This document shows, piece after piece, positions 1 through 64,000 of a stretch of 64,000 nt of DNA. Origin of the DNA: Nitrosococcus watsonii C-113 (GTDB lineage Bacteria; Pseudomonadota; Gammaproteobacteria; Nitrosococcales; Nitrosococcaceae); the NCBI RefSeq assembly GCF_000143085.1, contig NC_014315.1:3130001-3194000 (forward strand), written 5' to 3'. The position numbers and the translations under genes are program-made. The stretch's first letter is position 1. Every line of letters begins with the position of its first letter. The notes beneath the pieces are model-generated. The model did not search any database and was not told where the DNA came from. It saw nothing but the letters and a program-made list of their open reading frames with translations.

Positions 1-713
1 TTAATGCTCATAAGGGCATGGGCCAAATCCGCATCGAGACGATCAAAGACTGGCTCGCCCAAACCGGGAGGGACTCCGGTAACCACCACGTTAATCCGGG
101 CGCCAATGGAATCACCTTCTTTCCGGAGGGCATCCATATAGGCTTCAAGTTCGGGTATTTTATCCGGGTCCGGGCAGAAAAAAGGATTTTTCTCTACCGT
201 TTCCCAGTCAAATCGTTCAGCCCGAATGGGGCCAAGCTGAGCCAGATACCCTCGAATTTTTACGCCATGCCGCTCGGCCAAGTATTTCTTGGCAATAGCG
301 CCCGCAGCTACCCGCATGGCCGTCTCCCGGGCCGAGGAACGCCCCCCTCCCCGGTAATCCCGCAGGCCATATTTTTGCAAATAAGTATAGTCTGCATGGC
401 CGGGCCGGATTTGCTCCTTGATTTTATCGTAATCCCGGGAGCGTTGATCGACATTTTCAATGAATAAACCGATGGGAGTGCCGGTAGTTTTTCCCTCGAA
501 CACCCCGGAGAGGATCTGGACCTGATCCGGTTCCCGGCGCTGGGTAGTATGACGGGACTTACCGGGCCGGCGCCGATCCAGGTCAATTTGAATATCCGCT
601 TCGCACAGGACCAAACCTGGCGGGCAACCATCCACAATACAGCCCAAGGCCGGCCCGTGGCTTTCGCCAAAGGTGGTTACGGTAAAAAACTTGCCAAGAG
701 TATTGCCAGACAT
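1..713 (-). CDS. aroC: Chorismate synthase, N-terminal part (gene runs off the window)
   Basis: Chorismate synthase converts 5-enolpyruvylshikimate-3-phosphate to chorismate, the last shared step of aromatic amino acid synthesis, using reduced FMN. The minus-strand frame opens with ATG at 713 and stays open for 237 codons to the left edge, so the C-terminal third is missing. Family hallmarks are visible: [20 protein letters not shown] at the start, the GCPPGL segment at about residues 29-34, the RRRPG motif at about 47-51, the RPGHADYTY segment near residue 111 and the [12 protein letters not shown] motif near residue 127. It lies just outside the last attC of the cassette array and is ordinary chromosomal sequence. 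Confident call. Confidence 0.96.
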
Positions 714-834
714 GGCGGTTATTGTAAGTCCATTAGACGCTGAGGGCTAGGTGCGAGGGTGAGACTCCCCACCCGCGCAAACGAGGGTTGACGCGGATTT
801 TGCTCAAATCCCAAATATACCTTGGAATATAAAG

Positions 835-911
835 GGCGCAACCGCTTTAGCTCAGTTGCCGCCAGAGGAGCGCCAACGACATAGGCAGTCAACTGCAGCG
901 ACCTGTTGGGT
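835..911 (-). other. attC site, outer end of cassette block 1
   Basis: The core-like ends GCGCAAC (836-842) and GTTGGGT (905-911) flank an imperfect palindrome containing TTTAGCTCAGTTGCC and TCAACTGCAGCG arms. It directly follows the brnA stop on the minus strand. It is the leftmost attC seen. Beyond it is only the aroC leader. Confidence 0.7.
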
Positions 912-915
912 GCCC

Positions 916-1131
916 TTATTTCCAGGAAAGGTCGGGCTTCCGACCAGCAGCCATGCAATCTCGAAGATACAGATTGATTAAGCTTTGATACGGAATGCCC
1001 GTTTCTTTGGACATGTCTTTAAAATACGTAATGACATCATCCCGCATACGAATCGTGACCTGACGTTTGAGTTTCGCAGCGTAGGGATTTTTTCGAGACC
1101 TCATTTTCGAAAAATCATACTCTTTTCTCAT
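916..1131 (-). CDS. brnA: BrnA-family antitoxin
   Basis: This 71-residue protein starts with ATG at 1131, and its start overlaps the stop of the upstream brnT frame (ATGA overlap). The sequence has a basic N-terminus and then VTIRMRDDVITYFKDMSKETGIPYQSLINLYLRD, shown here by positions of about 25-58, which is the ribbon-helix-helix pattern of BrnA antitoxins. BrnA neutralises the RelE-fold RNase BrnT and represses the shared operon. Its partner here is frameshifted, so it may now be an orphan antitoxin. It sits in an integron cassette closed by the attC at 835-911. Confidence 0.82.
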   Translation of the reverse strand: MRKEYDFSKMRSRKNPYAAKLKRQVTIRMRDDVITYFKDMSKETGIPYQSLINLYLRDCMAAGRKPDLSWK

Positions 1132-1414
1132 GGCATTGGACCTTCATAGTACGCGCGCTCGTTCGAGGTTGCTTTACGAGCCGAGATAAGCCGAATAGAT
1201 TGTCCTTGAGCGCGCTCGCAGTGACATACGACAAGAACGCGTGAGTGGTCGCTTAGTCCTAGCAGGATAAAACGCTCCCAGACCCCGAGTGATCCTCATC
1301 AAAAAACTGGCGCGCGTATTCATCATAGAATACAGATTTCGCCTCTTCGAACGAGACCCCGTGCTTATTAACGTTAGAGTGCGCCTTAGCGATGTCCCAT
1401 TCGAATTCAATCAT
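1128..1414 (-). pseudogene. brnT: BrnT-family toxin, frameshifted
   Basis: Translation from ATG 1414 gives MIEFEWDIAKAHSNVNKHGV, the typical BrnT start, and then the SFEEAKSVF segment. After about residue 45 (near 1278) the frame runs into a stop. The expected continuation (ERFILLGLSDHSR, then ISARKATSNERAYYEG) is present one base out of register, and the span of 287 nt is not a multiple of three. A single-base deletion in a G run (TCTGGGAGCG) explains this. BrnT is a RelE-fold ribonuclease toxin, so loss of the toxin with the antitoxin kept is a common decay path. A sequencing error is the alternative. Confidence 0.82.
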
Positions 1415-1452
1415 ACATACATTGTATGCCGAACCACCAATAGGTCAATATG

Positions 1453-1518
1453 GCGCCCAATGACCAAGCTCAGCGGCCGAAGGCTGCGAGGGAAACCCAT
1501 ATACGCGCCTTGTTAGGC
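1453..1518 (-). other. attC site
   Basis: GTTAGGC (1512-1518) forms one end. The partner end near 1453 is degenerate (GCCCAAT in place of RYYYAAC). The inner arm CCAAGCTCAGCGG matches arms of neighbouring sites. It overlaps the last codons of the ceramidase-like gene. Confidence 0.65.
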
Positions 1519-2289
1519 AGGTAGTGCGTCATGCTTTCCGTTCCATTTTATCACCAGCACGGCCATGGTTAGGCAGCCAGCAGAGGCAAGCAAATGCTTC
1601 AGCGTATGGCCGCTCACAGTTGCGCCAAGCAGTTGGAAGATTTCAGCATCGTAATACTCGACTACTTTCGCCAATACATAGCAACCAAGGGCAATCAGGA
1701 GAAGCCCATTCTGCTCAAAACGCGACCGGTATAGGGTGAGCAGCATTGCAATCATTGTAAGGGGCATGAACTGAACCCAGGCATAGAATCTCAGATCATC
1801 CATGAAATGCCAGTAAACCACTGAACACGCCCCTATCAAAACGGCGGGATAAAGAAGTCTTTGAACGAGGCGCCGATCAAGGTACTCGCCGAGGAGCGCG
1901 ACAAACAAGCTCATGAAACCCACCGTCATCGGGAGTCTGTCCCATACCAGCGTGTCGTTGTCAGGTGCCCAGTGATAATACGCAGACCCGACACCGACCA
2001 ACGATACAGCCATGAAAAACATCAACCAAGCAGGCAGGATGGCCCTGGGCAAGCGGCCTAGCGATACACGCACGCCAAGGATGCCTATCAAGACGAAGGG
2101 CAGATTCGATATAACATCGAAGAAATTAGGAATGCCTAAAAGTGACCGGCGATCAGCAAAGGCATGGTACGCCAGATCCTGCGGGATTGGAGCAACCCAA
2201 AACATCAACGCCATGGTGCCGAAGAAAAATCCAAGAAGGACGGCCAGGCGCCAACCGGTTGCGCCAACGCTCAAAGAATTAGTTTCCAT
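1513..2289 (-). CDS. Ceramidase-like (CREST superfamily) seven-helix membrane protein
   Basis: This 258-residue protein has about seven hydrophobic segments. Conserved polar residues sit where alkaline ceramidase/CREST hydrolases place their zinc site: a GSAYYHWAPDNDTLVWDRLP stretch near residues 103-122 with Ser, His and Asp, and a GHTLKHLLAS segment near the C-terminus with paired His. CREST proteins are intramembrane metal-dependent amide hydrolases. Some bacterial members have no known substrate, so the activity here is inferred. The gene is cassette-borne: an attC lies just upstream (2305-2375) and its stop codon falls inside the downstream attC. Confidence 0.7.
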   Translation of the reverse strand: METNSLSVGATGWRLAVLLGFFFGTMALMFWVAPIPQDLAYHAFADRRSLLGIPNFFDVISNLPFVLIGILGVRVSLGRLPRAILPAWLMFFMAVSLVGVGSAYYHWAPDNDTLVWDRLPMTVGFMSLFVALLGEYLDRRLVQRLLYPAVLIGACSVVYWHFMDDLRFYAWVQFMPLTMIAMLLTLYRSRFEQNGLLLIALGCYVLAKVVEYYDAEIFQLLGATVSGHTLKHLLASAGCLTMAVLVIKWNGKHDALPA

Positions 2290-3577
2290 GGGGCCCGTAA
2301 ATCTGCCTAACGCTTGAAGTAACCGGCGCGAAAAAGCGCAGCATTTTTGGGGTCGGCTGTAGCGCCTTGTTGAGCGCTTTTCTGACCTTCACCAGTTGCT
2401 CCAAAATGGAGGTTTGCCTTGCGGTACACGGTAAGGCCTCTGTTACATAACCCGTCTCTAATCTCCTTGATTCTGAATGGGCTGCAGTCCTTCCGGGTGG
2501 AGAGCCATGCACAATTTCATTTCTCAATTGGGAAATCTTAATCAACTGTTTTCTTTCTTCTTCGGATAAGAAGGCGAGGGATCCACTTTTTATTAGTCTA
2601 TATATCGACGCACTAGTTTTCCTTCCGGACTGATTGATGTGACCAACACCGGGAAATCGCTCATTTAAAAACCATTCAATTGCGGTAACCAAGCCAACAA
2701 GTGCAAGCTCTGGTTCTTTCTGCGCTAATAGCTTTTTCATCGCCATCAATTGGGTGAGAACCTGATCTCCTTTGTTGTACGATGCTTCAAGGAGGCTTTG
2801 TACTCTTCTTCTATTCACTTTGGATTGTGGAAACTGACTCTCACTTGCAATAAAGCCTGCTTGGACAGGTAATGGTACAGAACCACAAGCAACGCGGCCT
2901 GGCGCAATCATGATGAAATAGCCATATAGTTCTTCATGTCTTGGGATTTCTTCAAGATTTCCGATGGAGTAAGCGCTGACGAAATTCTGGAGAGAGTGCG
3001 ATACTTCCGTGGAAAGGCGCCGCGCGACTTCGCCCTGAAATGCTGCTGCACTCAACGGAGTGTACTCGCGCGCATTGGGCGGCAAACTTCCTGACGGCAG
3101 TCGCATCCATCCCAACGATTTCCCAATTACGCCATCATTTAGTCCTTTAGGTGTAAGACGACGAATATACTCATCATACAATTTCGCACGCACATTCCAT
3201 AGACTAATGACAGCGATAACTTGTGTTCCTACACTCTGAGCGATTGTTGTTCGACCTTTAAAAGTTTCGCCATGTTTGTGGCGCGCTAAGAACTTCCCAG
3301 AAAGATCGATTTCAAATGTTACTGGCTCACAATGAAAGTCAACAACAACACCTTCTCTCCAGCCCCTGACTTTGAAAGGTGATGAATCGACGTTTATTGG
3401 AAAAGGGAGCTGGCAGAAACATGCGACTGCTGTGGAGCCGTAGTGCTCAAGATATTCAGCCCATCTGCACAATAGATCTTCAGATGCCGCTCCAATCTCA
3501 ATGAGATGAGATAAGAACGACGACCGTTGGCCCGGCTCAGCTGGATTCATCGCTTCAATGTCGTTCCAGTTCCACAT
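2279..3577 (-). CDS. Cassette-encoded protein with HEPN-like C-terminal region
   Basis: This 432-residue protein starts with ATG at 3577. I do not recognise the first 280 residues, which are mixed alpha/beta without signal peptide or membrane helices. Residues of about 290-375 contain an ALVGLVTAIEWFLNERFP helix and then KISQLRNEIVHGSPPG, the R-N-x-x-x-H signature of HEPN/ApeA-like domains, many of which are RNases in toxin or defence systems. The last 30 or so residues (the RKALNKALQPTPK tail) are translation through the attC at 2305-2375, a common by-product in cassettes. Its role in defence is an inference from the HEPN motif only. Confidence 0.6.
   Translation of the reverse strand: MWNWNDIEAMNPAEPGQRSSFLSHLIEIGAASEDLLCRWAEYLEHYGSTAVACFCQLPFPINVDSSPFKVRGWREGVVVDFHCEPVTFEIDLSGKFLARHKHGETFKGRTTIAQSVGTQVIAVISLWNVRAKLYDEYIRRLTPKGLNDGVIGKSLGWMRLPSGSLPPNAREYTPLSAAAFQGEVARRLSTEVSHSLQNFVSAYSIGNLEEIPRHEELYGYFIMIAPGRVACGSVPLPVQAGFIASESQFPQSKVNRRRVQSLLEASYNKGDQVLTQLMAMKKLLAQKEPELALVGLVTAIEWFLNERFPGVGHINQSGRKTSASIYRLIKSGSLAFLSEEERKQLIKISQLRNEIVHGSPPGRTAAHSESRRLETGYVTEALPCTARQTSILEQLVKVRKALNKALQPTPKMLRFFAPVTSSVRQIYGPHGN
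2305..2375 (-). other. attC site
   Basis: GCCTAAC (2305-2311) and GTTGAGC (2369-2375) bound a palindrome with CTTGAAGTAACCGG and GTCGGCTGTAGCGC arms. It lies inside the 3' end of the HEPN-like frame, so that protein's last 25 or so residues are attC-encoded. Confidence 0.8.
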
Positions 3578-3588
3578 CCTCTTTCCTC

Positions 3589-3651
3589 GCCCAATGCTAA
3601 AGCTCAGTTACCGCCGCGACAGTGGTGGTCAACTGCAGCGCCTTGCTGGGG
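3589..3651 (-). other. Degenerate attC site
   Basis: GCCCAAT (3589-3595) and GCTGGGG (3645-3651) flank an AAAGCTCAGTTACCGCC / GTGGTCAACTGCAGCGCC palindrome that closely resembles the attC at 835-911. Both core ends have drifted from consensus, so it may no longer recombine. Confidence 0.55.
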
Positions 3652-3767
3652 TGCGAATTCAGTTGAAACATAACCCATTGCCTCGGGCACGGCAAGATTG
3701 CACTATCATATGCAGTTTTTCTTCCTGGAAAAGTGCCGATTCATTTTGCATCACAGCGAAATATGCG
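3652..3767. other. Very short cassette without a convincing gene
   Basis: These 116 bases lie between two attC sites and carry no open frame of useful length on either strand. On the minus strand, TTGCCG followed after about 17 bases by TTATGT could act as a promoter for the 432-residue gene downstream. Promoter-only cassettes are known in integrons, so this is a plausible but unproven role. Confidence 0.4.
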
Positions 3768-3833
3768 CCCTAACGACTAGGCATGAGGGGCCACGACTGA
3801 AAGGAGCGGTCCCACTCCATGCCCTTGTTAGGC
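3768..3833 (-). other. attC site
   Basis: CCCTAAC (3768-3774) and GTTAGGC (3827-3833) are both good core matches. The body holds an imperfect palindrome (GGCATGAGGGGCC / GGTCCCACTCCATGCC). Confidence 0.8.
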
Positions 3834-4043
3834 ACTTTGTCTTTTAAGGGTAACCGATAAAGGTTGTTTTCCTTTTAAAGCACTCACCTTCAACACAGAA
3901 AAACCAATAATATTGCCTTGTTCATCGACTTTCTCCATGATCGCATCGTTTTCTGTTTCCTTAAAATAACCTTTCTTATGCTCAAAGATAACTTCGAGAT
4001 AATCTCCCTCTTCATCAAACCAAATAGTTACATCCTTTTCCAT
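3828..4043 (-). CDS. DUF2283 family protein, probable antitoxin
   Basis: This 71-residue protein begins MEKDVTIWFDEEGDYLEVIF, the characteristic start of the DUF2283 family, followed by acidic residues and a TENDAIMEKVDEQGNIIGFSVL core. DUF2283 proteins are small, often sit beside RelE/BrnT-like toxins and are regarded as antitoxins. Its start overlaps the end of the upstream toxin-like gene by about 16 bases, so the pair is one operon inside a cassette. The antitoxin role is inferred from family and pairing. Confidence 0.78.
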   Translation of the reverse strand: MEKDVTIWFDEEGDYLEVIFEHKKGYFKETENDAIMEKVDEQGNIIGFSVLKVSALKGKQPLSVTLKRQSA

Positions 4044-4342
4044 AGAATCTCACCTCGTTTCACTCTGTCAGTGAAGTAAGCTGTGATGATGAAGTGATCG
4101 CTTTCTAAGCTCTTCACCACGATACATAGATATTTCTCTGTCACCGGAGTGGAATGATAAAATTTATAAAAGAGTTCAGCCAACGAATCTGTCCTAGAGC
4201 GCACAACTTTATCAGGACTAGCGAGTGTTTCGCCTACGCGTCGAATTTGCCCTTTCATCTCTGGATGAGCAGATTCCAGATGCTGCCGCCTTTCATCAGT
4301 TAACCGGATGCTCCTTTTATTAAAATCCTCTAGTACAGCCAT
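4028..4342 (-). CDS. Toxin-like nuclease of the PBECR/RelE-like type, partner of DUF2283
   Basis: This 104-residue protein has LTDERRQHLESAHPEM near residue 14, a central SLAELFYKFYHSTPVTEKYLCIV stretch and a C-terminal FIITAYFTDRVKRGEILW. The layout fits small BECR-fold RNases (RelE, BrnT, PBECR2-like): a conserved His near the start, a central aromatic strand and a terminal TAY/Arg strand. It overlaps a DUF2283 gene, supporting a toxin-antitoxin unit. The exact family is from memory and not searched. Start is ATG 4342, just after the attC at 4362-4405. Confidence 0.65.
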   Translation of the reverse strand: MAVLEDFNKRSIRLTDERRQHLESAHPEMKGQIRRVGETLASPDKVVRSRTDSLAELFYKFYHSTPVTEKYLCIVVKSLESDHFIITAYFTDRVKRGEILWKRM

Positions 4343-4361
4343 ATTATCAATCGCTCATAGT

Positions 4362-4405
4362 GCCTAACGCCTGAGCTCACGGGCGCGTGCAGCGAATTGT
4401 TATGG
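4362..4405 (-). other. Short attC site
   Basis: GCCTAAC (4362-4368) and GTTATGG (4399-4405) enclose only about 30 bases with CCTGAGCTCAC and GTGCAGCG arms. It is the shortest complete attC in the array. Confidence 0.72.
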
Positions 4406-4765
4406 TGCATCTGCGACCTGCGCACATTGTTGGATTGCTTCGCCCGAGGTGCCACCTTCCAAGTGACGAAACAGCGTGCCTGATGCGCCTTCTCCGCTGC
4501 CTTTTGTCCACCATTCCAGACGCTTGCCTACATAGCGTGCTCCGCTCCCCGAGACCGCAATTTCCATTTGGAGTCGGTGGTCGTCGTATTCCACGACGGC
4601 TGTACTGTCTGTGGGATATGAAACCATGATTGTCTTCCCACTTTCACACTGGTACTTGAAGGACAAGTCTGCATCGCTAGACTGCTCCGTGGACGCGGTG
4701 CCATCAGTCGATGGTTGCCCGCAAGCGGACAGGAAGACAATAAGAACAATAGACACTAAACGCAT
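4400..4765 (-). CDS. MliC/PliC-type lysozyme inhibitor lipoprotein
   Basis: I place the start at ATG 4765 because a strong AAGGAGG ribosome site lies 11-17 bases upstream. A longer frame to 4804 has no such site. The protein begins MRLVSIVLIVFLSACG, a lipoprotein signal peptide with lipobox LSAC. The mature part has a Tyr-x-Cys-x-x-Gly strand (FKYQCESGKTI), then SGSGARYVGKRLEWWTKG, matching the membrane-bound C-type lysozyme inhibitor fold. Such proteins protect Gram-negative cells from host or competitor lysozyme at the outer membrane. It is cassette-borne, flanked by attC sites at 4362 and 4792. Confidence 0.8.
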   Translation of the reverse strand: MRLVSIVLIVFLSACGQPSTDGTASTEQSSDADLSFKYQCESGKTIMVSYPTDSTAVVEYDDHRLQMEIAVSGSGARYVGKRLEWWTKGSGEGASGTLFRHLEGGTSGEAIQQCAQVADAP

Positions 4766-4791
4766 GGTATTTCTAACCTCCTTAAATTGCG

Positions 4792-4852
4792 GCATAACGG
4801 CCAAGCTCGCCAGGGCCGCGTTAGCGGCCTCCGGTGCAGCGCAGAGTTAGGC
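4792..4852 (-). other. attC site
   Basis: GCATAAC (4792-4798) and GTTAGGC (4846-4852) flank a GCCAAGCTCGCCAGG / CCTCCGGTGCAGCGC palindrome with a central GGCCGCGTTAGCGGCC hairpin. Confidence 0.78.
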
Positions 4853-4872
4853 ATCTACTGCTGTGACAGTGG

Positions 4873-5100
4873 CTACTTGGCGAGTTCAGGAACATGCTCT
4901 TCCTCATAACGTTCGATTAGCACCCCCACAATCTCCATCAGCGAAGCTAGCGGGTGCGCCTCGTCTTCTCCGACTTCATCGATCAAACTGTCAAGGAATG
5001 AAACCAGCCGCTCGTACTCTTCCTCCGTGTGCGGTACGTAGATCATTCTGGCCATCGGTGGCCAAGCATTGAGTGCCTTGTCAACTTCGATAGTTTGCAT
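4873..5100 (-). CDS. higA: HigA-like antitoxin, short form without visible HTH
   Basis: This protein has about 75 residues, starting at ATG 5100 behind GAAGGAG. It has the YERLVSFLDSLIDEVGEDEAHPLASLMEIVGVLIERYEEEHVPEL core, given here as residues of about 29-73. That is the N-terminal dimerisation part of HigA antitoxins. The usual C-terminal XRE helix-turn-helix is absent because the gene ends just before the attC. It follows higB with 2 bases between. Antitoxins of this short form may still bind toxin but should not bind DNA by an HTH. Confidence 0.75.
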   Translation of the reverse strand: MQTIEVDKALNAWPPMARMIYVPHTEEEYERLVSFLDSLIDEVGEDEAHPLASLMEIVGVLIERYEEEHVPELAK

Positions 5101-5102
5101 AC

Positions 5103-5390
5103 CTACTCCTTCCACTTTCCCTGATTGTACTCCGCGTGTGTAAGCACCGCCCGGATGTAGAGCTTGCGACGATTGTAATGAATGGCTGCGATCAAGCGCA
5201 CTTTGTTTCTGCCAATGTTGAAGACGGTCAGCATCCCGACCTGATCGGCGGAAGGAAAATGCTCACGCAGCTCCGCAAAGGAGCTAAAATTGTGCCGCTT
5301 TACCGCTTTGTACCAATAAGCTAATGCCGATCGAGTCTCCGGGTACTTGCCGACGAACATATTAAGGCGTTTGCGTGTAATGATGTGCAT
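5103..5390 (-). CDS. higB: HigB-type mRNA interferase toxin
   Basis: This 95-residue protein has the HigB order: an N-terminal helix pair (YPETRSALAYWYKAVKRHNF), then FNIGRNKVRLIAAIHYNRRKLYIRAVLTHAEYNQGKW. The GRNKVRLIA strand and the C-terminal THAEYNQG loop are the conserved active-site region of the HigB/RelE fold, which cleaves ribosome-bound mRNA. The toxin-first order with HigA downstream is normal for this family. A related second pair lies at 7098-7858. Confidence 0.87.
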   Translation of the reverse strand: MHIITRKRLNMFVGKYPETRSALAYWYKAVKRHNFSSFAELREHFPSADQVGMLTVFNIGRNKVRLIAAIHYNRRKLYIRAVLTHAEYNQGKWKE

Positions 5391-5438
5391 GTCCGATGTT
5401 AACGCCTCTTGCCCTGACAGAACAACTTCAGAGGAGCC

Positions 5439-5499
5439 GCCTAACGCCGGGAATCAGCAGCGCGCCGTCAGGCGCGTCCGCTACATTGACTTGTTGGGC
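5439..5499 (-). other. attC site
   Basis: GCCTAAC (5439-5445) and GTTGGGC (5493-5499) flank a GCGCGCCGTCAGGCGCG hairpin-rich body with GGGAATCAGCAGC and GCTACATTGAC arms. Confidence 0.76.
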
Positions 5500-5551
5500 A
5501 ATCACTGCTCCAACATGGATTGGAGTGAGTAAAAAAGGGGGATGGATACCC

Positions 5552-6622
5552 TCAAAATGGTGCTTTCTCAGCCCTGTGAAACCTATCCGTGACATTCCCA
5601 CTCAGGCCGGTATTGTCCGGATTCAGCACCATTACCGATGCACCTGGATTCAGATCAAACTTCATAAGATCTGCCCAGATCACATTCGGTGCAGTCGTCA
5701 ATTCAAAATAGTAACGCTTGATGTTGAGATCGATCACTGTACGGTACTCAGTATTATAAATACCAAAGCTCTGGTAGGGCGCACCAAATGGCACCGATAC
5801 ATTGCGCATAATGGATAGTATAGAAGCGACTTCCTCGCGTTCGTTCTTTGGCTTGGGTAACAGTGCCGAGAAATAAGACGCCCGCTGGAAACGATCCGTA
5901 GCACTGACATTACCGGGTAACGGGGTGTTACTGCTTGGATGAGCGAAATCAACCTCTTTTTTCATCTTCTGCAGCAACGCGAGTTGCTGGTCGTAGCTTG
6001 GATCGTTGGTCATGACCCGATATTGGCGGCCATGATGAATGACTAACTTGCCGTTAATGTACTCGAGGATAGCAGAATCACCCGTGGCATCTTCCAAGGC
6101 CAGGTGAACCGTGGCCTTATGTCCGTGCATCTCGACCATCACCGGCTGGATCTTCTTGAGTAAGGCCAATGCTTGAGCAACTGTCGCCGTATTGTCCAGT
6201 GCATACTGCCCCCATAGACCAGTCTGTACACCCGGCTTGCTGGGATCGCGTGGCCCAAAATCCGTACTTTTGAGGTACAGCATGTGAATTGCCAGCCCGG
6301 CTTCATTAAAGCCGTCAGCGGTGCCAATGCCGTAAACCGGGACCACCATACTGGCATATTTGGATGTCCACTTGGCTGGGTTCACCTTGACCGCAGTCTC
6401 CGTGCCAAGGAGGCCCCCATCCCGTTTCATTCCACGTGGAAATACCACGATCTCCGGCTGGGTAGACTCCGGCCAGTCCATCGTCCTTCCCACCACGACG
6501 TTCAGCCCGCTGTCGTTCCAAAGAACACGCGTACAGGCATCAGCAGCCTGCAAGAAGACAAATCCCACAACCACGAAAATAGCTGCACTTGCCACGGTTC
6601 GGTAAATCATCTGTCGCTTCAT
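5552..6622 (-). CDS. Exported Ntn hydrolase of the choloylglycine / penicillin V acylase family
   Basis: I place the start at ATG 6622 because a GGAGGG site lies 7-12 bases upstream. The longer frame to 6814 runs through an attC. The 356-residue protein has a signal peptide with cleavage near VFLQAADA, leaving Cys as the new N-terminus (CTRVLWNDSG). That N-terminal Cys is the nucleophile of this family. Further family marks are GRTMDWPES, the GLAIHMLYL segment and VMTNDPSYDQQLA. Members hydrolyse linear amides such as bile-salt conjugates, penicillin V or acyl-homoserine lactones. The substrate is not clear here, and quorum-signal cleavage is a possibility. At 1.07 kb this is one of the longer cassette genes. 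Confidence 0.85.
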   Translation of the reverse strand: MKRQMIYRTVASAAIFVVVGFVFLQAADACTRVLWNDSGLNVVVGRTMDWPESTQPEIVVFPRGMKRDGGLLGTETAVKVNPAKWTSKYASMVVPVYGIGTADGFNEAGLAIHMLYLKSTDFGPRDPSKPGVQTGLWGQYALDNTATVAQALALLKKIQPVMVEMHGHKATVHLALEDATGDSAILEYINGKLVIHHGRQYRVMTNDPSYDQQLALLQKMKKEVDFAHPSSNTPLPGNVSATDRFQRASYFSALLPKPKNEREEVASILSIMRNVSVPFGAPYQSFGIYNTEYRTVIDLNIKRYYFELTTAPNVIWADLMKFDLNPGASVMVLNPDNTGLSGNVTDRFHRAEKAPF

Positions 6623-6692
6623 TGTATGCCCTCCTTTGGTGAGAAAACGATCGTTGATGACTTCGGCCGGCAGACAGCACCGGTCGTTTGAA

Positions 6693-6764
6693 GCCCAACG
6701 CTTGAGCTCAGGGGCCGGCAGCCCGCGTAACGGGTTGGCGGTCGGCTGCAGCAAATTGTTGGAT
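6693..6764 (-). other. attC site
   Basis: GCCCAAC (6693-6699) and GTTGGAT (6758-6764) flank CTTGAGCTCAGGGGCCGG and a GTCGGCTGCAGC arm. The central hairpin is GCCCGCGTAACGGGTTGG-like. Confidence 0.74.
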
Positions 6765-7001
6765 CTCATATTTTCTGCCACGCTGATTGTTAAATATAGC
6801 GAATGCGATGCCACTGATTAATAAAGGTGCGAGAAATAGTGGCCTCTCGGACAAAGTGATGGGGCTCCCCCAAAGTGCTAAGCCACAAAAAACCATAGTA
6901 ATTGAGCTGGCTAAAGATGCGCCTTTCCAAGCAGTGAATGCAGCCAAAGGCACTATTAAGAACCATCATAAAGACCGCAGGTGTGAATGGAGTATCACCA
7001 T
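6708..7001 (-). pseudogene. Small cassette-encoded membrane protein with an in-frame stop
   Basis: Reading from ATG 7001, the frame gives MVILHSHLRSL, then TGA, then continues in the same frame as a hydrophobic protein with three or four membrane segments (LIVPLAAFTAWKGASLASS, ITMVFCGLALWG, LFLAPLLISGIAFAIF) and a basic tail. The stop therefore truncates what looks like one coding unit of about 75 residues before the attC. Alternatively translation starts at GTG 6953 inside the first helix. I do not recognise the family. Confidence 0.5.
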
Positions 7002-7031
7002 TAAGGCTATGAGAGCTGATATGCCAGTCGA

Positions 7032-7103
7032 GACCTAAGCGGTGATTCGGAGTACCCTTTTTTTTATATGCGGTCAAACGTCATCTACAGCGATTTGTTA
7101 GGT
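7032..7103 (-). other. attC site
   Basis: ACCTAAG (7032-7038, last base off consensus) and GTTAGGT (7097-7103) flank a body with an eight-T run. The CTACAGCG arm is shared with neighbouring sites. Confidence 0.65.
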
Positions 7104-7547
7104 CCGCCCAAAAAACACCGCCGGGCTTACGCCGAAACGGCCTGATAGCTTGGCAATATGCTCTTTAGTAAGCGATCGCTGCCCAGACAAAATCATAGAC
7201 ACCAAAGACTTAGAGCCTATTTCTTCACGCAGCCCAGATGCTCCTAGCGCATGCTGCTCCATAAGCAATCTTAATGCTGAAACACCAGGATCAATACCTT
7301 CAGCCTTCTTGTGGAACCGAACTAACTTGTCCTGTTTTGATTCATACTCCTCAACAGCGCCAGCCAGTATCTTGATGAGGTCATTCAACGGATCTAATCT
7401 AGAATCTTCTGCTTCGGTCATGAGTTCTTCAATCAGATCCAGCGTTTTCTGATAGTCACGCTTGTTGCGGATATGGATAAAGCGATGGGCTGTTTGGGAA
7501 AAATGAGAAAAACTATCAGCCACTTCCCGATATTCGGTAGCAAGCAT
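7098..7547 (-). CDS. higA: HigA-type antitoxin with XRE helix-turn-helix
   Basis: This 149-residue protein has an N-terminal acidic dimerisation region (LIEELMTEAEDSRLDPLNDLIKILAGAVEEYE, about residues 39-70) and a C-terminal XRE-like HTH: SALRLLMEQHALGASGLREEIGSKSLVSMILSGQRSLTKEHIAKLSGRFGVSPAVFF at about residues 90-146. It is the complete version of the short HigA at 4873-5100. ATG 7547 overlaps the toxin stop, so the pair is translationally coupled. It binds HigB and represses its own operon. Cassette-borne. Confidence 0.88.
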   Translation of the reverse strand: MLATEYREVADSFSHFSQTAHRFIHIRNKRDYQKTLDLIEELMTEAEDSRLDPLNDLIKILAGAVEEYESKQDKLVRFHKKAEGIDPGVSALRLLMEQHALGASGLREEIGSKSLVSMILSGQRSLTKEHIAKLSGRFGVSPAVFFGRT

Positions 7548-7858
7548 TATAATTCTCCTTTGAGGTATCTTGAGTTCAACCTGTCGTATTCGGCATGCGT
7601 CACGATATGCTTCACGTAGACGCGTTGATGTACAAACTGAATTACAGCGATTAGGCGCAAATTATTGCCACCCATATCTATGACCCACCAACGCTTCTTG
7701 TACTTAAAGTTGTCCAATGATGGGAAAACCATTCTAAGCTCAGATGAGCTGGGAAAACTGCCCTGCCGTAAGACGTTGTACGTATCCATAATCGACTGTC
7801 GGTCATTCGGATATTTCTCAGCAGCCTCGCTAAAGGGTTTCTTAGATATGACGTGCAC
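7547..7858 (-). CDS. higB: HigB-type mRNA interferase toxin
   Basis: This 103-residue protein most likely starts at GTG 7858 (HVISKKPFSEAAEKYP). The central RWWVIDMGGNNLRLIAVIQF and the terminal YVKHIVTHAEYDRL match the HigB active-site strands and the same THAEYD loop as the toxin at 5103. It is followed directly by higA. TA modules of this type are frequent in large integron arrays, where they are thought to stabilise cassettes. Confidence 0.87.
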   Translation of the reverse strand: MHVISKKPFSEAAEKYPNDRQSIMDTYNVLRQGSFPSSSELRMVFPSLDNFKYKKRWWVIDMGGNNLRLIAVIQFVHQRVYVKHIVTHAEYDRLNSRYLKGEL

Positions 7859-7936
7859 GCCAATCCCATAAGTTCACTATAAGTGAACACTAACACAGCC
7901 ACCGACCATTGACAATATATGGCCATCGCGATGCGC

Positions 7937-8012
7937 GCCTAACGACTAGCGTAACCGGCCGGCTTTTGAGCGCCAGCGGAAAAGCCGGTCCGCATTGACG
8001 CTTTTGTTAGGT
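7937..8012 (-). other. attC site after the first cassette
   Basis: GCCTAAC (7937-7943) and GTTAGGT (8006-8012) flank an unusually strong palindrome: GCGTAACCGGCCGGCTTTTGAGCG pairs with CAGCGGAAAAGCCGGTCCG. The same arms recur at 21121-21197. Confidence 0.85.
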
Positions 8013-8039
8013 TTACGTGTCCCAAATTGAAGCGAATAT

Positions 8040-9254
8040 CTATTCACGTTTTGCCTTAAACTTCGGTAGGTCGCGAGCCAGCTTCAGGTGTGCCTGCCCT
8101 GTTATTGTGAGATGCTTTGTTCCCCTTTTTACAAGGGCAAAAGCTTCCGGACTGTAGCAGATTACCCTCAGTTCCAAATCAGTGCGCTTGCTGCTCATGT
8201 AAAGAAGCATATTAGCTCGTTCTTCGGGGCCAAGTTCCCGTCCGATCATTAGGACATAGCCTACAGCGAAAGTGAATTTCTGGGGCCGCCCATCTGTTGC
8301 CCTGTTATGATAGGATTCATAGTCGAGAGGATCGGACAGTACAAAAAGAGGAAACTTAACGTTGGATCGACCGACTCTTATTCCATCAACGGCAAGTTCA
8401 ATCGTCGTCGACAAATCATCCTCTATTATTAAAACCGCATGCAGCAACTTGGGCTCCGACCAATCAATAAGCCGATCGCAATCGACGCGCCCCCAGACTC
8501 CTTGAAGTCCAGAGACAAAAAAACTTGGCATCAGCCTGGCATTTAGCGACATGCTGATTCGCATTTCGCTACCCTCATACCGGGAGTCAAATAGGTAATT
8601 GACGTCTTGAACAGCATTCGATTCCTGCTCGGGAATTACCACAAGCGCATAAATCTCAAACTCAACGACAGACCTAAGCAGCTGGCGACCTGCAGCCAGT
8701 GTTGCTTCGCTGATCTGAACAAGCAAATTTGCTAGGGGCTGCGTGTTCATGGGATTCAGTGTCATCAACGCCGCAAAATCCTCGGGGATCCTGCTCGCGT
8801 AATGTGCCCCGCCGGCCTTGTTCGCATACCATTCGATGATTTTTCTAGGGGTATAACGAGCACCCTTAAACAAAATGAGATCTTGGTCGAGAAACTCGTT
8901 CAGGAGTATCGCTTTCTGTGCAGGAAACTGGCGCTCTAACGAGACGGGGAAGCCAGTTACATGTAATATGAGATCTGCACGAAGCTCCTCCGGGAAAGCT
9001 GGATCCTCTACTCCGGGCATGGAGTAGATCATTAAACCCTTTCCAAACTTATCGGCGACATCAAGTAATAGCGGAACTTCTCCCTTTCTGCGTTCAGCAA
9101 CCAGGGAACGCAGCTGGCCAGATAACACCATCAGGTAGCGACCTTCTCCTTCTCGAACTTTTTGGATAGATTCCGCGATTAGTTGCAAGCCCTGCAAAAG
9201 CTCTACGGTTCGGACCGCAAAAGGCTTTCCCAATTCTCTATAGGGTCGACGCAT
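8040..9254 (-). CDS. Unrecognised 404-residue protein in the attI-proximal cassette position
   Basis: I do not recognise this protein. It is soluble, with no signal peptide or membrane helices. Visible features are a charged N-terminal helix (VELLQGLQLIAESIQKVREGEGR), a HVTGFPVSLERQFPAQKAILLNEFLDQDLILF segment near residues 98-130, and a beta-rich second half with alternating hydrophobic strands (LHAVLIIEDDLSTTIELAVDGIRVG). It starts at ATG 9254 with an AT-rich leader and no strong Shine-Dalgarno sequence. It lies next to the intI relic and is followed by an attC, so it occupies the most recently inserted cassette position. Confidence 0.6.
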   Translation of the reverse strand: MRRPYRELGKPFAVRTVELLQGLQLIAESIQKVREGEGRYLMVLSGQLRSLVAERRKGEVPLLLDVADKFGKGLMIYSMPGVEDPAFPEELRADLILHVTGFPVSLERQFPAQKAILLNEFLDQDLILFKGARYTPRKIIEWYANKAGGAHYASRIPEDFAALMTLNPMNTQPLANLLVQISEATLAAGRQLLRSVVEFEIYALVVIPEQESNAVQDVNYLFDSRYEGSEMRISMSLNARLMPSFFVSGLQGVWGRVDCDRLIDWSEPKLLHAVLIIEDDLSTTIELAVDGIRVGRSNVKFPLFVLSDPLDYESYHNRATDGRPQKFTFAVGYVLMIGRELGPEERANMLLYMSSKRTDLELRVICYSPEAFALVKRGTKHLTITGQAHLKLARDLPKFKAKRE

Positions 9255-9387
9255 GATTTCTCTTGAAAATTAACTCTATAATAGGCACCCTAAAGCTATA
9301 GAATTCATTATTAATATAATTATACAACTTTAGATTCAATAATTTATTCATTATTCTTACAAAATAGGTACCCCAAATCTAAAGATA
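9255..9387. promoter_or_regulatory. AT-rich intergenic segment, probable former attI and divergent promoters
   Basis: This stretch is very AT-rich and lies between the minus-strand first cassette and the plus-strand integrase relic, exactly where attI sits. On the minus strand GTTAATT (9268-9274) is a near match to the core GTTRRRY about 14 bases upstream of the cassette start codon and is a candidate attI/cassette junction. The promoters cannot be resolved by eye. Confidence 0.45.
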
Positions 9388-9581
9388 ATGACGTCCTCAT
9401 CTCCCCAAGCTCCAAAATCACTCGCTCAAGTGCGGTATAAGATCCGTCTAAAACACCTACAACATTCGCATGGGATAATTTTATGTGGGCTGGATTAAAC
9501 GCTTTATTCTCTTTACACGGTAAATTGGAGATGGATGTCCAAGAAGCCGAAGGGTTTTTAACTCATTTAGAGAACCTCTGA
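9388..9581 (+). pseudogene. intI: Integron integrase (IntI) N-terminal relic
   Basis: No long frame exists, but stitching frames recovers an IntI-like N-terminus. ATG 9388 gives a segment with KSLAQVRYKIRLKH. A shifted frame gives YNIR and then YVGWIKRFILF. After one extra A, the third frame gives HGKLEMDVQEAEGFLTHLENL, ending at a stop at 9581. This order (QVR-x-K-I-R-x-KH, Y-V-x-W-I-K-R-F-I-L-F-HGK, E-A-E-x-FLTHL) is the SAM-like DNA-binding region of integron integrases. The catalytic tyrosine-recombinase part is missing, replaced by IS5-type debris. Orientation is divergent from the first cassette block, as expected. Confidence 0.75.
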
Positions 9582-9742
9582 TCATTCTCCGCAATATTTC
9601 GCCCGTTACGAATTGATACCATAAATTTTTCGTGCATCCGGGGAATGCTGCACCACATCGGCCATTTTCTGGTCATTTCGGCCTACTTGCAAGTACACTA
9701 CGTCTGTACCTGCCGCAACAGACATGCCGCTTCATTGCCCAG

Positions 9743-9925
9743 TTTTCAGCATCCGCGCTAGACTGATCAGCCGATGGCCGCCATCCTGTGGATTGGGGTA
9801 GTACGGCGTCAGCTCTTTGGCTAAGGCCCGCCGGAGGTTATCTGCTCCATCTCCTCCAGAAAACGTTCCTTGCGAGTCTTTTTGCTATGCTTATCGAATC
9901 CGCCGCTGAAGCTTTTCTGGCGCAT
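9743..9925 (-). pseudogene. IS5-type transposase relic (N-terminal part)
   Basis: From ATG 9925 on the minus strand the sequence reads MRQKSFSGGFDKHSKKTRKE and RFLEEMEQI, then after a frameshift LTPYYPNPQDGGHRLISLARML. These match the beginning of IS5-family transposases (MRQKTF ... KKTRKE-x-FL-x-EMD; YYP-x-P-x-x-G-x-R-x-P-x-x-L-x-RML). It then breaks down in several stops. Bases 9582-9742 hold further unreadable debris. Its position suggests that insertion of this element truncated intI. Confidence 0.65.
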
Positions 9926-10008
9926 AGGCTTGTTCTGGCCTGATAATTACGGGCATTATTTTATGGTGAAAAAATTAATCGGACCATCCTTAAATTAAGC
10001 GGGGTATT

Positions 10009-10476
10009 ATGCGGCTTTGGTCATTGCACCCTCAATATCTTGATGCTAAAGGCTTGGTTGCCCTATGGCGAGAGGCACTGCTGGCACAAGCTGTTTTGGC
10101 AGGTTTAACTCGTGGCTATAAGCATCATCCACAGCTTGTTCGTTTTAAAGAAACTGGGCAGCCCAGAAATTATATCGCCTCTTACTTGCAGGCCGTACTT
10201 GTTGAGGCTTTCCGTCGCGGCTATCGCTTCAATGGAGGAAAAATCAATCAACCTGGCTCTGCTGGAGCGCTGCTAGTCACGAAGGGCCAGCTAAATTATG
10301 AGTGGACACACTTAAAGAATAAACTCCAATTCCGCGATCCCTCTTGGCTATTCCAGTTTCAAGGCGTTACGATACCTAAACCGCACCCGTTGTTCCAAAT
10401 AGTGGCTGGTCCGGTTGCGAGGTGGGAAGCTATCTCTGCCCAACAGAGCACTCAATCTGGCCGCCTTAACCGCTAG
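10009..10476 (+). CDS. Pyrimidine dimer DNA glycosylase (T4 endonuclease V-like)
   Basis: This 155-residue protein starts MRLWSLHPQYLDAKGLVALW and continues LAQAVLAGLTRGYKHHPQLVRF, the signature of the Pyr_excise family related to T4 endonuclease V. These enzymes remove UV-induced pyrimidine dimers by glycosylase/AP-lyase action using the N-terminal amine. The conserved HPxYLDxxGLVALWRE segment is intact. It starts the non-cassette segment between the two IS5-type relics and is followed by a clear terminator. Confidence 0.83.
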   Translation: MRLWSLHPQYLDAKGLVALWREALLAQAVLAGLTRGYKHHPQLVRFKETGQPRNYIASYLQAVLVEAFRRGYRFNGGKINQPGSAGALLVTKGQLNYEWTHLKNKLQFRDPSWLFQFQGVTIPKPHPLFQIVAGPVARWEAISAQQSTQSGRLNR

Positions 10477-10530
10477 GGCAGTTAAGGTTCCTTCCGCTAC
10501 CTTTTTACTTAAAAACTGAAACCACAAAAA

Positions 10531-10560
10531 AGTCCCTGCGGCATAAGGGACTATTATTTA
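10531..10560. terminator. Rho-independent terminator
   Basis: An inverted repeat AGTCCCT / AGGGACT with an eight-base loop is preceded by an A run and followed by a TATTATTTA stretch, so it can act in both directions. It lies 55 bases after the glycosylase stop. Confidence 0.75.
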
Positions 10561-10723
10561 TGGAGAGCATGTGTCCGTCAGATTAAGCCTAGGGTTTTAT
10601 GATTTTTAAAGGTCAGCAAATACAGCGACTAAAATTATGGTGTTCTCTCAGCCTGCCATTCTGTGTTAGGTATGCCACAGAAAGTTTATCAATTTTCTTT
10701 TTTATGACTTAAATTTTTTAGTA

Positions 10724-12493
10724 ATGACCAATAAACAATCTTCAATTCGTCCTCGTTGGCAAACCATGAAAATGGCGGCAATATTTATTGCTCCTTACAA
10801 ATGGCAGGTATTTTACAGTCTAATCGCTCTGGTGTTCACGGCGGCAATCACGCTTTCCATTGGGCAAGGTATCCGCTTGTTAATTGATCGCGGTTTTGCA
10901 ACCCACTCAACGGATGTATTAACCCAATACGTTTCCATATTTTTTTTATTAGTTATTGCCCTTGCGATAGGTACATTCACACGCTATTACTGGGTGACAT
11001 GGCTAGGCGAGCGGGTTATCGCCGACATTCGCCGTAGAGTATTTGACCACCTTATCGATTTACATCCTGGTTTTTTTGAAAAAAACCGCAGCCTGGAAAT
11101 TCAATCACGATTAACGGCCGATATGACATTGCTCCAATCAGTGATTGGATCATCGGTATCATTCGCCTTGCGTAATTTTATCATGATGGTCGGTGGCATT
11201 ATTTGGCTGTTTATCACCAATGCAAAATTAACCGCCATTGTCATGATCTGTGTGCCACTGGTAGTCATACCCATTTTGATATTCGGGCGGCGGGTACGCA
11301 AGTTATCCCGTCAAAGTCAAGAGAAAATTGCCATTGTGGGCGCATATATTGGCGAGATACTTGGGCAAATAAAAACAGTACAAGCCTACAACCATCAGGA
11401 AATAGATAAAAAAAATTTCCATTATCACGTTGAAGAGGCTTTTACCGTCGCTAAGAACCGAATCATACAACGCGCGCTACTGGTCACGCTGGTCATTATT
11501 TTAGTATTAGGCGCTGTCGGTTTAATGCTATTAATTGGTGGCATGGATGTCATTGACGGAAAGATTAGTGGTGGCGAGCTTGCCGCTTTTGTTTTTTACA
11601 GCGTCATCGTGGGTTCAGCCGTCGCTTCTATTTCCGAAGTTATCGGCGAACTGCAGCGTGCGGCTGGTGCTGCTGAACGCACTATAAACTTACTGGCTAC
11701 GCCCAACGAAATACGGTCTCCAGCTAAACCCCAAACACTACCGCCGGTCTCCGGTAATATTGAAATTGAACATTTAAACTTTGCTTATCCTTCACGTCCA
11801 GATGTCCGTGTAATTAATGAGCTATCACTCACTATCAAAGCGGGGGAAACCCTAGCATTGGTGGGTCCATCAGGCGCGGGTAAATCCACCTTGTTTGATT
11901 TATTATTGCGTTTCTTCGATACGTACACGGGTTCTATCAAACTAGAGGGTGTCGATATTCGGCAACTCAATATCTCCAAGCTGAGGCAATGCTTTGCGCT
12001 GGTATCGCAAAATCCGGCTTTATTTCATGGCAGCATCATAGATAATCTCCGTTATGCTCGACCTGATGCGCTCGATACTGAAGTTGAAGCCGCGGCAAAA
12101 GCGGCCCATGCCCATGAATTCATTTGTGAACTGCCGCAAGGTTATCATACGCAACTAGGAGATGCTGGATTAGGACTATCAGGCGGTCAAAAACAACGGC
12201 TTGCCATTGCGCGGGCAATACTGGCGAATGCCCCTATTTTATTATTGGACGAAGCCACTAGCGCGCTGGATTCGCAAAGTGAATTCTGGGTTCAGCAAGC
12301 ACTGGAAAAATTAATGGTTAACCGCACCACACTGGTCATTGCCCATCGGCTATCAACGGTAAAAACAGCCAATAGGATTGCCGTCCTCGATCAAGGACGC
12401 TTGGAAGCTTTAGGTTCCCATGCGGAATTAATGAAGTGCAGCGAACTATATTCAGAGCTAGCAACTTTGCAGTTTCAACATGGCTTCCATTAA
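10724..12493 (+). CDS. ABC exporter, MsbA/multidrug type (fused membrane and ATPase domains)
   Basis: This 589-residue half-transporter has six membrane helices in about the first 310 residues, including AAITLSIGQGIRLLIDRGF and a WLGERVIADIRRRVFDHLI coupling segment. The ATPase domain has Walker A (GPSGAGKST near residue 380), Q-loop (LVSQNPALFHG), signature LSGGQKQR, Walker B (ILLLDEATSALDSQ) and the switch His (VIAHRLSTVK). It would act as an inner-membrane homodimer exporting lipids or drugs. The substrate is not deducible. It is a single gene with ATG 10724, not in an operon. AT-richer than the gsp region. Confidence 0.92.
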   Translation: MTNKQSSIRPRWQTMKMAAIFIAPYKWQVFYSLIALVFTAAITLSIGQGIRLLIDRGFATHSTDVLTQYVSIFFLLVIALAIGTFTRYYWVTWLGERVIADIRRRVFDHLIDLHPGFFEKNRSLEIQSRLTADMTLLQSVIGSSVSFALRNFIMMVGGIIWLFITNAKLTAIVMICVPLVVIPILIFGRRVRKLSRQSQEKIAIVGAYIGEILGQIKTVQAYNHQEIDKKNFHYHVEEAFTVAKNRIIQRALLVTLVIILVLGAVGLMLLIGGMDVIDGKISGGELAAFVFYSVIVGSAVASISEVIGELQRAAGAAERTINLLATPNEIRSPAKPQTLPPVSGNIEIEHLNFAYPSRPDVRVINELSLTIKAGETLALVGPSGAGKSTLFDLLLRFFDTYTGSIKLEGVDIRQLNISKLRQCFALVSQNPALFHGSIIDNLRYARPDALDTEVEAAAKAAHAHEFICELPQGYHTQLGDAGLGLSGGQKQRLAIARAILANAPILLLDEATSALDSQSEFWVQQALEKLMVNRTTLVIAHRLSTVKTANRIAVLDQGRLEALGSHAELMKCSELYSELATLQFQHGFH

Positions 12494-12562
12494 AGATAAT
12501 CTTGTCTTGATACGTGCTTAAATGGAAACTTCTTGTTGGAAAAGCCAGGCTTCTGGCCCTTG

Positions 12563-13531
12563 CTATCCAGTTAACTTTACCGGTGAAACAAAGCCGGGCG
12601 GTTTAACCGCTAATACGGAACATTGCAACTGCTCGAGAATGGCTTCAGCGGTATTCCCAATAAGCAAACCTGCGATACCCGTCCGGGCGACTGTACCCAT
12701 CACCACCAAATCAGCATGTAGTTGCTTTGCTATGTCGGGTATAACAGCAGCGGCAGCCCCTCGACGCATATGAAATTCAGGGGAGAGATAGTCGCTAGTG
12801 TCTTTGCCGACACGCTCTATTAGCTGTTGCCGCAGGCGATTATAGGCGCTTTCATGACTTGAACGCACGCCTTCGACATAGGTCATGCTTGCCTTCTGCG
12901 GATCGTCGGCCCATGTGCGTAACATCGCCTCCGCCGGGGCATCCCAGATATGAACCACATGCAGCGCAGCAAAGTCTGAAAACGCGAGAGAACCGGATAA
13001 GTCAAGTATCTTCCGGTTGAGGTCCTGCTCTATTGCATCTGGCATATCCGGATTGAAATCAACGGCGGCGAGTATATGCTCGTATTTCGATTTTTCCTCC
13101 GCCCGTGTTAACCATACCGGGCAGGGACAATTGCGTAGTAACTGCATGTCGTCACTGCCAAATAACCGTTCGATAAAGCCTGGATTCTCAGCCGGTTTAA
13201 TCAGCAGATCATAGTCGTTGCGTAAAACGGCCCGAATAACTTCGAGAAATGTTCTCCCCACCAGTACGTCCAGCCGAATACGGAGATGCTTCTGGTAAGG
13301 TTTGATCAACGCTTCGAGTTTTTTACGGCGCTCGTCCACCGTGGCGGTTTGCAGTTCATTGAATATCGAACCCCTACGCAGTATACCGACACCCGCCATG
13401 ATAACCGGCGCCACATCTATGACAGTCAAATCCGCCTGATTGTTTTCCGCCAACGACACGGCTCGCATAATCGAAGCATCTTGAGCCACGGCGCCTTCGG
13501 ATACGTAAAGAATATTTTTGAATAAGTTCAT
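12563..13531 (-). CDS. Tandem universal stress protein
   Basis: This 322-residue protein has two Usp domains in tandem. Domain 1 is at about residues 1-150 (NILYVSEGAVAQDASIMRAVSLAE ... NCPCPVWLT), and domain 2 at about 155-315 (HILAAVDFN ... ADLVVMGTVARTGIAGLLIGNTAEAILEQLQCSVLAVKPPGF). The second domain carries the G-x-x-G-x(9)-G-N nucleotide-binding loop (GTVARTGIAGLLIGNTAE). Such UspE-like proteins bind ATP and support survival under stress. It is followed (upstream on the genome, same strand) by a cation/proton antiporter gene, a frequent pairing. Confidence 0.92.
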   Translation of the reverse strand: MNLFKNILYVSEGAVAQDASIMRAVSLAENNQADLTVIDVAPVIMAGVGILRRGSIFNELQTATVDERRKKLEALIKPYQKHLRIRLDVLVGRTFLEVIRAVLRNDYDLLIKPAENPGFIERLFGSDDMQLLRNCPCPVWLTRAEEKSKYEHILAAVDFNPDMPDAIEQDLNRKILDLSGSLAFSDFAALHVVHIWDAPAEAMLRTWADDPQKASMTYVEGVRSSHESAYNRLRQQLIERVGKDTSDYLSPEFHMRRGAAAAVIPDIAKQLHADLVVMGTVARTGIAGLLIGNTAEAILEQLQCSVLAVKPPGFVSPVKLTG

Positions 13532-13600
13532 CCTAGTGGACCTCTCTATTCTGATAGAACCGGTGTTATATTCGGTGATATCTGTAACCGATAAAGCATC

Positions 13601-15307
13601 TTACGGTTCGCTTGTCTCATCTTCTAAAACGGGCCGGTAGCCTCGATCTCTCACGCCTTGAACCATCTCGTCGATCTCATCGGATGCTACATTGAGCATC
13701 TGCATCGCGGTGACACTAAGACGTAGACTCGACTCAATCGCTTCTGGATAAGCGTGAGCAGCACCGGCAGCAAGCAGGCGTGTACTGGTTTCCAGATCCC
13801 GTGCCCGTACAATCACCGGCACCTGTGGGCAGGTTCTATTTATATACGACAGCACACCTAATGCAGTGTCGGGATTGTCAACGGCAACCACGACCAGGGA
13901 AGCCCTTTCTACATGAATGGAAGACAGTAATCCTGGATCAGCAATATCACCGAACCAGACCGCATGTCCATCCGCTCGCCCTTGGACTACCCGCTTCGGA
14001 TCAGTATCAAAAGCCACAAAGGGAACGCCGCATGAGTGCAATAAAATGGCGATGGTGTGGCCCACGCGCCCATAGCTGCCAATCACCACTTGTTGTTCCG
14101 GCGCCTCCTGTAATTCCGCTGTATCATGGGTTATTGCCCGAGGCGTTTTGACTAACCAATTCACTATAGTGCTATTGAAACGGATCAGCAGAGCGCCAGC
14201 AATCATCGATAGAAGCACGGAAGTGATGGCAATTTGCCCCAGCTCCATGGCAACCACACCGGAATCGAGTGCGATAGCGATAAGAGCAAGTCCAAATTCA
14301 CCACCCACACTCAGCATCAGTCCGGTTCGCCACGCCACACGGATATCGATCCCCGTCCCACGCACCATGGCGGCAACAATCAGCGTCTTACTCGTTACAA
14401 TAAGCAACGCGCCCAGCAGAGTCCAGTGCCATATGGGGAGTATCGCCGCCGGGTTGAAACGCATGCCAATGCCGATAAAAAACAGGCCCAATAGTACATC
14501 CCGAAAGGGACGGATGCTTGACTCTACCTGGTGACGAAACTCTGTTTCGCCCAGTATCATCCCAGCAAGAAACCCACCAAATGCCAGCGACAAACCCAGG
14601 CTATTGGTGATCCAGGCGGCGAACAAAGCAATTAATAGTACAGCCAAGGTAAAAATTTCAACTGATCTGCGCTCGGAAACCACATGAAACAAGGGCCCCA
14701 GCAACCAGCGTCCGACAAAAAAGACAAGCGCGAAGGCAAACACGGCCTTTGTAAGGGCCAGGCCCAGCGTTCCCGCTAGCACATCCGCTGTGACCGGCAT
14801 ACCCAGCACAGGAATGACTACGAGAAATGGAACGGCTGTAACGTCCTGAAAAACCGACATTGCAAGCCCGAGTCGGCCATGCTGAGTATTTTCCTCGCCC
14901 TGCTCAGTGAGCAGACTGGCAATGATGATAGTGGAAGATTGGGCGAAAACAGCGCCAAACACGAATGCGGCGGCAACCGGAAATCCTGCAAGCCACGCTA
15001 TCAACCCGACCACCAAAGTAGTAAAGGCTACCTGCCCGGTACCCAGTCCGAGAACCTGGTGTCGCAATGCGTGTATTTGGGGCAGAGAGAAATTAAGTCC
15101 TATGGTGAATAACAAAAAAACAACTCCAAATTCGGCCAGCGCTTCCAGCTCCGGCATTGAAACTACCGGTCCGATCGTGTGCGGCCCAAGCACTATTCCT
15201 ACCAACAGGTATCCCAAACTGGTCGGGATATGAAAGCGCTGAAAAACAACCACGACAGTGATCGCCGTAGCCAAAAGCAGGATAATCTGGATGAGATATT
15301 CCATCAT
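13601..15307 (-). CDS. CPA2-type monovalent cation:proton antiporter (Kef/YbaL-like)
   Basis: This 568-residue protein has an N-terminal antiporter domain of about 12 membrane helices over residues 1-385. It shows FGVVFLLFTIGLNFSLPQ and the AQSSTIIIASLL and GLSLAFGGFLAGMILGE segments typical of CPA2. The C-terminal TrkA-N/RCK domain at about 408-520 has the Rossmann loop VIGSYGRVGHTIAILL. It exchanges potassium or sodium for protons and is gated by nucleotide binding. It is transcribed toward the Usp gene about 70 bases away, probably as one stress operon. The start is ATG or the equivalent at 15307. Confidence 0.92.
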   Translation of the reverse strand: MMEYLIQIILLLATAITVVVVFQRFHIPTSLGYLLVGIVLGPHTIGPVVSMPELEALAEFGVVFLLFTIGLNFSLPQIHALRHQVLGLGTGQVAFTTLVVGLIAWLAGFPVAAAFVFGAVFAQSSTIIIASLLTEQGEENTQHGRLGLAMSVFQDVTAVPFLVVIPVLGMPVTADVLAGTLGLALTKAVFAFALVFFVGRWLLGPLFHVVSERRSVEIFTLAVLLIALFAAWITNSLGLSLAFGGFLAGMILGETEFRHQVESSIRPFRDVLLGLFFIGIGMRFNPAAILPIWHWTLLGALLIVTSKTLIVAAMVRGTGIDIRVAWRTGLMLSVGGEFGLALIAIALDSGVVAMELGQIAITSVLLSMIAGALLIRFNSTIVNWLVKTPRAITHDTAELQEAPEQQVVIGSYGRVGHTIAILLHSCGVPFVAFDTDPKRVVQGRADGHAVWFGDIADPGLLSSIHVERASLVVVAVDNPDTALGVLSYINRTCPQVPVIVRARDLETSTRLLAAGAAHAYPEAIESSLRLSVTAMQMLNVASDEIDEMVQGVRDRGYRPVLEDETSEP

Positions 15308-15506
15308 AATATTTTTGTTTCATCGGGAAGACCTAATATCCCATTCAGCGGCGCACGTAGCCCATCCACTTGGATGAATTATTAGCCACTGAGACGCCGG
15401 AACTAACTATCATCGTCACGGGATAAAAGCGTGTGATTCTATAGGCGACGAGAAGATCTCCTATAATCCATCCGCAAGTCGCAACTACAATATATCAGAT
15501 AAGACC

Positions 15507-15815
15507 TGGACCTTATTGAAATCACTGGTGTTTTATCCGCTGGCATGATCAGCGCGTTTGGAAAGATTATTGGGAGTTGGATTAACGGGCCTGATTACGA
15601 GTGGCTGATGATTGCCGTCATTCCGCCCCGTAAAAACCACATCGTTCAGCGTGAGTATGATAAAGATTTATACAAATGATGGCATCTGCTGGAAAACGCT
15701 TTCCTCCATCTCAAGCGCTGACCTGGAGTTATTATCACGCGATGCGCCAGAAACACCCATTCCTTGCTACCATAAGAAGCAGCCGCATCCCTCTTTAGGT
15801 CAATATATCTCCTGA
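15507..15815 (+). pseudogene. IS5-type transposase relic (central and C-terminal pieces)
   Basis: Plus-strand frames give LIEITGVLSAGMISAFGKIIG and WINGPDYEWLMI, then directly VIPPRKNHIVQREYDKDLYK, a stop, and WHLLENAFLHLKR. IS5-family transposases have the same order (a helix ending DxEWxMID, then IPPRxNRxxQREYDKxLYKxRHxVENxFxxLKR) but with about 100 residues between the first two blocks. The relic thus has an internal deletion plus stops. It mirrors the N-terminal relic at 9743-9925. Confidence 0.65.
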
Positions 15816-15836
15816 CTTCACCATTTAGCTCGAATT

Positions 15837-16136
15837 TCAACGCACAAAGGCAACGGCCCAACCAAAAATCCCGAGAATTGACAGCCAAAAAAGTATAACT
15901 GACAGGCGTGAACGCCACTGGCTGCGAATAGTAATGCCGAGCAAAGTCGCTGCAAATAGCAAAGCAGGCAGACCCAAAAACAGGCCAACCATGAATTCGC
16001 CGCCGCCAGCAGAAACTGAGCTGAAGCCGAGAACGACCAAGAGCATCGGCAATTGAAGCCAAAGCGAGATGAGTAAGAGGGTAATGCCCGACAAAGTTAT
16101 GAGCCAGGCAGATCTATTTTGCGGAAGAAAAGGCAT
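15837..16136 (-). CDS. Small membrane protein, unknown family, cassette-like
   Basis: This 99-residue protein has three hydrophobic helices (LITLSGITLLLISLWLQLPMLLVVLGF, MVGLFLGLPALLFAATLLGIT, LSVILFWLSILGIFGWAVAF) and charged ends. I do not recognise the family. Its start codon follows the truncated attC at 16141, so it reads like a cassette gene whose own downstream attC has been lost at the IS5 relic. Confidence 0.6.
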   Translation of the reverse strand: MPFLPQNRSAWLITLSGITLLLISLWLQLPMLLVVLGFSSVSAGGGEFMVGLFLGLPALLFAATLLGITIRSQWRSRLSVILFWLSILGIFGWAVAFVR

Positions 16137-16140
16137 GAGT

Positions 16141-16160
16141 AACTAACGTCTGAGTTAAGC
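16141..16160 (-). other. Truncated attC-like site
   Basis: AACTAAC (16141-16147) and GTTAAGC (16154-16160) are recognisable core ends with a CTGAG arm between them, but the palindromic body is almost gone. It overlaps the end of the SnoaL-like gene. Confidence 0.4.
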
Positions 16161-16547
16161 CTGCAATGGACGTTGATGGACAACCGTGTCTGTGTATTGA
16201 TGAAACGAGACCACTTTTCCATCCTTAAACTTCCAGACGTGGGCAAACGGGGCTTTGAAGCTTTTACCCGTAGCCTTGTAGGAGCCGCTGTACTGGCCGA
16301 GCACTACGACGGTGGAACCGTCTGCCACAAACTCGCCAGGCACTGCAGCAAAACCATCCCACTCCTCGCCGAGCTTCATAAAGACATTCTCTAAGATTGC
16401 ATCCGGCCCGATAAAGACGCCACCATAAGGCCCGCCCTCAGCCTCAGTCCAATGCATGTCTGGAGAAAATACTGCCAAAACTGCAGGGATGTCACCACCA
16501 GCAAATGCCTTGTACAAGCTACGTATAACATCTAAATTGTTGCTCAT
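16155..16547 (-). CDS. SnoaL-like / NTF2-fold protein
   Basis: I place the start at ATG 16547 (MSNNLDVIRSLYKAFAGGD) with GGAGC upstream. The longer frame to 16622 runs through attC. The protein has 130 residues, with the SnoaL pattern: an N-terminal helix, VFSPDMHWTEAEGGPYGGVFIGPDAI, then strands ending FAHVWKFKDGKVVSFHQYTDT. The family is a cone-shaped alpha+beta fold used as isomerase, hydrolase or binding domain, so function cannot be set from sequence. It is a cassette gene. Confidence 0.85.
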   Translation of the reverse strand: MSNNLDVIRSLYKAFAGGDIPAVLAVFSPDMHWTEAEGGPYGGVFIGPDAILENVFMKLGEEWDGFAAVPGEFVADGSTVVVLGQYSGSYKATGKSFKAPFAHVWKFKDGKVVSFHQYTDTVVHQRPLQA

Positions 16548-16570
16548 AAGAAGCTCCAGTTGAGAACGAA

Positions 16571-16646
16571 ACCTAACGCTAAAATAAGCGGTGTGCGTAA
16601 GCACGTCCAGTGGATGTCTCAAAAGGACGGAGCATACTTAATTGGC
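16571..16646 (-). other. attC site
   Basis: ACCTAAC (16571-16577) is a good core. The other end near 16640 (ATTGGCT) is weaker. The body has a TGTGCGTAAGCACG hairpin. Confidence 0.6.
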
Positions 16647-16648
16647 TG

Positions 16649-16981
16649 CTATGTGGCGCGAGGTGCGAACATAATAATTGCCATACCCAAAAGCGCCACC
16701 GCAGATCCCACTAAATCCCATGTGGTTGGCCGAATTCCATTGACTACCCATAACCACAGGATCGCCATGACAATATAAACTCCACCATAGGCTGCATAGA
16801 CCCTGCCCGCTGCGGTTAGATGCAGCGACAGCAACCATACGAAAGCCCCCAAACTCAAAGCGCAGGGTACCAAAAGCCAGATTGTTTTGCCTTCCCGAAA
16901 CCAAAGATATGCTAAGTAGCAGCCGACAATCTCCGCTAATGCAGTGATGAGAAACAAGCCAACAGTCTTCAGCTCAGGCAA
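16649..16981 (-). CDS. ynfA: YnfA family (UPF0060) small membrane protein
   Basis: This 110-residue protein has four membrane helices and clear UPF0060 motifs: [46 protein letters not shown] and [28 protein letters not shown]. YnfA is related to small multidrug resistance transporters and has been linked to efflux. Translation appears to start at TTG 16981 behind AAGGAG. It is flanked by attC-like sites, so it is probably a resistance-type cassette. Confidence 0.9.
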
Positions 16982-17006
16982 AAGAATCGACTCCTTGTCG
17001 ATAACA

Positions 17007-17060
17007 TATAACGACTAAACTAACCAGCGCCGCTTTTAGTAGCGTCCGATCTGGGCATTG
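17007..17060 (-). other. Degenerate attC-like site
   Basis: ATATAAC (17007-17013) and a CTAACCAGCGCCGCTTTTAGTAGCG palindrome resemble attC, but a convincing second core end is not seen. Confidence 0.35.
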
Positions 17061-17112
17061 TCTTCGGTACTAGAAAAATGAACCACACCCCATTCGTAAA
17101 ACTCTCCATATG

Positions 17113-18645
17113 TTAATCGGCTGCGAGGCCAGCATACCGAATACCAGCAAGGTCCGCCATGGACTTCTTCCATGAGGTGATATCATCCGTCTTAAAGTCG
17201 CTCAGCCTGGTGTGGCCACATGCTCGGGCCATGACCTTCATGAGCTCGGTTGACGAGCGAAAGAATCGAGCGAGACGTTCCGCAGCCACATCGACATCGA
17301 GCCGCGCGCGTAGCTCTTCTTTCTGTGTAGCAATGCCCGTTGGGCAATTATTGGTATGGCATATTCGAGCACCCACGCAACCAATAGCTTGAATTGCGCT
17401 ATTGGCTACCGCAATGCCGTCTGCTCCCAAGCACAGCGCTTTGATGAAATCATCCGGTGTACGCAATCCACCCGTAATGATCAAGGTGACATCCTCACGG
17501 CCCGTAGCTTGCAAATGCCGACGAGCACGCGCGAGCGCCGGTATCGTAGGAACAGCTATGTTGTCACGAAACAAAAGTGGGGCTGCACCCGTACCGCCGC
17601 CTCTTCCGTCCAAGATAATGTAATCAGCAGAAGCTTCCAGGGCAAAATCGATGTCTTTTTCGATGTGCTGGGCCGACATCTTGAAACCGATTGGAATCCC
17701 ACCAGATACCTCACGCACATAGTCAGCAAATTCCTTGAAATCATGGGGTACCTTGAGATCCGGAAAAATGGAGGGAGACACCGCGTCTTTCCCGACGGGT
17801 ATACCGCGTACTGAGGCAATCTCCTCGCTGACCTTGACTCCCGGCAGATGCCCACCGGTTCCGGTTTTTGCGGCCTGGCCGGCCTTGAAATGAAACGCTT
17901 GAATACGTGTCAACAGCGACTCGCTATAGCCAAACTTAGCTGATGCGAGCTCAAACATATAACGTGAATTAGCTTGTTGTTCTGCAGGCAGCATACCGCC
18001 CTCGCCAGAAGCGATACCGGTTCCAGCCAACTCCGCACCACGCGCCAACGCAGTTTTGGCTTCTTCCGATAGGGCGCCGAAACTCATATCTGAGACGAAA
18101 AGGGGTAGATCAAGATGCAAGGGCCTTTTTGCATGGGGGCCGATGATAAGCCCTGCATCAACGGGAGCATCCTCTTGCATAGGCGTACGGGCAAGCTGTG
18201 CTGTAAGAATTTGTATATCCCCCCAGTCCGGCAGATGGGAGCGCGGCACACCCATCGCATCCATTTTACCTTGCGGCCCATAGTATTTTAGACCGTGTTT
18301 AGCCAATGAATGAATAAACTCTACCGTTGGTTCTTCTGGCGTATTGACTGGAGCCGGAGATTCCGCTTTGGGTCTCCTATCGGGTATTGCCAGCTCCGTT
18401 ACATCCGGCGGCAAAGTTTTATGCGTCCCATCACAATAGGGAGCATTGCCTGTTTGTTTGCACATGCACAGCCATTCACTGGTCCCTTCCTCAACTGTGA
18501 ACGCAACCGGTTTGATACCGGTCCCAACATGGGAGCCATCACAAAACGGTTGTTGCTTCGATCTCCCACAAGCACACCAATAGTATTCGCCCGGTTCCGA
18601 ATTCACCTGTTTCGGAACACGAGCCGCTATCTTTGCTTTCGCCAT
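17113..18645 (-). CDS. FMN-binding glutamate synthase-like protein with two N-terminal CDGSH iron-sulfur domains
   Basis: I place the start at ATG 18645 (MAKAKIAARVPKQV) behind GGTGGAG. Two CDGSH-type motifs come first (CACGRSKQQPFCDGSH at about residue 21 and CMCKQTGNAPYCDGTH at about 58), each binding a 2Fe-2S cluster. The rest (about 100-510) is a GltB-type TIM barrel: SDMSFGALSEEAKTALARGAEL, SGEGGMLPAEQ, GFKMSAQHIEKD, ILDGRGGGTGAAP, CHTNNCPTGIATQ. It lacks the glutaminase domain, so it is not full glutamate synthase. It may be an oxidoreductase fed by the CDGSH clusters. This is long for a cassette, and it may be a chromosomal or imported gene between cassette groups. Confidence 0.88.
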   Translation of the reverse strand: MAKAKIAARVPKQVNSEPGEYYWCACGRSKQQPFCDGSHVGTGIKPVAFTVEEGTSEWLCMCKQTGNAPYCDGTHKTLPPDVTELAIPDRRPKAESPAPVNTPEEPTVEFIHSLAKHGLKYYGPQGKMDAMGVPRSHLPDWGDIQILTAQLARTPMQEDAPVDAGLIIGPHAKRPLHLDLPLFVSDMSFGALSEEAKTALARGAELAGTGIASGEGGMLPAEQQANSRYMFELASAKFGYSESLLTRIQAFHFKAGQAAKTGTGGHLPGVKVSEEIASVRGIPVGKDAVSPSIFPDLKVPHDFKEFADYVREVSGGIPIGFKMSAQHIEKDIDFALEASADYIILDGRGGGTGAAPLLFRDNIAVPTIPALARARRHLQATGREDVTLIITGGLRTPDDFIKALCLGADGIAVANSAIQAIGCVGARICHTNNCPTGIATQKEELRARLDVDVAAERLARFFRSSTELMKVMARACGHTRLSDFKTDDITSWKKSMADLAGIRYAGLAAD

Positions 18646-19092
18646 TATCTCCACCTGTACGTCTTGAATACTTTTCCGTATGATACCAGCCATAAGCGGA
18701 CCGCCTCTAGCGGCTCCGTTTGATGGTATTGTTAACAGACTACCGCTTAAAATACTTGCCAAATGCCGCAGTCGCCAGAACGTTGTTCTTAAATTCACTC
18801 GGTGAAAAGTCCTGGACTAACGAAATAAGTCCAGCTTGGTGATCCACCAACAGCAAAGCAGCGTCGTCCTTGGAAAGTCGATTTTATTTGAATGATGAAG
18901 CCATAGTTGAATCCCCCTAGTTGTGAGATCCGGGCCAGATCTCGAGTAATGCCCAACCCTCTAGCAATGAAGGGACGTATGATTTGGACTTTTCTTGAGC
19001 AAACCGAAGTTCTTTCTTGACAGCCTTTGTGCTAGTTCCGGAAGATTTTCAAAGCATCTCCCAATCCGTGAAGTTATTTTATCCATTGATAG

Positions 19093-19224
19093 CTATTTTA
19101 AGTTCCCCTTTACCTTTTCAGGCATCGCTTCCTCAACTAGGAAGTAAAGCCTACCAGCATTCGCATCGGTCTCGATCTGCTTGCTCCCTTCCTTCCAAAT
19201 TTTTTCAGACAACCATTTCCTAGT
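19093..19224 (-). pseudogene. Short coding relic, possible antitoxin tail
   Basis: The 18799-19233 gap holds no intact gene. One minus-strand frame reads NTRKWLSEKIWKEG and then AGRLYFLVEEAMPEKVKGNLK before a stop at 19093. The phrase resembles the C-terminal end of small antitoxin-like proteins (x-LDFLVEEAL-x). No start or upstream part can be found, so it is best seen as decayed cassette remains. Confidence 0.35.
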
Positions 19225-19233
19225 GTTTTTATT

Positions 19234-19947
19234 TCATTTTGAATTCACTCTAGTTGTGCCATTTTCGACTTTTCTGATCTTCAGCATCTGATTCCCTCCC
19301 CGCTGGAATTCATAGGGCACTCTGACCTGCATCACCTCGTACCCCTCAGCCCGAAAATGCTCCACCACCGGTTCTACATGGGGAGAGGGTGTGGCACCTA
19401 GTTGGAGCAGCGGGAATATCCTTGTTTCTCCGCACACGCGGCACAACTCTGAGATAGTATCGATGTGGAACTTGCCATCTAAGTGGTCACTATAGAGAAA
19501 CAAGAAGTGCGAGGACAGGGCGAGGCCGAAACTGCCGTCAGCGAAATTCAAGTCTGGAGCGGAGCCCCGAAGGTATCTCCCATCAGCCCTGCCTTGTGGG
19601 TAATCCGAAAGAAAGTCCTGCATCGCCGCCATTCGGACTTTTCCCAGTTCATTAACGGAGCGGATAGGGTCCCAAACGAACTCATCTTCGTTCTGACGTA
19701 TTTGCTCCATGACGATATCAAACGTCTCGTCTACTCGCCGACTGATCTCATCCGCGCCGAATGCGTAGAGAGGATCCACAGAGACAACCGTGCCCCCACG
19801 CCTTGTCAATTCCGCGTTGAAGCTGGCTGGATCGTCACCACACCCAAGAATCGGTCTGGTGAGATCCTCTTCCGAAAGTGCAAACATTCCCACGTATTCT
19901 TGAAACGTACGGCCCCAAGGCATAATCTCCTTCAGTTTAAATGCCAT
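19234..19947 (-). CDS. SAM-dependent methyltransferase-like protein, cassette-borne
   Basis: This 237-residue protein fits a Rossmann methyltransferase: PILGCGDDPASFNAEL (a variant of the glycine-rich motif I), VVSVDPLYAFGADE (acidic end of strand 2), then LNFADGSFGLALSSHFLFLYSDHLD (motif IV to V, typical of methyltransferase type 11). The substrate is unknown. The attC at 19986-20043 lies upstream, so it is a cassette gene; its own downstream attC was not found. Start is ATG 19947. Confidence 0.72.
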   Translation of the reverse strand: MAFKLKEIMPWGRTFQEYVGMFALSEEDLTRPILGCGDDPASFNAELTRRGGTVVSVDPLYAFGADEISRRVDETFDIVMEQIRQNEDEFVWDPIRSVNELGKVRMAAMQDFLSDYPQGRADGRYLRGSAPDLNFADGSFGLALSSHFLFLYSDHLDGKFHIDTISELCRVCGETRIFPLLQLGATPSPHVEPVVEHFRAEGYEVMQVRVPYEFQRGGNQMLKIRKVENGTTRVNSK

Positions 19948-19985
19948 CCCTTATTTTATTCATTAACACTTCTCCGGAAGAAGGC

Positions 19986-20043
19986 GGCTAACGCCGGAAT
20001 TCAGCGTTGCGCGTAGCACATCCACTGTAGCGACTTGTTAGTG
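19986..20043 (-). other. attC site
   Basis: GGCTAAC (19986-19992) and GTTAGTG (20037-20043) flank a GCCGGAATTCAGCG / ATCCACTGTAGCG palindrome around a GCGCGTAGC loop. Confidence 0.72.
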
Positions 20044-20083
20044 CTTCTTCTGCTGTGCACGTACTCATCGGACAGTTACCTAA

Positions 20084-20350
20084 TCATTTAAGGTGTTCGG
20101 CGACATCGTAGAGGGTAGTAATAGCCTTGGTCATGGCACGTTCTTACAGCTTCCGAGTAAGGCGCAAGGCCGTCTTGATATCACTGGCCTGTGAATGCTT
20201 GTCACCTCCAGCTAGTAAAATAATGACCTTTTTGACTTGCTTTTTGTAGTACGCCCAATAGCCGGATCTGTAATCAATCCGCAACACCTTCCACCTACAA
20301 GCTTAACATCTCTATATCGAGCGACTATTGAAGCCTTCAATGGTATGTAG
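20084..20350 (-). pseudogene. RelE/HigB-like addiction toxin and antitoxin stub, decayed
   Basis: A minus-strand frame gives VLRIDYRSGYWAYYKK and VIILLAGGDKHSQASDIKTA, then LRLTRKL and a stop at 20144. That is the C-terminal half of 'addiction module killer' proteins (Gp49/RelE-like). The N-terminal half is missing or scrambled, with stops upstream. Immediately after, MTKAITTLYDVAEHLK (20084-20134) is the start of the partner antitoxin, cut off by a stop after 16 codons. Both halves of the pair are thus broken. It lies in a cassette between attC sites. Confidence 0.7.
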
Positions 20351-20440
20351 TAACATTTTTATTTACACCGAAATATCGGGTGGATCACAATGGCCCGGGA
20401 AACCGGCCCCGAATACGATGCAGAAGATAGGTGGGCAGTT

Positions 20441-20722
20441 ATGAGCAAGCGCTTCCTGAGGTGGGCTGAGACTTGGATCGAGGAAAACATCCCTCCCGGC
20501 GCCAATACCGACATCGAGAGCCACAAAGCGCGGGCAAAGCGGCTGATGGAGAAAATGTTTGCCGAGGCGGCCGCAGCGAACTTCTCAGACTTCGAGACCG
20601 AGGAGGAGTGGGAGCGCATAGCGCCCCAGGTTCTGGCCGCGGTCTCGGACGAGACCGATTTCGACTACGATGCCTTTACGCTCAAGTATCTACTGGCTCA
20701 GGAAACTGAAGACGGCGACTGA
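20441..20722 (+). CDS. Small acidic protein, DUF768-like, opposite strand to cassettes
   Basis: This protein has about 93 residues from ATG 20441 (MSKRFLRWAETWIEENIP); a longer frame starts at 20390. The pattern of Phe-Leu-x-x-Trp near the N-terminus, a central Arg/Lys-rich helix (HKARAKRLMEKMFAEAAAANFS) and Glu-rich C-terminus resembles the DUF768 family known from rhizobia. Function is unknown. It is the only plausible plus-strand gene in cassette block 2 and is GC-richer than its neighbours. It could be an inverted cassette or an independent insertion. Confidence 0.5.
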   Translation: MSKRFLRWAETWIEENIPPGANTDIESHKARAKRLMEKMFAEAAAANFSDFETEEEWERIAPQVLAAVSDETDFDYDAFTLKYLLAQETEDGD

Positions 20723-20847
20723 GACCCGCCATCCAACTCACTCACACCGGCTCACCAACGTACTTAAGTATGGCCCATAGAAAACTTGAATCAATGGGGA
20801 TCTGACCCCATTTTTTCAACTGGCAAGGTAGCTCGTCCTATTTTTGT

Positions 20848-20938
20848 GCATAACGCCTTGCATCAGGGGCGCATTTGTAGCGAAGGCGAAGCGAAAGAGG
20901 CACGGCCGGGCCGGAACATCCTTGAGCACTTGTTATGC
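20848..20938 (-). other. attC site
   Basis: GCATAAC (20848-20854) and GTTATGC (20932-20938) are perfect inverted cores. The 91-base site has a long GC-rich body with a GGCCGGGCCGG segment. The repeat GTAGCGAAGGCGAAGCG lies within it. Confidence 0.78.
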
Positions 20939-21120
20939 TATTTGCTGTCCTTCAAAGAGAAGCCGAGAAGATAACGTGTCACGTTCCACTACAAGTCTAA
21001 TGCCCAGTCAAGTCGCGATCTAGTAGATTGATGATATTCCAAGAAGATCCATCCCCCTTCAACTAAACGACGAATAACATTTCGTTCTTTCCTGCTAAAT
21101 TTTCGCCTTGTTATCCTGAA
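20939..21120 (-). other. Short cassette, possible small ORF of about 40 codons
   Basis: Between two attC sites, a minus-strand frame runs to a stop at 20989 and reads TRRKFSRKERNVIRRLVEGGW, then IFLEYHQSTRSRLDWALDL. It is open from about 21114, but no ATG, GTG or TTG leads it in frame. An ATG exists one frame away at the cassette boundary, suggesting a frameshift or a cassette-fusion start. Function is unknown. Confidence 0.35.
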
Positions 21121-21197
21121 ACATAACGCTTATCTTAACCGGCCGACTTTGGAGCGTTAGCGGAAAAGCCGGCCCGAATCGAAGCTTGTTGTTATGC
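21121..21197 (-). other. attC site
   Basis: ACATAAC (21121-21127) and GTTATGC (21191-21197) flank arms TTAACCGGCCGACTTTGGAGCG and AGCGGAAAAGCCGGCCCG, nearly the same as in the attC at 7937-8012 of block 1. Confidence 0.82.
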
Positions 21198-21199
21198 AA

Positions 21200-21418
21200 T
21201 TACTGATGCGCCACTGGACGAAGTTCGTAGATACGGCCATATCGAGAGGCCGCATCCAAGTTGCCTTGCCGAAGTGTATCTCGTACAGCGTCCAGTTTGT
21301 ATGCATCCTCGACGCTCAAATAGGGGGACCATTCCGTTTCGTCCTCAATCAGCGTCACTGCTACCTCCACCACATATTTTCCTTCATGCACGTACTTCGT
21401 CTTCATACGCCGTGTCAT
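21200..21418 (-). CDS. Small protein, likely antitoxin-like partner, unknown family
   Basis: This protein has about 72 residues from ATG 21418 (MTRRMKTKYVHEGKYVVEV), with GAGGCGG upstream and inside the preceding gene's end. The core is LIEDETEWSPYLSVEDAYKLDAVRDTLRQGNLDAASRYGRIYEL (residues about 23-66). I recall near-identical small proteins in many cassette and genomic TA-like pairs, usually second in a two-gene operon. DNA binding is not evident, and the antitoxin role is inferred from the arrangement. Confidence 0.6.
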   Translation of the reverse strand: MTRRMKTKYVHEGKYVVEVAVTLIEDETEWSPYLSVEDAYKLDAVRDTLRQGNLDAASRYGRIYELRPVAHQ

Positions 21419-21420
21419 AA

Positions 21421-21549
21421 TCACCGCCTCTTCGTGAATGCTTTGTTCCATCGCTCAGGGTCTGGCCTATAAGCAGTGACCAAGACCACAGGCTTGTCAT
21501 AGCCCCTCGGGATTCTCCATACAACATAAATAATGAATTCGCTCACCAT
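21421..21549 (-). CDS. Short toxin-like partner, apparently reduced to its C-terminal half
   Basis: The open frame extends to 21669, but its first 40 codons are translated attC (21587-21667). The real start is probably ATG 21549, or GTG 21546, behind GGAGG. The product has about 42 residues: MVSEFIIYVVWRIPRGYDKP and VVLVTAYRPDPERWNKAFTKRR. The VVWRIPRGYDKPVVLVTAY strands look like the second half of a RelE/BrnT-like toxin. It may be a truncated toxin cut when the cassette formed, or a naturally short protein. It is 2 bases from the downstream gene. Confidence 0.5.
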   Translation of the reverse strand: MVSEFIIYVVWRIPRGYDKPVVLVTAYRPDPERWNKAFTKRR

Positions 21550-21586
21550 ACCCTCCGGTTCTGCCAACGCGGTGAACACTGCATAA

Positions 21587-21667
21587 TGCCTTACATCACT
21601 GGCAGCGATAAGCAAAGCGAGGAACGAGCGTTGCTTATCGCTATCCAAGTGAATGTGACTGTTAGGC
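21587..21667 (-). other. attC site with a perfect central hairpin
   Basis: GCCTTAC (21587-21593) and GTTAGGC (21661-21667) enclose a perfect inverted repeat GCGATAAGCAA / TTGCTTATCGC with a 15-base loop. It overlaps the end of the DUF2157-like gene. Confidence 0.72.
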
Positions 21668-22576
21668 ATTTTCTTTCATTTTTGAATTTATACTCCGGAG
21701 CCCCACTGCAAATGCCAAAGCAAGTAAGCCAGCCACAAGCACGGCTCCTGGGGAAGCTCCTAAATGCTCAAACCATTGGGTATAAAAATGAATACCACCA
21801 AAAGCAGCAACCGTATTCAAAACCCACCTGCGGCTACCCTTCCATGACCATATTGCAGTTGCCAATAAAGCTAGAGCCCAGAGAAAAGAAAAGACGGTAT
21901 CTGATATAAGGACTTCTCTTGCCTCAGAACGCTCACCCCAAAGAGAACCCACCCAAAAACCGAAATTGACAAAGAATACTCCTGCTCTTGCCGATGCAAT
22001 TGCAATCTTTTCATATTCAGCTGAAAGTTTCTTAGATAAGTGATAAAGGCCGATTGCTAACAGGCTAAATAGAATAACTGTAATAGTCGGCTCTTGAATT
22101 ACCAGGAAGTAACTCGCATGAAAATAACCGGTTCTTGCCCCGATACTGGCAGATAACATTAATGTAGCGAGAACAGCCAACAAAGTGCTTCTGGCAAAGA
22201 TTGCTGCCACAGTAAATATTGCTGTCACAGATAGAATGGATAAGAAACTGCCTTTGAATTCGGTTACGACTCCACCACCTGTCATCAGTGCTCCAACCAA
22301 GATACAAATATTGGAAAGAACCCTCCATTGCTCCCAGCCGCTACGCAGTAATGCCAAACCGGCGATAAGGATGAATAATCCAATTACAATTGCAGTTGTT
22401 GGTGCCGGAAGAAGGGCAAGAGAGGCCCCACTAACAGCAATAACGCTCAATCCAATCAATATATTAAAAGCCAGTGATCTCGTGGATTTCGCAGCTAGCT
22501 CACTAAGCTTGTTGTACTCAATCTGAGTAATCTCTCCTTCACTGAGTAATTGATCTAGATCTAACGTTACTTTCAT
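21662..22576 (-). CDS. Multi-helix membrane protein, DUF2157-like
   Basis: This 304-residue protein begins MKVTLDLDQLLSEGEITQIEYNKLSELAAKS, a short cytoplasmic region typical of DUF2157 proteins, followed by about nine hydrophobic helices from residue 36 to the end. The function of the family is unknown. It is unusually long for cassette cargo. It starts at ATG 22576, just after the attC at 22593, and ends inside the attC at 21587-21667. Confidence 0.65.
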   Translation of the reverse strand: MKVTLDLDQLLSEGEITQIEYNKLSELAAKSTRSLAFNILIGLSVIAVSGASLALLPAPTTAIVIGLFILIAGLALLRSGWEQWRVLSNICILVGALMTGGGVVTEFKGSFLSILSVTAIFTVAAIFARSTLLAVLATLMLSASIGARTGYFHASYFLVIQEPTITVILFSLLAIGLYHLSKKLSAEYEKIAIASARAGVFFVNFGFWVGSLWGERSEAREVLISDTVFSFLWALALLATAIWSWKGSRRWVLNTVAAFGGIHFYTQWFEHLGASPGAVLVAGLLALAFAVGLRSINSKMKENA

Positions 22577-22592
22577 CAGAAGTCCTTTTTAT

Positions 22593-22665
22593 GCCTAACA
22601 CCTGAGCTCACCTGCCGCTATGGAGCGCCAGCGGAATAGCAATCAGGTGGAGCGCCTTATTAGGT
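22593..22665 (-). other. attC site
   Basis: GCCTAAC (22593-22599) and ATTAGGT (22659-22665) flank CCTGAGCTCACCTGCCGCTATGG and a CAGCGGAATAGCAATCAGGTGGAGCG arm. It is nearly identical to the attC at 25730-25802. Confidence 0.82.
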
Positions 22666-23077
22666 TGATTTACAGTCATTTTGGTAGATCCCGCATCGCT
22701 GCTTTCCACAGCGGCTCTTTCATTTCCAGATGCTGCTTCCACTCTTGCTTAAGCGTCTTGCGCCACTTGAGATAGGCGGGAATGGACGGGATCAGAGGTG
22801 TATGGGCAAGCTCGAAGTGTATTCCCGTAAACGGATCATCAAAAAACACTGCGTAGTAGCCGGGCGTGTAGGTAGGGTATTCTGTTGGCGCATCGGTAAC
22901 ATTGACATCGTTTGCCAACAGAAATTCTTGGTGGAAGCGGTCTACTTCACGACGATTTCTTGCCCATAGCGCAAGATGATGGATCCCCGGCTTTTTATCG
23001 GCATGTCGAACGATCTCGCCGCCTGCGGCAGGCTGAATACCGATGTAACTGTGAAAGAATGGGAACCGCGCCATGTA

Positions 23078-23979
23078 TAGTTATTTCATTTAATTATGGG
23101 ACATGTTATGCTTTAGCATGACTTATTCACTTGATTTGAGAGAGGCCGCGCTCTCGTACATAAAAAACGGCGGCAGTAAGGTTGAAGCATCCCGTCTTTT
23201 TGGTTTTTCCCGCTCTACTCTATACAGATGGCTTGATATGGAAGATTTAACCCCGAAAATTCATGGTTCGAGAGATCGCAAGATTGATAAAGAGGCTTTA
23301 AAGAAACATGTTAAGGACCATCCCGATATGTTCTTGCATGAGCGTGCTGAGATTTTTGGCGTTGCTGTGAGCGGAATGCACTATGCGCTCAAGCGCTTGG
23401 GCATCGTAAAAAAAAGAGCGCGGGTATAGCGAGCGCTGTACTATGAAAAGGCAGGAGTATTTGGAAAAGCTCCGCGCCGAGCATCGCATGAGGGGCTTTA
23501 AGAACCTGATTTACATTGATGAGACTGGCTTTGATGCGCCTTGCTATAGAGATATGGGCTGGGTAACAAAGGGGCAAAAAATTCTTGGTCTTGTGAGCGG
23601 AAAACGCAAGCGCAGAACCAATCTGATCATGGCGCAACGTCACAATGCATCGGGACGTCAGAAAAAATGGCTGGCTCCCATCCTTTTTGAAGGCTCATGT
23701 ACAGCAGCTCTTGTGGAAACATGGATTGAGCGATGCCTGATGAAAAAGCTGGATGAACCCACCATCATCGTCATGGATAACGCCAGCTTCCACAAGCATA
23801 AACGTATTCAGAAGTTCGTGGCGCCGGCTTATCACATGGTCATACCATTGCCGCCTTACTCGCCAGACTTTAACCCCATAGAAAAAACATTCGGCGCCAT
23901 GAAAAAAAGGAGAAAATCCATCCCTCAAAACACAACAATCGACCAACTTATATTGTCTTATAATTCAATGAAATGACTA
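23078..23979 (+). mobile_element. IS630-family insertion sequence, about 902 bp
   Basis: The ends are imperfect inverted repeats of about 26 bases: TAGTTATTTCATTTAATTAT at the left and, reversed, TAGTCATTTCATTGAATTAT at the right. They are flanked by TA on both sides (23076-23077 and 23980-23981), the target duplication of the IS630/Tc1-mariner group. The element contains the transposase in two frames. It interrupts the VOC cassette gene in the opposite orientation. Confidence 0.9.
23118..23976 (+). CDS. IS630-family transposase in two overlapping frames
   Basis: The first part (from ATG 23118, MTYSLDLREAALSYIKNGGS) carries the helix-turn-helix (KVEASRLFGFSRSTLYRW) and ends at a stop at 23429. 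The second part carries the DDE catalytic domain: YIDETGFDA, MDNASFHKH and PPYSPDFNPIEKTFG give the D-D-E residues. The frames join near 23412-23427, where a run of eight A and then CGGGTAT occurs. A +1 shift there gives KRAR-YSER and so on. This may be programmed frameshifting, as seen in some IS630 elements, or a one-base insertion that has inactivated it. Confidence 0.82.
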
Positions 23980-24143
23980 TAATAGATGGAACGATACCCC
24001 ATATCGAGCGTCCAGAAACTCTTATATCCAAGCCATCCAAACATCTTGTCAAAGAAAGCAATCGACTCGTTGTAGTCGAGTACCGACAGCTCAACATGAT
24101 TAATGCCCTTCCATCTCATTCGATACTCTCCCTTTCTGTAACC

Positions 24144-24219
24144 ACCTAACGCCTAAGCTGAAGGACGTTTTGCCGTACGCCAGCGCGGTAAAATGTCCCG
24201 CTCAAGCGCTTTGTTATGT
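24144..24219 (-). other. attC site of the reverse transcriptase cassette
   Basis: ACCTAAC (24144-24150) and GTTATGT (24213-24219) flank a GCCTAAGCTGAAGGACGTTTTGCCG / GCGGTAAAATGTCCCGCTCAAGCG palindrome. The RT frame reads through it and stops in the distal core. Confidence 0.82.
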
Positions 24220-25545
24220 GCGACTGATGTGATTGATCGTGTTTCCACTTCTTAAATAGTTTCGACCTCGACTGAACTGCTCTGAAGATTGCCGACACCA
24301 GCCATCCATCAAGGAATCGTAATTGCTCTGTGTCATTAATTAGCGGGTAGAAGCTCATGATCCCTTTGAAGTGTATGCGCTTTGATCGACTATTGATGTA
24401 GTTCCGGAGCTGCTGGCTTGTCAGCCCGCCATATAGATAACGGCGAATTTGCAGCATTGCTGTAAGCAGCGCCGGGTCCTTCCCGTTAGCCGGAATGACG
24501 AGCCCACGGAGCTTCTTCCCTCTCAACGGTTGCAAGAGATTTCGATAGAGAAGATATGAAATCTGCTGCTGAATCTTCTGTACCGAAGATTTCTTAATGC
24601 TGACGGAATCCACTGAAATTGAATAGCCCAAGAAGTCAATGGAGATCTTTGTATTTGCTAGCTCTGCAGGCAATCCTGGACGTGTGAGAAGGCTGATTCC
24701 ATCGGACTTCTTAGGGTTTATCTTGATGCCAGTTACGACCGAGAAATCGTTGATAATGGTAAAAGCATCGCAGATGCGCTGATAGCTCTGACTCCAAATC
24801 ACCGTATCGTCCGCGTACCTAGCAAACTTGAGCCCCGTCCGTTCAAACTCCTGATCAAGCTGCCAGCAAACCAAGTTCGCCAAGAACAGAGAGATTGACG
24901 TACCCTGCGGAATCCCAACTTCACGTGACTTCAAGAATGCATCGATAACAGCGCGCTCTTTATCGCTGATGTAGAAGCCATTGCAGTCGAATTGCTTCCG
25001 AAGGTACTCATGAGAAATCGACCCAAAGAAGTCCGAAAAATCGAACTCAGCAATGAATGTTCTAGCATCGCGCGACACATCAAGCCAGATGTCCTGGATC
25101 GCGAAATGCACGTTCCGGTCGCTTTGGTAAGCGTAGGAGAACGAGCTAAACCTATGTTTATTCTTCTCAAGAAGCCGCTCGTAAAAAATCTTCAAACAGC
25201 CGCATCTGGAATTTGGTAGACGGAAACCTTTCGAACACCCCCGTCGCGCTTAGGAATTTCCGTGATATGCGGATCGTTCGGTATGTAGGAGTGATTTGCG
25301 AGTTTTTTTGTGATCGAGCGGGCAATGCTATTGCGTCGAGATTTGACGTAAAATGGGTTGAACTTGCGATCCAGCTTCCAGTAGTCCGGAACTTTGACGA
25401 CCTTCGGTGGGGCATTAGATATGCGCTTCAGATTTCGAAGGTGTTCAACGTGGAGCGCATTATGATAAGCATGATAGCGCTGGATCAACTTATCTGCCTC
25501 CTCTGCAATCACACTCGCAAGGTGCTCTTCGAATCTTATCGCCAT
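24146..25545 (-). pseudogene. Reverse transcriptase (retron/DRT/unknown-group type), one-base frameshift
   Basis: The N-terminal part (ATG 25545 to TGA 25192, 117 residues) has FNPFYVKSRRNSIARSI and ITEIPKRDGGVRKVSVYQIP (RT motifs 1-2). The second frame, overlapping at 25195, has FDFSDFFGSI (motif A), IPQGTSISLFLANL (motif B), FARYADDTVIW (catalytic YADD), GIKINPKKS and DFLGYSI (motifs 6-7), then a basic thumb-like C-terminus. Adding one T at GTTTGAAG (about 25194) restores PDAAVLKIFYERLLEKN, so one continuous protein of about 465 residues is implied. No maturase, HNH or integrase domain is visible, so it is not a typical group II intron protein. It resembles stand-alone defence RTs. A structured leader precedes it. 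The last 20 or so residues are attC-encoded. Confidence 0.88.
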
Positions 25546-25550
25546 AACGA

Positions 25551-25577
25551 CAAAAGGCCCGATCTAGGACCGGGCCT
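25551..25577 (-). terminator. Strong terminator hairpin 5 nt before the RT start codon
   Basis: On the minus strand AGGCCCGGTC-CTA-GATCGGGCCT forms a stem of about 10 bp with a three-base loop, followed by TTTTG. The RT ATG (25545) comes 5 bases after the T run, with no Shine-Dalgarno sequence. This would release the upstream RNA as a separate transcript and throttle RT expression. Confidence 0.75.
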
Positions 25578-25712
25578 CCCACGGGCGCAACCGCGTAAAA
25601 GTAAGTTTCCAATTGGACGGGGCTTGAGGAGCCCATCCCCCGGGGCCTGTTCAGAGAACAGCCTAATGGGCGCCCGTTCGCCTCCTAGAGGCGTAGTCTG
25701 CATATTATCAAA
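25551..25712 (-). ncRNA. Structured non-coding RNA candidate upstream of the reverse transcriptase
   Basis: On the minus strand between the cassette boundary (25734) and RT start (25545) there is no good ORF but dense structure. Hairpins: 25679-25693 (CGCCT/AGGCG), 25647-25661 (CTGTTC/GAACAG), 25620-25634 (GGGCT/AGCCC) and the terminator stem 25555-25577. A perfect 8-bp long-range pairing (25581-25588 with 25670-25677, ACGGGCGC) encloses two of them. A -10-like TGATAATATG lies at 25701-25710. Retrons and DRT systems place their template RNA in just this position. No msr/msd branching G or template boundaries can be assigned by eye, so this is inference from layout and folding. Confidence 0.6.
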
Positions 25713-25729
25713 TGGCTCGGGTTAGGTAC

Positions 25730-25802
25730 ACATAACGCCTGAGCTCACCTGCCACTATGGAGCGCCTGCGGAATAGCGATCAGGTGCAGCGTATGGTTAG
25801 CC
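25730..25802 (-). other. attC site upstream of the reverse transcriptase cassette
   Basis: ACATAAC (25730-25736) and GTTAGCC (25796-25802) flank CCTGAGCTCACCTGCCACTATGG and a GCGGAATAGCGATCAGGTGCAGCG arm. It sets the RT cassette's 5' boundary at about 25734. It is the downstream attC of the BrnTA cassette. Confidence 0.83.
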
Positions 25803-26072
25803 GCTGTTTTCACGTAGCCGACCCTCAACATACTTATGAAGGATACTAGCAATTAAAGTTTGGTATGGAATGCCTTCAGAAAGAGCTTTCTTCTGCAGGG
25901 CACGAAGATCCTTGGAAGAGAGCCGAATATTGATTCGAGCATCCTTCCTAAACATGGCTTCGGCGTATTCTTGATGCCGTTTCTGGATACTAGTGGCATC
26001 CTTAGAACGTTTTGCGTTGCCTGCCTCAAACGCCTCCAGAATTCCGCGTTCTTCTTTATCTAGCTTGCTCAT
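25797..26072 (-). CDS. BrnA/CopG-like antitoxin
   Basis: This 91-residue protein has an acidic, charged N-terminus (KLDKEERGILEAFEAGNAKR) and then a ribbon-helix-helix: KDARINIRLSSKDLRALQKKALSEGIPYQTLIASILHKYVEG, about residues 43-84. This fits antitoxins paired with BrnT-type toxins. ATG 26072 overlaps the toxin's stop by 4 bases. Its last codons enter the attC. Confidence 0.83.
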   Translation of the reverse strand: MSKLDKEERGILEAFEAGNAKRSKDATSIQKRHQEYAEAMFRKDARINIRLSSKDLRALQKKALSEGIPYQTLIASILHKYVEGRLRENSG

Positions 26073-26347
26073 TTATTACCACCTTGGTAGGGCTTGGTAG
26101 CTTTCCGGCTCGGAATAATTGTCTTCAAGAAAACCTCATCCTCCGACTCGACAAACGGAACGAGGTATACATATCCTTCAATAGCAATCACGTGAATCTG
26201 CTGGCCGTGGTAATGCTCCTGATTCGGGTGGTCAATTGTGTCGAGGATATCGCCGGCCATAATGTGGAATACCACATCTTCAAAAGAAACTCCTCTCTGA
26301 GCTTTCAGAAGGATGTTCTTTTCCGGATTCCAGGAGATTGGCTTCAT
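26069..26347 (-). CDS. BrnT-family toxin
   Basis: I place the start at ATG 26347 (MKPISWNPEKNILLKAQRGV); the frame upstream to 26401 includes attC-derived sequence. The core SFEDVVFHIMAGDILDTIDHPN, the strand HVIAIEGYVYLVPFVE and the end FLKTIIPSRKATK match BrnT-type RelE-fold toxins (the IIPSRKATK end corresponds to the ISARKAT end of classical BrnT). The reading frame is intact and the antitoxin is intact, so this pair is likely functional. It is the first gene pair of cassette block 2. Confidence 0.82.
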   Translation of the reverse strand: MKPISWNPEKNILLKAQRGVSFEDVVFHIMAGDILDTIDHPNQEHYHGQQIHVIAIEGYVYLVPFVESEDEVFLKTIIPSRKATKPYQGGNK

Positions 26348-26388
26348 ATTGCTGATTGTAGTACATTGTGTGCAGTTTGTGCTTTGGC

Positions 26389-26500
26389 GGCTAACACCCA
26401 AGCTGAGTTGCCGCCGAAGCGGCTAAAGGCCGCGCAGAGAATCCGCGCAGCGTCTTTACAGACTTAAAATTAAGCTTGTAAAGACGCCTTGCGGTTGGTT
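26389..26500 (-). other. Long attC-like site at the edge of block 2, with terminator-like hairpin
   Basis: GGCTAAC (26389-26395) and a weak GTTGGTT (26494-26500) delimit about 112 bases. Inside is a strong inverted repeat GCGTCTTTACA / TGTAAAGACGC separated by an AT-rich loop, which may also terminate the glycosyltransferase transcript. It begins at the glycosyltransferase stop codon. Confidence 0.6.
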
Positions 26501-27707
26501 ATCCCTCTCTCAATTTCCGAAGTCCGGGCATCTTCTTTCTCACACGAAAATAAAGCGCGGCTGTTCTTTCCGCAATGCGATCGATTTGAAAATACTGACG
26601 GAAGCGCTGCTTCCCCGCCTTACCAAAGGATTCCCGTTTTTCAGGCGCGTGCAACAAATCCCCAAGGGCTTGGGTTAAGCTAGCCGGGTCTTGAGGGGGA
26701 CACAATATTCCCGTTTCCCCATCGGCGACAACCCAACCCACGCCAGAGCCCTTTATCCTGCTGGCGACTATCAGCTTTGCAAACCTCATGGCTTCTAAAA
26801 GCGCGACTCCAAAGGCTTCGGTCCGCTCGATGGAAGGCAAGCACAAGATATCACAGGTTGCCAATAGCGCATTGCGCTGCGCCTCCGTGCAGCCACCCTG
26901 CAAGCTGACCCGCCCTTCCAAGGCTAACTTTGCAATCAGCATACGCAGTTTCCTTTCCCCTTCGCCAGCGCCAACCACTACCAAGCGGACTTCTGGCAGG
27001 GGCTGAATAGCATGCAGTAACACCTCATGCCCCTTGTAGTAGGTCAAACGACCCACGGTAAGCACCCGCAAGCGCGCCCCATCTCCCCACAGCCGATGGG
27101 CCGTTGTTTGCTCGGTTTCACTAGGTTCCGGCAAGCGGGACGGATCGAGGCCAAGGGGAATAATATGGCACTTGTCTCGCCAGAGCCTTAATGCCAGGCT
27201 ACTGTCAAGATAGGGAGGCGAAGTGGCAATGATAGCCGAAGCATCTTTCAGAAGACGTTGCTCAAAGGGACGGTAAAAAGGATAGGCTAGCCTCAAAAGC
27301 CTATCATGGGGGGATGCGACCACATCAGCATGCCAATGGATAATCCAGGGCAGCCGCCGGGCCACTGGCACCACCATGGCCCAAAAAGCGGAGGTATTGG
27401 GAAGGTGCAGGTGCAAAAGGTCTGGTTTAAAATCCCGGATAGTTTTCTGCAACCAGAAAGGGAATTGGGGACTGACCGGGGCGTAGAGAACACGGTCATG
27501 GCAGGGGGCGCGATAAACGGGGAAGGGCCATTCGGCGGGATCGGAATAATGGGAACAGCGCCGTTGCCGAGGCGAGAGATGATCGTGAACCAACGCTGCC
27601 ACCTCAATACCTTGCCGGGATAAAGCTACTAATAAGTCCCGCAGAAAATACTCCATCCCACCAGCGAAAGGTGGGAAAAATTTACCAATATGGAGAACCC
27701 GTAACAT
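26499..27707 (-). CDS. Glycosyltransferase family 4
   Basis: This 402-residue protein is a GT-B fold enzyme. The N-terminal half starts LRVLHIGKFFPPFAGGMEYFLRDLLVAL with the GGME nucleotide-sugar loop. The C-terminal half has LRVLTVGRLTYYKGHEVLL, LQGGCTEAQRNALLATCDILCLPS and the E-x(7)-E donor-site motif (ERTEAFGVALLEAM). It transfers a sugar from an activated donor, likely for surface polysaccharide or lipid glycosylation. It is last in a minus-strand row after gspE-I and a membrane protein, and its stop abuts the first attC of block 2. Confidence 0.92.
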   Translation of the reverse strand: MLRVLHIGKFFPPFAGGMEYFLRDLLVALSRQGIEVAALVHDHLSPRQRRCSHYSDPAEWPFPVYRAPCHDRVLYAPVSPQFPFWLQKTIRDFKPDLLHLHLPNTSAFWAMVVPVARRLPWIIHWHADVVASPHDRLLRLAYPFYRPFEQRLLKDASAIIATSPPYLDSSLALRLWRDKCHIIPLGLDPSRLPEPSETEQTTAHRLWGDGARLRVLTVGRLTYYKGHEVLLHAIQPLPEVRLVVVGAGEGERKLRMLIAKLALEGRVSLQGGCTEAQRNALLATCDILCLPSIERTEAFGVALLEAMRFAKLIVASRIKGSGVGWVVADGETGILCPPQDPASLTQALGDLLHAPEKRESFGKAGKQRFRQYFQIDRIAERTAALYFRVRKKMPGLRKLREG

Positions 27708-27740
27708 TAAGAATCGCTTTAAACTAAACGGGATGAACGC

Positions 27741-28967
27741 TTACCGTAGTTGATAAAGGACGCCCATGGCGGACTCGTGAATCCTTTTTACCGCCAGCTT
27801 TGTCCTTTCTCTTCCTCTTCCTCGCAGGAATCCCTTTTCCGGATCAAACATAAATTCAGGAGTCGGGCCAAGTATCAAAAGATAGTCACCTTTCTGGGCG
27901 TCGGCCTGGCGGGGCAGATGGGCGCCATCGTCATGGATATTGTAGGGCAGTAAATGATAACGCACCCGAAGACGGGTATAAGGATCTTCTGCTAAGGACT
28001 TTGCCGTCACCAGAAAAACACGTTGAGGAATAGGCCCCAAGTGGGCCTTGATTTCGGCGGCAAATTCAAACAGTTGCTTATCCTCCTCGGCAGCCCGGTG
28101 TTTTTCCGCCCACCCTTTGCCGCCATAGCGCTCATAGGTCGCTTGCAATTGCTGCCAAAGATCCGCTTGCCAATGAATATCAACTGCTAGCCATGCCAGC
28201 AAAAAAATCGTTCCTATTACGCGCCAATCCCAATATCGACGCTGAAAAACAAGCCCCATGGCATATAAGCATAAAGCAAGCCCGGCCCAGGCGGCTGCTC
28301 CTACCAGCGGTGGCACCAAAGCATTACCCTTTGTCACAAAATTAATGGAACGTTGACTCCAGCCTTGGAAAGTGCGCCAATCAGAACCTACCAGAGCCAG
28401 CAATGTCGTCGCCGAAAGCGGTTTAAAATCGAGTTCTTTAATAACTACTGGAGCAGGAAGTGTGTTGCGAAAACCAAGACCAAATTCAATGATAGCGCCC
28501 CGCCAGGCGGGGTGATGATCAAGCCGCATCAAAGTGCTTTCCTCCCCATCCCAGCGCAAAGGCAAGGAAACCACCTTTTCCGGGGCCGTTTCCCCGCGCC
28601 AAAAAAAGACTACTTCCATACCTGGCTGGAGTCCCTGTAACTGATATTCGAGAACAGGATATTGCGCTGCGGTCAGAGTCATTTTGCCTGATGAAATGAT
28701 GGCCTGACCTCCGCTGGAAAGGGCCTGGAGCTCCAATGTTTTCCCCACGCTGGCGCCTTGCCCGGCAACCAATTGCAGGGTATCTCCGCGCCAAACTCTA
28801 GGCTGAACTTCAGGTAAGGTAAAACCTTGAAGATAATAGGCCAGAAAACCACCCACCAGCAGAACGCCGCTGAGAACCATCACCCCCAAGGCCGTGAATA
28901 GCATACGCCAGAAGGAAAAAGTAGGAGCCGTACTGGGTGAAGGCAAAGGTAAGAGCATCCCTTTCAT
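27741..28967 (-). CDS. Membrane-anchored protein of unknown function
   Basis: This 408-residue protein has one hydrophobic helix at about 20-45 (LFTALGVMVLSGVLLVGGFLAYYL), then a beta-rich extracytoplasmic part of about 170 residues, two more helices at about 225-265 (PPLVGAAAWAGLALCLYAMGLVF, VIGTIFLLAWLAVDIHW), and a C-terminal soluble domain with RVFLVTAKSLAEDPYTRLRVRYHLLPYNI. The layout resembles exported polysaccharide-linked proteins, but I do not recognise it. It lies between the gsp genes and the glycosyltransferase and is probably co-transcribed with the latter. Confidence 0.7.
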   Translation of the reverse strand: MKGMLLPLPSPSTAPTFSFWRMLFTALGVMVLSGVLLVGGFLAYYLQGFTLPEVQPRVWRGDTLQLVAGQGASVGKTLELQALSSGGQAIISSGKMTLTAAQYPVLEYQLQGLQPGMEVVFFWRGETAPEKVVSLPLRWDGEESTLMRLDHHPAWRGAIIEFGLGFRNTLPAPVVIKELDFKPLSATTLLALVGSDWRTFQGWSQRSINFVTKGNALVPPLVGAAAWAGLALCLYAMGLVFQRRYWDWRVIGTIFLLAWLAVDIHWQADLWQQLQATYERYGGKGWAEKHRAAEEDKQLFEFAAEIKAHLGPIPQRVFLVTAKSLAEDPYTRLRVRYHLLPYNIHDDGAHLPRQADAQKGDYLLILGPTPEFMFDPEKGFLRGRGRERTKLAVKRIHESAMGVLYQLR

Positions 28968-29046
28968 TAAAAGCCCTCGCGCAAATATTACATTTAAGTA
29001 TTTTTCTGGAAGACTGAAAGCGATGAGGCTGCTAGCACCACGCCAT

Positions 29047-29496
29047 CTAGGGTAGCATTGATCCTAAACGTAAAGTTTCGAGAGCAACCTCTCGCACTTT
29101 ACCCCCTCCTGTTTCCCAAAACACTTCTACTCTGACCCGATAAGGAAGGACAGAGAGATTCATCAGGTTATTATCAAAGCCTCCTCCCTGGCTTATTTGC
29201 CGTCTTTCTAGCTCTTCCAGTGCTTCCTGTGGTTCCTCATAGGGAAGGATGGTGGTACGCCAGCTATATTTCTGGTCGAATCTTCCCTCCTCAATGCCTT
29301 CTAAATAGGGCGCCTCCACCCCAATAGTCGCAAGCTTAGTCTCCGCAAGCGAAGCAGCATAGGTATAGTCTTCCGATAATGTGGTGGCTCGCATCCCGGT
29401 GGCAAAAATCTGGAGTAGCACTCCCAGCGCGACTCCCAGAATAGCGAAGGCTACTAATACTTCAAGTAAAGAAAATCCCCTCTGGCCCTTAATCAA
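29047..29496 (-). CDS. gspI: General secretion pathway minor pseudopilin GspI
   Basis: This 149-residue protein starts MIKGQRGFSLLEVLVAFAIL, a type IV prepilin peptidase site (G-FSLLEV) at residue 7 followed by the hydrophobic helix. The C-terminal region matches the T2SS GspI domain (LAETKLATIG ... YRVRVEVFWETGGGKVREVALETLRL). It forms the pseudopilus tip with GspJ and GspK. It overlaps gspH by a few bases. No gspJ or gspK follows here. Confidence 0.85.
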   Translation of the reverse strand: MIKGQRGFSLLEVLVAFAILGVALGVLLQIFATGMRATTLSEDYTYAASLAETKLATIGVEAPYLEGIEEGRFDQKYSWRTTILPYEEPQEALEELERRQISQGGGFDNNLMNLSVLPYRVRVEVFWETGGGKVREVALETLRLGSMLP

Positions 29497-29998
29497 GAAT
29501 GGCCACCTGACCGGTCAGCCAATTAATATCAACCCCGTATTTGCTCTTGCCCTGGGCAACCGTAATACGACCACCGGTGGAAGTGCCATCGGGGAAGAAA
29601 CGGATTTTGCCGATACGATCGCTATCCAATTCGGAACGGGCAGTAACGAGGGAGATTTCCAGATTATCCGGAATTGGATAGCGACGTTTTTTGCCGGTCA
29701 TCATAAAATAGCGACGTTCCAAATCTACTACCAAAACGGCTTCCTGGTGGTGAGTAATGGCTTGGCTGCGAACGTATTTTAGGGCTGCCGCCAATTTCCG
29801 GGCGGTACTTTTCAACTCGGCGTTGGCGACGCCTCCTTGCAATAAAGGCGGCACCAAAGCCATTAATATCGCCGCAAGAGCCAAAACTACCAGCAATTCG
29901 AGCAGGGTAAATGCCCGCTGGGGCTGGTGCCACCCCCCTCTCGGGAAGACAATCCCCTCCCGCTGGAAGAGAAGGGCGGAAGACCTTTTCACCGCCAT
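29489..29998 (-). CDS. gspH: General secretion pathway minor pseudopilin GspH
   Basis: This 169-residue protein has a leader of about 28 residues before the prepilin site (QRAFTLLELLVVLALAAILMAL). Next come ARKLAAALKYVRSQAITHHQEAVLVVDLERR and a GspH/FimT C-terminal domain (IGKIRFFPDGTSTGGRITVAQG). The leader is longer than usual, so translation may start further in. It is a pseudopilus component of type II secretion. It sits between gspG and gspI as in standard gsp operons. Confidence 0.85.
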   Translation of the reverse strand: MAVKRSSALLFQREGIVFPRGGWHQPQRAFTLLELLVVLALAAILMALVPPLLQGGVANAELKSTARKLAAALKYVRSQAITHHQEAVLVVDLERRYFMMTGKKRRYPIPDNLEISLVTARSELDSDRIGKIRFFPDGTSTGGRITVAQGKSKYGVDINWLTGQVAILD

Positions 29999-30071
29999 AG
30001 GGCTTGAACCATGGAGGCTTTTTTCCTAATCAAAATTTCTTTCCTTCCTTGGAAACATGATAGTCTGGCGG

Positions 30072-30506
30072 TTATTTCCAGCTAACGACATCCTGATCTT
30101 CACCCTCACCCCCTTCGGAATTGTCCGCACCCAGGGAATAAATATCGAAAGCACCATGCTCACCTGGCGAGCGGTAATGATACTCATATCCCCACGGATC
30201 TGCTGGCACCTGCTTTTTCTTTAAATAGGGGCCATTCCAACGGTTGGCTCCAGGGGGCGCTTCCACCAGCGCCTGGAGCCCCTCCTCGGTACTGGGATAA
30301 CGTCCTACTTCCAACCGGTAGAGTTCAAGGGTAGCGGCTAAATCCTCAATTTGGAGGCGAGCCGAATCCGTCTTCGCGCCGCCTAAATATTTCATTACTT
30401 GGGGTCCAACGAGGCCCGCCAATAAACCCAGAATAACCAGCACCACCAATAACTCGATGAGGGTAAAACCAAAGCTACCGGTAGAGCCTACTTTCTTTAA
30501 TTGCAT
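30072..30506 (-). CDS. gspG: General secretion pathway major pseudopilin GspG
   Basis: I place the start at ATG 30506 behind GAGGAAA; the frame is open to 30545. The 144-residue product has the prepilin cleavage site FGFTLIELLVVLVILGLLAG and the strongly conserved GspG body (GPQVMKYLGGAKTDSARLQIEDLAATLELYRLEVGRYPSTEEGLQALVE), ending YSLGADNSEGGEGEDQDVVSWK, with acidic calcium-binding residues. It is the main subunit of the type II secretion pseudopilus. Confidence 0.95.
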   Translation of the reverse strand: MQLKKVGSTGSFGFTLIELLVVLVILGLLAGLVGPQVMKYLGGAKTDSARLQIEDLAATLELYRLEVGRYPSTEEGLQALVEAPPGANRWNGPYLKKKQVPADPWGYEYHYRSPGEHGAFDIYSLGADNSEGGEGEDQDVVSWK

Positions 30507-30522
30507 CAAAATTTCCTCGTTT

Positions 30523-31755
30523 TTAAAACGCCAATTCATTAACACTTAAAATAGCAACCAGTATAGACATAATAATCCCGGCGATGACCACACCCAGGGT
30601 CAGGATCAAGACAGGTTCCAATAAGGCCAATAGCCGCTTAATTGTCGATTCCACTTCCAGATCATAGGCCTCGGCGACCTGACCGAGCATATCCTCTAAT
30701 TGGCCTGTTTCCTCCCCCACCTTAATCATTTGCACCGCCATTTTGGGAAATAAGGCTGTCTCCAATAAGGGATCAGCCATTCCATGGCCTTGGCGCAGGG
30801 CGTCGGCGACCTCGCTCAGGGCTTCCGCCATTACCTGATTGCTCAAGGTATTCTTGATAATTGCCAGCGCTGAAAGCAAAGGCACTCCATTGAGCAACAA
30901 GCTATTCAAGGTGCGAGAGAGGCGCGCCACTTCCAACTTGGCGATCAAGTCGCCTACCAGAGGCAACCGCAGCAGCCAGCCATCCCAGCGATAGCGGCGT
31001 TCTGGAATCTGTAGCTGATAGCGCATAAACAATAAGATGGCCAGGAAACCCAGTAACAGCGCCCACCAATAATTTTGCAGAAGATTGCCCGCGGCAATCA
31101 CGATCTGGGTAGCCACTGGCAAGGCTTTACCCGCGTCTTCAAATAGCTGCTGGAACTGGGGAACCACAAAGGTTAATAAAATAATGACGGAAAGACCGGC
31201 AACGCCCACCAAAATAGCAGGATAAATGAGGGCCGAAGTGACCGCGTTTCTCAAAGCTTTGGAGCGCTCCATGAAATCGGCGAGCCGCCCCAGGATCACA
31301 TCCAAAGCGCCTCCTGCCTCGCCCGCACGGATCATACTGATGTAGAGGGGAGAAAAAGTTTCGGTCTGGGTTTCCATGGCTTCCGCCAGAGAAGACCCTC
31401 CCCTTACCTGCTCTTGAAGCTGGCTTAAAAGCTGCCTTACGGGTCCTTCTTCGGCAATCTCCATCAAAATACTAAAAGCCCTGTCCAAAGGGAGACCGGC
31501 CCGCAATAGGGTCGCCAGCTCTCCAGTCAGTACCGCCACTTCGTTCTGGCGAACCGCTTTCTTGCGTCCGAACAGGCGCTTTCCGGCCGACCGACGGGAT
31601 CGGCCCCGGCCTCCGGCGGTGGCCTCTTCAATGCGAAGGGGAATATAGCCCTGGGAATGGAGCCACTCAACCACGCTGGCTTCATCATCCGCCCGGCGCT
31701 CCCCTTCCAGGATTTCTCCTGCTGACGTTGATGCTTTGTAATGGAAAGCAGCCAT
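30523..31755 (-). CDS. gspF: General secretion pathway inner-membrane protein GspF
   Basis: This protein has about 410 residues from ATG 31755 (MAAFHYKASTSAGEILEG), with AGGA upstream. It contains two T2SSF domains, each with LATLLRAGLPLDRAFSIL-type and LLNGVPLLSALAII-type segments, and three membrane helices (about 170-205, 225-250, 380-405). It is the platform protein of type II secretion in contact with the GspE ATPase. It sits 2 bases after gspE and 17 bases before gspG. Confidence 0.95.
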   Translation of the reverse strand: MAAFHYKASTSAGEILEGERRADDEASVVEWLHSQGYIPLRIEEATAGGRGRSRRSAGKRLFGRKKAVRQNEVAVLTGELATLLRAGLPLDRAFSILMEIAEEGPVRQLLSQLQEQVRGGSSLAEAMETQTETFSPLYISMIRAGEAGGALDVILGRLADFMERSKALRNAVTSALIYPAILVGVAGLSVIILLTFVVPQFQQLFEDAGKALPVATQIVIAAGNLLQNYWWALLLGFLAILLFMRYQLQIPERRYRWDGWLLRLPLVGDLIAKLEVARLSRTLNSLLLNGVPLLSALAIIKNTLSNQVMAEALSEVADALRQGHGMADPLLETALFPKMAVQMIKVGEETGQLEDMLGQVAEAYDLEVESTIKRLLALLEPVLILTLGVVIAGIIMSILVAILSVNELAF

Positions 31756-31757
31756 GA

Positions 31758-33503
31758 TCAAGATTCCTGGCTAACTCGGATGACCTCTTCAATAGTAGTG
31801 AAGCCGGAGAGTGCCTTATGAAGACCGTCTTCATACATAATGCGCATGCCTTCTTTCTGAGCTTGCTTCTGAATCTCCCCCGCATCGGTGTGCTGGAGTA
31901 CAAGACGGCGAATAGGATCGCTCATCACCAGAAATTCCATGATCGCCGCCCGTCCATGATAACCAATCCCGTTACAGTGCTCGCAGCCAACGGCACGATG
32001 CAACATCACGGGTTTTTCCTGGCTGAAGCGATGCAATTCTAGCTCCTCTATGAGTTCAGGCAGGGCCTCGTAAGGTTCACTGCAATGTTTACAGAGAGTG
32101 CGTACCAAGCGTTGGGCCAAAATACCATTAACGGTGGAGGTCAGCAGGTAATCCTCTATTCCCATATCCAATAAGCGGGTAACCCCACCAGCCGCATCAT
32201 TGGTATGGAGAGTGGAGAGCACCACATGACCCGTCAGGGCCGATTGAACGGCGATGCCGGCGGTTTCCTTATCCCGCATTTCACCAATCATGATGACATC
32301 CGGATCTTGCCGCACGATAGACCGCAAAGCGCCGGCAAACGTAAGGCCAATCTGGGGTTTAACTTGTATCTGGTTGATCCCTTCAAGCTGATACTCCACC
32401 GGATCTTCCACCGTTACAATTTTTCGATCCGGCGTATTGAGTTTATGCAACGCGGTATAAAGGGTAGTGCTTTTACCACTGCCTGTGGGACCCGTGACGA
32501 CAATAATCCCATGGGGTTGCTCCAATACTGACAAAAACCGCTCCAAGGTACTGCCCTGGAAGCCCAGGGAGTCGAAATCCAACACCACATTGCCTTTATC
32601 TAGCAGCCGAAGCACTACACTCTCACCATAAAGCGTGGGTACCGTCGAGACCCGCAAGTCCAGCTCCCGCCCCTGGATACGAAGCTGGATTCGCCCATCC
32701 TGGGGTAATCGCCGCTCAGCGATATTAAGCTTGGCCATAATCTTGAAGCGGGAAATCACGGCAGCAGTGGAACGCGCTGGAGGAGCCTCCACATCCCGCA
32801 ACACGCCATCGATCCGGTAGCGGACTCGAAGACTGTTTTCAAAAGGCTCGATATGGATATCTGAAGCACGGGATTCCACCGCGCGCTGAATCAGCAGATT
32901 CACCAGGCGGACGACCGGGGCCTCGCTGGCCATATCCTTCAGATGCTGGACATCGGTCTCTCCATCTTCATCTGCCCCCAGATGCTCGACGAGCTGCCCC
33001 ATGGCCGATTTTCCCCCGGCCTGGCGATCAAGGGCCGCTTCAATATCCGAAGGCAAACCAACCCGCAAGCTTACGGGCTTGCTGTAAGCGAGAGCGATAG
33101 CCTCCTGGACATAATCATCACTAGGATCGGCCATCGCCAGCACCACCGCCTCCTCTTCTTCCAGCACAGGCATGGCCCGGGATTCTTTGAGGAATCGCAA
33201 TGAAACTTGACCGTTCAGATCGCTGCTATCATAATCGTTCGCTGCTAGCAGCGGCAGATCAAGCAAGGCGGAAAAGGCTTCTGCCATATCCCGCTCCGAA
33301 ATTAACCCCAGCCTTATGAGCATCACGGAAAGCCGCAGCCCTTCCTCCTCCGCCAAACGCCAGGCATGGCGGAATTCACCTGCCCGCAGCTTGCCCCGCT
33401 CAATCAAATACTCGCCAAGCTTTTCCTCCAGGCTTGGGGGAACCGCCTTCTCTTCAGGAGCAGGGGTAATAGGAATAGTTTTGCCAAGTTGTTGCGCCAC
33501 CAA
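31758..33503 (-). CDS. gspE: General secretion pathway ATPase GspE
   Basis: This 581-residue AAA+ secretion ATPase has an N-terminal T2SSE domain (residues about 30-190), Walker A GPTGSGKSTTLYTAL near 350, an Asp box (VEDPVEYQLEGINQIQV), Walker B (VIMIGEMRDKETA) and a His box (LSTLHTNDAAGGVTRLLDMG). A C-terminal tetracysteine zinc motif (CKHCSEPYE ... CEHCNGIGYHG) follows. It powers pseudopilus assembly. It is first gene of the minus-strand gspE-F-G-H-I row. Confidence 0.95.
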   Translation of the reverse strand: MVAQQLGKTIPITPAPEEKAVPPSLEEKLGEYLIERGKLRAGEFRHAWRLAEEEGLRLSVMLIRLGLISERDMAEAFSALLDLPLLAANDYDSSDLNGQVSLRFLKESRAMPVLEEEEAVVLAMADPSDDYVQEAIALAYSKPVSLRVGLPSDIEAALDRQAGGKSAMGQLVEHLGADEDGETDVQHLKDMASEAPVVRLVNLLIQRAVESRASDIHIEPFENSLRVRYRIDGVLRDVEAPPARSTAAVISRFKIMAKLNIAERRLPQDGRIQLRIQGRELDLRVSTVPTLYGESVVLRLLDKGNVVLDFDSLGFQGSTLERFLSVLEQPHGIIVVTGPTGSGKSTTLYTALHKLNTPDRKIVTVEDPVEYQLEGINQIQVKPQIGLTFAGALRSIVRQDPDVIMIGEMRDKETAGIAVQSALTGHVVLSTLHTNDAAGGVTRLLDMGIEDYLLTSTVNGILAQRLVRTLCKHCSEPYEALPELIEELELHRFSQEKPVMLHRAVGCEHCNGIGYHGRAAIMEFLVMSDPIRRLVLQHTDAGEIQKQAQKEGMRIMYEDGLHKALSGFTTIEEVIRVSQES

Positions 33504-33753
33504 AATAGAGTCCGTCCCTTACTTGTGCCGATGCCAAATAGCGAAGAAATACGATGTCTTTAAATATACTTCGGCGAAAAATCACAAAAGAATACTGCAT
33601 TTCCCAATCAAGCACTCGATTTTATCATTTGCCGCCCTATAATCTATACCCCCTTCAGACCGATCCAACCGGCCAAGGTTTTCTTTAATGGATGCCATAA
33701 TGTCGATATCTCTATAAAATAGCCCTTATTACCGAGGATTAAGGATCAAATTC

Positions 33754-34674
33754 ATGGCTAACACGGTTCAGCACCGGCTCAGGGACTGGCTTCTCAGTCT
33801 CTATCAGCACTTACTCCCCCAACATACTCTGTCCCAGCTCATGTATCGCCTGACTAGGCATCGGATTGCCGGGCTAACGGGCCTCCAAATCCGCTTATTT
33901 GCCCGGATCTTTGGGGTCAACCTGAAAGAGGCGGAATCATCCTCCCCCAAAGATTACCCCCATTTTAACGCCTTCTTTACCCGCGCTCTCAGTAAAGGTG
34001 CGCGACCCATGGCAGACTCGGCAGATGCCGTCGTTTCTCCAGCGGACGGATGTATCAGCCAACTCGGCTCCCTCACCGATGACCGCCTGCTCCAAGCCAA
34101 AGGCTGGAGCTACAACCTAGTAGAGCTGCTTGGTGGCTCCGAAAGCCGAGCTGCCCCCTTCCGCGGCGGCCAATTTGCGACGCTTTACCTTTCCCCAAAG
34201 GACTACCATCGTATCCATATGCCCTTATCAGGGCATTTACGGGAAATGACCTACTTGCCAGGCCGATTATTTTCGGTTAGCCCGAAAACCGTCAATGGAA
34301 TCCATAATCTCTTCGCCCGTAATGAACGGGTGGTCAACATTTTTGACACTGAAGCGGGTCCCCTGGCCATGGTGTTAGTGGGCGCCATTTTTGTCGGCAG
34401 TATCGAAACTGTATGGGCCGGCCAAATCACCCCGCCCTACCGGCATCAACCTTATCACCAGCTTTACGAAGGAGATAAAGGGATCTCCCTGACAAAAGGC
34501 CAGGAGATGGGACGCTTTAACATGGGCTCTACCGTTATTCTGATTTTTCCTCCCGACACGATCCACTGGCAGTCCGAGCTGCAAGCGGAAATGCCGGTAC
34601 TCATGGGCCAGCCCCTGGGGCAACTTATCACCGCCGTCCGGGCAGAGATGGAAAAAAAACGGGCCAGCGCCTAA
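33754..34674 (+). CDS. psd: Phosphatidylserine decarboxylase
   Basis: This 306-residue protein shows the HFNAFFTRAL and VVSPADGCI segments, then YLSPKDYHRIHMPLSG and SVSPKTVNGIHNLFARNERV. The pyruvoyl self-cleavage site is FNMGSTVILIFPP near residue 250, where the usual LGST motif is MGST; the Gly-Ser bond is kept. The enzyme makes phosphatidylethanolamine at the inner membrane. It starts at ATG 33754. It is divergent from gspE. Confidence 0.96.
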   Translation: MANTVQHRLRDWLLSLYQHLLPQHTLSQLMYRLTRHRIAGLTGLQIRLFARIFGVNLKEAESSSPKDYPHFNAFFTRALSKGARPMADSADAVVSPADGCISQLGSLTDDRLLQAKGWSYNLVELLGGSESRAAPFRGGQFATLYLSPKDYHRIHMPLSGHLREMTYLPGRLFSVSPKTVNGIHNLFARNERVVNIFDTEAGPLAMVLVGAIFVGSIETVWAGQITPPYRHQPYHQLYEGDKGISLTKGQEMGRFNMGSTVILIFPPDTIHWQSELQAEMPVLMGQPLGQLITAVRAEMEKKRASA

Positions 34675-34811
34675 GAAAACGAGAATTATCCCTATAAAAA
34701 GCGGACCGCCAGCATTAAAAATCAGTAGGTTACAAAGAAATAACCTAAGAAAGCTATTTTTTGCCTTATCCTTAATTTAAGGAACAGCCACTTAGTCCCT
34801 CGGAGGCACTC

Positions 34812-36401
34812 ATGAATTCTTTCATCGATATTAAACGGCGTAAATTTTTACAGTATGCAGGAATCGGGACTGCAACCATGGCCCTGGCCCCCAATTGGCT
34901 ATGGGCGGGAGCCGGCCCCAAAAACAATGCCTACCTGTTCTCAAATCCCGATGTAGAAATCAGGATGACTGCCCAGGTCACGAAAACCTCCATCTTATCG
35001 GGTCCACCGACGGAAGTCTGGAAATTCTCGGCAACATTGCTCAAAGGCCCCCAGGGAACGGTGGAAGAAATTCCTGGCAGCTATCTAGGGCCAATCCTGC
35101 GCCTCCGGCAAGGGCAAAAAGTTCGTATTCACTTCCATAATAAGGTTCCCGGTCCCTGTGTCATCCACCAACATGGCCTTCACGTTCCGGAAAGATCAGA
35201 TGGCCATCCCCGTTATGCCATCGATCAAGGGCAAACCTACAGCTATGATTTCCAGGTTCTCAACCGCGCTGGCACTTACTGGTACCATTCCCATACCCAT
35301 CAATACACCGGACACCGGGTCTACTTTGGTCTCGCCGGTTTGCTGTTGGTTAGCGACCAGGAGGAACGGGCACTTAATCTGCCAAGCGGCGACTACGAAA
35401 TTCCCCTGGTTATCCAGGATCGCCAGTTCGGCCAGCAGAATGAACTCCATTATACTCGCGGGATGCATGAGCGGATGGCCGGATTCCTTGGCAATCGCAT
35501 CCTGGTCAATGGCTTCCCCGATTTCGAACTCCCGGTAGCCGCACGCGCCTACCGGCTGCGGATACTCAACGGCTCCAATTCCCGTATCTACAAACTTGCC
35601 TGGAGCGACGGCACCCCTGTGACCGTCATCGCCAGCGACGGAGGATTACTGGAGAAACCGGAACGCTATCCCTATGTGACCCTCGCTCCCGCCGAACGAA
35701 TAGAACTCTGGGTAGATTTTGGCGGACGCAAGGTGGGCTCCGAAATAAAGCTGCAAAGTCTTCCCTTCTCCGGAACCATGCCCCGCATGGGTGGTGGCAT
35801 GGGAGGAAGAGGCCACGGCAGGGGAAGACATGGCCATGGTGGTGACAGCGCCTTACCCAATGGCGCCGATTTTTCCATCATGAAAGTCCAGGTAGTACGT
35901 AAAGAGAATGAAAACCAAAAGTTACCAAGACGTCTATCCACCATTCGAAACTATCAGATGCAGGAAGCGGAAAACCCCGACCACCCCCGAACTATCCATC
36001 TCTCCATGCGGCCCCATTCACCGCGTCTCAATGGCCGCTCCTTTAGCATGACAGCCGTCGCCGAGGAAGAGGGCGTCAAACTTGATTCCTTACAACTTAT
36101 AGAATTCGTCAACCGGGACCGGCGGGCCCGCGGCATGATGATGGCCCACCCCATGCACATTCATGGACAACCCTTTCAAATCTTAAGACGGGAAGTATTA
36201 CCGGCATTCCAGCAAAGTTATACCACCCTCAGCAAGGGGTTTATCAACAGCGGGTGGCGAGATACAGTCCTGGTCATGCCGGGAGAAAAAGTGACCCTGT
36301 TGAAACCCTTCGAAGACTATGAGGGCCTGTTTTTATACCACTGCCATAACATGGAGCACGAAGACCTGGATATGATGCGCAACTTCCAGGTACGGGCCTA
36401 A
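34812..36401 (+). CDS. Tat-exported multicopper oxidase
   Basis: This 529-residue protein begins MNSFIDIKRRKFLQYAGIGT, a twin-arginine-like signal (RRKFL). Copper ligands are all visible: HQHGLH near 116, WYHSHTH near 156, HPMHIHGQPF near 448 and the terminal LYHCHNMEHEDLDMM. A linker near residues 318-342 is rich in Gly, Met, Arg and His (MPRMGGGMGGRGHGRGRHGH), resembling methionine-rich inserts of cuprous oxidases such as CueO. It likely oxidises Cu(I) or organic substrates in the periplasm. A good ribosome site (CGGAGGC) precedes ATG 34812. It is a single gene between psd and rnr. Confidence 0.92.
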   Translation: MNSFIDIKRRKFLQYAGIGTATMALAPNWLWAGAGPKNNAYLFSNPDVEIRMTAQVTKTSILSGPPTEVWKFSATLLKGPQGTVEEIPGSYLGPILRLRQGQKVRIHFHNKVPGPCVIHQHGLHVPERSDGHPRYAIDQGQTYSYDFQVLNRAGTYWYHSHTHQYTGHRVYFGLAGLLLVSDQEERALNLPSGDYEIPLVIQDRQFGQQNELHYTRGMHERMAGFLGNRILVNGFPDFELPVAARAYRLRILNGSNSRIYKLAWSDGTPVTVIASDGGLLEKPERYPYVTLAPAERIELWVDFGGRKVGSEIKLQSLPFSGTMPRMGGGMGGRGHGRGRHGHGGDSALPNGADFSIMKVQVVRKENENQKLPRRLSTIRNYQMQEAENPDHPRTIHLSMRPHSPRLNGRSFSMTAVAEEEGVKLDSLQLIEFVNRDRRARGMMMAHPMHIHGQPFQILRREVLPAFQQSYTTLSKGFINSGWRDTVLVMPGEKVTLLKPFEDYEGLFLYHCHNMEHEDLDMMRNFQVRA

Positions 36402-36424
36402 TAATAAGCAAGCCACGTTTTGCT

Positions 36425-38593
36425 TTAAGCTAATTCCAGATCGATCTTTTTTTCATCCAGATCGACCCGGACGACCATGACTCGAACTTTATCGGCCAAA
36501 CGGTAAACTTGGCGCGTGTGCTCCCCCAGGAGACGGCGACCCGCAGGGTCGAAATGGAAATAATCGTTGCCCAGGGCCGTCACGTGGACCAGTCCTTCCA
36601 CATAAATATCACTGAGTTCTACAAACAGGCCAAAAGATGTCACCCCGGTAATTAAGCCATCAAAGGACTCACCGACCTTGTCCTTCATATATTCACACTT
36701 GAGCCAGTCCTCGGCATCACGGGTCGCTTCATCGGCGCGGCGCTCGGTCATGGAACAATGCTCCCCCAGGGCCGTCATCTCATCCCGAGTATAAAGGAAC
36801 ATTTTTGCGGAACGTTGCTCTAGCACATGGCGAATAGCGCGATGCACCAGCAAATCAGGGTAGCGCCGTATGGGAGAAGTAAAGTGAGTATAGACAGGCA
36901 GGGACAACCCAAAATGCCCATGGTTATCGGGACTGTAAATCGCCTGCTTAAAGGTGCGCAATATCACCGTCTGGATAAGATGGGCATCCGGACGCTCCTG
37001 GACAGAGCGTAAAAAGCGGGCAAAATCCTTGGCTCCGGGAGACTCGCCCCCCTGCAGCGCCAGTCCTAATTCAGCCAGGAATCGGTGTAGATCGACCAAC
37101 TTATCGTCCGCCGGTTGTTCGTGAACGCGATAAAGGGTGGGCACCTTATGCTGCGTTAGGAATCGAGCCGCGGCTACATTGGCCAAGATCATGAATTCCT
37201 CGATCAGACGATGGGCGTCATTACGCACCAAGGGCTGAATATCCTTAATCTTTTGGGCTTCATCGAAAATGATTTGGGTCTCCCCCATTTCAAAATCAAT
37301 AGCGCCCCGCCGAACCCGGGCTTTATGCAACACCTGATAAAGACTGTACATGGCCTCAAGCCCTGGAAGCACCGCCTCATAACGCTTTTGCAGCTTGCGA
37401 TCACGATCCTCGAGCAAGGCCGCAGCCTGGTGGTAAGTCAATCGGGCCGCTGACCGTATTATCCCGGAATGAAAGCGAAAACTATTTAACCCCCCCCGCG
37501 GACCGATCACCATTTCACAGACCAAACACAGTCGATCCACCTTTGGATTGAGGGAGCACAAACCATTAGACAGCGCTTCCGGCAGCATGGGAATTACTCG
37601 GCTGGGAAAGTACACCGAGTTGCCCCGTTTTTCGGCCTCGCTATCCAGGGCGGAATAAGGCTGTACATACCAGGAGACATCCGCAATCGCCACCCACAAG
37701 CGCCAACCCTGACCGTGGCGCTCCGCATAAACCGCATCATCAAAATCCTGGGCATCTTCCCCATCAATGGTCACCAGAGGCAGATCCCGCAAATCTAACC
37801 GTCCCGCTTTTGCTTTTTTAGGCACCGTGGTTTTGAAAACCTTGGCCTCGGTCAGCACTTCTTCCGGCCAAACATGGGGTAGTTCATGGATTTGAAGCGC
37901 AATATCCATCTCCATCCCTGGCGCCATGCGATCGCCGAGCACCTCCATGATTCTGCCAATGGGCTGGCGCTTGACGGTAGGCTGCTCCGTGATCTCGGCA
38001 ACGACAATTTGATTATCCTGGGCACCCTCCTGATGCTCCAACGGAATTAGAATATCTTGGCTGAGACGTTGGTTGCTGGGCACTAAAAAACCCAATGTAT
38101 CCTCGGCGACAAAGCGGCCCACAACCCGGTGATTATTCCGCTCTAACACTTCAATCACGGCCCCCTCGCGGCGCCCACGCCGGTCAATCCCGGTAACCTG
38201 GGCAACCGCCCTATCCCCATGCAGGACAGCACGCATCTGCCGGGCGGAAAGATAAAGATCCTCTCCCCCCTCATCAGGCACCAGAAAACCGTAGCCATCC
38301 TTGTGACCGATGATCCGCCCCCGCACTAGATCCATTTTGTGGACCAGGCCATAGGCGCGGCGGCGGTTGCGCATGAGCTGGCCATCCCGTTCCATGGCCC
38401 GCAGGCGGCGGCGGAAAGCCTCCCGCACCTCCTCGTCGCTATCAAGCTTTAGGGTTTTTATCAGCTCCTTGCGAGTCATGGGCCTACCCCGCCGTTCTAA
38501 ACATTGCATGATATATTCCCGGCTCGGGATAGGTTGCCCGTATTTCTGGGTTTCACGGGCAAAGTAGGGGTCCTTTTTTTTCCAATCGCTCAT
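36425..38593 (-). CDS. rnr: Ribonuclease R
   Basis: This protein has about 722 residues from ATG 38593 (MSDWKKKDPYF); the frame is open to 38641. An N-terminal winged helix (IMQCLERRGRPMTRKELIKTLKL) and cold-shock domains (GRIIGHKDGYGFLVPDEGGEDLYLS) precede the RNB catalytic domain. That domain has the Asp cluster (TIDGEDAQDFDDAVYAE near residue 255) and a C-terminal S1 domain (GESFDGLITGVTSFGLFVEL). It is a processive 3'-5' exoribonuclease for structured RNA and quality control. It converges with the multicopper oxidase gene. Confidence 0.96.
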   Translation of the reverse strand: MSDWKKKDPYFARETQKYGQPIPSREYIMQCLERRGRPMTRKELIKTLKLDSDEEVREAFRRRLRAMERDGQLMRNRRRAYGLVHKMDLVRGRIIGHKDGYGFLVPDEGGEDLYLSARQMRAVLHGDRAVAQVTGIDRRGRREGAVIEVLERNNHRVVGRFVAEDTLGFLVPSNQRLSQDILIPLEHQEGAQDNQIVVAEITEQPTVKRQPIGRIMEVLGDRMAPGMEMDIALQIHELPHVWPEEVLTEAKVFKTTVPKKAKAGRLDLRDLPLVTIDGEDAQDFDDAVYAERHGQGWRLWVAIADVSWYVQPYSALDSEAEKRGNSVYFPSRVIPMLPEALSNGLCSLNPKVDRLCLVCEMVIGPRGGLNSFRFHSGIIRSAARLTYHQAAALLEDRDRKLQKRYEAVLPGLEAMYSLYQVLHKARVRRGAIDFEMGETQIIFDEAQKIKDIQPLVRNDAHRLIEEFMILANVAAARFLTQHKVPTLYRVHEQPADDKLVDLHRFLAELGLALQGGESPGAKDFARFLRSVQERPDAHLIQTVILRTFKQAIYSPDNHGHFGLSLPVYTHFTSPIRRYPDLLVHRAIRHVLEQRSAKMFLYTRDEMTALGEHCSMTERRADEATRDAEDWLKCEYMKDKVGESFDGLITGVTSFGLFVELSDIYVEGLVHVTALGNDYFHFDPAGRRLLGEHTRQVYRLADKVRVMVVRVDLDEKKIDLELA

Positions 38594-38676
38594 TGACAAG
38601 TAATTTTTGGGTCGGTAAAGTTTGCGTTTGCTTAAAAGCACCTATTATATCTATCTAAGCACCCCTATTGATACAA

Positions 38677-38763
38677 GCCGAGGTGGCGGAATTGGTAGAC
38701 GCGCATGGTTCAGGTCCATGTGGGGGAAACCCTGTGGAGGTTCAAGTCCTCTCCTCGGCACCA
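38677..38763 (+). tRNA. tRNA-Leu (anticodon CAG)
   Basis: The 87-base gene has acceptor stem GCCGAGG/CCTCGGC, D arm with GGCGGAATTGGTAGACGC, an anticodon stem CATGG/CCATG around loop TTCAGGT (anticodon CAG), a variable arm of class II size, T arm GAGGTTCAAGTCCTC and an encoded CCA. The class II shape and A at position 73 fit tRNA-Leu. Confidence 0.96.
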
Positions 38764-38818
38764 CTTGTTAGGGATAATAATAAAATCAGTGTGCTAACAG
38801 CTCAAACGCACAGGTAAT

Positions 38819-39077
38819 TTAGCTGGGCTCAACTGTAACATACTCTACCGGCACATTCCCATTATCCATCCCCTTCACTGTCCAAGGCTTCTCATGGGCA
38901 AGCAGAAATTTTTTCCGCCGAACTTTCAAATCTAACCCTACCCAAATTTTCCTTACCTGGCCTTAGACCCTGTACAATCCATAGCTTGCAACGGGTAAAC
39001 CCAGTCTTTAATAGCTCCAGATTATGTCCCCCTAGCTCCCCGCCGATATAACCCAGGTTAACGTTATCCCCGTACAA
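38819..39077 (-). pseudogene. Decayed coding remnant in the 38764-39553 gap
   Basis: No intact gene is seen in this gap of about 790 bases. On the minus strand one frame reads LYGDNVNLGYIGGELGGHNLE and LLKTGFTRCKLWIVQGLRPGKE, and another continues DLKVRRKKFLLAHEKPWTVKG to a stop at 38819. Together they look like one protein end with a frameshift near 38935. I do not recognise the family. The rest of the gap is AT-rich towards 39553 and probably holds the promoter of the next gene. Confidence 0.4.
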
Positions 39078-39553
39078 ACACCAATAAGAGTTAGGGCAGT
39101 TTTACACTACCTAACCGCCTCCGCAAAATGACAAGCAGTGTACGCTGGCAATCTGCCAATGATTGTCCTGGATACAAAACAACCTCCCCCGTAGTTACTG
39201 CACCTATGAAACCCATCAATAAGCTAATCCACCACACTGCCACACTGTGATCTTTCCTCTAGCAAACTTATTGCCCTTCTCAAGAGCAGCGTGGGCATCT
39301 CCAAATAAAAAAATAACGAAATTACTGCCAGTCGTTTGCCAATATCTTTAGCGATCATCTCATTTGTGTGGTTGTTGATATATCAAGAATTGTCGCGCTA
39401 GTGGATTTATTATCCACACGCCAAACTGAGAAGTATTCCTCACAATAAAAAACGATAAAAAAATAAGATATTGAACTGAAAGTCCATAAAAAATTCCAGG
39501 TTGGAATACTTCCAGAAGATTAAGAAATAAATAACGAATGAGGGAACTTTTTA

Positions 39554-40873
39554 ATGAATAAATATGCCTCTTATTTACTATTGGCATTTATATGTTTACT
39601 GACTCTGCCTTTAAGCCAAGCTAAAGCGGAGGAGCAGCAAGGTATTTATAATCAATATCTACAGCCTGTGGTAACCGCCATTGATTATCACACGCGTATG
39701 ATATACCTCCTTAATTACGAAAAGGACAAAATAATCACGGTAGATCCATTTTTTATAGAAGGTTGGCCAGGCGATGTTCCCCTGCAACATACCATGATAT
39801 TACCGGAGGGAGATAGATTTTACGTCACTACCGATAATACCGACGAGCACTCCGCCTATATCGTTGCCTTAAAGGTAAACGATATTAACTGGGATAATGG
39901 CACAGCAGACGTCATACTGGATTCAGTATTGACAGTAGATGTTCCCAACACTCCGTCAGAATTTCCCTTTGTAGAATCCATCAACAATAGCCAAGCGATT
40001 CCTAACTGGATAGTTTCTCCGTCAACTCAAATTCACGGACCCACATTATTACCCTATTCAAGTTTTGCCTACTTTACTGAATTGACGGGGGACAAGGTAC
40101 GCGTCGTTAATTATAAAACCAATGAATTTGCTGATGTCGATCCCATCAGCATTCCCGGATATACGGAACAGACTCATGGCGTCATGTTCAACAAGTCGGG
40201 AACCCTGGGGTTGGGAACAGGCTATTTTTTTGATAATAGCGTAATCGATTTATATAAAACCAATAGGGAAACCGGGCAATTGGAGGCCGTGAAGCAAATC
40301 ATGCTGGGTAATGGGAAAAAGCATGCGGCTTTTTCTCATTATATTTTTTGGCTGGATGAACGCTACGCCCTCACCGCCTCAATGCAACTTGGAAAAACCT
40401 CTTTAACACCGCCAACCACACGTAAGATCATCCCACCGAGCGTATGGCTGATTGACGCCTGGGAGGGAACCGCCACTAGAATTATCAAGCATACCAAACG
40501 TGTTAATGGACGTGGCATCTTCCGCTCTGCCTCTGACATTGCCGTTGTTGGCAACAAGCTCTATATCGCCGAGGAAGATTCCATTGACCATACCTTTGGT
40601 GATGATGGCTATGTTTCCGTCTTCGATATCAGTAACCGCTACCGGCCACGGTTTATAAAAAGATTTAAGCCAGGCGTGGAATTTCCCCAGGGATTTGCTG
40701 TTGCCCACACCCTGAATCCAACGCCAGACAACCGCTATTTATTGGTAGGTAGCTGGGTTTCAGGATATATCATTAAAATTGATACCTTGACGGACACAGT
40801 CGTGAAGGTGTTCGGTCCTGGTGACGGCCTCGTTATGCCGCATGGTTTGTATGCCGCGGGTGGTATTCGCTGA
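39554..40873 (+). CDS. Exported beta-propeller protein of unknown function
   Basis: This 439-residue protein has a signal peptide (MNKYASYLLLAFICLLTLPL, cleavage near AKAEE). Repeating strands follow (IYLLNYEKDKIITVDPF, FYVTTDNTDEHSAYIVALKV, YFTELTGDKVRVVNYKT, LYIAEEDSIDH, YVSVFDISN, LLVGSWVSGYIIKIDTLTD), which is the YVTN/WD-like propeller pattern. Conserved His-rich loops (QTHGVMF, MPHGLY, AVAHTLNP) could bind metal. No haem motif is seen. It lies 120 bases before a SCO1-type copper chaperone gene, which suggests a role in periplasmic copper or electron transfer; this is inference. Confidence 0.7.
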   Translation: MNKYASYLLLAFICLLTLPLSQAKAEEQQGIYNQYLQPVVTAIDYHTRMIYLLNYEKDKIITVDPFFIEGWPGDVPLQHTMILPEGDRFYVTTDNTDEHSAYIVALKVNDINWDNGTADVILDSVLTVDVPNTPSEFPFVESINNSQAIPNWIVSPSTQIHGPTLLPYSSFAYFTELTGDKVRVVNYKTNEFADVDPISIPGYTEQTHGVMFNKSGTLGLGTGYFFDNSVIDLYKTNRETGQLEAVKQIMLGNGKKHAAFSHYIFWLDERYALTASMQLGKTSLTPPTTRKIIPPSVWLIDAWEGTATRIIKHTKRVNGRGIFRSASDIAVVGNKLYIAEEDSIDHTFGDDGYVSVFDISNRYRPRFIKRFKPGVEFPQGFAVAHTLNPTPDNRYLLVGSWVSGYIIKIDTLTDTVVKVFGPGDGLVMPHGLYAAGGIR

Positions 40874-40902
40874 TTATTGATAGTCCATTGCTAAATACGC
40901 CG

Positions 40903-40939
40903 CCAACCGGCCCGACTTTAAAATACAGGGGCCGGTTGG
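40903..40939 (+). terminator. Strong hairpin between the propeller and SCO1 genes
   Basis: CCAACCGGCCC and its complement GGGCCGGTTGG form an 11-bp stem around a loop of about 14 bases. No T run follows, so it may be an mRNA-stabilising or attenuating element rather than a full terminator. Confidence 0.55.
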
Positions 40940-40993
40940 ATGCAGCAGCAACGTATAGCCACAAAAATTAACTAAAGGAATCATAACGTAGAA

Positions 40994-41584
40994 ATGAGAA
41001 ATCGTGCTTTATATAGTCTCGCTACAGGCATGATGCTACTGCTGCTTACCCCCACTAAGTTAATAGCTTCAACCATCGTCTTGAAACATACTGCGCCTTT
41101 GCAAAAAGAAGCGATAGCCCACTTAAACCAAGGAAGTAAAAGCGATAGCGGGCAATGGAGGCTGGTCGTTTTTGGCTTTACCAACTGTAGCGATGTCTGT
41201 CCCATATCGCTTGCCAATCTTTCCATGCTAATGGGAGCCGCAGCAAAAGAAAATATTAAACTGGCGGGAACTTTTGTAACCATCGATCCCGATAGGGACA
41301 CCAATGCAGTACTAGCCGAGTATACTGATAAATTTAATGCCGATATTGCCTATCTACGCCTAACAGGCGAAGACCTGGAACGCCTTAAAAGCACCTTCGG
41401 CGTGGAAAGCGTTTTCTATACCAAGAATGCGGGCAACAGAATTCACTATCAGGTCGATCACAGTAGCACCGGTTTTCTCATCGATCCCGAAGGAAGAATT
41501 AGAGTTCTGTTTGATGCGGTGGAAGATGCCGTCGATATTGCTAACATGATCCACGAGCAAGGAGCACTATTTAACCATGAGTAA
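40994..41584 (+). CDS. SCO1/SenC/PrrC-type copper chaperone
   Basis: This 196-residue protein has a signal or anchor segment (LATGMMLLLLTPTKLIAS) and a thioredoxin fold. The copper-binding Cys pair is in VFGFTNCSDVCPISL (C-x3-C), and the conserved His lies in VDHSSTGFLIDPEGR near residue 156. SCO proteins deliver copper to the CuA site of cytochrome oxidase or act as redox sensors in the periplasm. A GGAAT-type site precedes ATG 40994. The next gene overlaps its end by 8 bases. Confidence 0.93.
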   Translation: MRNRALYSLATGMMLLLLTPTKLIASTIVLKHTAPLQKEAIAHLNQGSKSDSGQWRLVVFGFTNCSDVCPISLANLSMLMGAAAKENIKLAGTFVTIDPDRDTNAVLAEYTDKFNADIAYLRLTGEDLERLKSTFGVESVFYTKNAGNRIHYQVDHSSTGFLIDPEGRIRVLFDAVEDAVDIANMIHEQGALFNHE

Positions 41585-42224
41585 AAACATAGCGTTAACA
41601 GTGTTTTTTATGCTGGCAGGGATCGCTCCTGTCTTTGCCATGAGCAATTACGATGATCCTCGTATTTTACCCTCTTTCAAAGATAAAGCCCTGCCATCAG
41701 AACTTGATATATTGCGCGTTAAAACCAAGATCTCGGCAGATAATCAACTGATATTTGAAGTCAAAACAAGGGGAGAACGCACTAACGGGGAAAACGGGGA
41801 TTATTTTTTGTTACAACTCAAGAATGGACAATCTTATACCCTGCTGATCCCTATCAATCAAACAAAGGGGAACAAAATTTTAGCGTATAAAGAGACCTTC
41901 CAGCCTCAACTTAACCCAGCATCTTCACCACCCGTAAAGTTAAAGAAATTGAGTCTAACGGCAGGCTTCAAGGCAAGATATATCACGAATGGAATCGAAT
42001 ACCTCATGCCGATGGATTTACTCCATATCAGCCATGACTTTAGCTATGATGCCTATACTGTCCACGGGAACAGGCAGGGAGATACCTTAAGCATTGATAA
42101 TGTCTACGATCAAGCAGGAAAGGGACGCAAAGAAAAGAAGCGCTTTTCCGCCATTACCTTGCTTAACAAACTCTGCACGACACGTAAGTTAATTTTAGCC
42201 GATAAGATCATTCCATCCGAATAA
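41577..42224 (+). CDS. Exported protein of unknown function, co-transcribed with SCO1
   Basis: This 215-residue protein has a signal peptide (MSKNIALTVFFMLAGIAPVFA). The mature part is mostly beta-strand (LRVKTKISADNQLIFEVKTRG, DYFLLQLKNGQSYTLLIPI) and a basic C-terminus. I do not recognise the family. Overlap with the SCO1 gene means translational coupling, so a function in the same copper-related periplasmic process is likely but unproven. Confidence 0.65.
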   Translation: MSKNIALTVFFMLAGIAPVFAMSNYDDPRILPSFKDKALPSELDILRVKTKISADNQLIFEVKTRGERTNGENGDYFLLQLKNGQSYTLLIPINQTKGNKILAYKETFQPQLNPASSPPVKLKKLSLTAGFKARYITNGIEYLMPMDLLHISHDFSYDAYTVHGNRQGDTLSIDNVYDQAGKGRKEKKRFSAITLLNKLCTTRKLILADKIIPSE

Positions 42225-42437
42225 ATCAGACGCCACCGCTAAACATCCAGAGGGATTTTTACCTCTCTAGGTGGAATGCACAGTACTTGGCTCAGATTTA
42301 AACCACCCGCCACGTTGCCCACCTGCCCTCCTGCCCTCCTGCCGGTACACTCGAAGCCATCTTTCTACCGCGAGGAAGCAAGCGGCTATTTAACCGCCCG
42401 CCTTCGCGGCCATTGCAGTACAGGAAATCCATTCTAA

Positions 42438-44168
42438 ATGAGCCATAATATTACTCAGCAACAGATGGAATCCTTCCTGTGGGAAGCCGCCGATATTCTG
42501 CGCGGTAACATGGACGCCTCCGAGTACAAGGATTACCTCTTCGGCATGATGTTTCTCAAGCGCCTGTCCGACGCCTTTGAGGAAGCCCAGGAAGGGGTTA
42601 TCCAGTACTACCTGGGCAAAAGGCAAAATTGACACGCCGAGGCTCGGGATCTGGCCAACGATGAGGACGAATACGACAAGACCTTCTATAATCCCGCCCA
42701 TCGCCCGCTGGGGTGCCCTGAAAGACCTGAAACACGATATCGGCGCCGAACTGAACAAGGCCACGGAAGCCATTGAAGAAGACAACGCCTCATTGGAAGG
42801 GGTGCTAATCTCCATCGACTTCAATATCAAAAACAAGCTCTCGGACAAGAAATTGCGGGATTTGCTCCGTCACTTCAACCGCCATCGGCTTCGCAATGAA
42901 GACTTCGAGCGCCCCGATTTGCTGGGCACCGCCTACGAATACCTGATAAAAATGTTTGCCGACAGCGCCGGCAAGAAGGGCGGCGAATTTTACACCCCTT
43001 CCGAGGTGGTGCGGCTGCTGGTGGCCCTGCTCAAGCCCCAGGCCGGGATGCGTATTTACGACCCCACCGCCGGGTCCGGCGGGATGCTGGTGCAGACCCG
43101 CAACTATCTGGCCCACCACGGGGAAAATCCGGCCAACCTATCCCTGTTCGGTCAGGAGATGAACCTGAACACCTGGGCCATCTGCAAGATGAATATGTTC
43201 TTGCACGGAGTCTACAGCGCCGATACCCGTAAAGGGGATACCCTGCGGGAACCCCAGCATACCCAGAGCGGTGAACTGATGACCTGCGACCGGGTCATCG
43301 CCAATCCCCCCTTTTCCCTGATAAAGTGGGGCAAACAGGAAGCGGACCAGGACGCCTACGGGCGTTTCCCCTACGGCATCCCGCCCAAGGACGCCGGGGA
43401 TTTAGCCTTTGTTCAGCACATGATCGCCAGCCTGAACGCCGAAGGCATGATGGGGGTGGTCATGCCCCACGGGGTGCTGTTCCGGGGCGCCAGCGAAAAA
43501 GCCATCCGCCGGGGCATCCTGAAGGATGATCTACTGGAAGCGGTGATCGGCTTGCCCGCCGCTTTGTTCTACGGCACCGGCATCCCCGCGCCTGTTTGCT
43601 GATCCTCAACAAAAACAAACCGGCGTAACGCACAGGCAAGGTGTTGTTCATCAACGGCGAGCTGGAATTTCAGGAAGGCAAGAACCAGAATAAACTGCGT
43701 CCGCAGGATATGGACAAGATCGTTCGGACTTTTGATGACTACAGGGAGATCAAGCGGTATTCCAAGGTGGTCAGTTTGGCGGAGATTGCCGGGAACGATG
43801 ATAACCTGAATATTCGCCGCTACGCGGACACCTCGCCGCCCCCGGAAATCTTCGATGTCCGCGCCATTCTCCACGGCGGTATTCCCGTGCGGGAAGTGGA
43901 AAGCGAGTATATCCGGGAAGAAATACTGGAAGACTTTGATGCGGCCAAGGTCTTGGTGAGGTGGGATGAGGGCTACTTTGAATTCAAACCTGAAATCGAG
44001 TCCAAGGAAGCCATTCCGGAAACGGTCGGGGAAGTTGACGCCAAAGTGATCCAACAACTGGAACGCTGGTGGGACAAGTACCGGGTGTCCCTGCATGAAC
44101 TGGATGCCCAGGTAGCGGCAGCGGAAAGCGTGATGAAAGGCTATCTGAAGGAGTTGGGGTATGAATGA
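42438..44168 (+). pseudogene. hsdM: Type I restriction-modification methyltransferase HsdM, several lesions
   Basis: The intact order of HsdM is readable across frames: [20 protein letters not shown] at the start, GEFYTPSEVVRLLV, the SAM motif DPTAGSGGML, the catalytic IANPPF and a C-terminal HsdS-contact region to 44168. Four lesions are visible: TGA near 42630; one extra A near 42693; two extra bases near 43588 (CCCCGCGCCTG where CCCCGCCTG would keep frame); and TAA near 43627. It cannot make full-length N6-adenine methyltransferase. An intact hsdR remains downstream, which makes the loss notable. Confidence 0.9.
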
Positions 44169-45128
44169 TGCGGTTCCGGAGGGGTGGGAAATAAAGACAA
44201 TAGGCGACATCGGTGATGTGATCACCGCGGGTCAACTCCAAGCACCAAGGACGTAAGTTTTTGGGATGGTAGTGTACCGTTCATTTCGCCAGCTGATTTT
44301 GATGGTCGTGTGTATGTTGAAAAGACTGTTCGAACGGTGACTAAAAAGGGTGCGTCGAAAGGACGTTTATTGCCCAAAGATTCAATACTGGTTACGTGCA
44401 TCGGATCGCTCGGCGGTATAGCCATGTCCAAGCAAATTTCGATCACTAATCAGCAAATAAATGCAGTTGTTACAAGAAAGAATCAATACAGTCGTTTTCA
44501 CTTCTATAACGTATTGTTCAATATTCATGAGCTAGCAAAAAGTGCTGGAACTACAACGCTGGCAATAATAAATAAAAGTGCTTTCTCACAGATAAGCTTA
44601 CTTTCCCCCCTCCCCGAACAACAAAAAATCGCCGCCATCCTGTCTTCCGTCGATGAGGTGATTGAAAAAACACGCGCCCAGATCGACAAGCTGAAAGACC
44701 TGAAAACTGCCATGATGCAGGAACTGTTGACCAAGGGGATTGGGCACAGAGAATTCAAGGATTCGCCGGTGGGAAGGATTCCGGCTGGGTGGGATGTTAT
44801 GCAGATGGACTCGGTGACAAAAGTTATCGATTCCCTACATCAAACACCCAAGTTTTCCTCTGAAGGGCTGCCTATGATTCGGGTGAGCGACATTAAGTCC
44901 GGAAAGGTAAATACAGAAAAAGCTTTTAAGGTAAATGAAGAAGTATTTAAGCAGTTCACTAAGAATCACAAGCCGAGAAAAGGCGACTTACTTATGAGTC
45001 GTGTTGGTAGCTATGGAGTGTGCTGCCACTTAGATCGTGATGTCGATCTTTGTCTTGGTCAAAATACAGTGGCTACTGACAGAGTTGATCAGCAACGTCA
45101 ACTTTGTATTGGTAAGCTGTGTAATTGA
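44161..45128 (+). pseudogene. hsdS: Type I specificity subunit HsdS, frameshifted and truncated
   Basis: ATG 44161 overlaps the hsdM end and gives MNDAVPEGWEIKTIGDIGDV, but a two-base gain near 44230 (ACCGCGGGT for ACCGGGT) leads to an early stop at about 44258. The other frame carries the first target-recognition domain (FISPADFDGRVYVEKTVR), the conserved coiled spacer PLPEQQKIAAILSSVDEVIEKTRAQIDKLKDLKTAMMQELLTKGI (residues given as landmarks), and the start of the second domain. It breaks off near 45100 where DUF3800 sequence begins. DNA specificity is thus lost. Confidence 0.88.
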
Positions 45129-45558
45129 GAAGCGTCGGTTACGAAACCGATACCAAAATCCTGACAATCCTTATCACTTGGCCTTAGCTCTTGGGCTGGA
45201 GCGCATCTATCGATTCCTGCAAGAGAAGGAACAAGATAACAGGTTGACCCATATCATTGTGGAGCGGTGCGGCAAAAAAGAGGATGACGAACTGGAGCTG
45301 GAATTTCGTCGGGTCTGCGATGGCGCTAATTGGTTTAAGCGGGTGCTGCCGTTTGATATCTGCTTTGCGGATAAAAAGACCAACTCCGCCGGTTTGCAGT
45401 TAGCCGATCTAGTGGCACGCCCGGTGGGGATGAGTGTATTGCGCCCGAAGCAGGACAATCGTGCTTTTGAGGCGCTAAGACCGAAATTCTATTGCCGGAG
45501 CGGGAGAAATAACGTGGGTCGTCACTTCGAAGGGTGGGGGCTGAAGAAGTTTCCGTGA
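45122..45558 (+). pseudogene. DUF3800 protein, C-terminal part only
   Basis: The frame reads VIEKRRLRNRYQNPDNPYHL, ALGLERIYRFLQEKEQDNRLTHIIVERC and FDICFADKKTNSAGLQLADLVARPVG, matching the C-terminal half of DUF3800 proteins (RNase H-like fold, conserved LQLADLVA). The usual N-terminus with its acidic residue is absent, replaced by hsdS. Either an ATG or GTG in the fused region drives a short form or the gene is dead. It ends with a stop at 45558. Confidence 0.7.
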
Positions 45559-45726
45559 GCAAATCGCTTGATTTAAAAAGCGAAAAGCCCCGATGAAACT
45601 CACCGAGGCTTGGACGCCGACCGGGAATCCCCCAGTCCACTTTACAAACAGTATGGGGTCTGCTCCCTGTAAGGTCAAGCCTGTGGAATATAAAAATATT
45701 ATGATAGCGCTTTCAGGAGAAACACC

Positions 45727-46146
45727 ATGACTGCGGATATTCGCTGGCAACAGCGCTACGCTAACTACCGCCGGGCGCTGGCCCACCTGAACAACGCCGT
45801 GGCCTTGAGCCGCGAACGACCCCTATCGGAGCTAGAGCAACAGGGCCTGATCCAAAGCTTCGAGTTCACCCATGAACTGGCCTGGAACTGCCTCAAGGAT
45901 TATCTACAGTATCAGGGAACGCAGAATCTCATGGGTTCCCGGGATGCCACCCGCAAAGCGTTCTCGGTGGGCCTCATTGGGCAGGGAGAGGTATGGATGG
46001 ACATGATCGCCAGCCGCAACCGGACCTCTCACACCTACAATCGGGCCACGGCCCAGGCCATTGTGGAAGCGGTGATCGGACGCTATCAGCCCCAGTTTGT
46101 ACTACTGGATCAGCGCCTCGCCGAGTTGAAGGCCGCTGGGCAATGA
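45727..46146 (+). CDS. Nucleotidyltransferase substrate-binding protein, HI0074/HepT-like
   Basis: This 139-residue all-helical protein shows IQSFEFTHELAWNCLKDYLQYQG, SRDATRKAFSVGLIGQGEVWMDMIASRNRTSHTYN. This is the pattern of HI0074-type proteins, with the R-N-x-x-x-H-x-Y-like motif RNRTSHTYN shared with HepT toxins. It pairs with the adjacent nucleotidyltransferase, its stop overlapping the next start. Such pairs can be toxin-antitoxin modules in which the nucleotidyltransferase modifies the HEPN protein. AGGAG precedes ATG 45727. Confidence 0.88.
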   Translation: MTADIRWQQRYANYRRALAHLNNAVALSRERPLSELEQQGLIQSFEFTHELAWNCLKDYLQYQGTQNLMGSRDATRKAFSVGLIGQGEVWMDMIASRNRTSHTYNRATAQAIVEAVIGRYQPQFVLLDQRLAELKAAGQ

Positions 46147-46499
46147 CCGGCGACGGCCTCACCGGGCAACAGCGGCAAAATATTTGCCAGGTGCTGGCGC
46201 GGTTCCCGGCGGTCCGCGGCGCACGATTGTACGGCTCCCGTGCCTTGGGCCGCTACCGCCCCGGCTCGGATATCGACCTGACGCTGGAGGGTGATATCGA
46301 TCTGACCACCCTGAATCGGATCAGCATGGCGCTGGACGATTTGCTGCTGCCCTATGAAATCGATTTGTCCGTATTCGGGCAAATCGACAGTCCGGAACTT
46401 CGCGACCATATTCAGCGTGTCGGCCGCTTGTTTTATCAAAAAAGCGAACCCTCTAAAAATCTGGAAAGCCCAAACCGGGCAGGCAAAATAAGCGGGTAA
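46143..46499 (+). CDS. Minimal nucleotidyltransferase (HI0073/MntA-like)
   Basis: This 118-residue protein starts at ATG 46143, overlapping the partner's TGA. The signature GSRALGRYRPGSDIDLTLEG (G-S-x(10)-S-D-x-D) is near residues 36-55 and the third acidic strand is EIDLSVFGQI near 80. It belongs to the DNA polymerase beta-like nucleotidyltransferases. With the upstream HI0074-like protein it forms a likely type VII-like antitoxin/toxin pair. The last 20 residues are probably read-through into less conserved sequence. Confidence 0.88.
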   Translation: MTGDGLTGQQRQNICQVLARFPAVRGARLYGSRALGRYRPGSDIDLTLEGDIDLTTLNRISMALDDLLLPYEIDLSVFGQIDSPELRDHIQRVGRLFYQKSEPSKNLESPNRAGKISG

Positions 46500-46574
46500 A
46501 ACATCCTGTTTCAGAACGAAGATGGCTTGAAACCTGTGTTTTAGTCTATTAGGTCGGGGTGATGCAGGGCTTGC

Positions 46575-46727
46575 TCACCCCCGCCAAGCATCCAGATGGC
46601 GACGTACCCGCGCCAGATCAATGATGGAACCTCCCAGCATGGCGTCCAAGGCGCTGGCGTTGCCGAAATCGCGGTTAGGTTTAGCGATCCAGGCATCAGC
46701 CCGCTGTTTGTTAGGGAACAGAGTCAT
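46575..46727 (-). pseudogene. Xre/MbcA/ParS-type antitoxin, C-terminal fragment
   Basis: A minus-strand frame ends NASALDAMLGGSIIDLARVRRHLDAWRG before a stop at 46575. That is the C-terminal domain of antitoxins paired with RES-domain toxins (ALDxMLGGSxxDLxxVRRxLDAxRGG). Upstream, at the TnpB element's left side, the sequence no longer matches, so the N-terminal HTH and the RES toxin gene are missing. It was probably cut when the TnpB element inserted. Confidence 0.75.
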
Positions 46728-46919
46728 CGAAGGAGCACGGGGAAGTGCGACGACCCCCCACCCGAGTTGCGAAGTGAAACGGCGCACGAGGCGCGAGGGC
46801 CATGCAAAGTAATGTTTGCGGCGGGCAAAATTCGCGGTATAATTGAGGGCGCGGCTAGACAGTGTTGGAAGCACTACCTAGCCACTTGCCACAGACCCAA
46901 TAGATTGAGTATTGAGGCT

Positions 46920-48092
46920 ATGACCGAGCGTGATTCTACCACTATTCAGCGGTCCTATAAATTCCGCTTCTACCCCACGAGCGTTCAGCGCCAGCAACTT
47001 GCTATGGAGTTGGGTCATGCCCGCTGGGTGTGGAACACCTGTTTAGCCTGGCGTGGCCGTCAATACAGACTGCATGACAAGCACGTTGGCGGTGTTGATT
47101 TTAGTCGTCAGCTCACGTTCCTCAAAGGGTTAGGGCCTTACGCGTGGCTCAAGGAGGCTAGCGCCACCTGCCTGATCCAAAAGCTCAGGGACCAGGACAC
47201 CGCCTTCAGAAATTTCTTTGCAGGGCGAGCGAAGTATCCCCGATTTAAAAAAAGAACTCATACCCAAAGCATCCGCTATCAACTCGACCAGCGCCAGGTA
47301 GCGGGAAGGTATCGAGCGGGGGAGTTTCTTAAACTCCCCAAGCTCGGGGCGCTCAAGCTCATGTGGTCCCGCAGGCCCCAGGGCGTGCCCAAGATGGTGA
47401 CGGTCACCCAGGACGGTGCGGGTCGCTATTTTGTCTCCTTTATGTGCGAGGAAACCCTTCAATCCCTGCCGCGAAAGCCAAACGGTATCGGTGTTGATTT
47501 GGGTATAAGCGATGTGGTGGTGACCTCCGAGGGCTGGAAGTCGGGCAACCCGCGGCACCTCAAAACCCATGCCCGGCAACTCAGAAAAGCCCAGCGCAGG
47601 CTATCCCGCAAGCGTAAGGGCAGTGTTCGCTGGCACCATCAGCGTATTCGGGTCGCCAAGGCCCACGCCAGGGTGAGCAATACCCGTCAGGATTGGCTGC
47701 ACAAGCTCACCACGACGCTGATTCGCCAGGCCGGCTTGATCGCCCTGGAAACGCTCAACGTCAGGGGCATGATGGCCAACCGGTGCATCGCCAAAGCCTT
47801 GGGCGATGTGGGGATGCACGAACTCAAGCGGCAACTGGCCTATAAAGCCCAGTGGTATGGCCGGGAGTTGGTGCAAGTAGACCGCTGGGCGCCCACCAGT
47901 AAAACGTGTTCTGAGTGTGGCGCGGTGCAAAAAGCCATGCCGCTCAAAGTGCGGCAGTGGACCTGCCCGGACTGCCAAACAGCCCATGACCGCGACATCA
48001 ACGCGGCTAAAAATATTTTAAGGTTAACTACCGGCGGGAGGCCGGAAAGTCATGCGCGTGGAGGCGTACACCCACTGGAGGTGGTCGCATGA
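46920..48092 (+). CDS. tnpB: TnpB (IS200/IS605-type OrfB), RNA-guided nuclease ancestor
   Basis: This 390-residue protein starts at ATG 46920 (MTERDSTTIQRSYKFRFYPT). The RuvC-like residues are present: GIGVDLGISDVVV (first Asp), IALETLNVRGM (Glu) and HDRDINAAKNI (last Asp). The zinc ribbon is CSECGAVQKAMPLKVRQWTC-PDC. It has full length for the family. No TnpA (Y1 transposase) is beside it, so it is a TnpB-only element that depends on a transposase in trans. TnpB proteins use an RNA made from the 3' end of the element to cut DNA. It sits between hsdS and hsdR. Confidence 0.93.
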   Translation: MTERDSTTIQRSYKFRFYPTSVQRQQLAMELGHARWVWNTCLAWRGRQYRLHDKHVGGVDFSRQLTFLKGLGPYAWLKEASATCLIQKLRDQDTAFRNFFAGRAKYPRFKKRTHTQSIRYQLDQRQVAGRYRAGEFLKLPKLGALKLMWSRRPQGVPKMVTVTQDGAGRYFVSFMCEETLQSLPRKPNGIGVDLGISDVVVTSEGWKSGNPRHLKTHARQLRKAQRRLSRKRKGSVRWHHQRIRVAKAHARVSNTRQDWLHKLTTTLIRQAGLIALETLNVRGMMANRCIAKALGDVGMHELKRQLAYKAQWYGRELVQVDRWAPTSKTCSECGAVQKAMPLKVRQWTCPDCQTAHDRDINAAKNILRLTTGGRPESHARGGVHPLEVVA

Positions 48093-48250
48093 CCACCAAA
48101 GGACGCCTACGAAACGCGAATTGCAGCAAGGCGAGTGAGCTTGTCGGGAACAAGCGAACGAAACTTAGCCGCAAACTCCAAGCTGTTGGTTATTAAGCCC
48201 CCAGTCAGCGGTGATTTTAAAGAAGCCTTTTAAGGCCACGCAACCCGTGA
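48000..48250 (+). ncRNA. Putative omega RNA / right end of the TnpB element
   Basis: The tnpB 3' end and the bases beyond hold several hairpins, including GGTGTACGCC-like CGTACACCCACTGGAGGTGG and TGGTCGCATGACCA, followed by GAACAAGCGAACGAAAC. In this family the guide RNA starts within the tnpB 3' end and extends past the element's right end. Exact borders and guide cannot be fixed by eye. Confidence 0.35.
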
Positions 48251-48413
48251 AGCTAGAGTCCTGATTGAGTTTTTTATGGAGGTCAACTTTCATCATGAAG
48301 CGCCTTTTCCATAACCTATTTTTAAACTTGAAATATATAGTAAAAATAGAAAATTGGCGCGCTATACCGATAGCATGGTGGTCCTACCGGCAGGCTTTAT
48401 ATCCACGCGTACA

Positions 48414-51400
48414 ATGGCGGAAAATTTCGGGAGAAGATTAGGCGTGTTTCAGGACGAACTCGATAAAGTAGAAACCCCCGCCATTGCCCAGTTGCAACGG
48501 CTAGGCTGGCGCTATGTCCGTGGCGTTGAACTGTCACCGGAGGCTGCGGGCGCGGAACGAGCCTACTACCGGGACGTGGTGTTGGTTGGCCGTCTGGAAG
48601 GGGCTATCCGGCGCATCAACCCTTGGCTCAGTGAGGAAAACCTGCGTAAGGTAGCGCGGGAAATCACCCACCCCAACCATGTGGGTTTGATGGAATACAA
48701 CCATGCCATTTACCAGATGTTGGTCAATTACCTGTCTATCGAACAGGACTTGGGCAAGGGACGCAAGGGGCAGACGGTCAAAATTATTGATTTTGAAAAT
48801 CCCGGCAACAATGAATTCTTGTGCGTTAACCAGTTCAAGGTTGAGGGGCTCAATCAGAATATCATTCCCGATATCGTCTGCTTTGTGAATGGTTTGCCGT
48901 TGGCAGTGATGGAATGCAAATCCCCTTACGTGGCGGATGCCATTGGCGAAGGTATTAAGCAACTTCGCCGCTATGCCAACCTGCGCTATCCGGAAACCGA
49001 TGAAGGGGCGCAAAAGCTGTTCTGGTACAACCAGCTAATGATCAGCACCTGCCGGGATCAAGCCAAGGTGGGCACCATCAGTTCCAGTGTCCAGCATTAC
49101 GGGGAATGGAAAGACGCCTACCCTTTTACCGATGGGGACATCCGTGCACATCCCTTCAGCCCCGGTGGCAAATACGAGGTACGGGAAATGGCGTCACCGC
49201 TCTGGTATGCCGGTGAGTTTGAACAGGCCAGCCCCGTCACGCCGCAACAGCGCCTGCTGGCGGGTATGTTAGATCCCGGCAACTTTCTCGACCTGCTCCA
49301 AAACTTCACCATCTTCGAAGCCGTTGAGGGTCGCCTGGTCAAGAAGGTGGCCCGCTATCAGCAATACCGCGCCGTGAACAAGGTCATCAAACGCCTTAAA
49401 AGCGGCACGGATCGTAAAGAGAAGTCTGGGGTGGTGTGGCATACCCAGGGGTCGGGCAAGTCCCTGACCATGGTGATGCTGGCGGTGAAGATGCGCCGTG
49501 ATCCGGCGTTACAGCAATACAAGCTGGTGTTCGTTACCGACCGTACCCAACTGGATACCCAGTTGTCCAATACCTTTCGCGGTGCCCAGAACGAAACGGT
49601 CTACAACGCGGGCTCCGTGGCGGAGTTGAAAACCCTGTTGAGCCGCGATTCGTCCGATATCGTCACCGCCACGGTGCAGAAATTCCAGGACGCGGAAGCG
49701 GCAGGTGGCTTCAACGACCTGAACCCCAGCGGCAAGATCATTGTGCTGGCGGACGAGGCCCACCGGACCCAGTTTGGCGGCTTGGCTATGACTATCAATG
49801 CCGCCTTGCCCAAGGCCCCCAAGATTGGTTTTACCGGTACACCGCTATTGAAGACCCAGAAAATGGATCAAGCCTTCGGGGGCTATATTGACCAGTACAA
49901 GATCAACGAAGCCGTGGAAGACGGCGCCACAGTGCGCATCATCTACGAAGGTCGGCAGGTGCAAAGCGATGTGGCGGGTGATTCACTGGATGCCCTGTTT
50001 GAAGCATACTTCCAAGGGTGCAGTGATGAAGAAAAACGGGCAATCAAACAAAAATATGGGGTAGAACGGGCGGTGCGGGAAGCCCCGGCACGGATTCGCT
50101 GGGTCTGTATTGATCTGCTGAAACACTACCGTGAACACATCCAGCCCAACGGTTTCAAGGCCATGATTGTGGTGGGCAGTCGCCATGCCGCCACGGTATT
50201 CAAGCAAACCCTGGATGAGCTGGGCGCGCCGCCGTCGGAGGTGATTATTTCCGGCAAACACAATGACCCGGCAACCCTTGCCCAGTACACAGACCGGGTC
50301 CACCAGAAGCAGGCGATTCAAAACTTTACTAAGCCCCTGGGGGAAGACCCCACCGCCTTTCTCATCGTCAAGGACATGCTGCTCACCGGCTTCGATGCGC
50401 CGATAGCGCAGGTCATGTACATGGATCGCGGCCTGAAAGATCACGCGCTGATGCAAGCCATTGCCCGGGTGAACCGTACCTGCAAGGGGAAGCAGGCGGG
50501 GTTTATCGTGGATTACCATGGCTTGTCTGATGACCTGACCGAAGCCCTCAAGCAGTTCAGCAGCGAAGATGTGCAAGGCACCTACCATACGCTGAAGGAC
50601 GAAATACCCAAGCTGAAAGCTGCTCATACCCGTGTGGCCGCCATCTTTGCCAGGGTGAAAGGCGCGAATGTGGATGATTATGTGCTGCGCCTGAAGGATG
50701 AAGACATCCGCCAGCAATTTGAACGGGGCTTCAAACGCTTCGCCAAGCAAATGGACGTGATACTGCCGGATGTGGCTGCCAAGCCCTATGTGCCGGACCT
50801 GAAGTTCTGGGGCAAGGTACAGAACGCCGCTCGTAACCGCTACCGCGACCCTGGTTTGAATATTCTCGACGCCGGTGAAAAGGTGCGCAAGCTGGTGGAA
50901 GAGCACATCATCAGCACCGGCGTAGACCCCAAGATACCGCCAGTTGATCTGATGGCGGCAAATTTCAGGGAATCGGTAGAGCAGATCAAGTCGCCGGAAT
51001 CCCGTGCCTCTGAAATTGAAAGCGCCATCAAGCATCATCTTATCGTTAACCTTGAGGAAGACCCCGAGTTCTATAAGTCGCTGAGTCTGCGTCTACGGGA
51101 GATCATCGAGAAAACCAATGGCAAATGGGAGCAGCAATTGGAATTGCTCCTTCAGATGGTCGATAACATTGAAACCGAACATAAGCAGGCGGCGGATGAT
51201 GTTGGTCTCACCAAAACGGAATTCGCTTTCTATCATATTCTCATGGCTGAGGTCACCCGGCATGGTGGTGATGGATTAGTCGGCGATGAAGTTCATGAGG
51301 ATATCAAAGCAACCAGCCAGTTCCTGGTGAAGACCTTTGATGAGGCAACCCAGATCGTTGATTTCTTCCACAAGCCCGATGAAGTGAAGCGGATGAAAAA

Positions 51401-51503
51401 GGAAATCAAGCGGGCGATACTGGATTGTTCCTACGCTGATAAAGCGCTTGTGACCGTTGTGCAAGAGCGCTTTATGGACTTGGCTAAGCGAAAGTTCGGA
51501 TAA
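48414..51503 (+). CDS. hsdR: Type I restriction endonuclease subunit R
   Basis: This protein has about 1029 residues. ATG 48414 (MAENFGRRLGVFQDELDKVE) is the likely start; an open frame reaches 48354 but lacks a good start there. The N-terminal nuclease domain contains IIPDIVCFVNGLPLAVMECKSP (Asp...Glu-x-Lys). The helicase has Walker A HTQGSGKSLTM, motif Ia FVTDRTQLDTQL, DEAHRTQFGG, GFTGTPL and a late LTGFDAPIAQVMYMD. The C-terminal assembly domain follows. The frame is entirely intact, unlike its partners hsdM and hsdS. It would need a methyltransferase complex from elsewhere to act. Confidence 0.94.
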   Translation: MAENFGRRLGVFQDELDKVETPAIAQLQRLGWRYVRGVELSPEAAGAERAYYRDVVLVGRLEGAIRRINPWLSEENLRKVAREITHPNHVGLMEYNHAIYQMLVNYLSIEQDLGKGRKGQTVKIIDFENPGNNEFLCVNQFKVEGLNQNIIPDIVCFVNGLPLAVMECKSPYVADAIGEGIKQLRRYANLRYPETDEGAQKLFWYNQLMISTCRDQAKVGTISSSVQHYGEWKDAYPFTDGDIRAHPFSPGGKYEVREMASPLWYAGEFEQASPVTPQQRLLAGMLDPGNFLDLLQNFTIFEAVEGRLVKKVARYQQYRAVNKVIKRLKSGTDRKEKSGVVWHTQGSGKSLTMVMLAVKMRRDPALQQYKLVFVTDRTQLDTQLSNTFRGAQNETVYNAGSVAELKTLLSRDSSDIVTATVQKFQDAEAAGGFNDLNPSGKIIVLADEAHRTQFGGLAMTINAALPKAPKIGFTGTPLLKTQKMDQAFGGYIDQYKINEAVEDGATVRIIYEGRQVQSDVAGDSLDALFEAYFQGCSDEEKRAIKQKYGVERAVREAPARIRWVCIDLLKHYREHIQPNGFKAMIVVGSRHAATVFKQTLDELGAPPSEVIISGKHNDPATLAQYTDRVHQKQAIQNFTKPLGEDPTAFLIVKDMLLTGFDAPIAQVMYMDRGLKDHALMQAIARVNRTCKGKQAGFIVDYHGLSDDLTEALKQFSSEDVQGTYHTLKDEIPKLKAAHTRVAAIFARVKGANVDDYVLRLKDEDIRQQFERGFKRFAKQMDVILPDVAAKPYVPDLKFWGKVQNAARNRYRDPGLNILDAGEKVRKLVEEHIISTGVDPKIPPVDLMAANFRESVEQIKSPESRASEIESAIKHHLIVNLEEDPEFYKSLSLRLREIIEKTNGKWEQQLELLLQMVDNIETEHKQAADDVGLTKTEFAFYHILMAEVTRHGGDGLVGDEVHEDIKATSQFLVKTFDEATQIVDFFHKPDEVKRMKKEIKRAILDCSYADKALVTVVQERFMDLAKRKFG

Positions 51504-52216
51504 TGGCGGTACCCAAATCCGAATACCGCGATGGCAATGGCTTTATCGCTGAAGTCATACGCACCGATCGGCGAAAAACCGCTGATATACGGGTAGAAGA
51601 TGGCGCGGTGTCGGTGCTTATCCCAGCCACTCTGCCGATAGAGCGCGTGGATGCGCTGCTGAAGGCGAAGCGACAATGGATCAAGGAAAAAATCGTCCTG
51701 CACCAGCAAGCCCGGCCAGTCAGCCAGAAGCAGTTCGTATCCGGTGAAGCCTTCTCCTATCTGGGACGCAACTACCGGCTGAAGGTTGAAAAAGGCGCAT
51801 TCCGGTCAGTTAAACTATTAAATGGTCGACTGCTGGTTACCGACCCCGAAGGTAAAGACCAGCCCCAGATGATCCGCCATGCCCTGGTTCGGTGGTACAG
51901 GCGACAAGCAGACCAGAAGCTGAAGGAAAAAGTGAAACGCTTTGCCCCGGTAGTCGGAGTACAACCCGCCGGGATGGACATCAAGACTTTCAAGTCACGT
52001 TGGGGCAGTTGCACCGCAAAAGGACGGCTGGAGTTCAATTGGCGAATCATGATGGCGCCGAATCGCTGTGTGGATTATGTAGTGGTTCATGAACTGTGCC
52101 ACCTGATCCGCCATGACCATTCGCCGGAATTCTGGCAGGCAATAGCGCGGATAATGCCGGACTATCGCCAGTGCCGGGAGTGGCTGCGGGAGAATGCCTT
52201 GCAATTGAGGGTTTGA
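51503..52216 (+). CDS. YgjP/SprT-like metal-dependent hydrolase (DUF45)
   Basis: This 237-residue protein has the zinc site HELCHLIRHDHSPEFW near residue 196 and upstream KSRWGSCTAKGRLEFNWRIMMAP, the signature of the YgjP family (R-WGSC-x(5)-I-x-N-x-x-L). ATG 51503 overlaps the last base of the hsdR stop. The YgjP-type gene is a common companion of type I restriction operons, but its task there is unclear. The frame is intact. Confidence 0.92.
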   Translation: MAVPKSEYRDGNGFIAEVIRTDRRKTADIRVEDGAVSVLIPATLPIERVDALLKAKRQWIKEKIVLHQQARPVSQKQFVSGEAFSYLGRNYRLKVEKGAFRSVKLLNGRLLVTDPEGKDQPQMIRHALVRWYRRQADQKLKEKVKRFAPVVGVQPAGMDIKTFKSRWGSCTAKGRLEFNWRIMMAPNRCVDYVVVHELCHLIRHDHSPEFWQAIARIMPDYRQCREWLRENALQLRV

Positions 52217-52289
52217 TGGATGGGCGGATTCAACGCAGCATCGATCTGCCTATCCAGCCTAGCAGCCGGCCAAAACTAGGGCGTGCAAC

Positions 52290-52718
52290 CTAGGATAAAG
52301 AACCTATGGGCCAGCACGAAAATAGTTCCAACCGCTTCTTGCCTTCAAGAGCCTCTTCCTTGATTTTCTGGCCTTCTCCTTCTTTACCTTCATCCTCGCC
52401 CCTAAATGTTGAGTGCGCCCGGTAGATAACCCGTCCCTCTTCATCAAAATGCGTTTCTTCTACAATAAAAGAGGTAAGGACCTTTGCCTCGGCAAGCTCG
52501 CGCCAGTTCAACTTTATAATCTTGGCGCTCCCCAGCAACTGCTGACCCTCTTTAAGAGTGTTTGCCTTGGCTTCGGCATGGGAGGGAAAAGAAGGAAAAT
52601 TTTCATAACGATAAGTAATAACCAGTTCAGGAAATTCAACGCCAGAGGAAGCGCAATCATTTGCCCAGGCGCCTACCGTACTGAGGAATAGCAAGCAAAA
52701 TAAAACTGATTTTCCCAT
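52290..52718 (-). CDS. Exported protein of unknown function
   Basis: I set the start at ATG 52718 (MGKSVLFCLLFLSTVGAWAN), which gives a clean signal peptide. The mature part of about 120 residues is rich in Glu and Lys, with a single Cys near each end (NDCASSG, LFSCWPIG). No family is recognised. It lies 14 bases after the GH57 gene on the same strand and may be co-transcribed with it. Confidence 0.65.
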   Translation of the reverse strand: MGKSVLFCLLFLSTVGAWANDCASSGVEFPELVITYRYENFPSFPSHAEAKANTLKEGQQLLGSAKIIKLNWRELAEAKVLTSFIVEETHFDEEGRVIYRAHSTFRGEDEGKEGEGQKIKEEALEGKKRLELFSCWPIGSLS

Positions 52719-52732
52719 GAGACCCCTCAGAA

Positions 52733-54205
52733 TCAAGCCGCAACATCCTTGAAATCATGTTCCAGAATCGCTTCGGCGCGTTGGCATAGCTCGCGGGCAT
52801 AATCGGTCCAGATTCCCTGGCCCCAATAGCGGTAGCAGCTAGTCTGAATCATCAAAAGATAATAAAGGGCGTTGCGATAGCGATATTCTGAGGTAGCAAT
52901 GCCTGCGCGCCCCAGCACCCTTTCCGAGAACAAAGCACTGACCCTTTCCATGGGGCCGAGTACGTTTTCATAGCCCTGGACCCAGGAAATATTATTAGTC
53001 CAACTGCCCCCCTCCATGTTAAATTGAGGGTCGTTATGTTGCAGTTCCTCAATAAGCTTTTCCAGCTTTTCTGGTCCCGCGCCTGCTTCAAAATTATCCC
53101 AGATTTTCTTCTGCTGCACTGGCTGTAGCGCTGGAAAATCGGCTTCCTTGAAGCCCAAGGTTTCCAGATATTCCAAGTATTCGCTGACATTCACCGCCGG
53201 CGTGGGAGAGCCCGTTGCCTCGCGCATAACTTCCATGAATTTACCTGGAAACTCATTCATCATCACCCCGCCATTCTCGCCATCGCCAATCTGGGTGACC
53301 AGAGGCGGAATAGCTTGGCCCTTCAACTCCTGGCGGCCCAAGCCTTGGGCCTCATAATAAGGCTGCATCTGGGCTACTAGCTTGGTGTCCGAGCCCTGAG
53401 TCTTGATGATGGCAATGATGCTGGCGCTCTCTCCCTTGGAGTTTGTCGCCACCAGCCGATGGGGAATGTGGGGCTGCCGCGAGTGCCCGCCCTCCTCGGG
53501 CTGCTCCACCGAATGCTCCTGCACCAACACCCACTGATAGTTGTTCTCTTTAAGAGTCTTGACAAACTCGTAAAAAACATCGGGATGATTGGGCAAAGCC
53601 ATCTCCGCTGGCGAAAACCCCTTCACCCGGCTTAGGGCCTCCAGGCCAAAAATAGCCGCAAAATGGTGACGCCAAGCCTGAACATGCAGGCGATAATCCT
53701 GGGCCGGCGTGGAAGGAGCAACCGCATGGCTCCAGGTATTGCCTAGCCACTCCACGCAGCGCCGATAATGAGGATCGATGGTGACCCGTTTAAGCGCATC
53801 AAAAACGTCATCTAGCCCCATATCCCGCAAGCCATGGAGCAAACACCCGGAATAATCCAGCATGACCCGGGGATTTTTACCCTCATCCACCAATTGGGGT
53901 ACAAGTTCACCGATACGCTTATAGCACCAATGAAATACCGGCGCATTGTGATTATCCCCAATATGCTGATTATCCATCATATATTTAAGGTTACTGATAA
54001 TCGCCGCCGTGTGGAGATCTTCTCCGCCTGCGGGAATCAGCGGCTGTTGCATGTGCAAGGCAATGGCAAAGGCGCTCTGGATATTGCCAAAATCAATGCC
54101 GCTTTGGGGCAGATAAACTGATCCTTGGGCATGGGTTTTGGCAATGAGATCTTCAGAGCCACAGATATTGGGCAGTCCATCGACATATTCCGGTAAATCA
54201 CTCAT
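52733..54205 (-). CDS. Glycoside hydrolase family 57 protein
   Basis: This protein has about 490 residues from ATG 54205 (MSDLPEYVDGLPNICGSE) behind GAGGT. Early segments FAIALHMQQPLIPAGGEDLH and NAPVFHWCYKRIGELVPQLVDEG, then EMALPNHPDVFYEFVKTLKENNYQWVLVQEHSVE and PPLVTQIGDGENGGVMMNEFP, fit GH57 family proteins (alpha-amylase, branching enzyme or amylopullulanase types). The GDGENGG segment carries acidic residues that could be catalytic. It is likely to act on glycogen-like polymers; the exact substrate is not deducible. Confidence 0.82.
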   Translation of the reverse strand: MSDLPEYVDGLPNICGSEDLIAKTHAQGSVYLPQSGIDFGNIQSAFAIALHMQQPLIPAGGEDLHTAAIISNLKYMMDNQHIGDNHNAPVFHWCYKRIGELVPQLVDEGKNPRVMLDYSGCLLHGLRDMGLDDVFDALKRVTIDPHYRRCVEWLGNTWSHAVAPSTPAQDYRLHVQAWRHHFAAIFGLEALSRVKGFSPAEMALPNHPDVFYEFVKTLKENNYQWVLVQEHSVEQPEEGGHSRQPHIPHRLVATNSKGESASIIAIIKTQGSDTKLVAQMQPYYEAQGLGRQELKGQAIPPLVTQIGDGENGGVMMNEFPGKFMEVMREATGSPTPAVNVSEYLEYLETLGFKEADFPALQPVQQKKIWDNFEAGAGPEKLEKLIEELQHNDPQFNMEGGSWTNNISWVQGYENVLGPMERVSALFSERVLGRAGIATSEYRYRNALYYLLMIQTSCYRYWGQGIWTDYARELCQRAEAILEHDFKDVAA

Positions 54206-54229
54206 CTTTGTTGACCTCTTCGGTACCGT

Positions 54230-54514
54230 AGTATTCACAACACGGGAAACTTCTACTCCCTTTAGCCAAAGTCTAGCAAAGATTGTCCCTTTCTATTGCT
54301 TATGCTTTAAGATCCGACGAATCTTCTTGCTCCATGGGCTCTTGAGGTGTTTCCTTCTCTTCCCTCTGGTCGCGAGCAATCAGTAAATACAACGCCGGCG
54401 CCACGAACAGGGTGAACAAGGTCCCAAACCACTGGCAACCACTAGTCCGGTATCGAAGCGGCTCACCGCGCCGGGATCACTCGCCATCAACAGGGCAATC
54501 ATGGCTACTATCAT
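54230..54514 (-). pseudogene. Decayed copy of the 3' end of an RND efflux pump gene
   Basis: These 285 bases match the 3' end of the RND gene at the right edge (61130-61411) with roughly 90% identity by eye. That includes the untranslated tail and the coding part ending SSGLKA. A 7-base deletion (GGTCCCAAACC where the intact copy has GGTCCCAATCCCCAAACC) destroys the frame, and the match stops abruptly after CTACTATCAT. It marks a former tandem pump or a recombination scar. Confidence 0.85.
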
Positions 54515-54591
54515 ATTAAGCCTTGTTTGGTGCAAAGCAAATTACAAATACCACATCCTAAATATCTGGCATGAGGGACATCGAAAAATGA

Positions 54592-54799
54592 GCGGCTGAA
54601 CAACTACCGTGATTGGTTGAATGCCCATGCAGGAGCAGAACGCCTAAAAGAAATCAGGGAAAGTATTAATAAAGGGCTAGCGCTTGGAAGCAAGCGGTTT
54701 ACATTACCCATAGAAGCATTGACCCATCAGCGTGTCACGGCAAGAAAACCGGGAAGACCAAGACAGAGAAGTATTGGTGAAGCATCCTTATTACTCTGA
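54592..54799 (+). pseudogene. REP-associated tyrosine transposase, C-terminal fragment
   Basis: The plus frame reads NNYRDWLNAHAGAERLKEIR, ESINKGLALGSKRFTLPIEAL and THQRVTARKPGRPRQR before a stop at 54799. That is the C-terminal end of RAYT/TnpA-REP proteins (RESLNKGLALGSxRF, IExxLxRRV, GRPR). The Y1 catalytic part with its HUH motif is missing. It adjoins the RND relic, consistent with a recombination junction. Confidence 0.72.
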
Positions 54800-54849
54800 C
54801 TCTAAAGCCCCCCATATTTTGCATGAATGTGGAAGTTGCGAGGTGATTA

Positions 54850-55239
54850 TCAAACAGAAAGTGGGTCTTGTTTTTCCAGGGCTTGTAGCTCCTCTTCGGT
54901 AAACATGCGCGATTTGATAATAAAGCGAATGCCCATCGGTATTTCAATGGAAAAGCTGGAGCCTCGCCCAGATTTTACATCAAGCGTAAGCTGGGTGTGT
55001 TTCCAGTATTCAAACTGATCGCGCGCCATATAGAAAGGGCAGCCATAGACTTCGCCCAGTTTAATGTCGGAACCGCCTACCTTAAAATCACCATCTTCAT
55101 AACACATGGGTGAGGAACCGTCACAGCAGCCACCGCTTTGATGGAACATAAGGTCGCCATGTTTTTCCCGCAGTTGGTCGATCACTTCTTTGGCCTCTTC
55201 GGTAACCGTTACGCGTTTTACTTGGGTTGATTGTGCCAT
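54850..55239 (-). CDS. DUF779 family protein
   Basis: This 129-residue protein has VTEEAKEVIDQLREKHGDLMFHQSGGCCDGSSPMCY, a Cys-rich loop (CCDGSSPMC) that is invariant in DUF779, and later LTLDVKSGRGSSFSIEIPMGIRFIIKSRMF. The function is unknown; the Cys cluster could hold a metal. It follows the aldehyde dehydrogenase gene on the same strand, the usual pairing for exaC/adh-type aldehyde dehydrogenases. Confidence 0.92.
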   Translation of the reverse strand: MAQSTQVKRVTVTEEAKEVIDQLREKHGDLMFHQSGGCCDGSSPMCYEDGDFKVGGSDIKLGEVYGCPFYMARDQFEYWKHTQLTLDVKSGRGSSFSIEIPMGIRFIIKSRMFTEEELQALEKQDPLSV

Positions 55240-55261
55240 CGTCTTAGTATCAGCTTCTAAT

Positions 55262-55304
55262 AAGGCGCCGGCCCGGCAAGAGATGCCCGGCCGGAGCTTT
55301 TTGA
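55262..55304 (+). terminator. GC-rich hairpin between aldehyde dehydrogenase and DUF779 genes
   Basis: GGCGCCGGCCCGGCA pairs with TGCCCGGCCGGAGC (one mismatch) around AGAGA. The T run follows on the plus strand (CTTTTTGAG), not in the direction of the flanking genes. It may thus act as a processing or attenuation hairpin for the minus-strand operon. Confidence 0.5.
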
Positions 55305-55320
55305 GTTAATGTTTTAGCGT

Positions 55321-56880
55321 TTAGAAGAAGCCCTGTGCTTTCTTATCGTAAGAGACGAGCATGTTTTTCGTCTGTCGATAATGATCGAGCATCATCTTGT
55401 GATTTTCCCGGCCAAAGCCGGATTTTTTATATCCGCCGAAGGCCGCATGTGCAGGATAGTGATGATAGCAATTTACCCACACACGGCCTGCTTTAATAGC
55501 CCGAGGAATGCGGTACAACTGGTGTGCATCGCGTGTCCATACGCCCGCTCCCAGTCCATAAAGCGTTTCGTTGGAAATACCGATAGCATCGGCTTCATCC
55601 TTGAAGGTTGTCAGAGAGGCTACCGGACCGAAAATCTCTTCCTGGAACACGCGCATTTTATTGTGTCCCTTAAAGATCGTCGGTTCAATATAGTAGCCGC
55701 CGGAAGTGCCATTGGAGCCTACATTTGCTTTTTGACCTCCGGTCAGGACTTGCGCGCCTTCTTCCCGGCCGATCTCCAGGTAGTTGAGAATTTTCTCAAA
55801 TTGATCATTGGAGGCTTGTGCACCAACCATGGTTTCGGAGTTTAGCGGATTGCCTACCTTTATTTTTTTAACCCTTTCCACAACCTGGTCAATAAATGCA
55901 TCGGCAATCGACTCCTGCACGAGTATACGGGAAGGAGAGGTACAAACTTCTCCCTGGTTAAGGGCAAACATAGCGGCCCCCTCCAGTGCCTTGTCGAAGA
56001 AATCGTCGTCAGCATTCATCACGCTTTCGAAAAATACATTCGGACTTTTGCCGCCCAGCTCAAGCGTAACAGGTATCAGATTTTCGGAAGCATACTGCAT
56101 AATGAGTCGCCCAGTTGTAGTTTCGCCGGTAAACGCAACTTTAGCAATCCGGGGCGAAGAAGCCAGCGGTTTGCCCGCCTCGGAGCCAAATCCGTTAACT
56201 ACATTCAATACGCCGTCGGGCACTACCTCTTTGATCAGATCGGCCAAAATAATGATGCTGGTCGGTGTCTGTTCAGCAGCTTTTATCACCGTACAGTTAC
56301 CTGCAGCTAGGGCAGGGGCCATTTTCCAGGCGGCCATCAGCAGTGGGAAATTCCACGGTATAATTTGTCCCACCACGCCCAGGGGCTCAGGCAAATTTAT
56401 GCTTACGGTGTCCTTATCCAGCTCGGAGATGCCGCCTTCTTCGGCGCGGATGACGCCGGCAAAATAGCGGAAGTGATCTACCGCCAGCGGAAGGTCGGCA
56501 TTTAAGGTTTCACGAATGGGCTTACCGTTTTCGACGGTTTCTACACGCGCCAGATATTCGAGATTTTCTTCGATAATATCTGCAATATCGAGCAGTACCT
56601 TACTTCGCTCGGCGGCAGAAGCTTGGTTCCAGTCTTTTGCTGCCTTGTGGGCGGCATCAAGCGCAAGCTCAATATCTTTTGCGTTAGAACGTGCTACCTT
56701 GGTAAACGGCTTGCCGTCCATCGGCGCAATATCATCAAAATATTCACCATCGACAGGCGCTACAAATTTGCCGCCGATGAAATTATCGTAATGATCTTTG
56801 AATTCGGGGCGATCGTAAAGTTTACCGGTCGTGGACTCGGTTTCCCTTTCTTTAACTTGAGTGGTTTGATCGTTAGCCAT
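55321..56880 (-). CDS. NAD-dependent aldehyde dehydrogenase (ExaC/Adh type)
   Basis: This 519-residue protein has catalytic Cys in [16 protein letters not shown] near residue 314, general base Glu in [14 protein letters not shown] near 280, the NAD loop [14 protein letters not shown] near 260 and the C-terminal [17 protein letters not shown]. The GEVCTSPSR form is typical of acetaldehyde/chloroacetaldehyde dehydrogenases (ExaC, AldB), which oxidise aldehydes to acids and often pair with DUF779. ATG 56880 is preceded by GAGGACC. Confidence 0.95.
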
Positions 56881-56949
56881 GATGGTCCTCTTTTATCTTA
56901 AACTTTCAGGTTAGAATTTGTATCCCAGGCGCACTTGTCTTACATGGCT

Positions 56950-57170
56950 CCCAACTGGCAGAGGTCGGACAGGTCGGTGAAGGAATCGGCAGTTTACTTG
57001 TACCTTCAGGATGACAAAGCCTATTAAAGATATGTCCCACTTCATGTAATATCACAATAGGACTGAAATGCCCCTACATGGTTGCTCATGAAACCATAAA
57101 TTCGGTACCCGGTCTATCAGCCCATCCATTGCTACCAATTTCAAGAAGTTCATCTTCCATCATATCTACA
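56950..57170 (-). repeat. Repeat copy A, degraded coding sequence, uninterrupted
   Basis: About 220 bases match 58999-59119 plus 60214-60330, which is the same unit split by an ISAs1-type element. A minus-strand frame reads HFSPIVILHEVGHIFNRLCHPEG, showing an HExxH metallopeptidase-like motif, but no intact gene exists. The rest of the 56881-57765 gap (57171-57577) holds nothing I can identify. Confidence 0.75.
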
Positions 57171-57577
57171 AACAAGCCATAACGGAAATGTGAGTCACAT
57201 TCAGCCTACATGTTATTCCGCATGTCTTTGCCGTTACTATGCGCATGGGCACTAGAAGTGTATTAAGCTGTCGATACATTGAGAATGAAAACCTTCGTTT
57301 ACGAATGACGATGCGCCACACTCCTCTGCATCCGTGCATATCGGTTGAGCGTGCCTGTTGAAGCGGGTATTCAACATTATTGAACACGGCCCGAAGTGTA
57401 GCGAGAAATTTTAAATCATCGCCGCTATCCTGAAATTGGGCGCCATCACCAAAATTTTGATCTTCTCAGCTTACCTACTCGAGCACCGCCACCTTCACCT
57501 GCAAGTGGCTTTGAACTCATCGGGCCTGTCTGATTCCAAACCCATCTGCGTCTTTTACGGCTCCCTTCCATATTGAG

Positions 57578-57730
57578 CTGAGGCTCGCCCTTGGCTGTTA
57601 TTCCCCTGAAGCACCAAAACGCGGCAGAATCCTTGACTTTTTTGTGTTAACTCAATCGGAAGGCAGTTATTTTTGATCCATGATCACCGTGATTGACGCC
57701 CAAGCCAGCGTTCAGTACATTTAATCCCAG
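57578..57730 (+). repeat. Duplicated upstream module, copy 1
   Basis: About 150 bases (TATTGAGCTGA..., CACCAAAACGCGGCAGAATCC, TTTGTGTTAACT, GGAAGGCAGTTA, TTTTTGAT, GATCACCGTGATTGAC) recur at 58232-58400 upstream of the next gene. The ATCACCGTGATT palindrome could be an operator. It ends about 35 bases before the PLDc_N-like gene. Confidence 0.75.
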
Positions 57731-57765
57731 CTTTCAGTGCATTCAATACTCAAAGGAGAAAGAAC

Positions 57766-57966
57766 ATGGATAGCTTGTTTAGCAGTGTCGGTAACGTATT
57801 CGGTGGTATACTGAGTTTGATCTGGTTAATCATCGTCATCTGGGCCATCGTCAAGGTGGCGAAAAGCGGCGCGAGTACGCTGGCAAAGATAATCTGGATT
57901 ATCGTATTGATTATCTTTCCCTTGATTGGCTTGATCGTCTGGCTATTGCTCGGTCCCAAGGGATAG
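57766..57966 (+). CDS. Small two-helix membrane protein, PLDc_N (cardiolipin synthase N-terminal-like)
   Basis: This 66-residue protein has two hydrophobic helices (GGILSLIWLIIVIWAIVKVA and IIWIIVLIIFPLIGLIVWLLLG) with the conserved WIIVLIIFPLIGLIVWLLLGPKG end of the PLDc_N family. Similar short proteins occur alone in many bacteria and are often stress-induced. AAAGGAGAAAG precedes ATG 57766. It shares an upstream module with the gene at 58501. Confidence 0.83.
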   Translation: MDSLFSSVGNVFGGILSLIWLIIVIWAIVKVAKSGASTLAKIIWIIVLIIFPLIGLIVWLLLGPKG

Positions 57967-58231
57967 CGATTGCGCACGCAGCAAGATTTGGGCGGGTCGC
58001 TTGTAAAGGGCCTGTCCATTTTTGTATCGACCAAACTCCAGTGAAAGTCGCCATAACGCGATACGCCGGATCTGACTATGCTAAAGCAATAGCTAATCAG
58101 ATCAACAAACCATGAAATTCAATATTGAAAGGGAGCTAAGCCAACGCACGCTCTTATGTGTTGGTGATGCAGCAGCCGTTACCTGGTAATGAAGCGTTTC
58201 CTGGCTTGCCGTACCTATCACAAGGGGTATG

Positions 58232-58400
58232 AGGTAATGCTCAATATTGAGCTGATGATTTCCCTTGGCTGTGTTATTCGCCGAAACACCAAAACGCGGC
58301 AGAATCCTTTATTTTTTGTGTTAACTGAACCGGAAGGCAGTTACTTTTTGATCGATGATCACCGTGATTGACACCCAAGCAAGCGTTTACTACATTTAAT
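58232..58400 (+). repeat. Duplicated upstream module, copy 2
   Basis: This matches 57578-57730 with scattered differences and keeps the ATCACCGTGATTGAC palindrome and the ACATTTAATCC end. It lies about 100 bases upstream of the exported DUF7282-like gene. The interval 57967-58231 shows no gene. Confidence 0.75.
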
Positions 58401-58500
58401 CCTCATGGGAAAGATAGTTTTTTCCTATACCCTGCCGCACTCATCTAGCTTGGTGAAAGCGAAACAGGATTCATTGACTTGGCAAGAAAGGAGCAATGGG

Positions 58501-58911
58501 ATGAAACTTCGTACTCTACCACTAGTACTGGCTATGACCGGCGTGGCCGGCTTTGTCATCGCCGCCGAAAAGGCGGCAATCGAAGTGTCGCCCCAACCGG
58601 CAGGTAGCAAAATCACCGTGGATAGTGTAACCGTCCCGGATGATGGTTTCGTGGTGATTCACGCCAGCGACGAGCATGGCAATATTATTGCACCACAATC
58701 CATTGGCCATTCGGCAGTGAAATCCGGTACCCAAGAAAACGTCAGCGTTAGCCTGAATGAGGAAGTTGCCTCCGGCGATAAGGTCTTCGTCATGCTGCAC
58801 GAGGACACTGGCGAGAAAGGTACCTATGAATTCGGTGTCGATAGGACGAATATGGACGTACCGATGATCCAGGATGGCAAGCCGGTTATCGCATCCATGG
58901 ATATTGAATAA
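58501..58911 (+). CDS. Exported DUF7282-like protein
   Basis: I place the start at ATG 58501 (MKLRTLPLVLAMTGVAGFVI) behind AAAGGAG; the frame is open from 58405. The 136-residue product has a signal peptide with cleavage near AAEKA. The mature part is all beta (ITVDSVTVPDDGFVVIHASDEHGN, SVSLNEEVASGDKVFVMLHEDTGEKGTYEFG), which matches the DUF7282 domain found in halocyanin-like and surface proteins. The function is unknown. It shares an upstream module with the preceding small gene and is followed by a strong hairpin. Confidence 0.78.
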   Translation: MKLRTLPLVLAMTGVAGFVIAAEKAAIEVSPQPAGSKITVDSVTVPDDGFVVIHASDEHGNIIAPQSIGHSAVKSGTQENVSVSLNEEVASGDKVFVMLHEDTGEKGTYEFGVDRTNMDVPMIQDGKPVIASMDIE

Positions 58912-58934
58912 GCTTAGGCTTGTATACCCGTTTT

Positions 58935-58969
58935 ATAGCAAGGCCGCCCGATAGGGCCGGCCTTGCTAT
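58935..58969 (+). terminator. Hairpin after the DUF7282-like gene
   Basis: AGCAAGGCCG and CGGCCTTGCT form a stem of about 10 bp with an additional inner GCCC/GGGC pairing. No T run follows, so it is a likely terminator with reduced efficiency or an mRNA 3' protector. Confidence 0.6.
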
Positions 58970-59119
58970 GGACACAATGCTGATTATCTGCAACCTAACT
59001 GGCCGGAAGCCGTCGGACAGGTCGGTGAAGGAATCGGCGGCTCGCTTGTAACTTCAGAATAACAAAGCCTAACGGTATGTCCCTCCTCATATAACATCAC
59101 AGTGAGACTGAAATGCCCC

Positions 59120-60213
59120 CAGGGCTAACGCATGAAATTGGCTTGGAGAAGTTGGCGCATGTAGTCGTTGTCCCAGGCTGCCTTTTTGCGTTTGCCACGC
59201 AGACTGGTTTTGGTGGAGCGGTCTTGACCCACCAGGTTAATGGCGATCTTGCGCAGCAGGGCGAAGTTGCGCACCGCTGTGGGATCGCGAACGCGGCTGT
59301 GGTCCTCTCGGAAGGTGACCTCCAACACCCAATGCACGTTATTCTCAATCGACCAATGCCGACGGATGGTCTGAGCCAGCACCTGTGGGTCACCGATGAA
59401 GCTAGACAGAAAGTAGCGAATCGGCCATGGCTCTCATCAAAGGCATCGAAAACGGGTTTAGCTGTGGCACCTCGCCCAAAACAATGTTGTTCGAAATGCT
59501 TCTGCACGGCCGCATAGTCATGGCCATGGTTGGCCTTGAGTACCCATAGATAGTCCGCCTGGCGATCGACAATCCGCTGGGCAATGTCCTTCTGGCAGCC
59601 CATGGCATCCATCGTCACCAGGGTATTCTCTAGCGCCAGACTCTCCAGCAGTTCGGGAATGGCAGCGGTCTCGTTGGACTTCTCATCTACACAACGCTGA
59701 CCAAGCACTACCCCCTGCTCGCTGGCCCAGGCACTTACCAGGTGCAGCGGGGACTGTTCCCAGCCCCGGTCGAAGGATCGGCGCACCGTCTTACCGTCGA
59801 TGGCGACCACCTCCCGCTCGCCGGGCGTGGCAACGGTACCGACCCAGGCCGTCAAGCAGGCCTCAAAGGCCTGCGGGTCGATCAGCATAAACACCCGACG
59901 AAACGTATCGTGAGAAGGAATACCATTAGGAAGGGCGAGAAATTGGCGCAGCCAGGATAATTTGCTGCAACCATACAAAGCAATGTCCTCCCAACTCTCG
60001 GCGCAGGCGATCACAGCACAGATCGCAAGGACTAGAATATCAATCAGTCGGTGCTCGATCTTCCCTGCGCAGCGCGGGTCCTCAAGATCAGAAAATTGCT
60101 CGATCAGTTGCTCGATCATGGTGAGACCTCTTCACAGAAAAGTAAAAAGGCAGCTTACCTCAGCGGCGATTAGGCTTCAGGTCACGACTCTGTAATTTCA
60201 TGCGTTAACCCTG
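59120..60213 (-). mobile_element. ISAs1-family insertion sequence, 1094 bp, with 10-bp target duplication
   Basis: Inverted ends CAGGGCTAACGCATGAAATT (59120-59139) and, at the right, the complement of CAGGGTTAACGCATGAAATT differ at one base. GAAATGCCCC is duplicated at 59110-59119 and 60214-60223. The transposase inside is frameshifted, so the copy is not autonomous. Confidence 0.92.
59125..60119 (-). pseudogene. ISAs1-family DDE transposase, frameshifted
   Basis: From ATG 60119 the protein reads MIEQLIEQFSDLEDPRCAGK, HRLIDILVLAICAVIACAESWEDI, then VVAIDGKTVRRSFD (first Asp), DAMGCQKDIAQRIVDRQADYLW (second Asp) and VFDAFDESHGR. After that, one base is missing near 59420. The other frame resumes RYFLSSFIGDPQVLAQTIRRHWSIENNVHWVLEVTFRED (catalytic Glu) to a stop at 59125. 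Apart from this single deletion the enzyme looks complete. Confidence 0.9.
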
Positions 60214-60415
60214 GAAATGCCCCTACTTCGTTGCTCGTGAAACCATAAATTCGGTATCCAGTCTATCAGTCTGTCCATATCGCTACCAATTCCAGGAAAT
60301 TCTTCTTCCATCATCATATCTAATAGCGCTTGGTCCCCATGCAGAGCAGCATGTAATCTACTTTCGTTATGCAAGAATCAAGATACAAACTTACCTTGGG
60401 TATTGGAGTGAAAAT

Positions 60416-60914
60416 ATGAAATCTAATTTATTTGAATCGTGGTTAAGAAATACCTGGCCAGAAAATATTGATACCGGTTTGTGTACGTTGGAGAAAAAAG
60501 GGGGTTTGTGAAATCGATGAGGGTAGTCTTGGTCCTGCATATAATGGGAAAAGAAACTACTCTACATGCATTTACTTTTTAATTGGATCCGATGGTTTTT
60601 CAGCTTTTCACAGAATAAAATAAGATGAGATCTGGCATTTTTATGATGGCTCTCCTATCCGGCTTCACATGATTTCTGATGATGGTGTTCATACACAGCA
60701 TATTATAGGCCGTGATTTCTAGAACAATGAGACGCCTCAGTTTGTCGTGCCAGGCGGATATTGGTTTGCCGCAGAAGTCATTCAGGAGGATAATTTTTCT
60801 TTGATCGGATGTACGGTGTCCCCAGGTTTTGATTTTGAACTTAAATCCAGAGAAGAACTTGTTGACATGTTTCCGAAACACATAAAGATTATCACTAAAC
60901 TCACTCATCACTAA
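60416..60914 (+). pseudogene. Cupin (DUF985-like) protein, stop codons and frameshift
   Basis: The plus frame from about 60560 reads STCIYFLIGSDGFSAFHRIK, a TAA stop, DEIWHFYDGSPIRLHMIS, VHTQHIIGRDF, a TAG stop, NNETPQFVVPGGYWFAAEVI and VSPGFDFELKSREELVDMFP to a stop at 60914. This is the cupin-5/DUF985 pattern (HPEGGFF, FHRIKSDEIWHFYDG, VPGGxWFAA, GCTVSPGFDF). The N-terminal part near 60480-60515 (EKKGGL) is also out of frame. Not functional. Confidence 0.8.
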
Positions 60915-61191
60915 GTGTTTAGATCTAATTTAGTTACCCTAATATTTTATTGTTGTTGTCTCAAAAATAATTTATGGTTTCATCCCTGGTCCGGACGGTG
61001 CTTTTGGAGGGCTAATAATATAGCGCAGCAAAATTGATTTTTAAGAAAGAAATGTGACTTCTCAAAACATGCCTAAATTTTATTATCTTCAAGTCCTAAT
61101 CAATCGAACGAATTACCAATACCTTATTCACGATACGGGAAACTTCTATGCCCTTTAGCCAAAGTCTAGCAAGGATTGTCCTTTCTATTAC

Positions 61192-63999
61192 TTATGCTTT
61201 GAGACCCGACGAATCTTCCTGCTCCATGGGCTCTTGAGGTATTTCCTTCTCTTCTCTATGGGCGCGAGCAATCAGTAAATACACCGCCGGCACCACAAAC
61301 AGGGTGAATAAGGTCCCAATCCCCAAACCACTGGCAACCACTAGTCCAATATCGAAGCGGCTCACCGCGCCAGGACCGCTCGCCATCAACAGGGGAATCA
61401 TGGCTACTATCATGGAAACCGTCGTCATTAAGATAGGACGTAACCGGATACTAGCCGCTTTCTCTACTGCTTCCCGCTTACCAAGGCCCTCCTGCACTTG
61501 CAATTGATTGGCAAACTCCACGATGAGAATGCCATTTTTGGCAATAAGGCCAATCAGCGTGATCAGTCCTACCTGAGTATAAATATTGACGGTCGCAAAC
61601 CCCAAAGTAAGAAACACCAGCGCTCCGGCAATCGACATGGGAACAGACATCAAAATAATAATAGGGTCGCGCCAGCTCTCAAACTGCGCCGCCAAAACGA
61701 GATAAATCACCAACAAAGAGAAAAAGAAAGTCACCATCAAGGCACTGCCCTGCTGAGTATATTGCCGCGACTCCCCCGCATAATCCCAGCTAAAATCGGA
61801 AGGAAAAGTCTCCCGGGCTTGTTCCTCCAGGTAAGCCAGCGCCTCGCCTACCGCCACGCCCGGAGCCATAACGCCCTGCACGGTTATCGAATTAAGCTGT
61901 TGAAACTGGACTCGCTTGCTCGGCTCTACCGCTTCTTCAAAGGAAACCAGCGTTGCCAGGGGGATGAGTTCCCCCGCGCCAGTGCGAATATAATAATTTT
62001 CCAGCATTTCCTGATCGAGACGATAACGGCGGGCTACTTGCGGAATTACCTTATAGCTGCGTCCCTCCAGATTGAACCAATTAATATAACCGCCTCCCAG
62101 CATGACTCCTAAATTTCGCCCAATATCTTCCATGCGAATGCCGAGATCTCCCGCCAGATCCCGGTTGATGTTAAGGGTGGTCTTGGGGCGGGTGAATTTG
62201 ACGGATTTTTGCAGAAAGGCAAACTTGCCGCTCCCCATTGCTCGCCCAATCAGGTCGCCGGCAACCTGGTCCAGGCGGGAGAAATCCGCAGCCGAGGTGA
62301 TCACGAATTGAAGCGGCAGCCCACGGCCGGCACCAGGCAAGCTAGGACGGGGGAAAATCGCAATTTGAAACCCCGCGACTGCTTGCAGCTTTTGCTGTAA
62401 CTCAGGCTGAATCTCCATCTGGGAGCGCTCCCGCTGGGAAGGTACGGGCATCTTGAAACCGCCAAAAACAGTGCTAGGATCGCTGCCTTGGCCGAGCAGA
62501 AGAAAACTTTCCTGGTATTGGGGAAAAGTTGCAAATATCTCGATGATCTGACGGGAGTAGGCTTCATCATAATCAATAGTCGCGGTTTGGGGCGCGGTCG
62601 CCTGAAAAAACAAGATACTTTGGTCTTCAGTGGGCGCCAGTTCATTGTGGCTAGTCACGTACATAAAATAAATGCTGCAAAACATGACTCCCGCAAAAAC
62701 CATAACGACCGGCAGGCTGTCCAGCGTGTACCGCAAGAAGCGCGAGTAATACTCCGCAAGACGGGTAAAAAAGCGCTCCACCCACTGCTCAAAGCGGCCT
62801 GCTTCACTGGCTGGCCTTAACACCTTGGAAGAAAGCATGGGGGAGAGGGTGAGCGCCACGACCCCTGAAACCAGTACTGCGCCCGCCAGCGTAAAAGCAA
62901 ATTCGGTAAATAAGGTTCCCACCAGGCCGCCCATAAAACCGATAGGCGCATAAACGGCGACCAGGGTCGTGGTCATAGCGATAATAGGCAATCCCAATTC
63001 CCTGGCGCCCTGGATGGCGGCCTGAAAACGGGACCCTCCATACTCCAAGTGCCGGTGGATATTTTCCACCACGATAATGGCATCATCAACCACCAAGCCA
63101 ATGGCCAGCACCATGGCTAGCAAAGTCAGCAAATTCAGGGAAAAGCCCAGCGCTAGCATTAAAAATGCCGCGCCAATCAAGGATAGAGGGACAGCAACAG
63201 CCGGCACCAGAGCCGCCCGCAAGGAGCCCAGAAATAAAAAGATCACTATTATCACGATGATCACCGCTTCCGCAAGGGTACGGAACACTTCCTTAATGGC
63301 ATCCTCAATATAGGCGCTGGCGTCATAAACAATGTAACCGTTCAGTCCAGCAGGAAGTTGACGGCGTATCTCTGGCATTAGGCCGTGGAGGTGTTCGGCA
63401 ATATCCAGCGGATTGGCACCTGGCGCCTGCTCAATGCCAATAAAAATGGCCGGCTTGCCGTTATACCAATTGGTGGAGTCATAGTCTTCGGCGCCGAGCT
63501 TGGGGTCGGCGACATCCCGCAGGCGCACTAGGGCGCCATCGGCCTCCCGCACCACTAGATTAAGGAAGTCCTCTTCCCGGCTAATATCCGTGGTGGCGCT
63601 GAGATCAATAGCGACGTAGGCTCCCTTGGTATGGCCTACGCTGGCGAGATAATTATTTTTGAGCAGGACTTCTCTTATATCACCAGCGGTCACCCCCAGG
63701 GCAGCCATTCGGCGGGGATTGAGCCAGATGCGCATAGCAAAGGTTTTATTACCAATAAGCTGCGCCTTGGATACGCCCGGTACCGCCTGGATCTTAGGCC
63801 GCACCACCCGCAATAAATAGTCCGTAATTTGGGACGGTAACATCTCTTCACTGTAGAAAGCCATGTACATCAACGCGGTAGGATCGCCCGTGGTGGAGTC
63901 GATCACCGGATCTTCCGATGCCTCGGGAAGGACATTGCGCTGGCTGGCGACTTTAGCTTGAATTTCGGCAACCGCGGCGTTGGAATCGTAGTTCAGCAC
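61192..63999 (-). CDS. RND-family efflux transporter (AcrB/HAE1 type), N-terminus beyond the window
   Basis: The frame is open from the right edge to a stop at 61192, 935 residues. The N-terminal 100 or so residues are missing. RND marks are IVYDASAYIEDAIKEVFRTLAEAVIIVIIVIFLFLGS, LAIGLVVDDAIIVVENIHRHLE (helix 4 Asp pair used in proton transfer), and the second repeat with LLVIYLVLAAQFESWRDPIIILMSVP and FANQLQVQEGLGKREAV. It is an inner-membrane proton-driven exporter working with a membrane-fusion protein probably encoded to the right. Its 3' end is duplicated in decayed form at 54230-54514. Confidence 0.94.
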   Translation of the reverse strand: MLNYDSNAAVAEIQAKVASQRNVLPEASEDPVIDSTTGDPTALMYMAFYSEEMLPSQITDYLLRVVRPKIQAVPGVSKAQLIGNKTFAMRIWLNPRRMAALGVTAGDIREVLLKNNYLASVGHTKGAYVAIDLSATTDISREEDFLNLVVREADGALVRLRDVADPKLGAEDYDSTNWYNGKPAIFIGIEQAPGANPLDIAEHLHGLMPEIRRQLPAGLNGYIVYDASAYIEDAIKEVFRTLAEAVIIVIIVIFLFLGSLRAALVPAVAVPLSLIGAAFLMLALGFSLNLLTLLAMVLAIGLVVDDAIIVVENIHRHLEYGGSRFQAAIQGARELGLPIIAMTTTLVAVYAPIGFMGGLVGTLFTEFAFTLAGAVLVSGVVALTLSPMLSSKVLRPASEAGRFEQWVERFFTRLAEYYSRFLRYTLDSLPVVMVFAGVMFCSIYFMYVTSHNELAPTEDQSILFFQATAPQTATIDYDEAYSRQIIEIFATFPQYQESFLLLGQGSDPSTVFGGFKMPVPSQRERSQMEIQPELQQKLQAVAGFQIAIFPRPSLPGAGRGLPLQFVITSAADFSRLDQVAGDLIGRAMGSGKFAFLQKSVKFTRPKTTLNINRDLAGDLGIRMEDIGRNLGVMLGGGYINWFNLEGRSYKVIPQVARRYRLDQEMLENYYIRTGAGELIPLATLVSFEEAVEPSKRVQFQQLNSITVQGVMAPGVAVGEALAYLEEQARETFPSDFSWDYAGESRQYTQQGSALMVTFFFSLLVIYLVLAAQFESWRDPIIILMSVPMSIAGALVFLTLGFATVNIYTQVGLITLIGLIAKNGILIVEFANQLQVQEGLGKREAVEKAASIRLRPILMTTVSMIVAMIPLLMASGPGAVSRFDIGLVVASGLGIGTLFTLFVVPAVYLLIARAHREEKEIPQEPMEQEDSSGLKA

Positions 64000-64000
64000 C

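Follow-up and report, generated by a model that had tools for sequence, protein, structure and literature searches.

About one-third of integron integrase genes (intI) were pseudogenes in one survey, and more than one-fifth of integron-bearing lineages carry more than one intI (Nemergut et al. 2008, PMC2426708). In Xanthomonas, intI is truncated or absent in most strains (PMC12444791). CALINs, clusters of cassette genes with two attC sites or more and no functional integrase near them, have been proposed to be degraded integrons, and a functional IntI can mobilise them in trans (PMC12444791). Our literature search combining Nitrosococcus with integron returned no paper on Nitrosococcus integrons, judged by title and abstract.

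The 64-kb window (the whole stretch of Nitrosococcus DNA analysed here) very probably contains, at 9364-9580, what is left of the integrase gene of a chromosomal integron; the array of this integron, extending leftward from about 9270, is now a CALIN, or pseudo-integron, beside a nonfunctional relic. As in a complete integron, an attC array is present and the integrase lies in the divergent orientation, but the gene itself is a relic. With at least eight attC sites at 836-8012 and no functional integrase beside them, the locus is a CALIN, although, unlike in the described ones, an integrase fragment is still recognisable at the expected place. It also resembles the intI pseudogenes and pseudo-integrons surveyed previously (PMC2426708, including those of Xanthomonas, PMC12444791), in which intI is broken by frameshifts, stops or truncation and the genomes often carry more than one intI, whereas the relic described here is more decayed, with only about a fifth of the gene (about 217 bases) remaining.

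The integrase remnant

The relic corresponds to about the first 70 codons of an integron integrase, distributed over three frames of the plus strand. The initial annotation had recognised it by four peptides (QVRYKIRLKH, YVGWIKRFILF, HGKLEMDV and GFLTHL), all of which were found in the three plus-strand frames from 9388. When the DNA was aligned with intact integrases, frameshifts being permitted at a cost, the intact IntI of the same genome gave one collinear match through its residues 1-64 with a score of 122. The IntI in locus L042, which comes from another bacterium of the class, matched 9364-9569 with a score of 150 and identities in 39 of 72 columns; it was chosen among the best matches to the relic itself, so that its score is somewhat selected, unlike that of the own-genome IntI. 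For comparison, the maximum score was 51 among 1000 dinucleotide-preserving shuffles (mean 30.8, sd 4.0) and 50-51 elsewhere in the window, both strands included.

At the DNA level, a genus-wide search with 9255-10000, which does not depend on any reading frame, agreed with these alignments and matched the 5' ends of intact intI genes of two other species, with identities of 91% at 9482-9514 (33 bp; G001 and G003) and 71% at 9421-9523 (103 bp; G003). Moreover, the relic read through its frameshifts matched the integron integrase models TIGR02249 (positions 2-54, E 9e-7) and PRK15417 (E 9.7e-7) in NCBIfam as well as PF13495 in Pfam (E 5.5e-6), and by TIGR02249 and PF13495 it retains an N-terminal SAM-like domain of the IntI type; its score falls under the whole-protein cut-off of TIGR02249 because it is a fragment. 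At E values up to 0.01, NCBIfam returned nothing besides integron-integrase models and no XerC/D model. The identification as an IntI relic was thus borne out, and no better match to an unrelated gene, which the initial annotation had named as a possible refutation, appeared among these models. The proposed start at 9388 needed correction, as the feature begins about 24 bases earlier, where the alignment to L042 reaches 9364.

The probable original start codon at 9364, which is aligned to the start methionine of L042, is now ATA, and the same alignment places the ATG at 9388 inside the gene. The relic contains +1 frameshifts near 9457 and near 9515, a premature stop (TAA) at 9476 and an in-frame deletion of 9 bases (three codons) near 9525; homology to L042 ends at 9569, and the last frame is open until about 9580. 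With two frameshifts, a stop and truncation at about codon 70, the tyrosine-recombinase catalytic domain is gone. The IntI-specific additional region is gone as well, because of which the relic is classified as the remnant of an IntI gene and not as an IntI. The integrase gene has lost its probable start codon and acquired two single-base frameshifts and a stop, and truncation after about codon 70 has removed the catalytic core together with the IntI-specific region, the order of these inactivating events being one that we infer. Promoter and terminator scans around the relic gave no match.

The cassette array and its junction with the remnant

The attC sites of the array all lie on the minus strand, and the array points away from the relic. 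They were called with a covariance model of our own, built from seven aligned sites that share the attC pattern, at 7937-8012, 6693-6765, 5439-5499, 3589-3651, 2305-2375, 1455-1518 and 836-911 (the last found at the far array end), and these sites match it by construction. Outside the model-building set, the model also recovered an attC at 3767-3833 (23.9 bits), a short attC-like site at 4362-4405 (model R1, 32.8 bits), a weaker site at 4792-4852 and a second cluster at 19984-25802, as well as sites in other genomes of the genus, some of them beside intI genes. As single strands, two sites folded clearly better than chance, namely 7937-8012, the best-folded site of the array (z -4.7), and 6693-6765 (z -2.4). 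The remaining sites did not, a result that would fit decay of older attC sites but does not prove it.

The site at 7937-8012 belongs to the first cassette, whose gene (8040-9254, minus strand) is an ORF of 404 aa that had no match in NCBIfam, Pfam or PADLOC and was not found at the DNA level in three other genomes of the genus. In addition, cassette genes of the array encode two HigB-type toxin-antitoxin pairs, a member of the choloylglycine-hydrolase family, a lysozyme inhibitor resembling MliC and several unknown proteins.

The gap that separates the array from the relic, with the first cassette gene starting at 9254 and the relic at 9364, is comparable in magnitude to the intI-attI spacing of intact relatives, whose apparent attI core, judged by eye, lies about 130-260 bp from the intI start, with cassettes running the opposite way. 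The arrangement of a classical integron, which had been claimed from position and orientation, is thus seen here, with the relic divergent from a genuine attC array at a comparable spacing. A living IntI would insert circular cassettes at attI, which would lie between 9254 and 9364, and would excise cassettes through recombination of folded attC sites. No convincing attI site was found between the relic and the first cassette gene; a candidate degenerate core, GTTAATT at 9268-9274 (minus strand; consensus GTTRRRY), is only suggestive, being an imperfect sequence match in a position similar to that of the attI cores of the relatives, at a plausible, slightly shorter distance.

The second attC-like cluster, also on the minus strand, has sites at 19984, 21121, 22593, 24144 and 25730, and ordinary chromosomal genes lie between it and the first array; an integrase was not noticed alongside it. 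It contains a reverse transcriptase gene (24146-25545, minus strand) that matches the Drt9 defence model of PADLOC (E 6e-151 and 4e-38) and is split by a frameshift near 25192. With an attC-like site (24144-24219) at its 3' end, this Drt9-type gene appears to be a disrupted defence gene borne by an integron cassette. As well, two overlapping ORFs in different frames at 23103-23976 (plus strand), inside this cluster, resemble, on visual inspection of their translations, an IS630-type transposase.

Comparison with the sister species and other integrases

The sister species genome G002 has most of the array and both flanks at about 88-97% identity. A segment of about 2308-3768 (minus strand), apparently two cassettes, is missing in G002, and the junction falls inside the CCTAACG core common to the attC sites at its two ends (2305-2375 and 3767-3833). 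At the attC 7937, the genomes diverge just past the same core, so that the cassettes nearest the integrase end differ between the window and G002. Whole-cassette junctions within an attC core are the footprint expected of an IntI, and these differences therefore indicate that an IntI has acted on the array; they give indirect support to the idea that its attC sites can recombine when an IntI is provided. A further difference is less clean, since G002 also lacks 234 bp that take in much of one toxin gene and are not flanked by attC cores at both ends.

No IntI remnant was detected at the G002 locus by frameshift-aware alignment, the maximum score of 33-44 being background. The flank common to both genomes begins at about 9655 and is strongly conserved from 9747; its diverged part (9655-9746), which in G002 comes directly after that genome's own first cassette gene, shows where the integrase deletion ends on the right. 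The G002 counterpart of 9655-9746 (L032:18711-18780) overlaps the 5' portion of an ORF with an attC-like site at its end, and the unknown product of this ORF is probably a membrane protein. Across the relic from the array, a Pyr_excise-family gene is located at 10009-10504 (plus strand). In the corresponding stretch of G002 (L032:19138-19669), the gene precedes a complete attC-like site in the plus orientation (about 103 bp, 35 bits), of which the window keeps only the first part, and the gene may be an inverted cassette. A contig search with its protein found homologues only outside the genus, and a scan of genome contigs, a collection that may omit own-genome neighbours, found no relatives of the relic. 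The search for intact loci in sister strains, as the initial annotation had suggested, thus gave no orthologous locus with an intact intI, neither in the contig searches nor in G002, which has no intI trace at this place.

The genome consists of a main contig of 3,328,570 bases and two small ones, and related intact IntIs with attC cassettes exist both in this genome and in the genus. An intact IntI of 327 aa is encoded at C1:70943-71881 with attC cassettes of its own, about 260 kb from the array if the chromosome is circular; a near full-length intI pseudogene is found at C1:2117612 and fragments at C1:1085142. Like the locus described here, the intact integron combines a divergent intI with attC cassettes and has a related integrase, but its cassettes are different and its IntI shares only about 58% identity with the relic across 60 aligned residues. 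The relic scores equally well or better against IntIs of other bacteria and looks like a separate lineage, not a recent duplicate of the intact IntI, although 60 decayed residues do not suffice to build a tree. The statement that the array lost its own integrase is supported, with the addition that the genome keeps an intact integron elsewhere.

G002 carries two frameshifted intI copies that are 99.2% identical over 626 bp (loci compared: L029 at G002:C2:83000-90000, L028 and L020). One of the frameshifted genes adjoins the flank that, in the window genome, borders the intact, different IntI, as if the integrase at one locus had been replaced. Programmed frameshifting was considered for the frameshift shared by the two copies and was rejected, because duplication of one broken gene is simpler given their near identity.

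Origin of the locus and its meaning

That the stitched frames give a mere chance resemblance is scarcely credible: stitching by eye does inflate likeness, but an alignment in which stitching is allowed still scores far above the shuffled sequences and the rest of the window. Descent of the fragment from another tyrosine recombinase of the Xer or phage type, sharing the N-terminal SAM-like domain, is very improbable. Such an origin could be imagined because PF13495 occurs in various integrases and the IntI-specific region is not kept in the relic, but the NCBIfam matches were confined to integron-integrase models, a Xer-like recombinase fragment of the genus scored 25, which is background, and the top-scoring genome loci (L041-L043) encode IntIs in which the IntI-specific region is present.

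Less improbable than these, but still unlikely, is that the relic is a true IntI fragment that arrived separately, and that some other IntI of the cell, such as the one at C1:70943-71881, put the array together in trans as a CALIN. The genome does hold this intact IntI and two further intI pseudogene loci, the relic appears to be of a different lineage from the intact IntI, and one attC of the array has close relatives elsewhere in its own and other genomes. On the other hand, the position, orientation and spacing of the relic are those of an integron's own intI, which would be unexpected for a random arrival. The preferred reading of a former real integron, also proposed by the initial annotation, is thus supported by the alignment scores of the relic, by family matches to IntI only, by the attC array, by the spacing, by the species differences at attC cores and by the related intact IntIs of this genome and the genus. 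Against it count the lack of a convincing attI site, of a promoter and of an orthologous locus with an intact intI, the loss of the IntI-specific region on which the strictest family assignment depends, and the 234-bp difference from G002. We infer that the relic's own IntI built the array, and another IntI could have assembled some of the cassettes.

Degradation to a pseudo-integron or CALIN is a common and well-documented fate of integrons, and the locus fits this pattern. It is conceivable, though less likely than not, that the array is still active, its cassettes having been exchanged in trans after the decay of its own integrase by the IntI of another lineage elsewhere in the chromosome; the attC-core differences between the species are compatible with such exchange and do not date the events. 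If the array was exchanged in trans, one integrase would serve several integrase-less arrays. Finally, intact, frameshifted and nearly vanished integrases side by side in one chromosome provide a comparable example of integron decay, and the genus could be a natural series for studying how integrons die and whether orphan arrays remain active.
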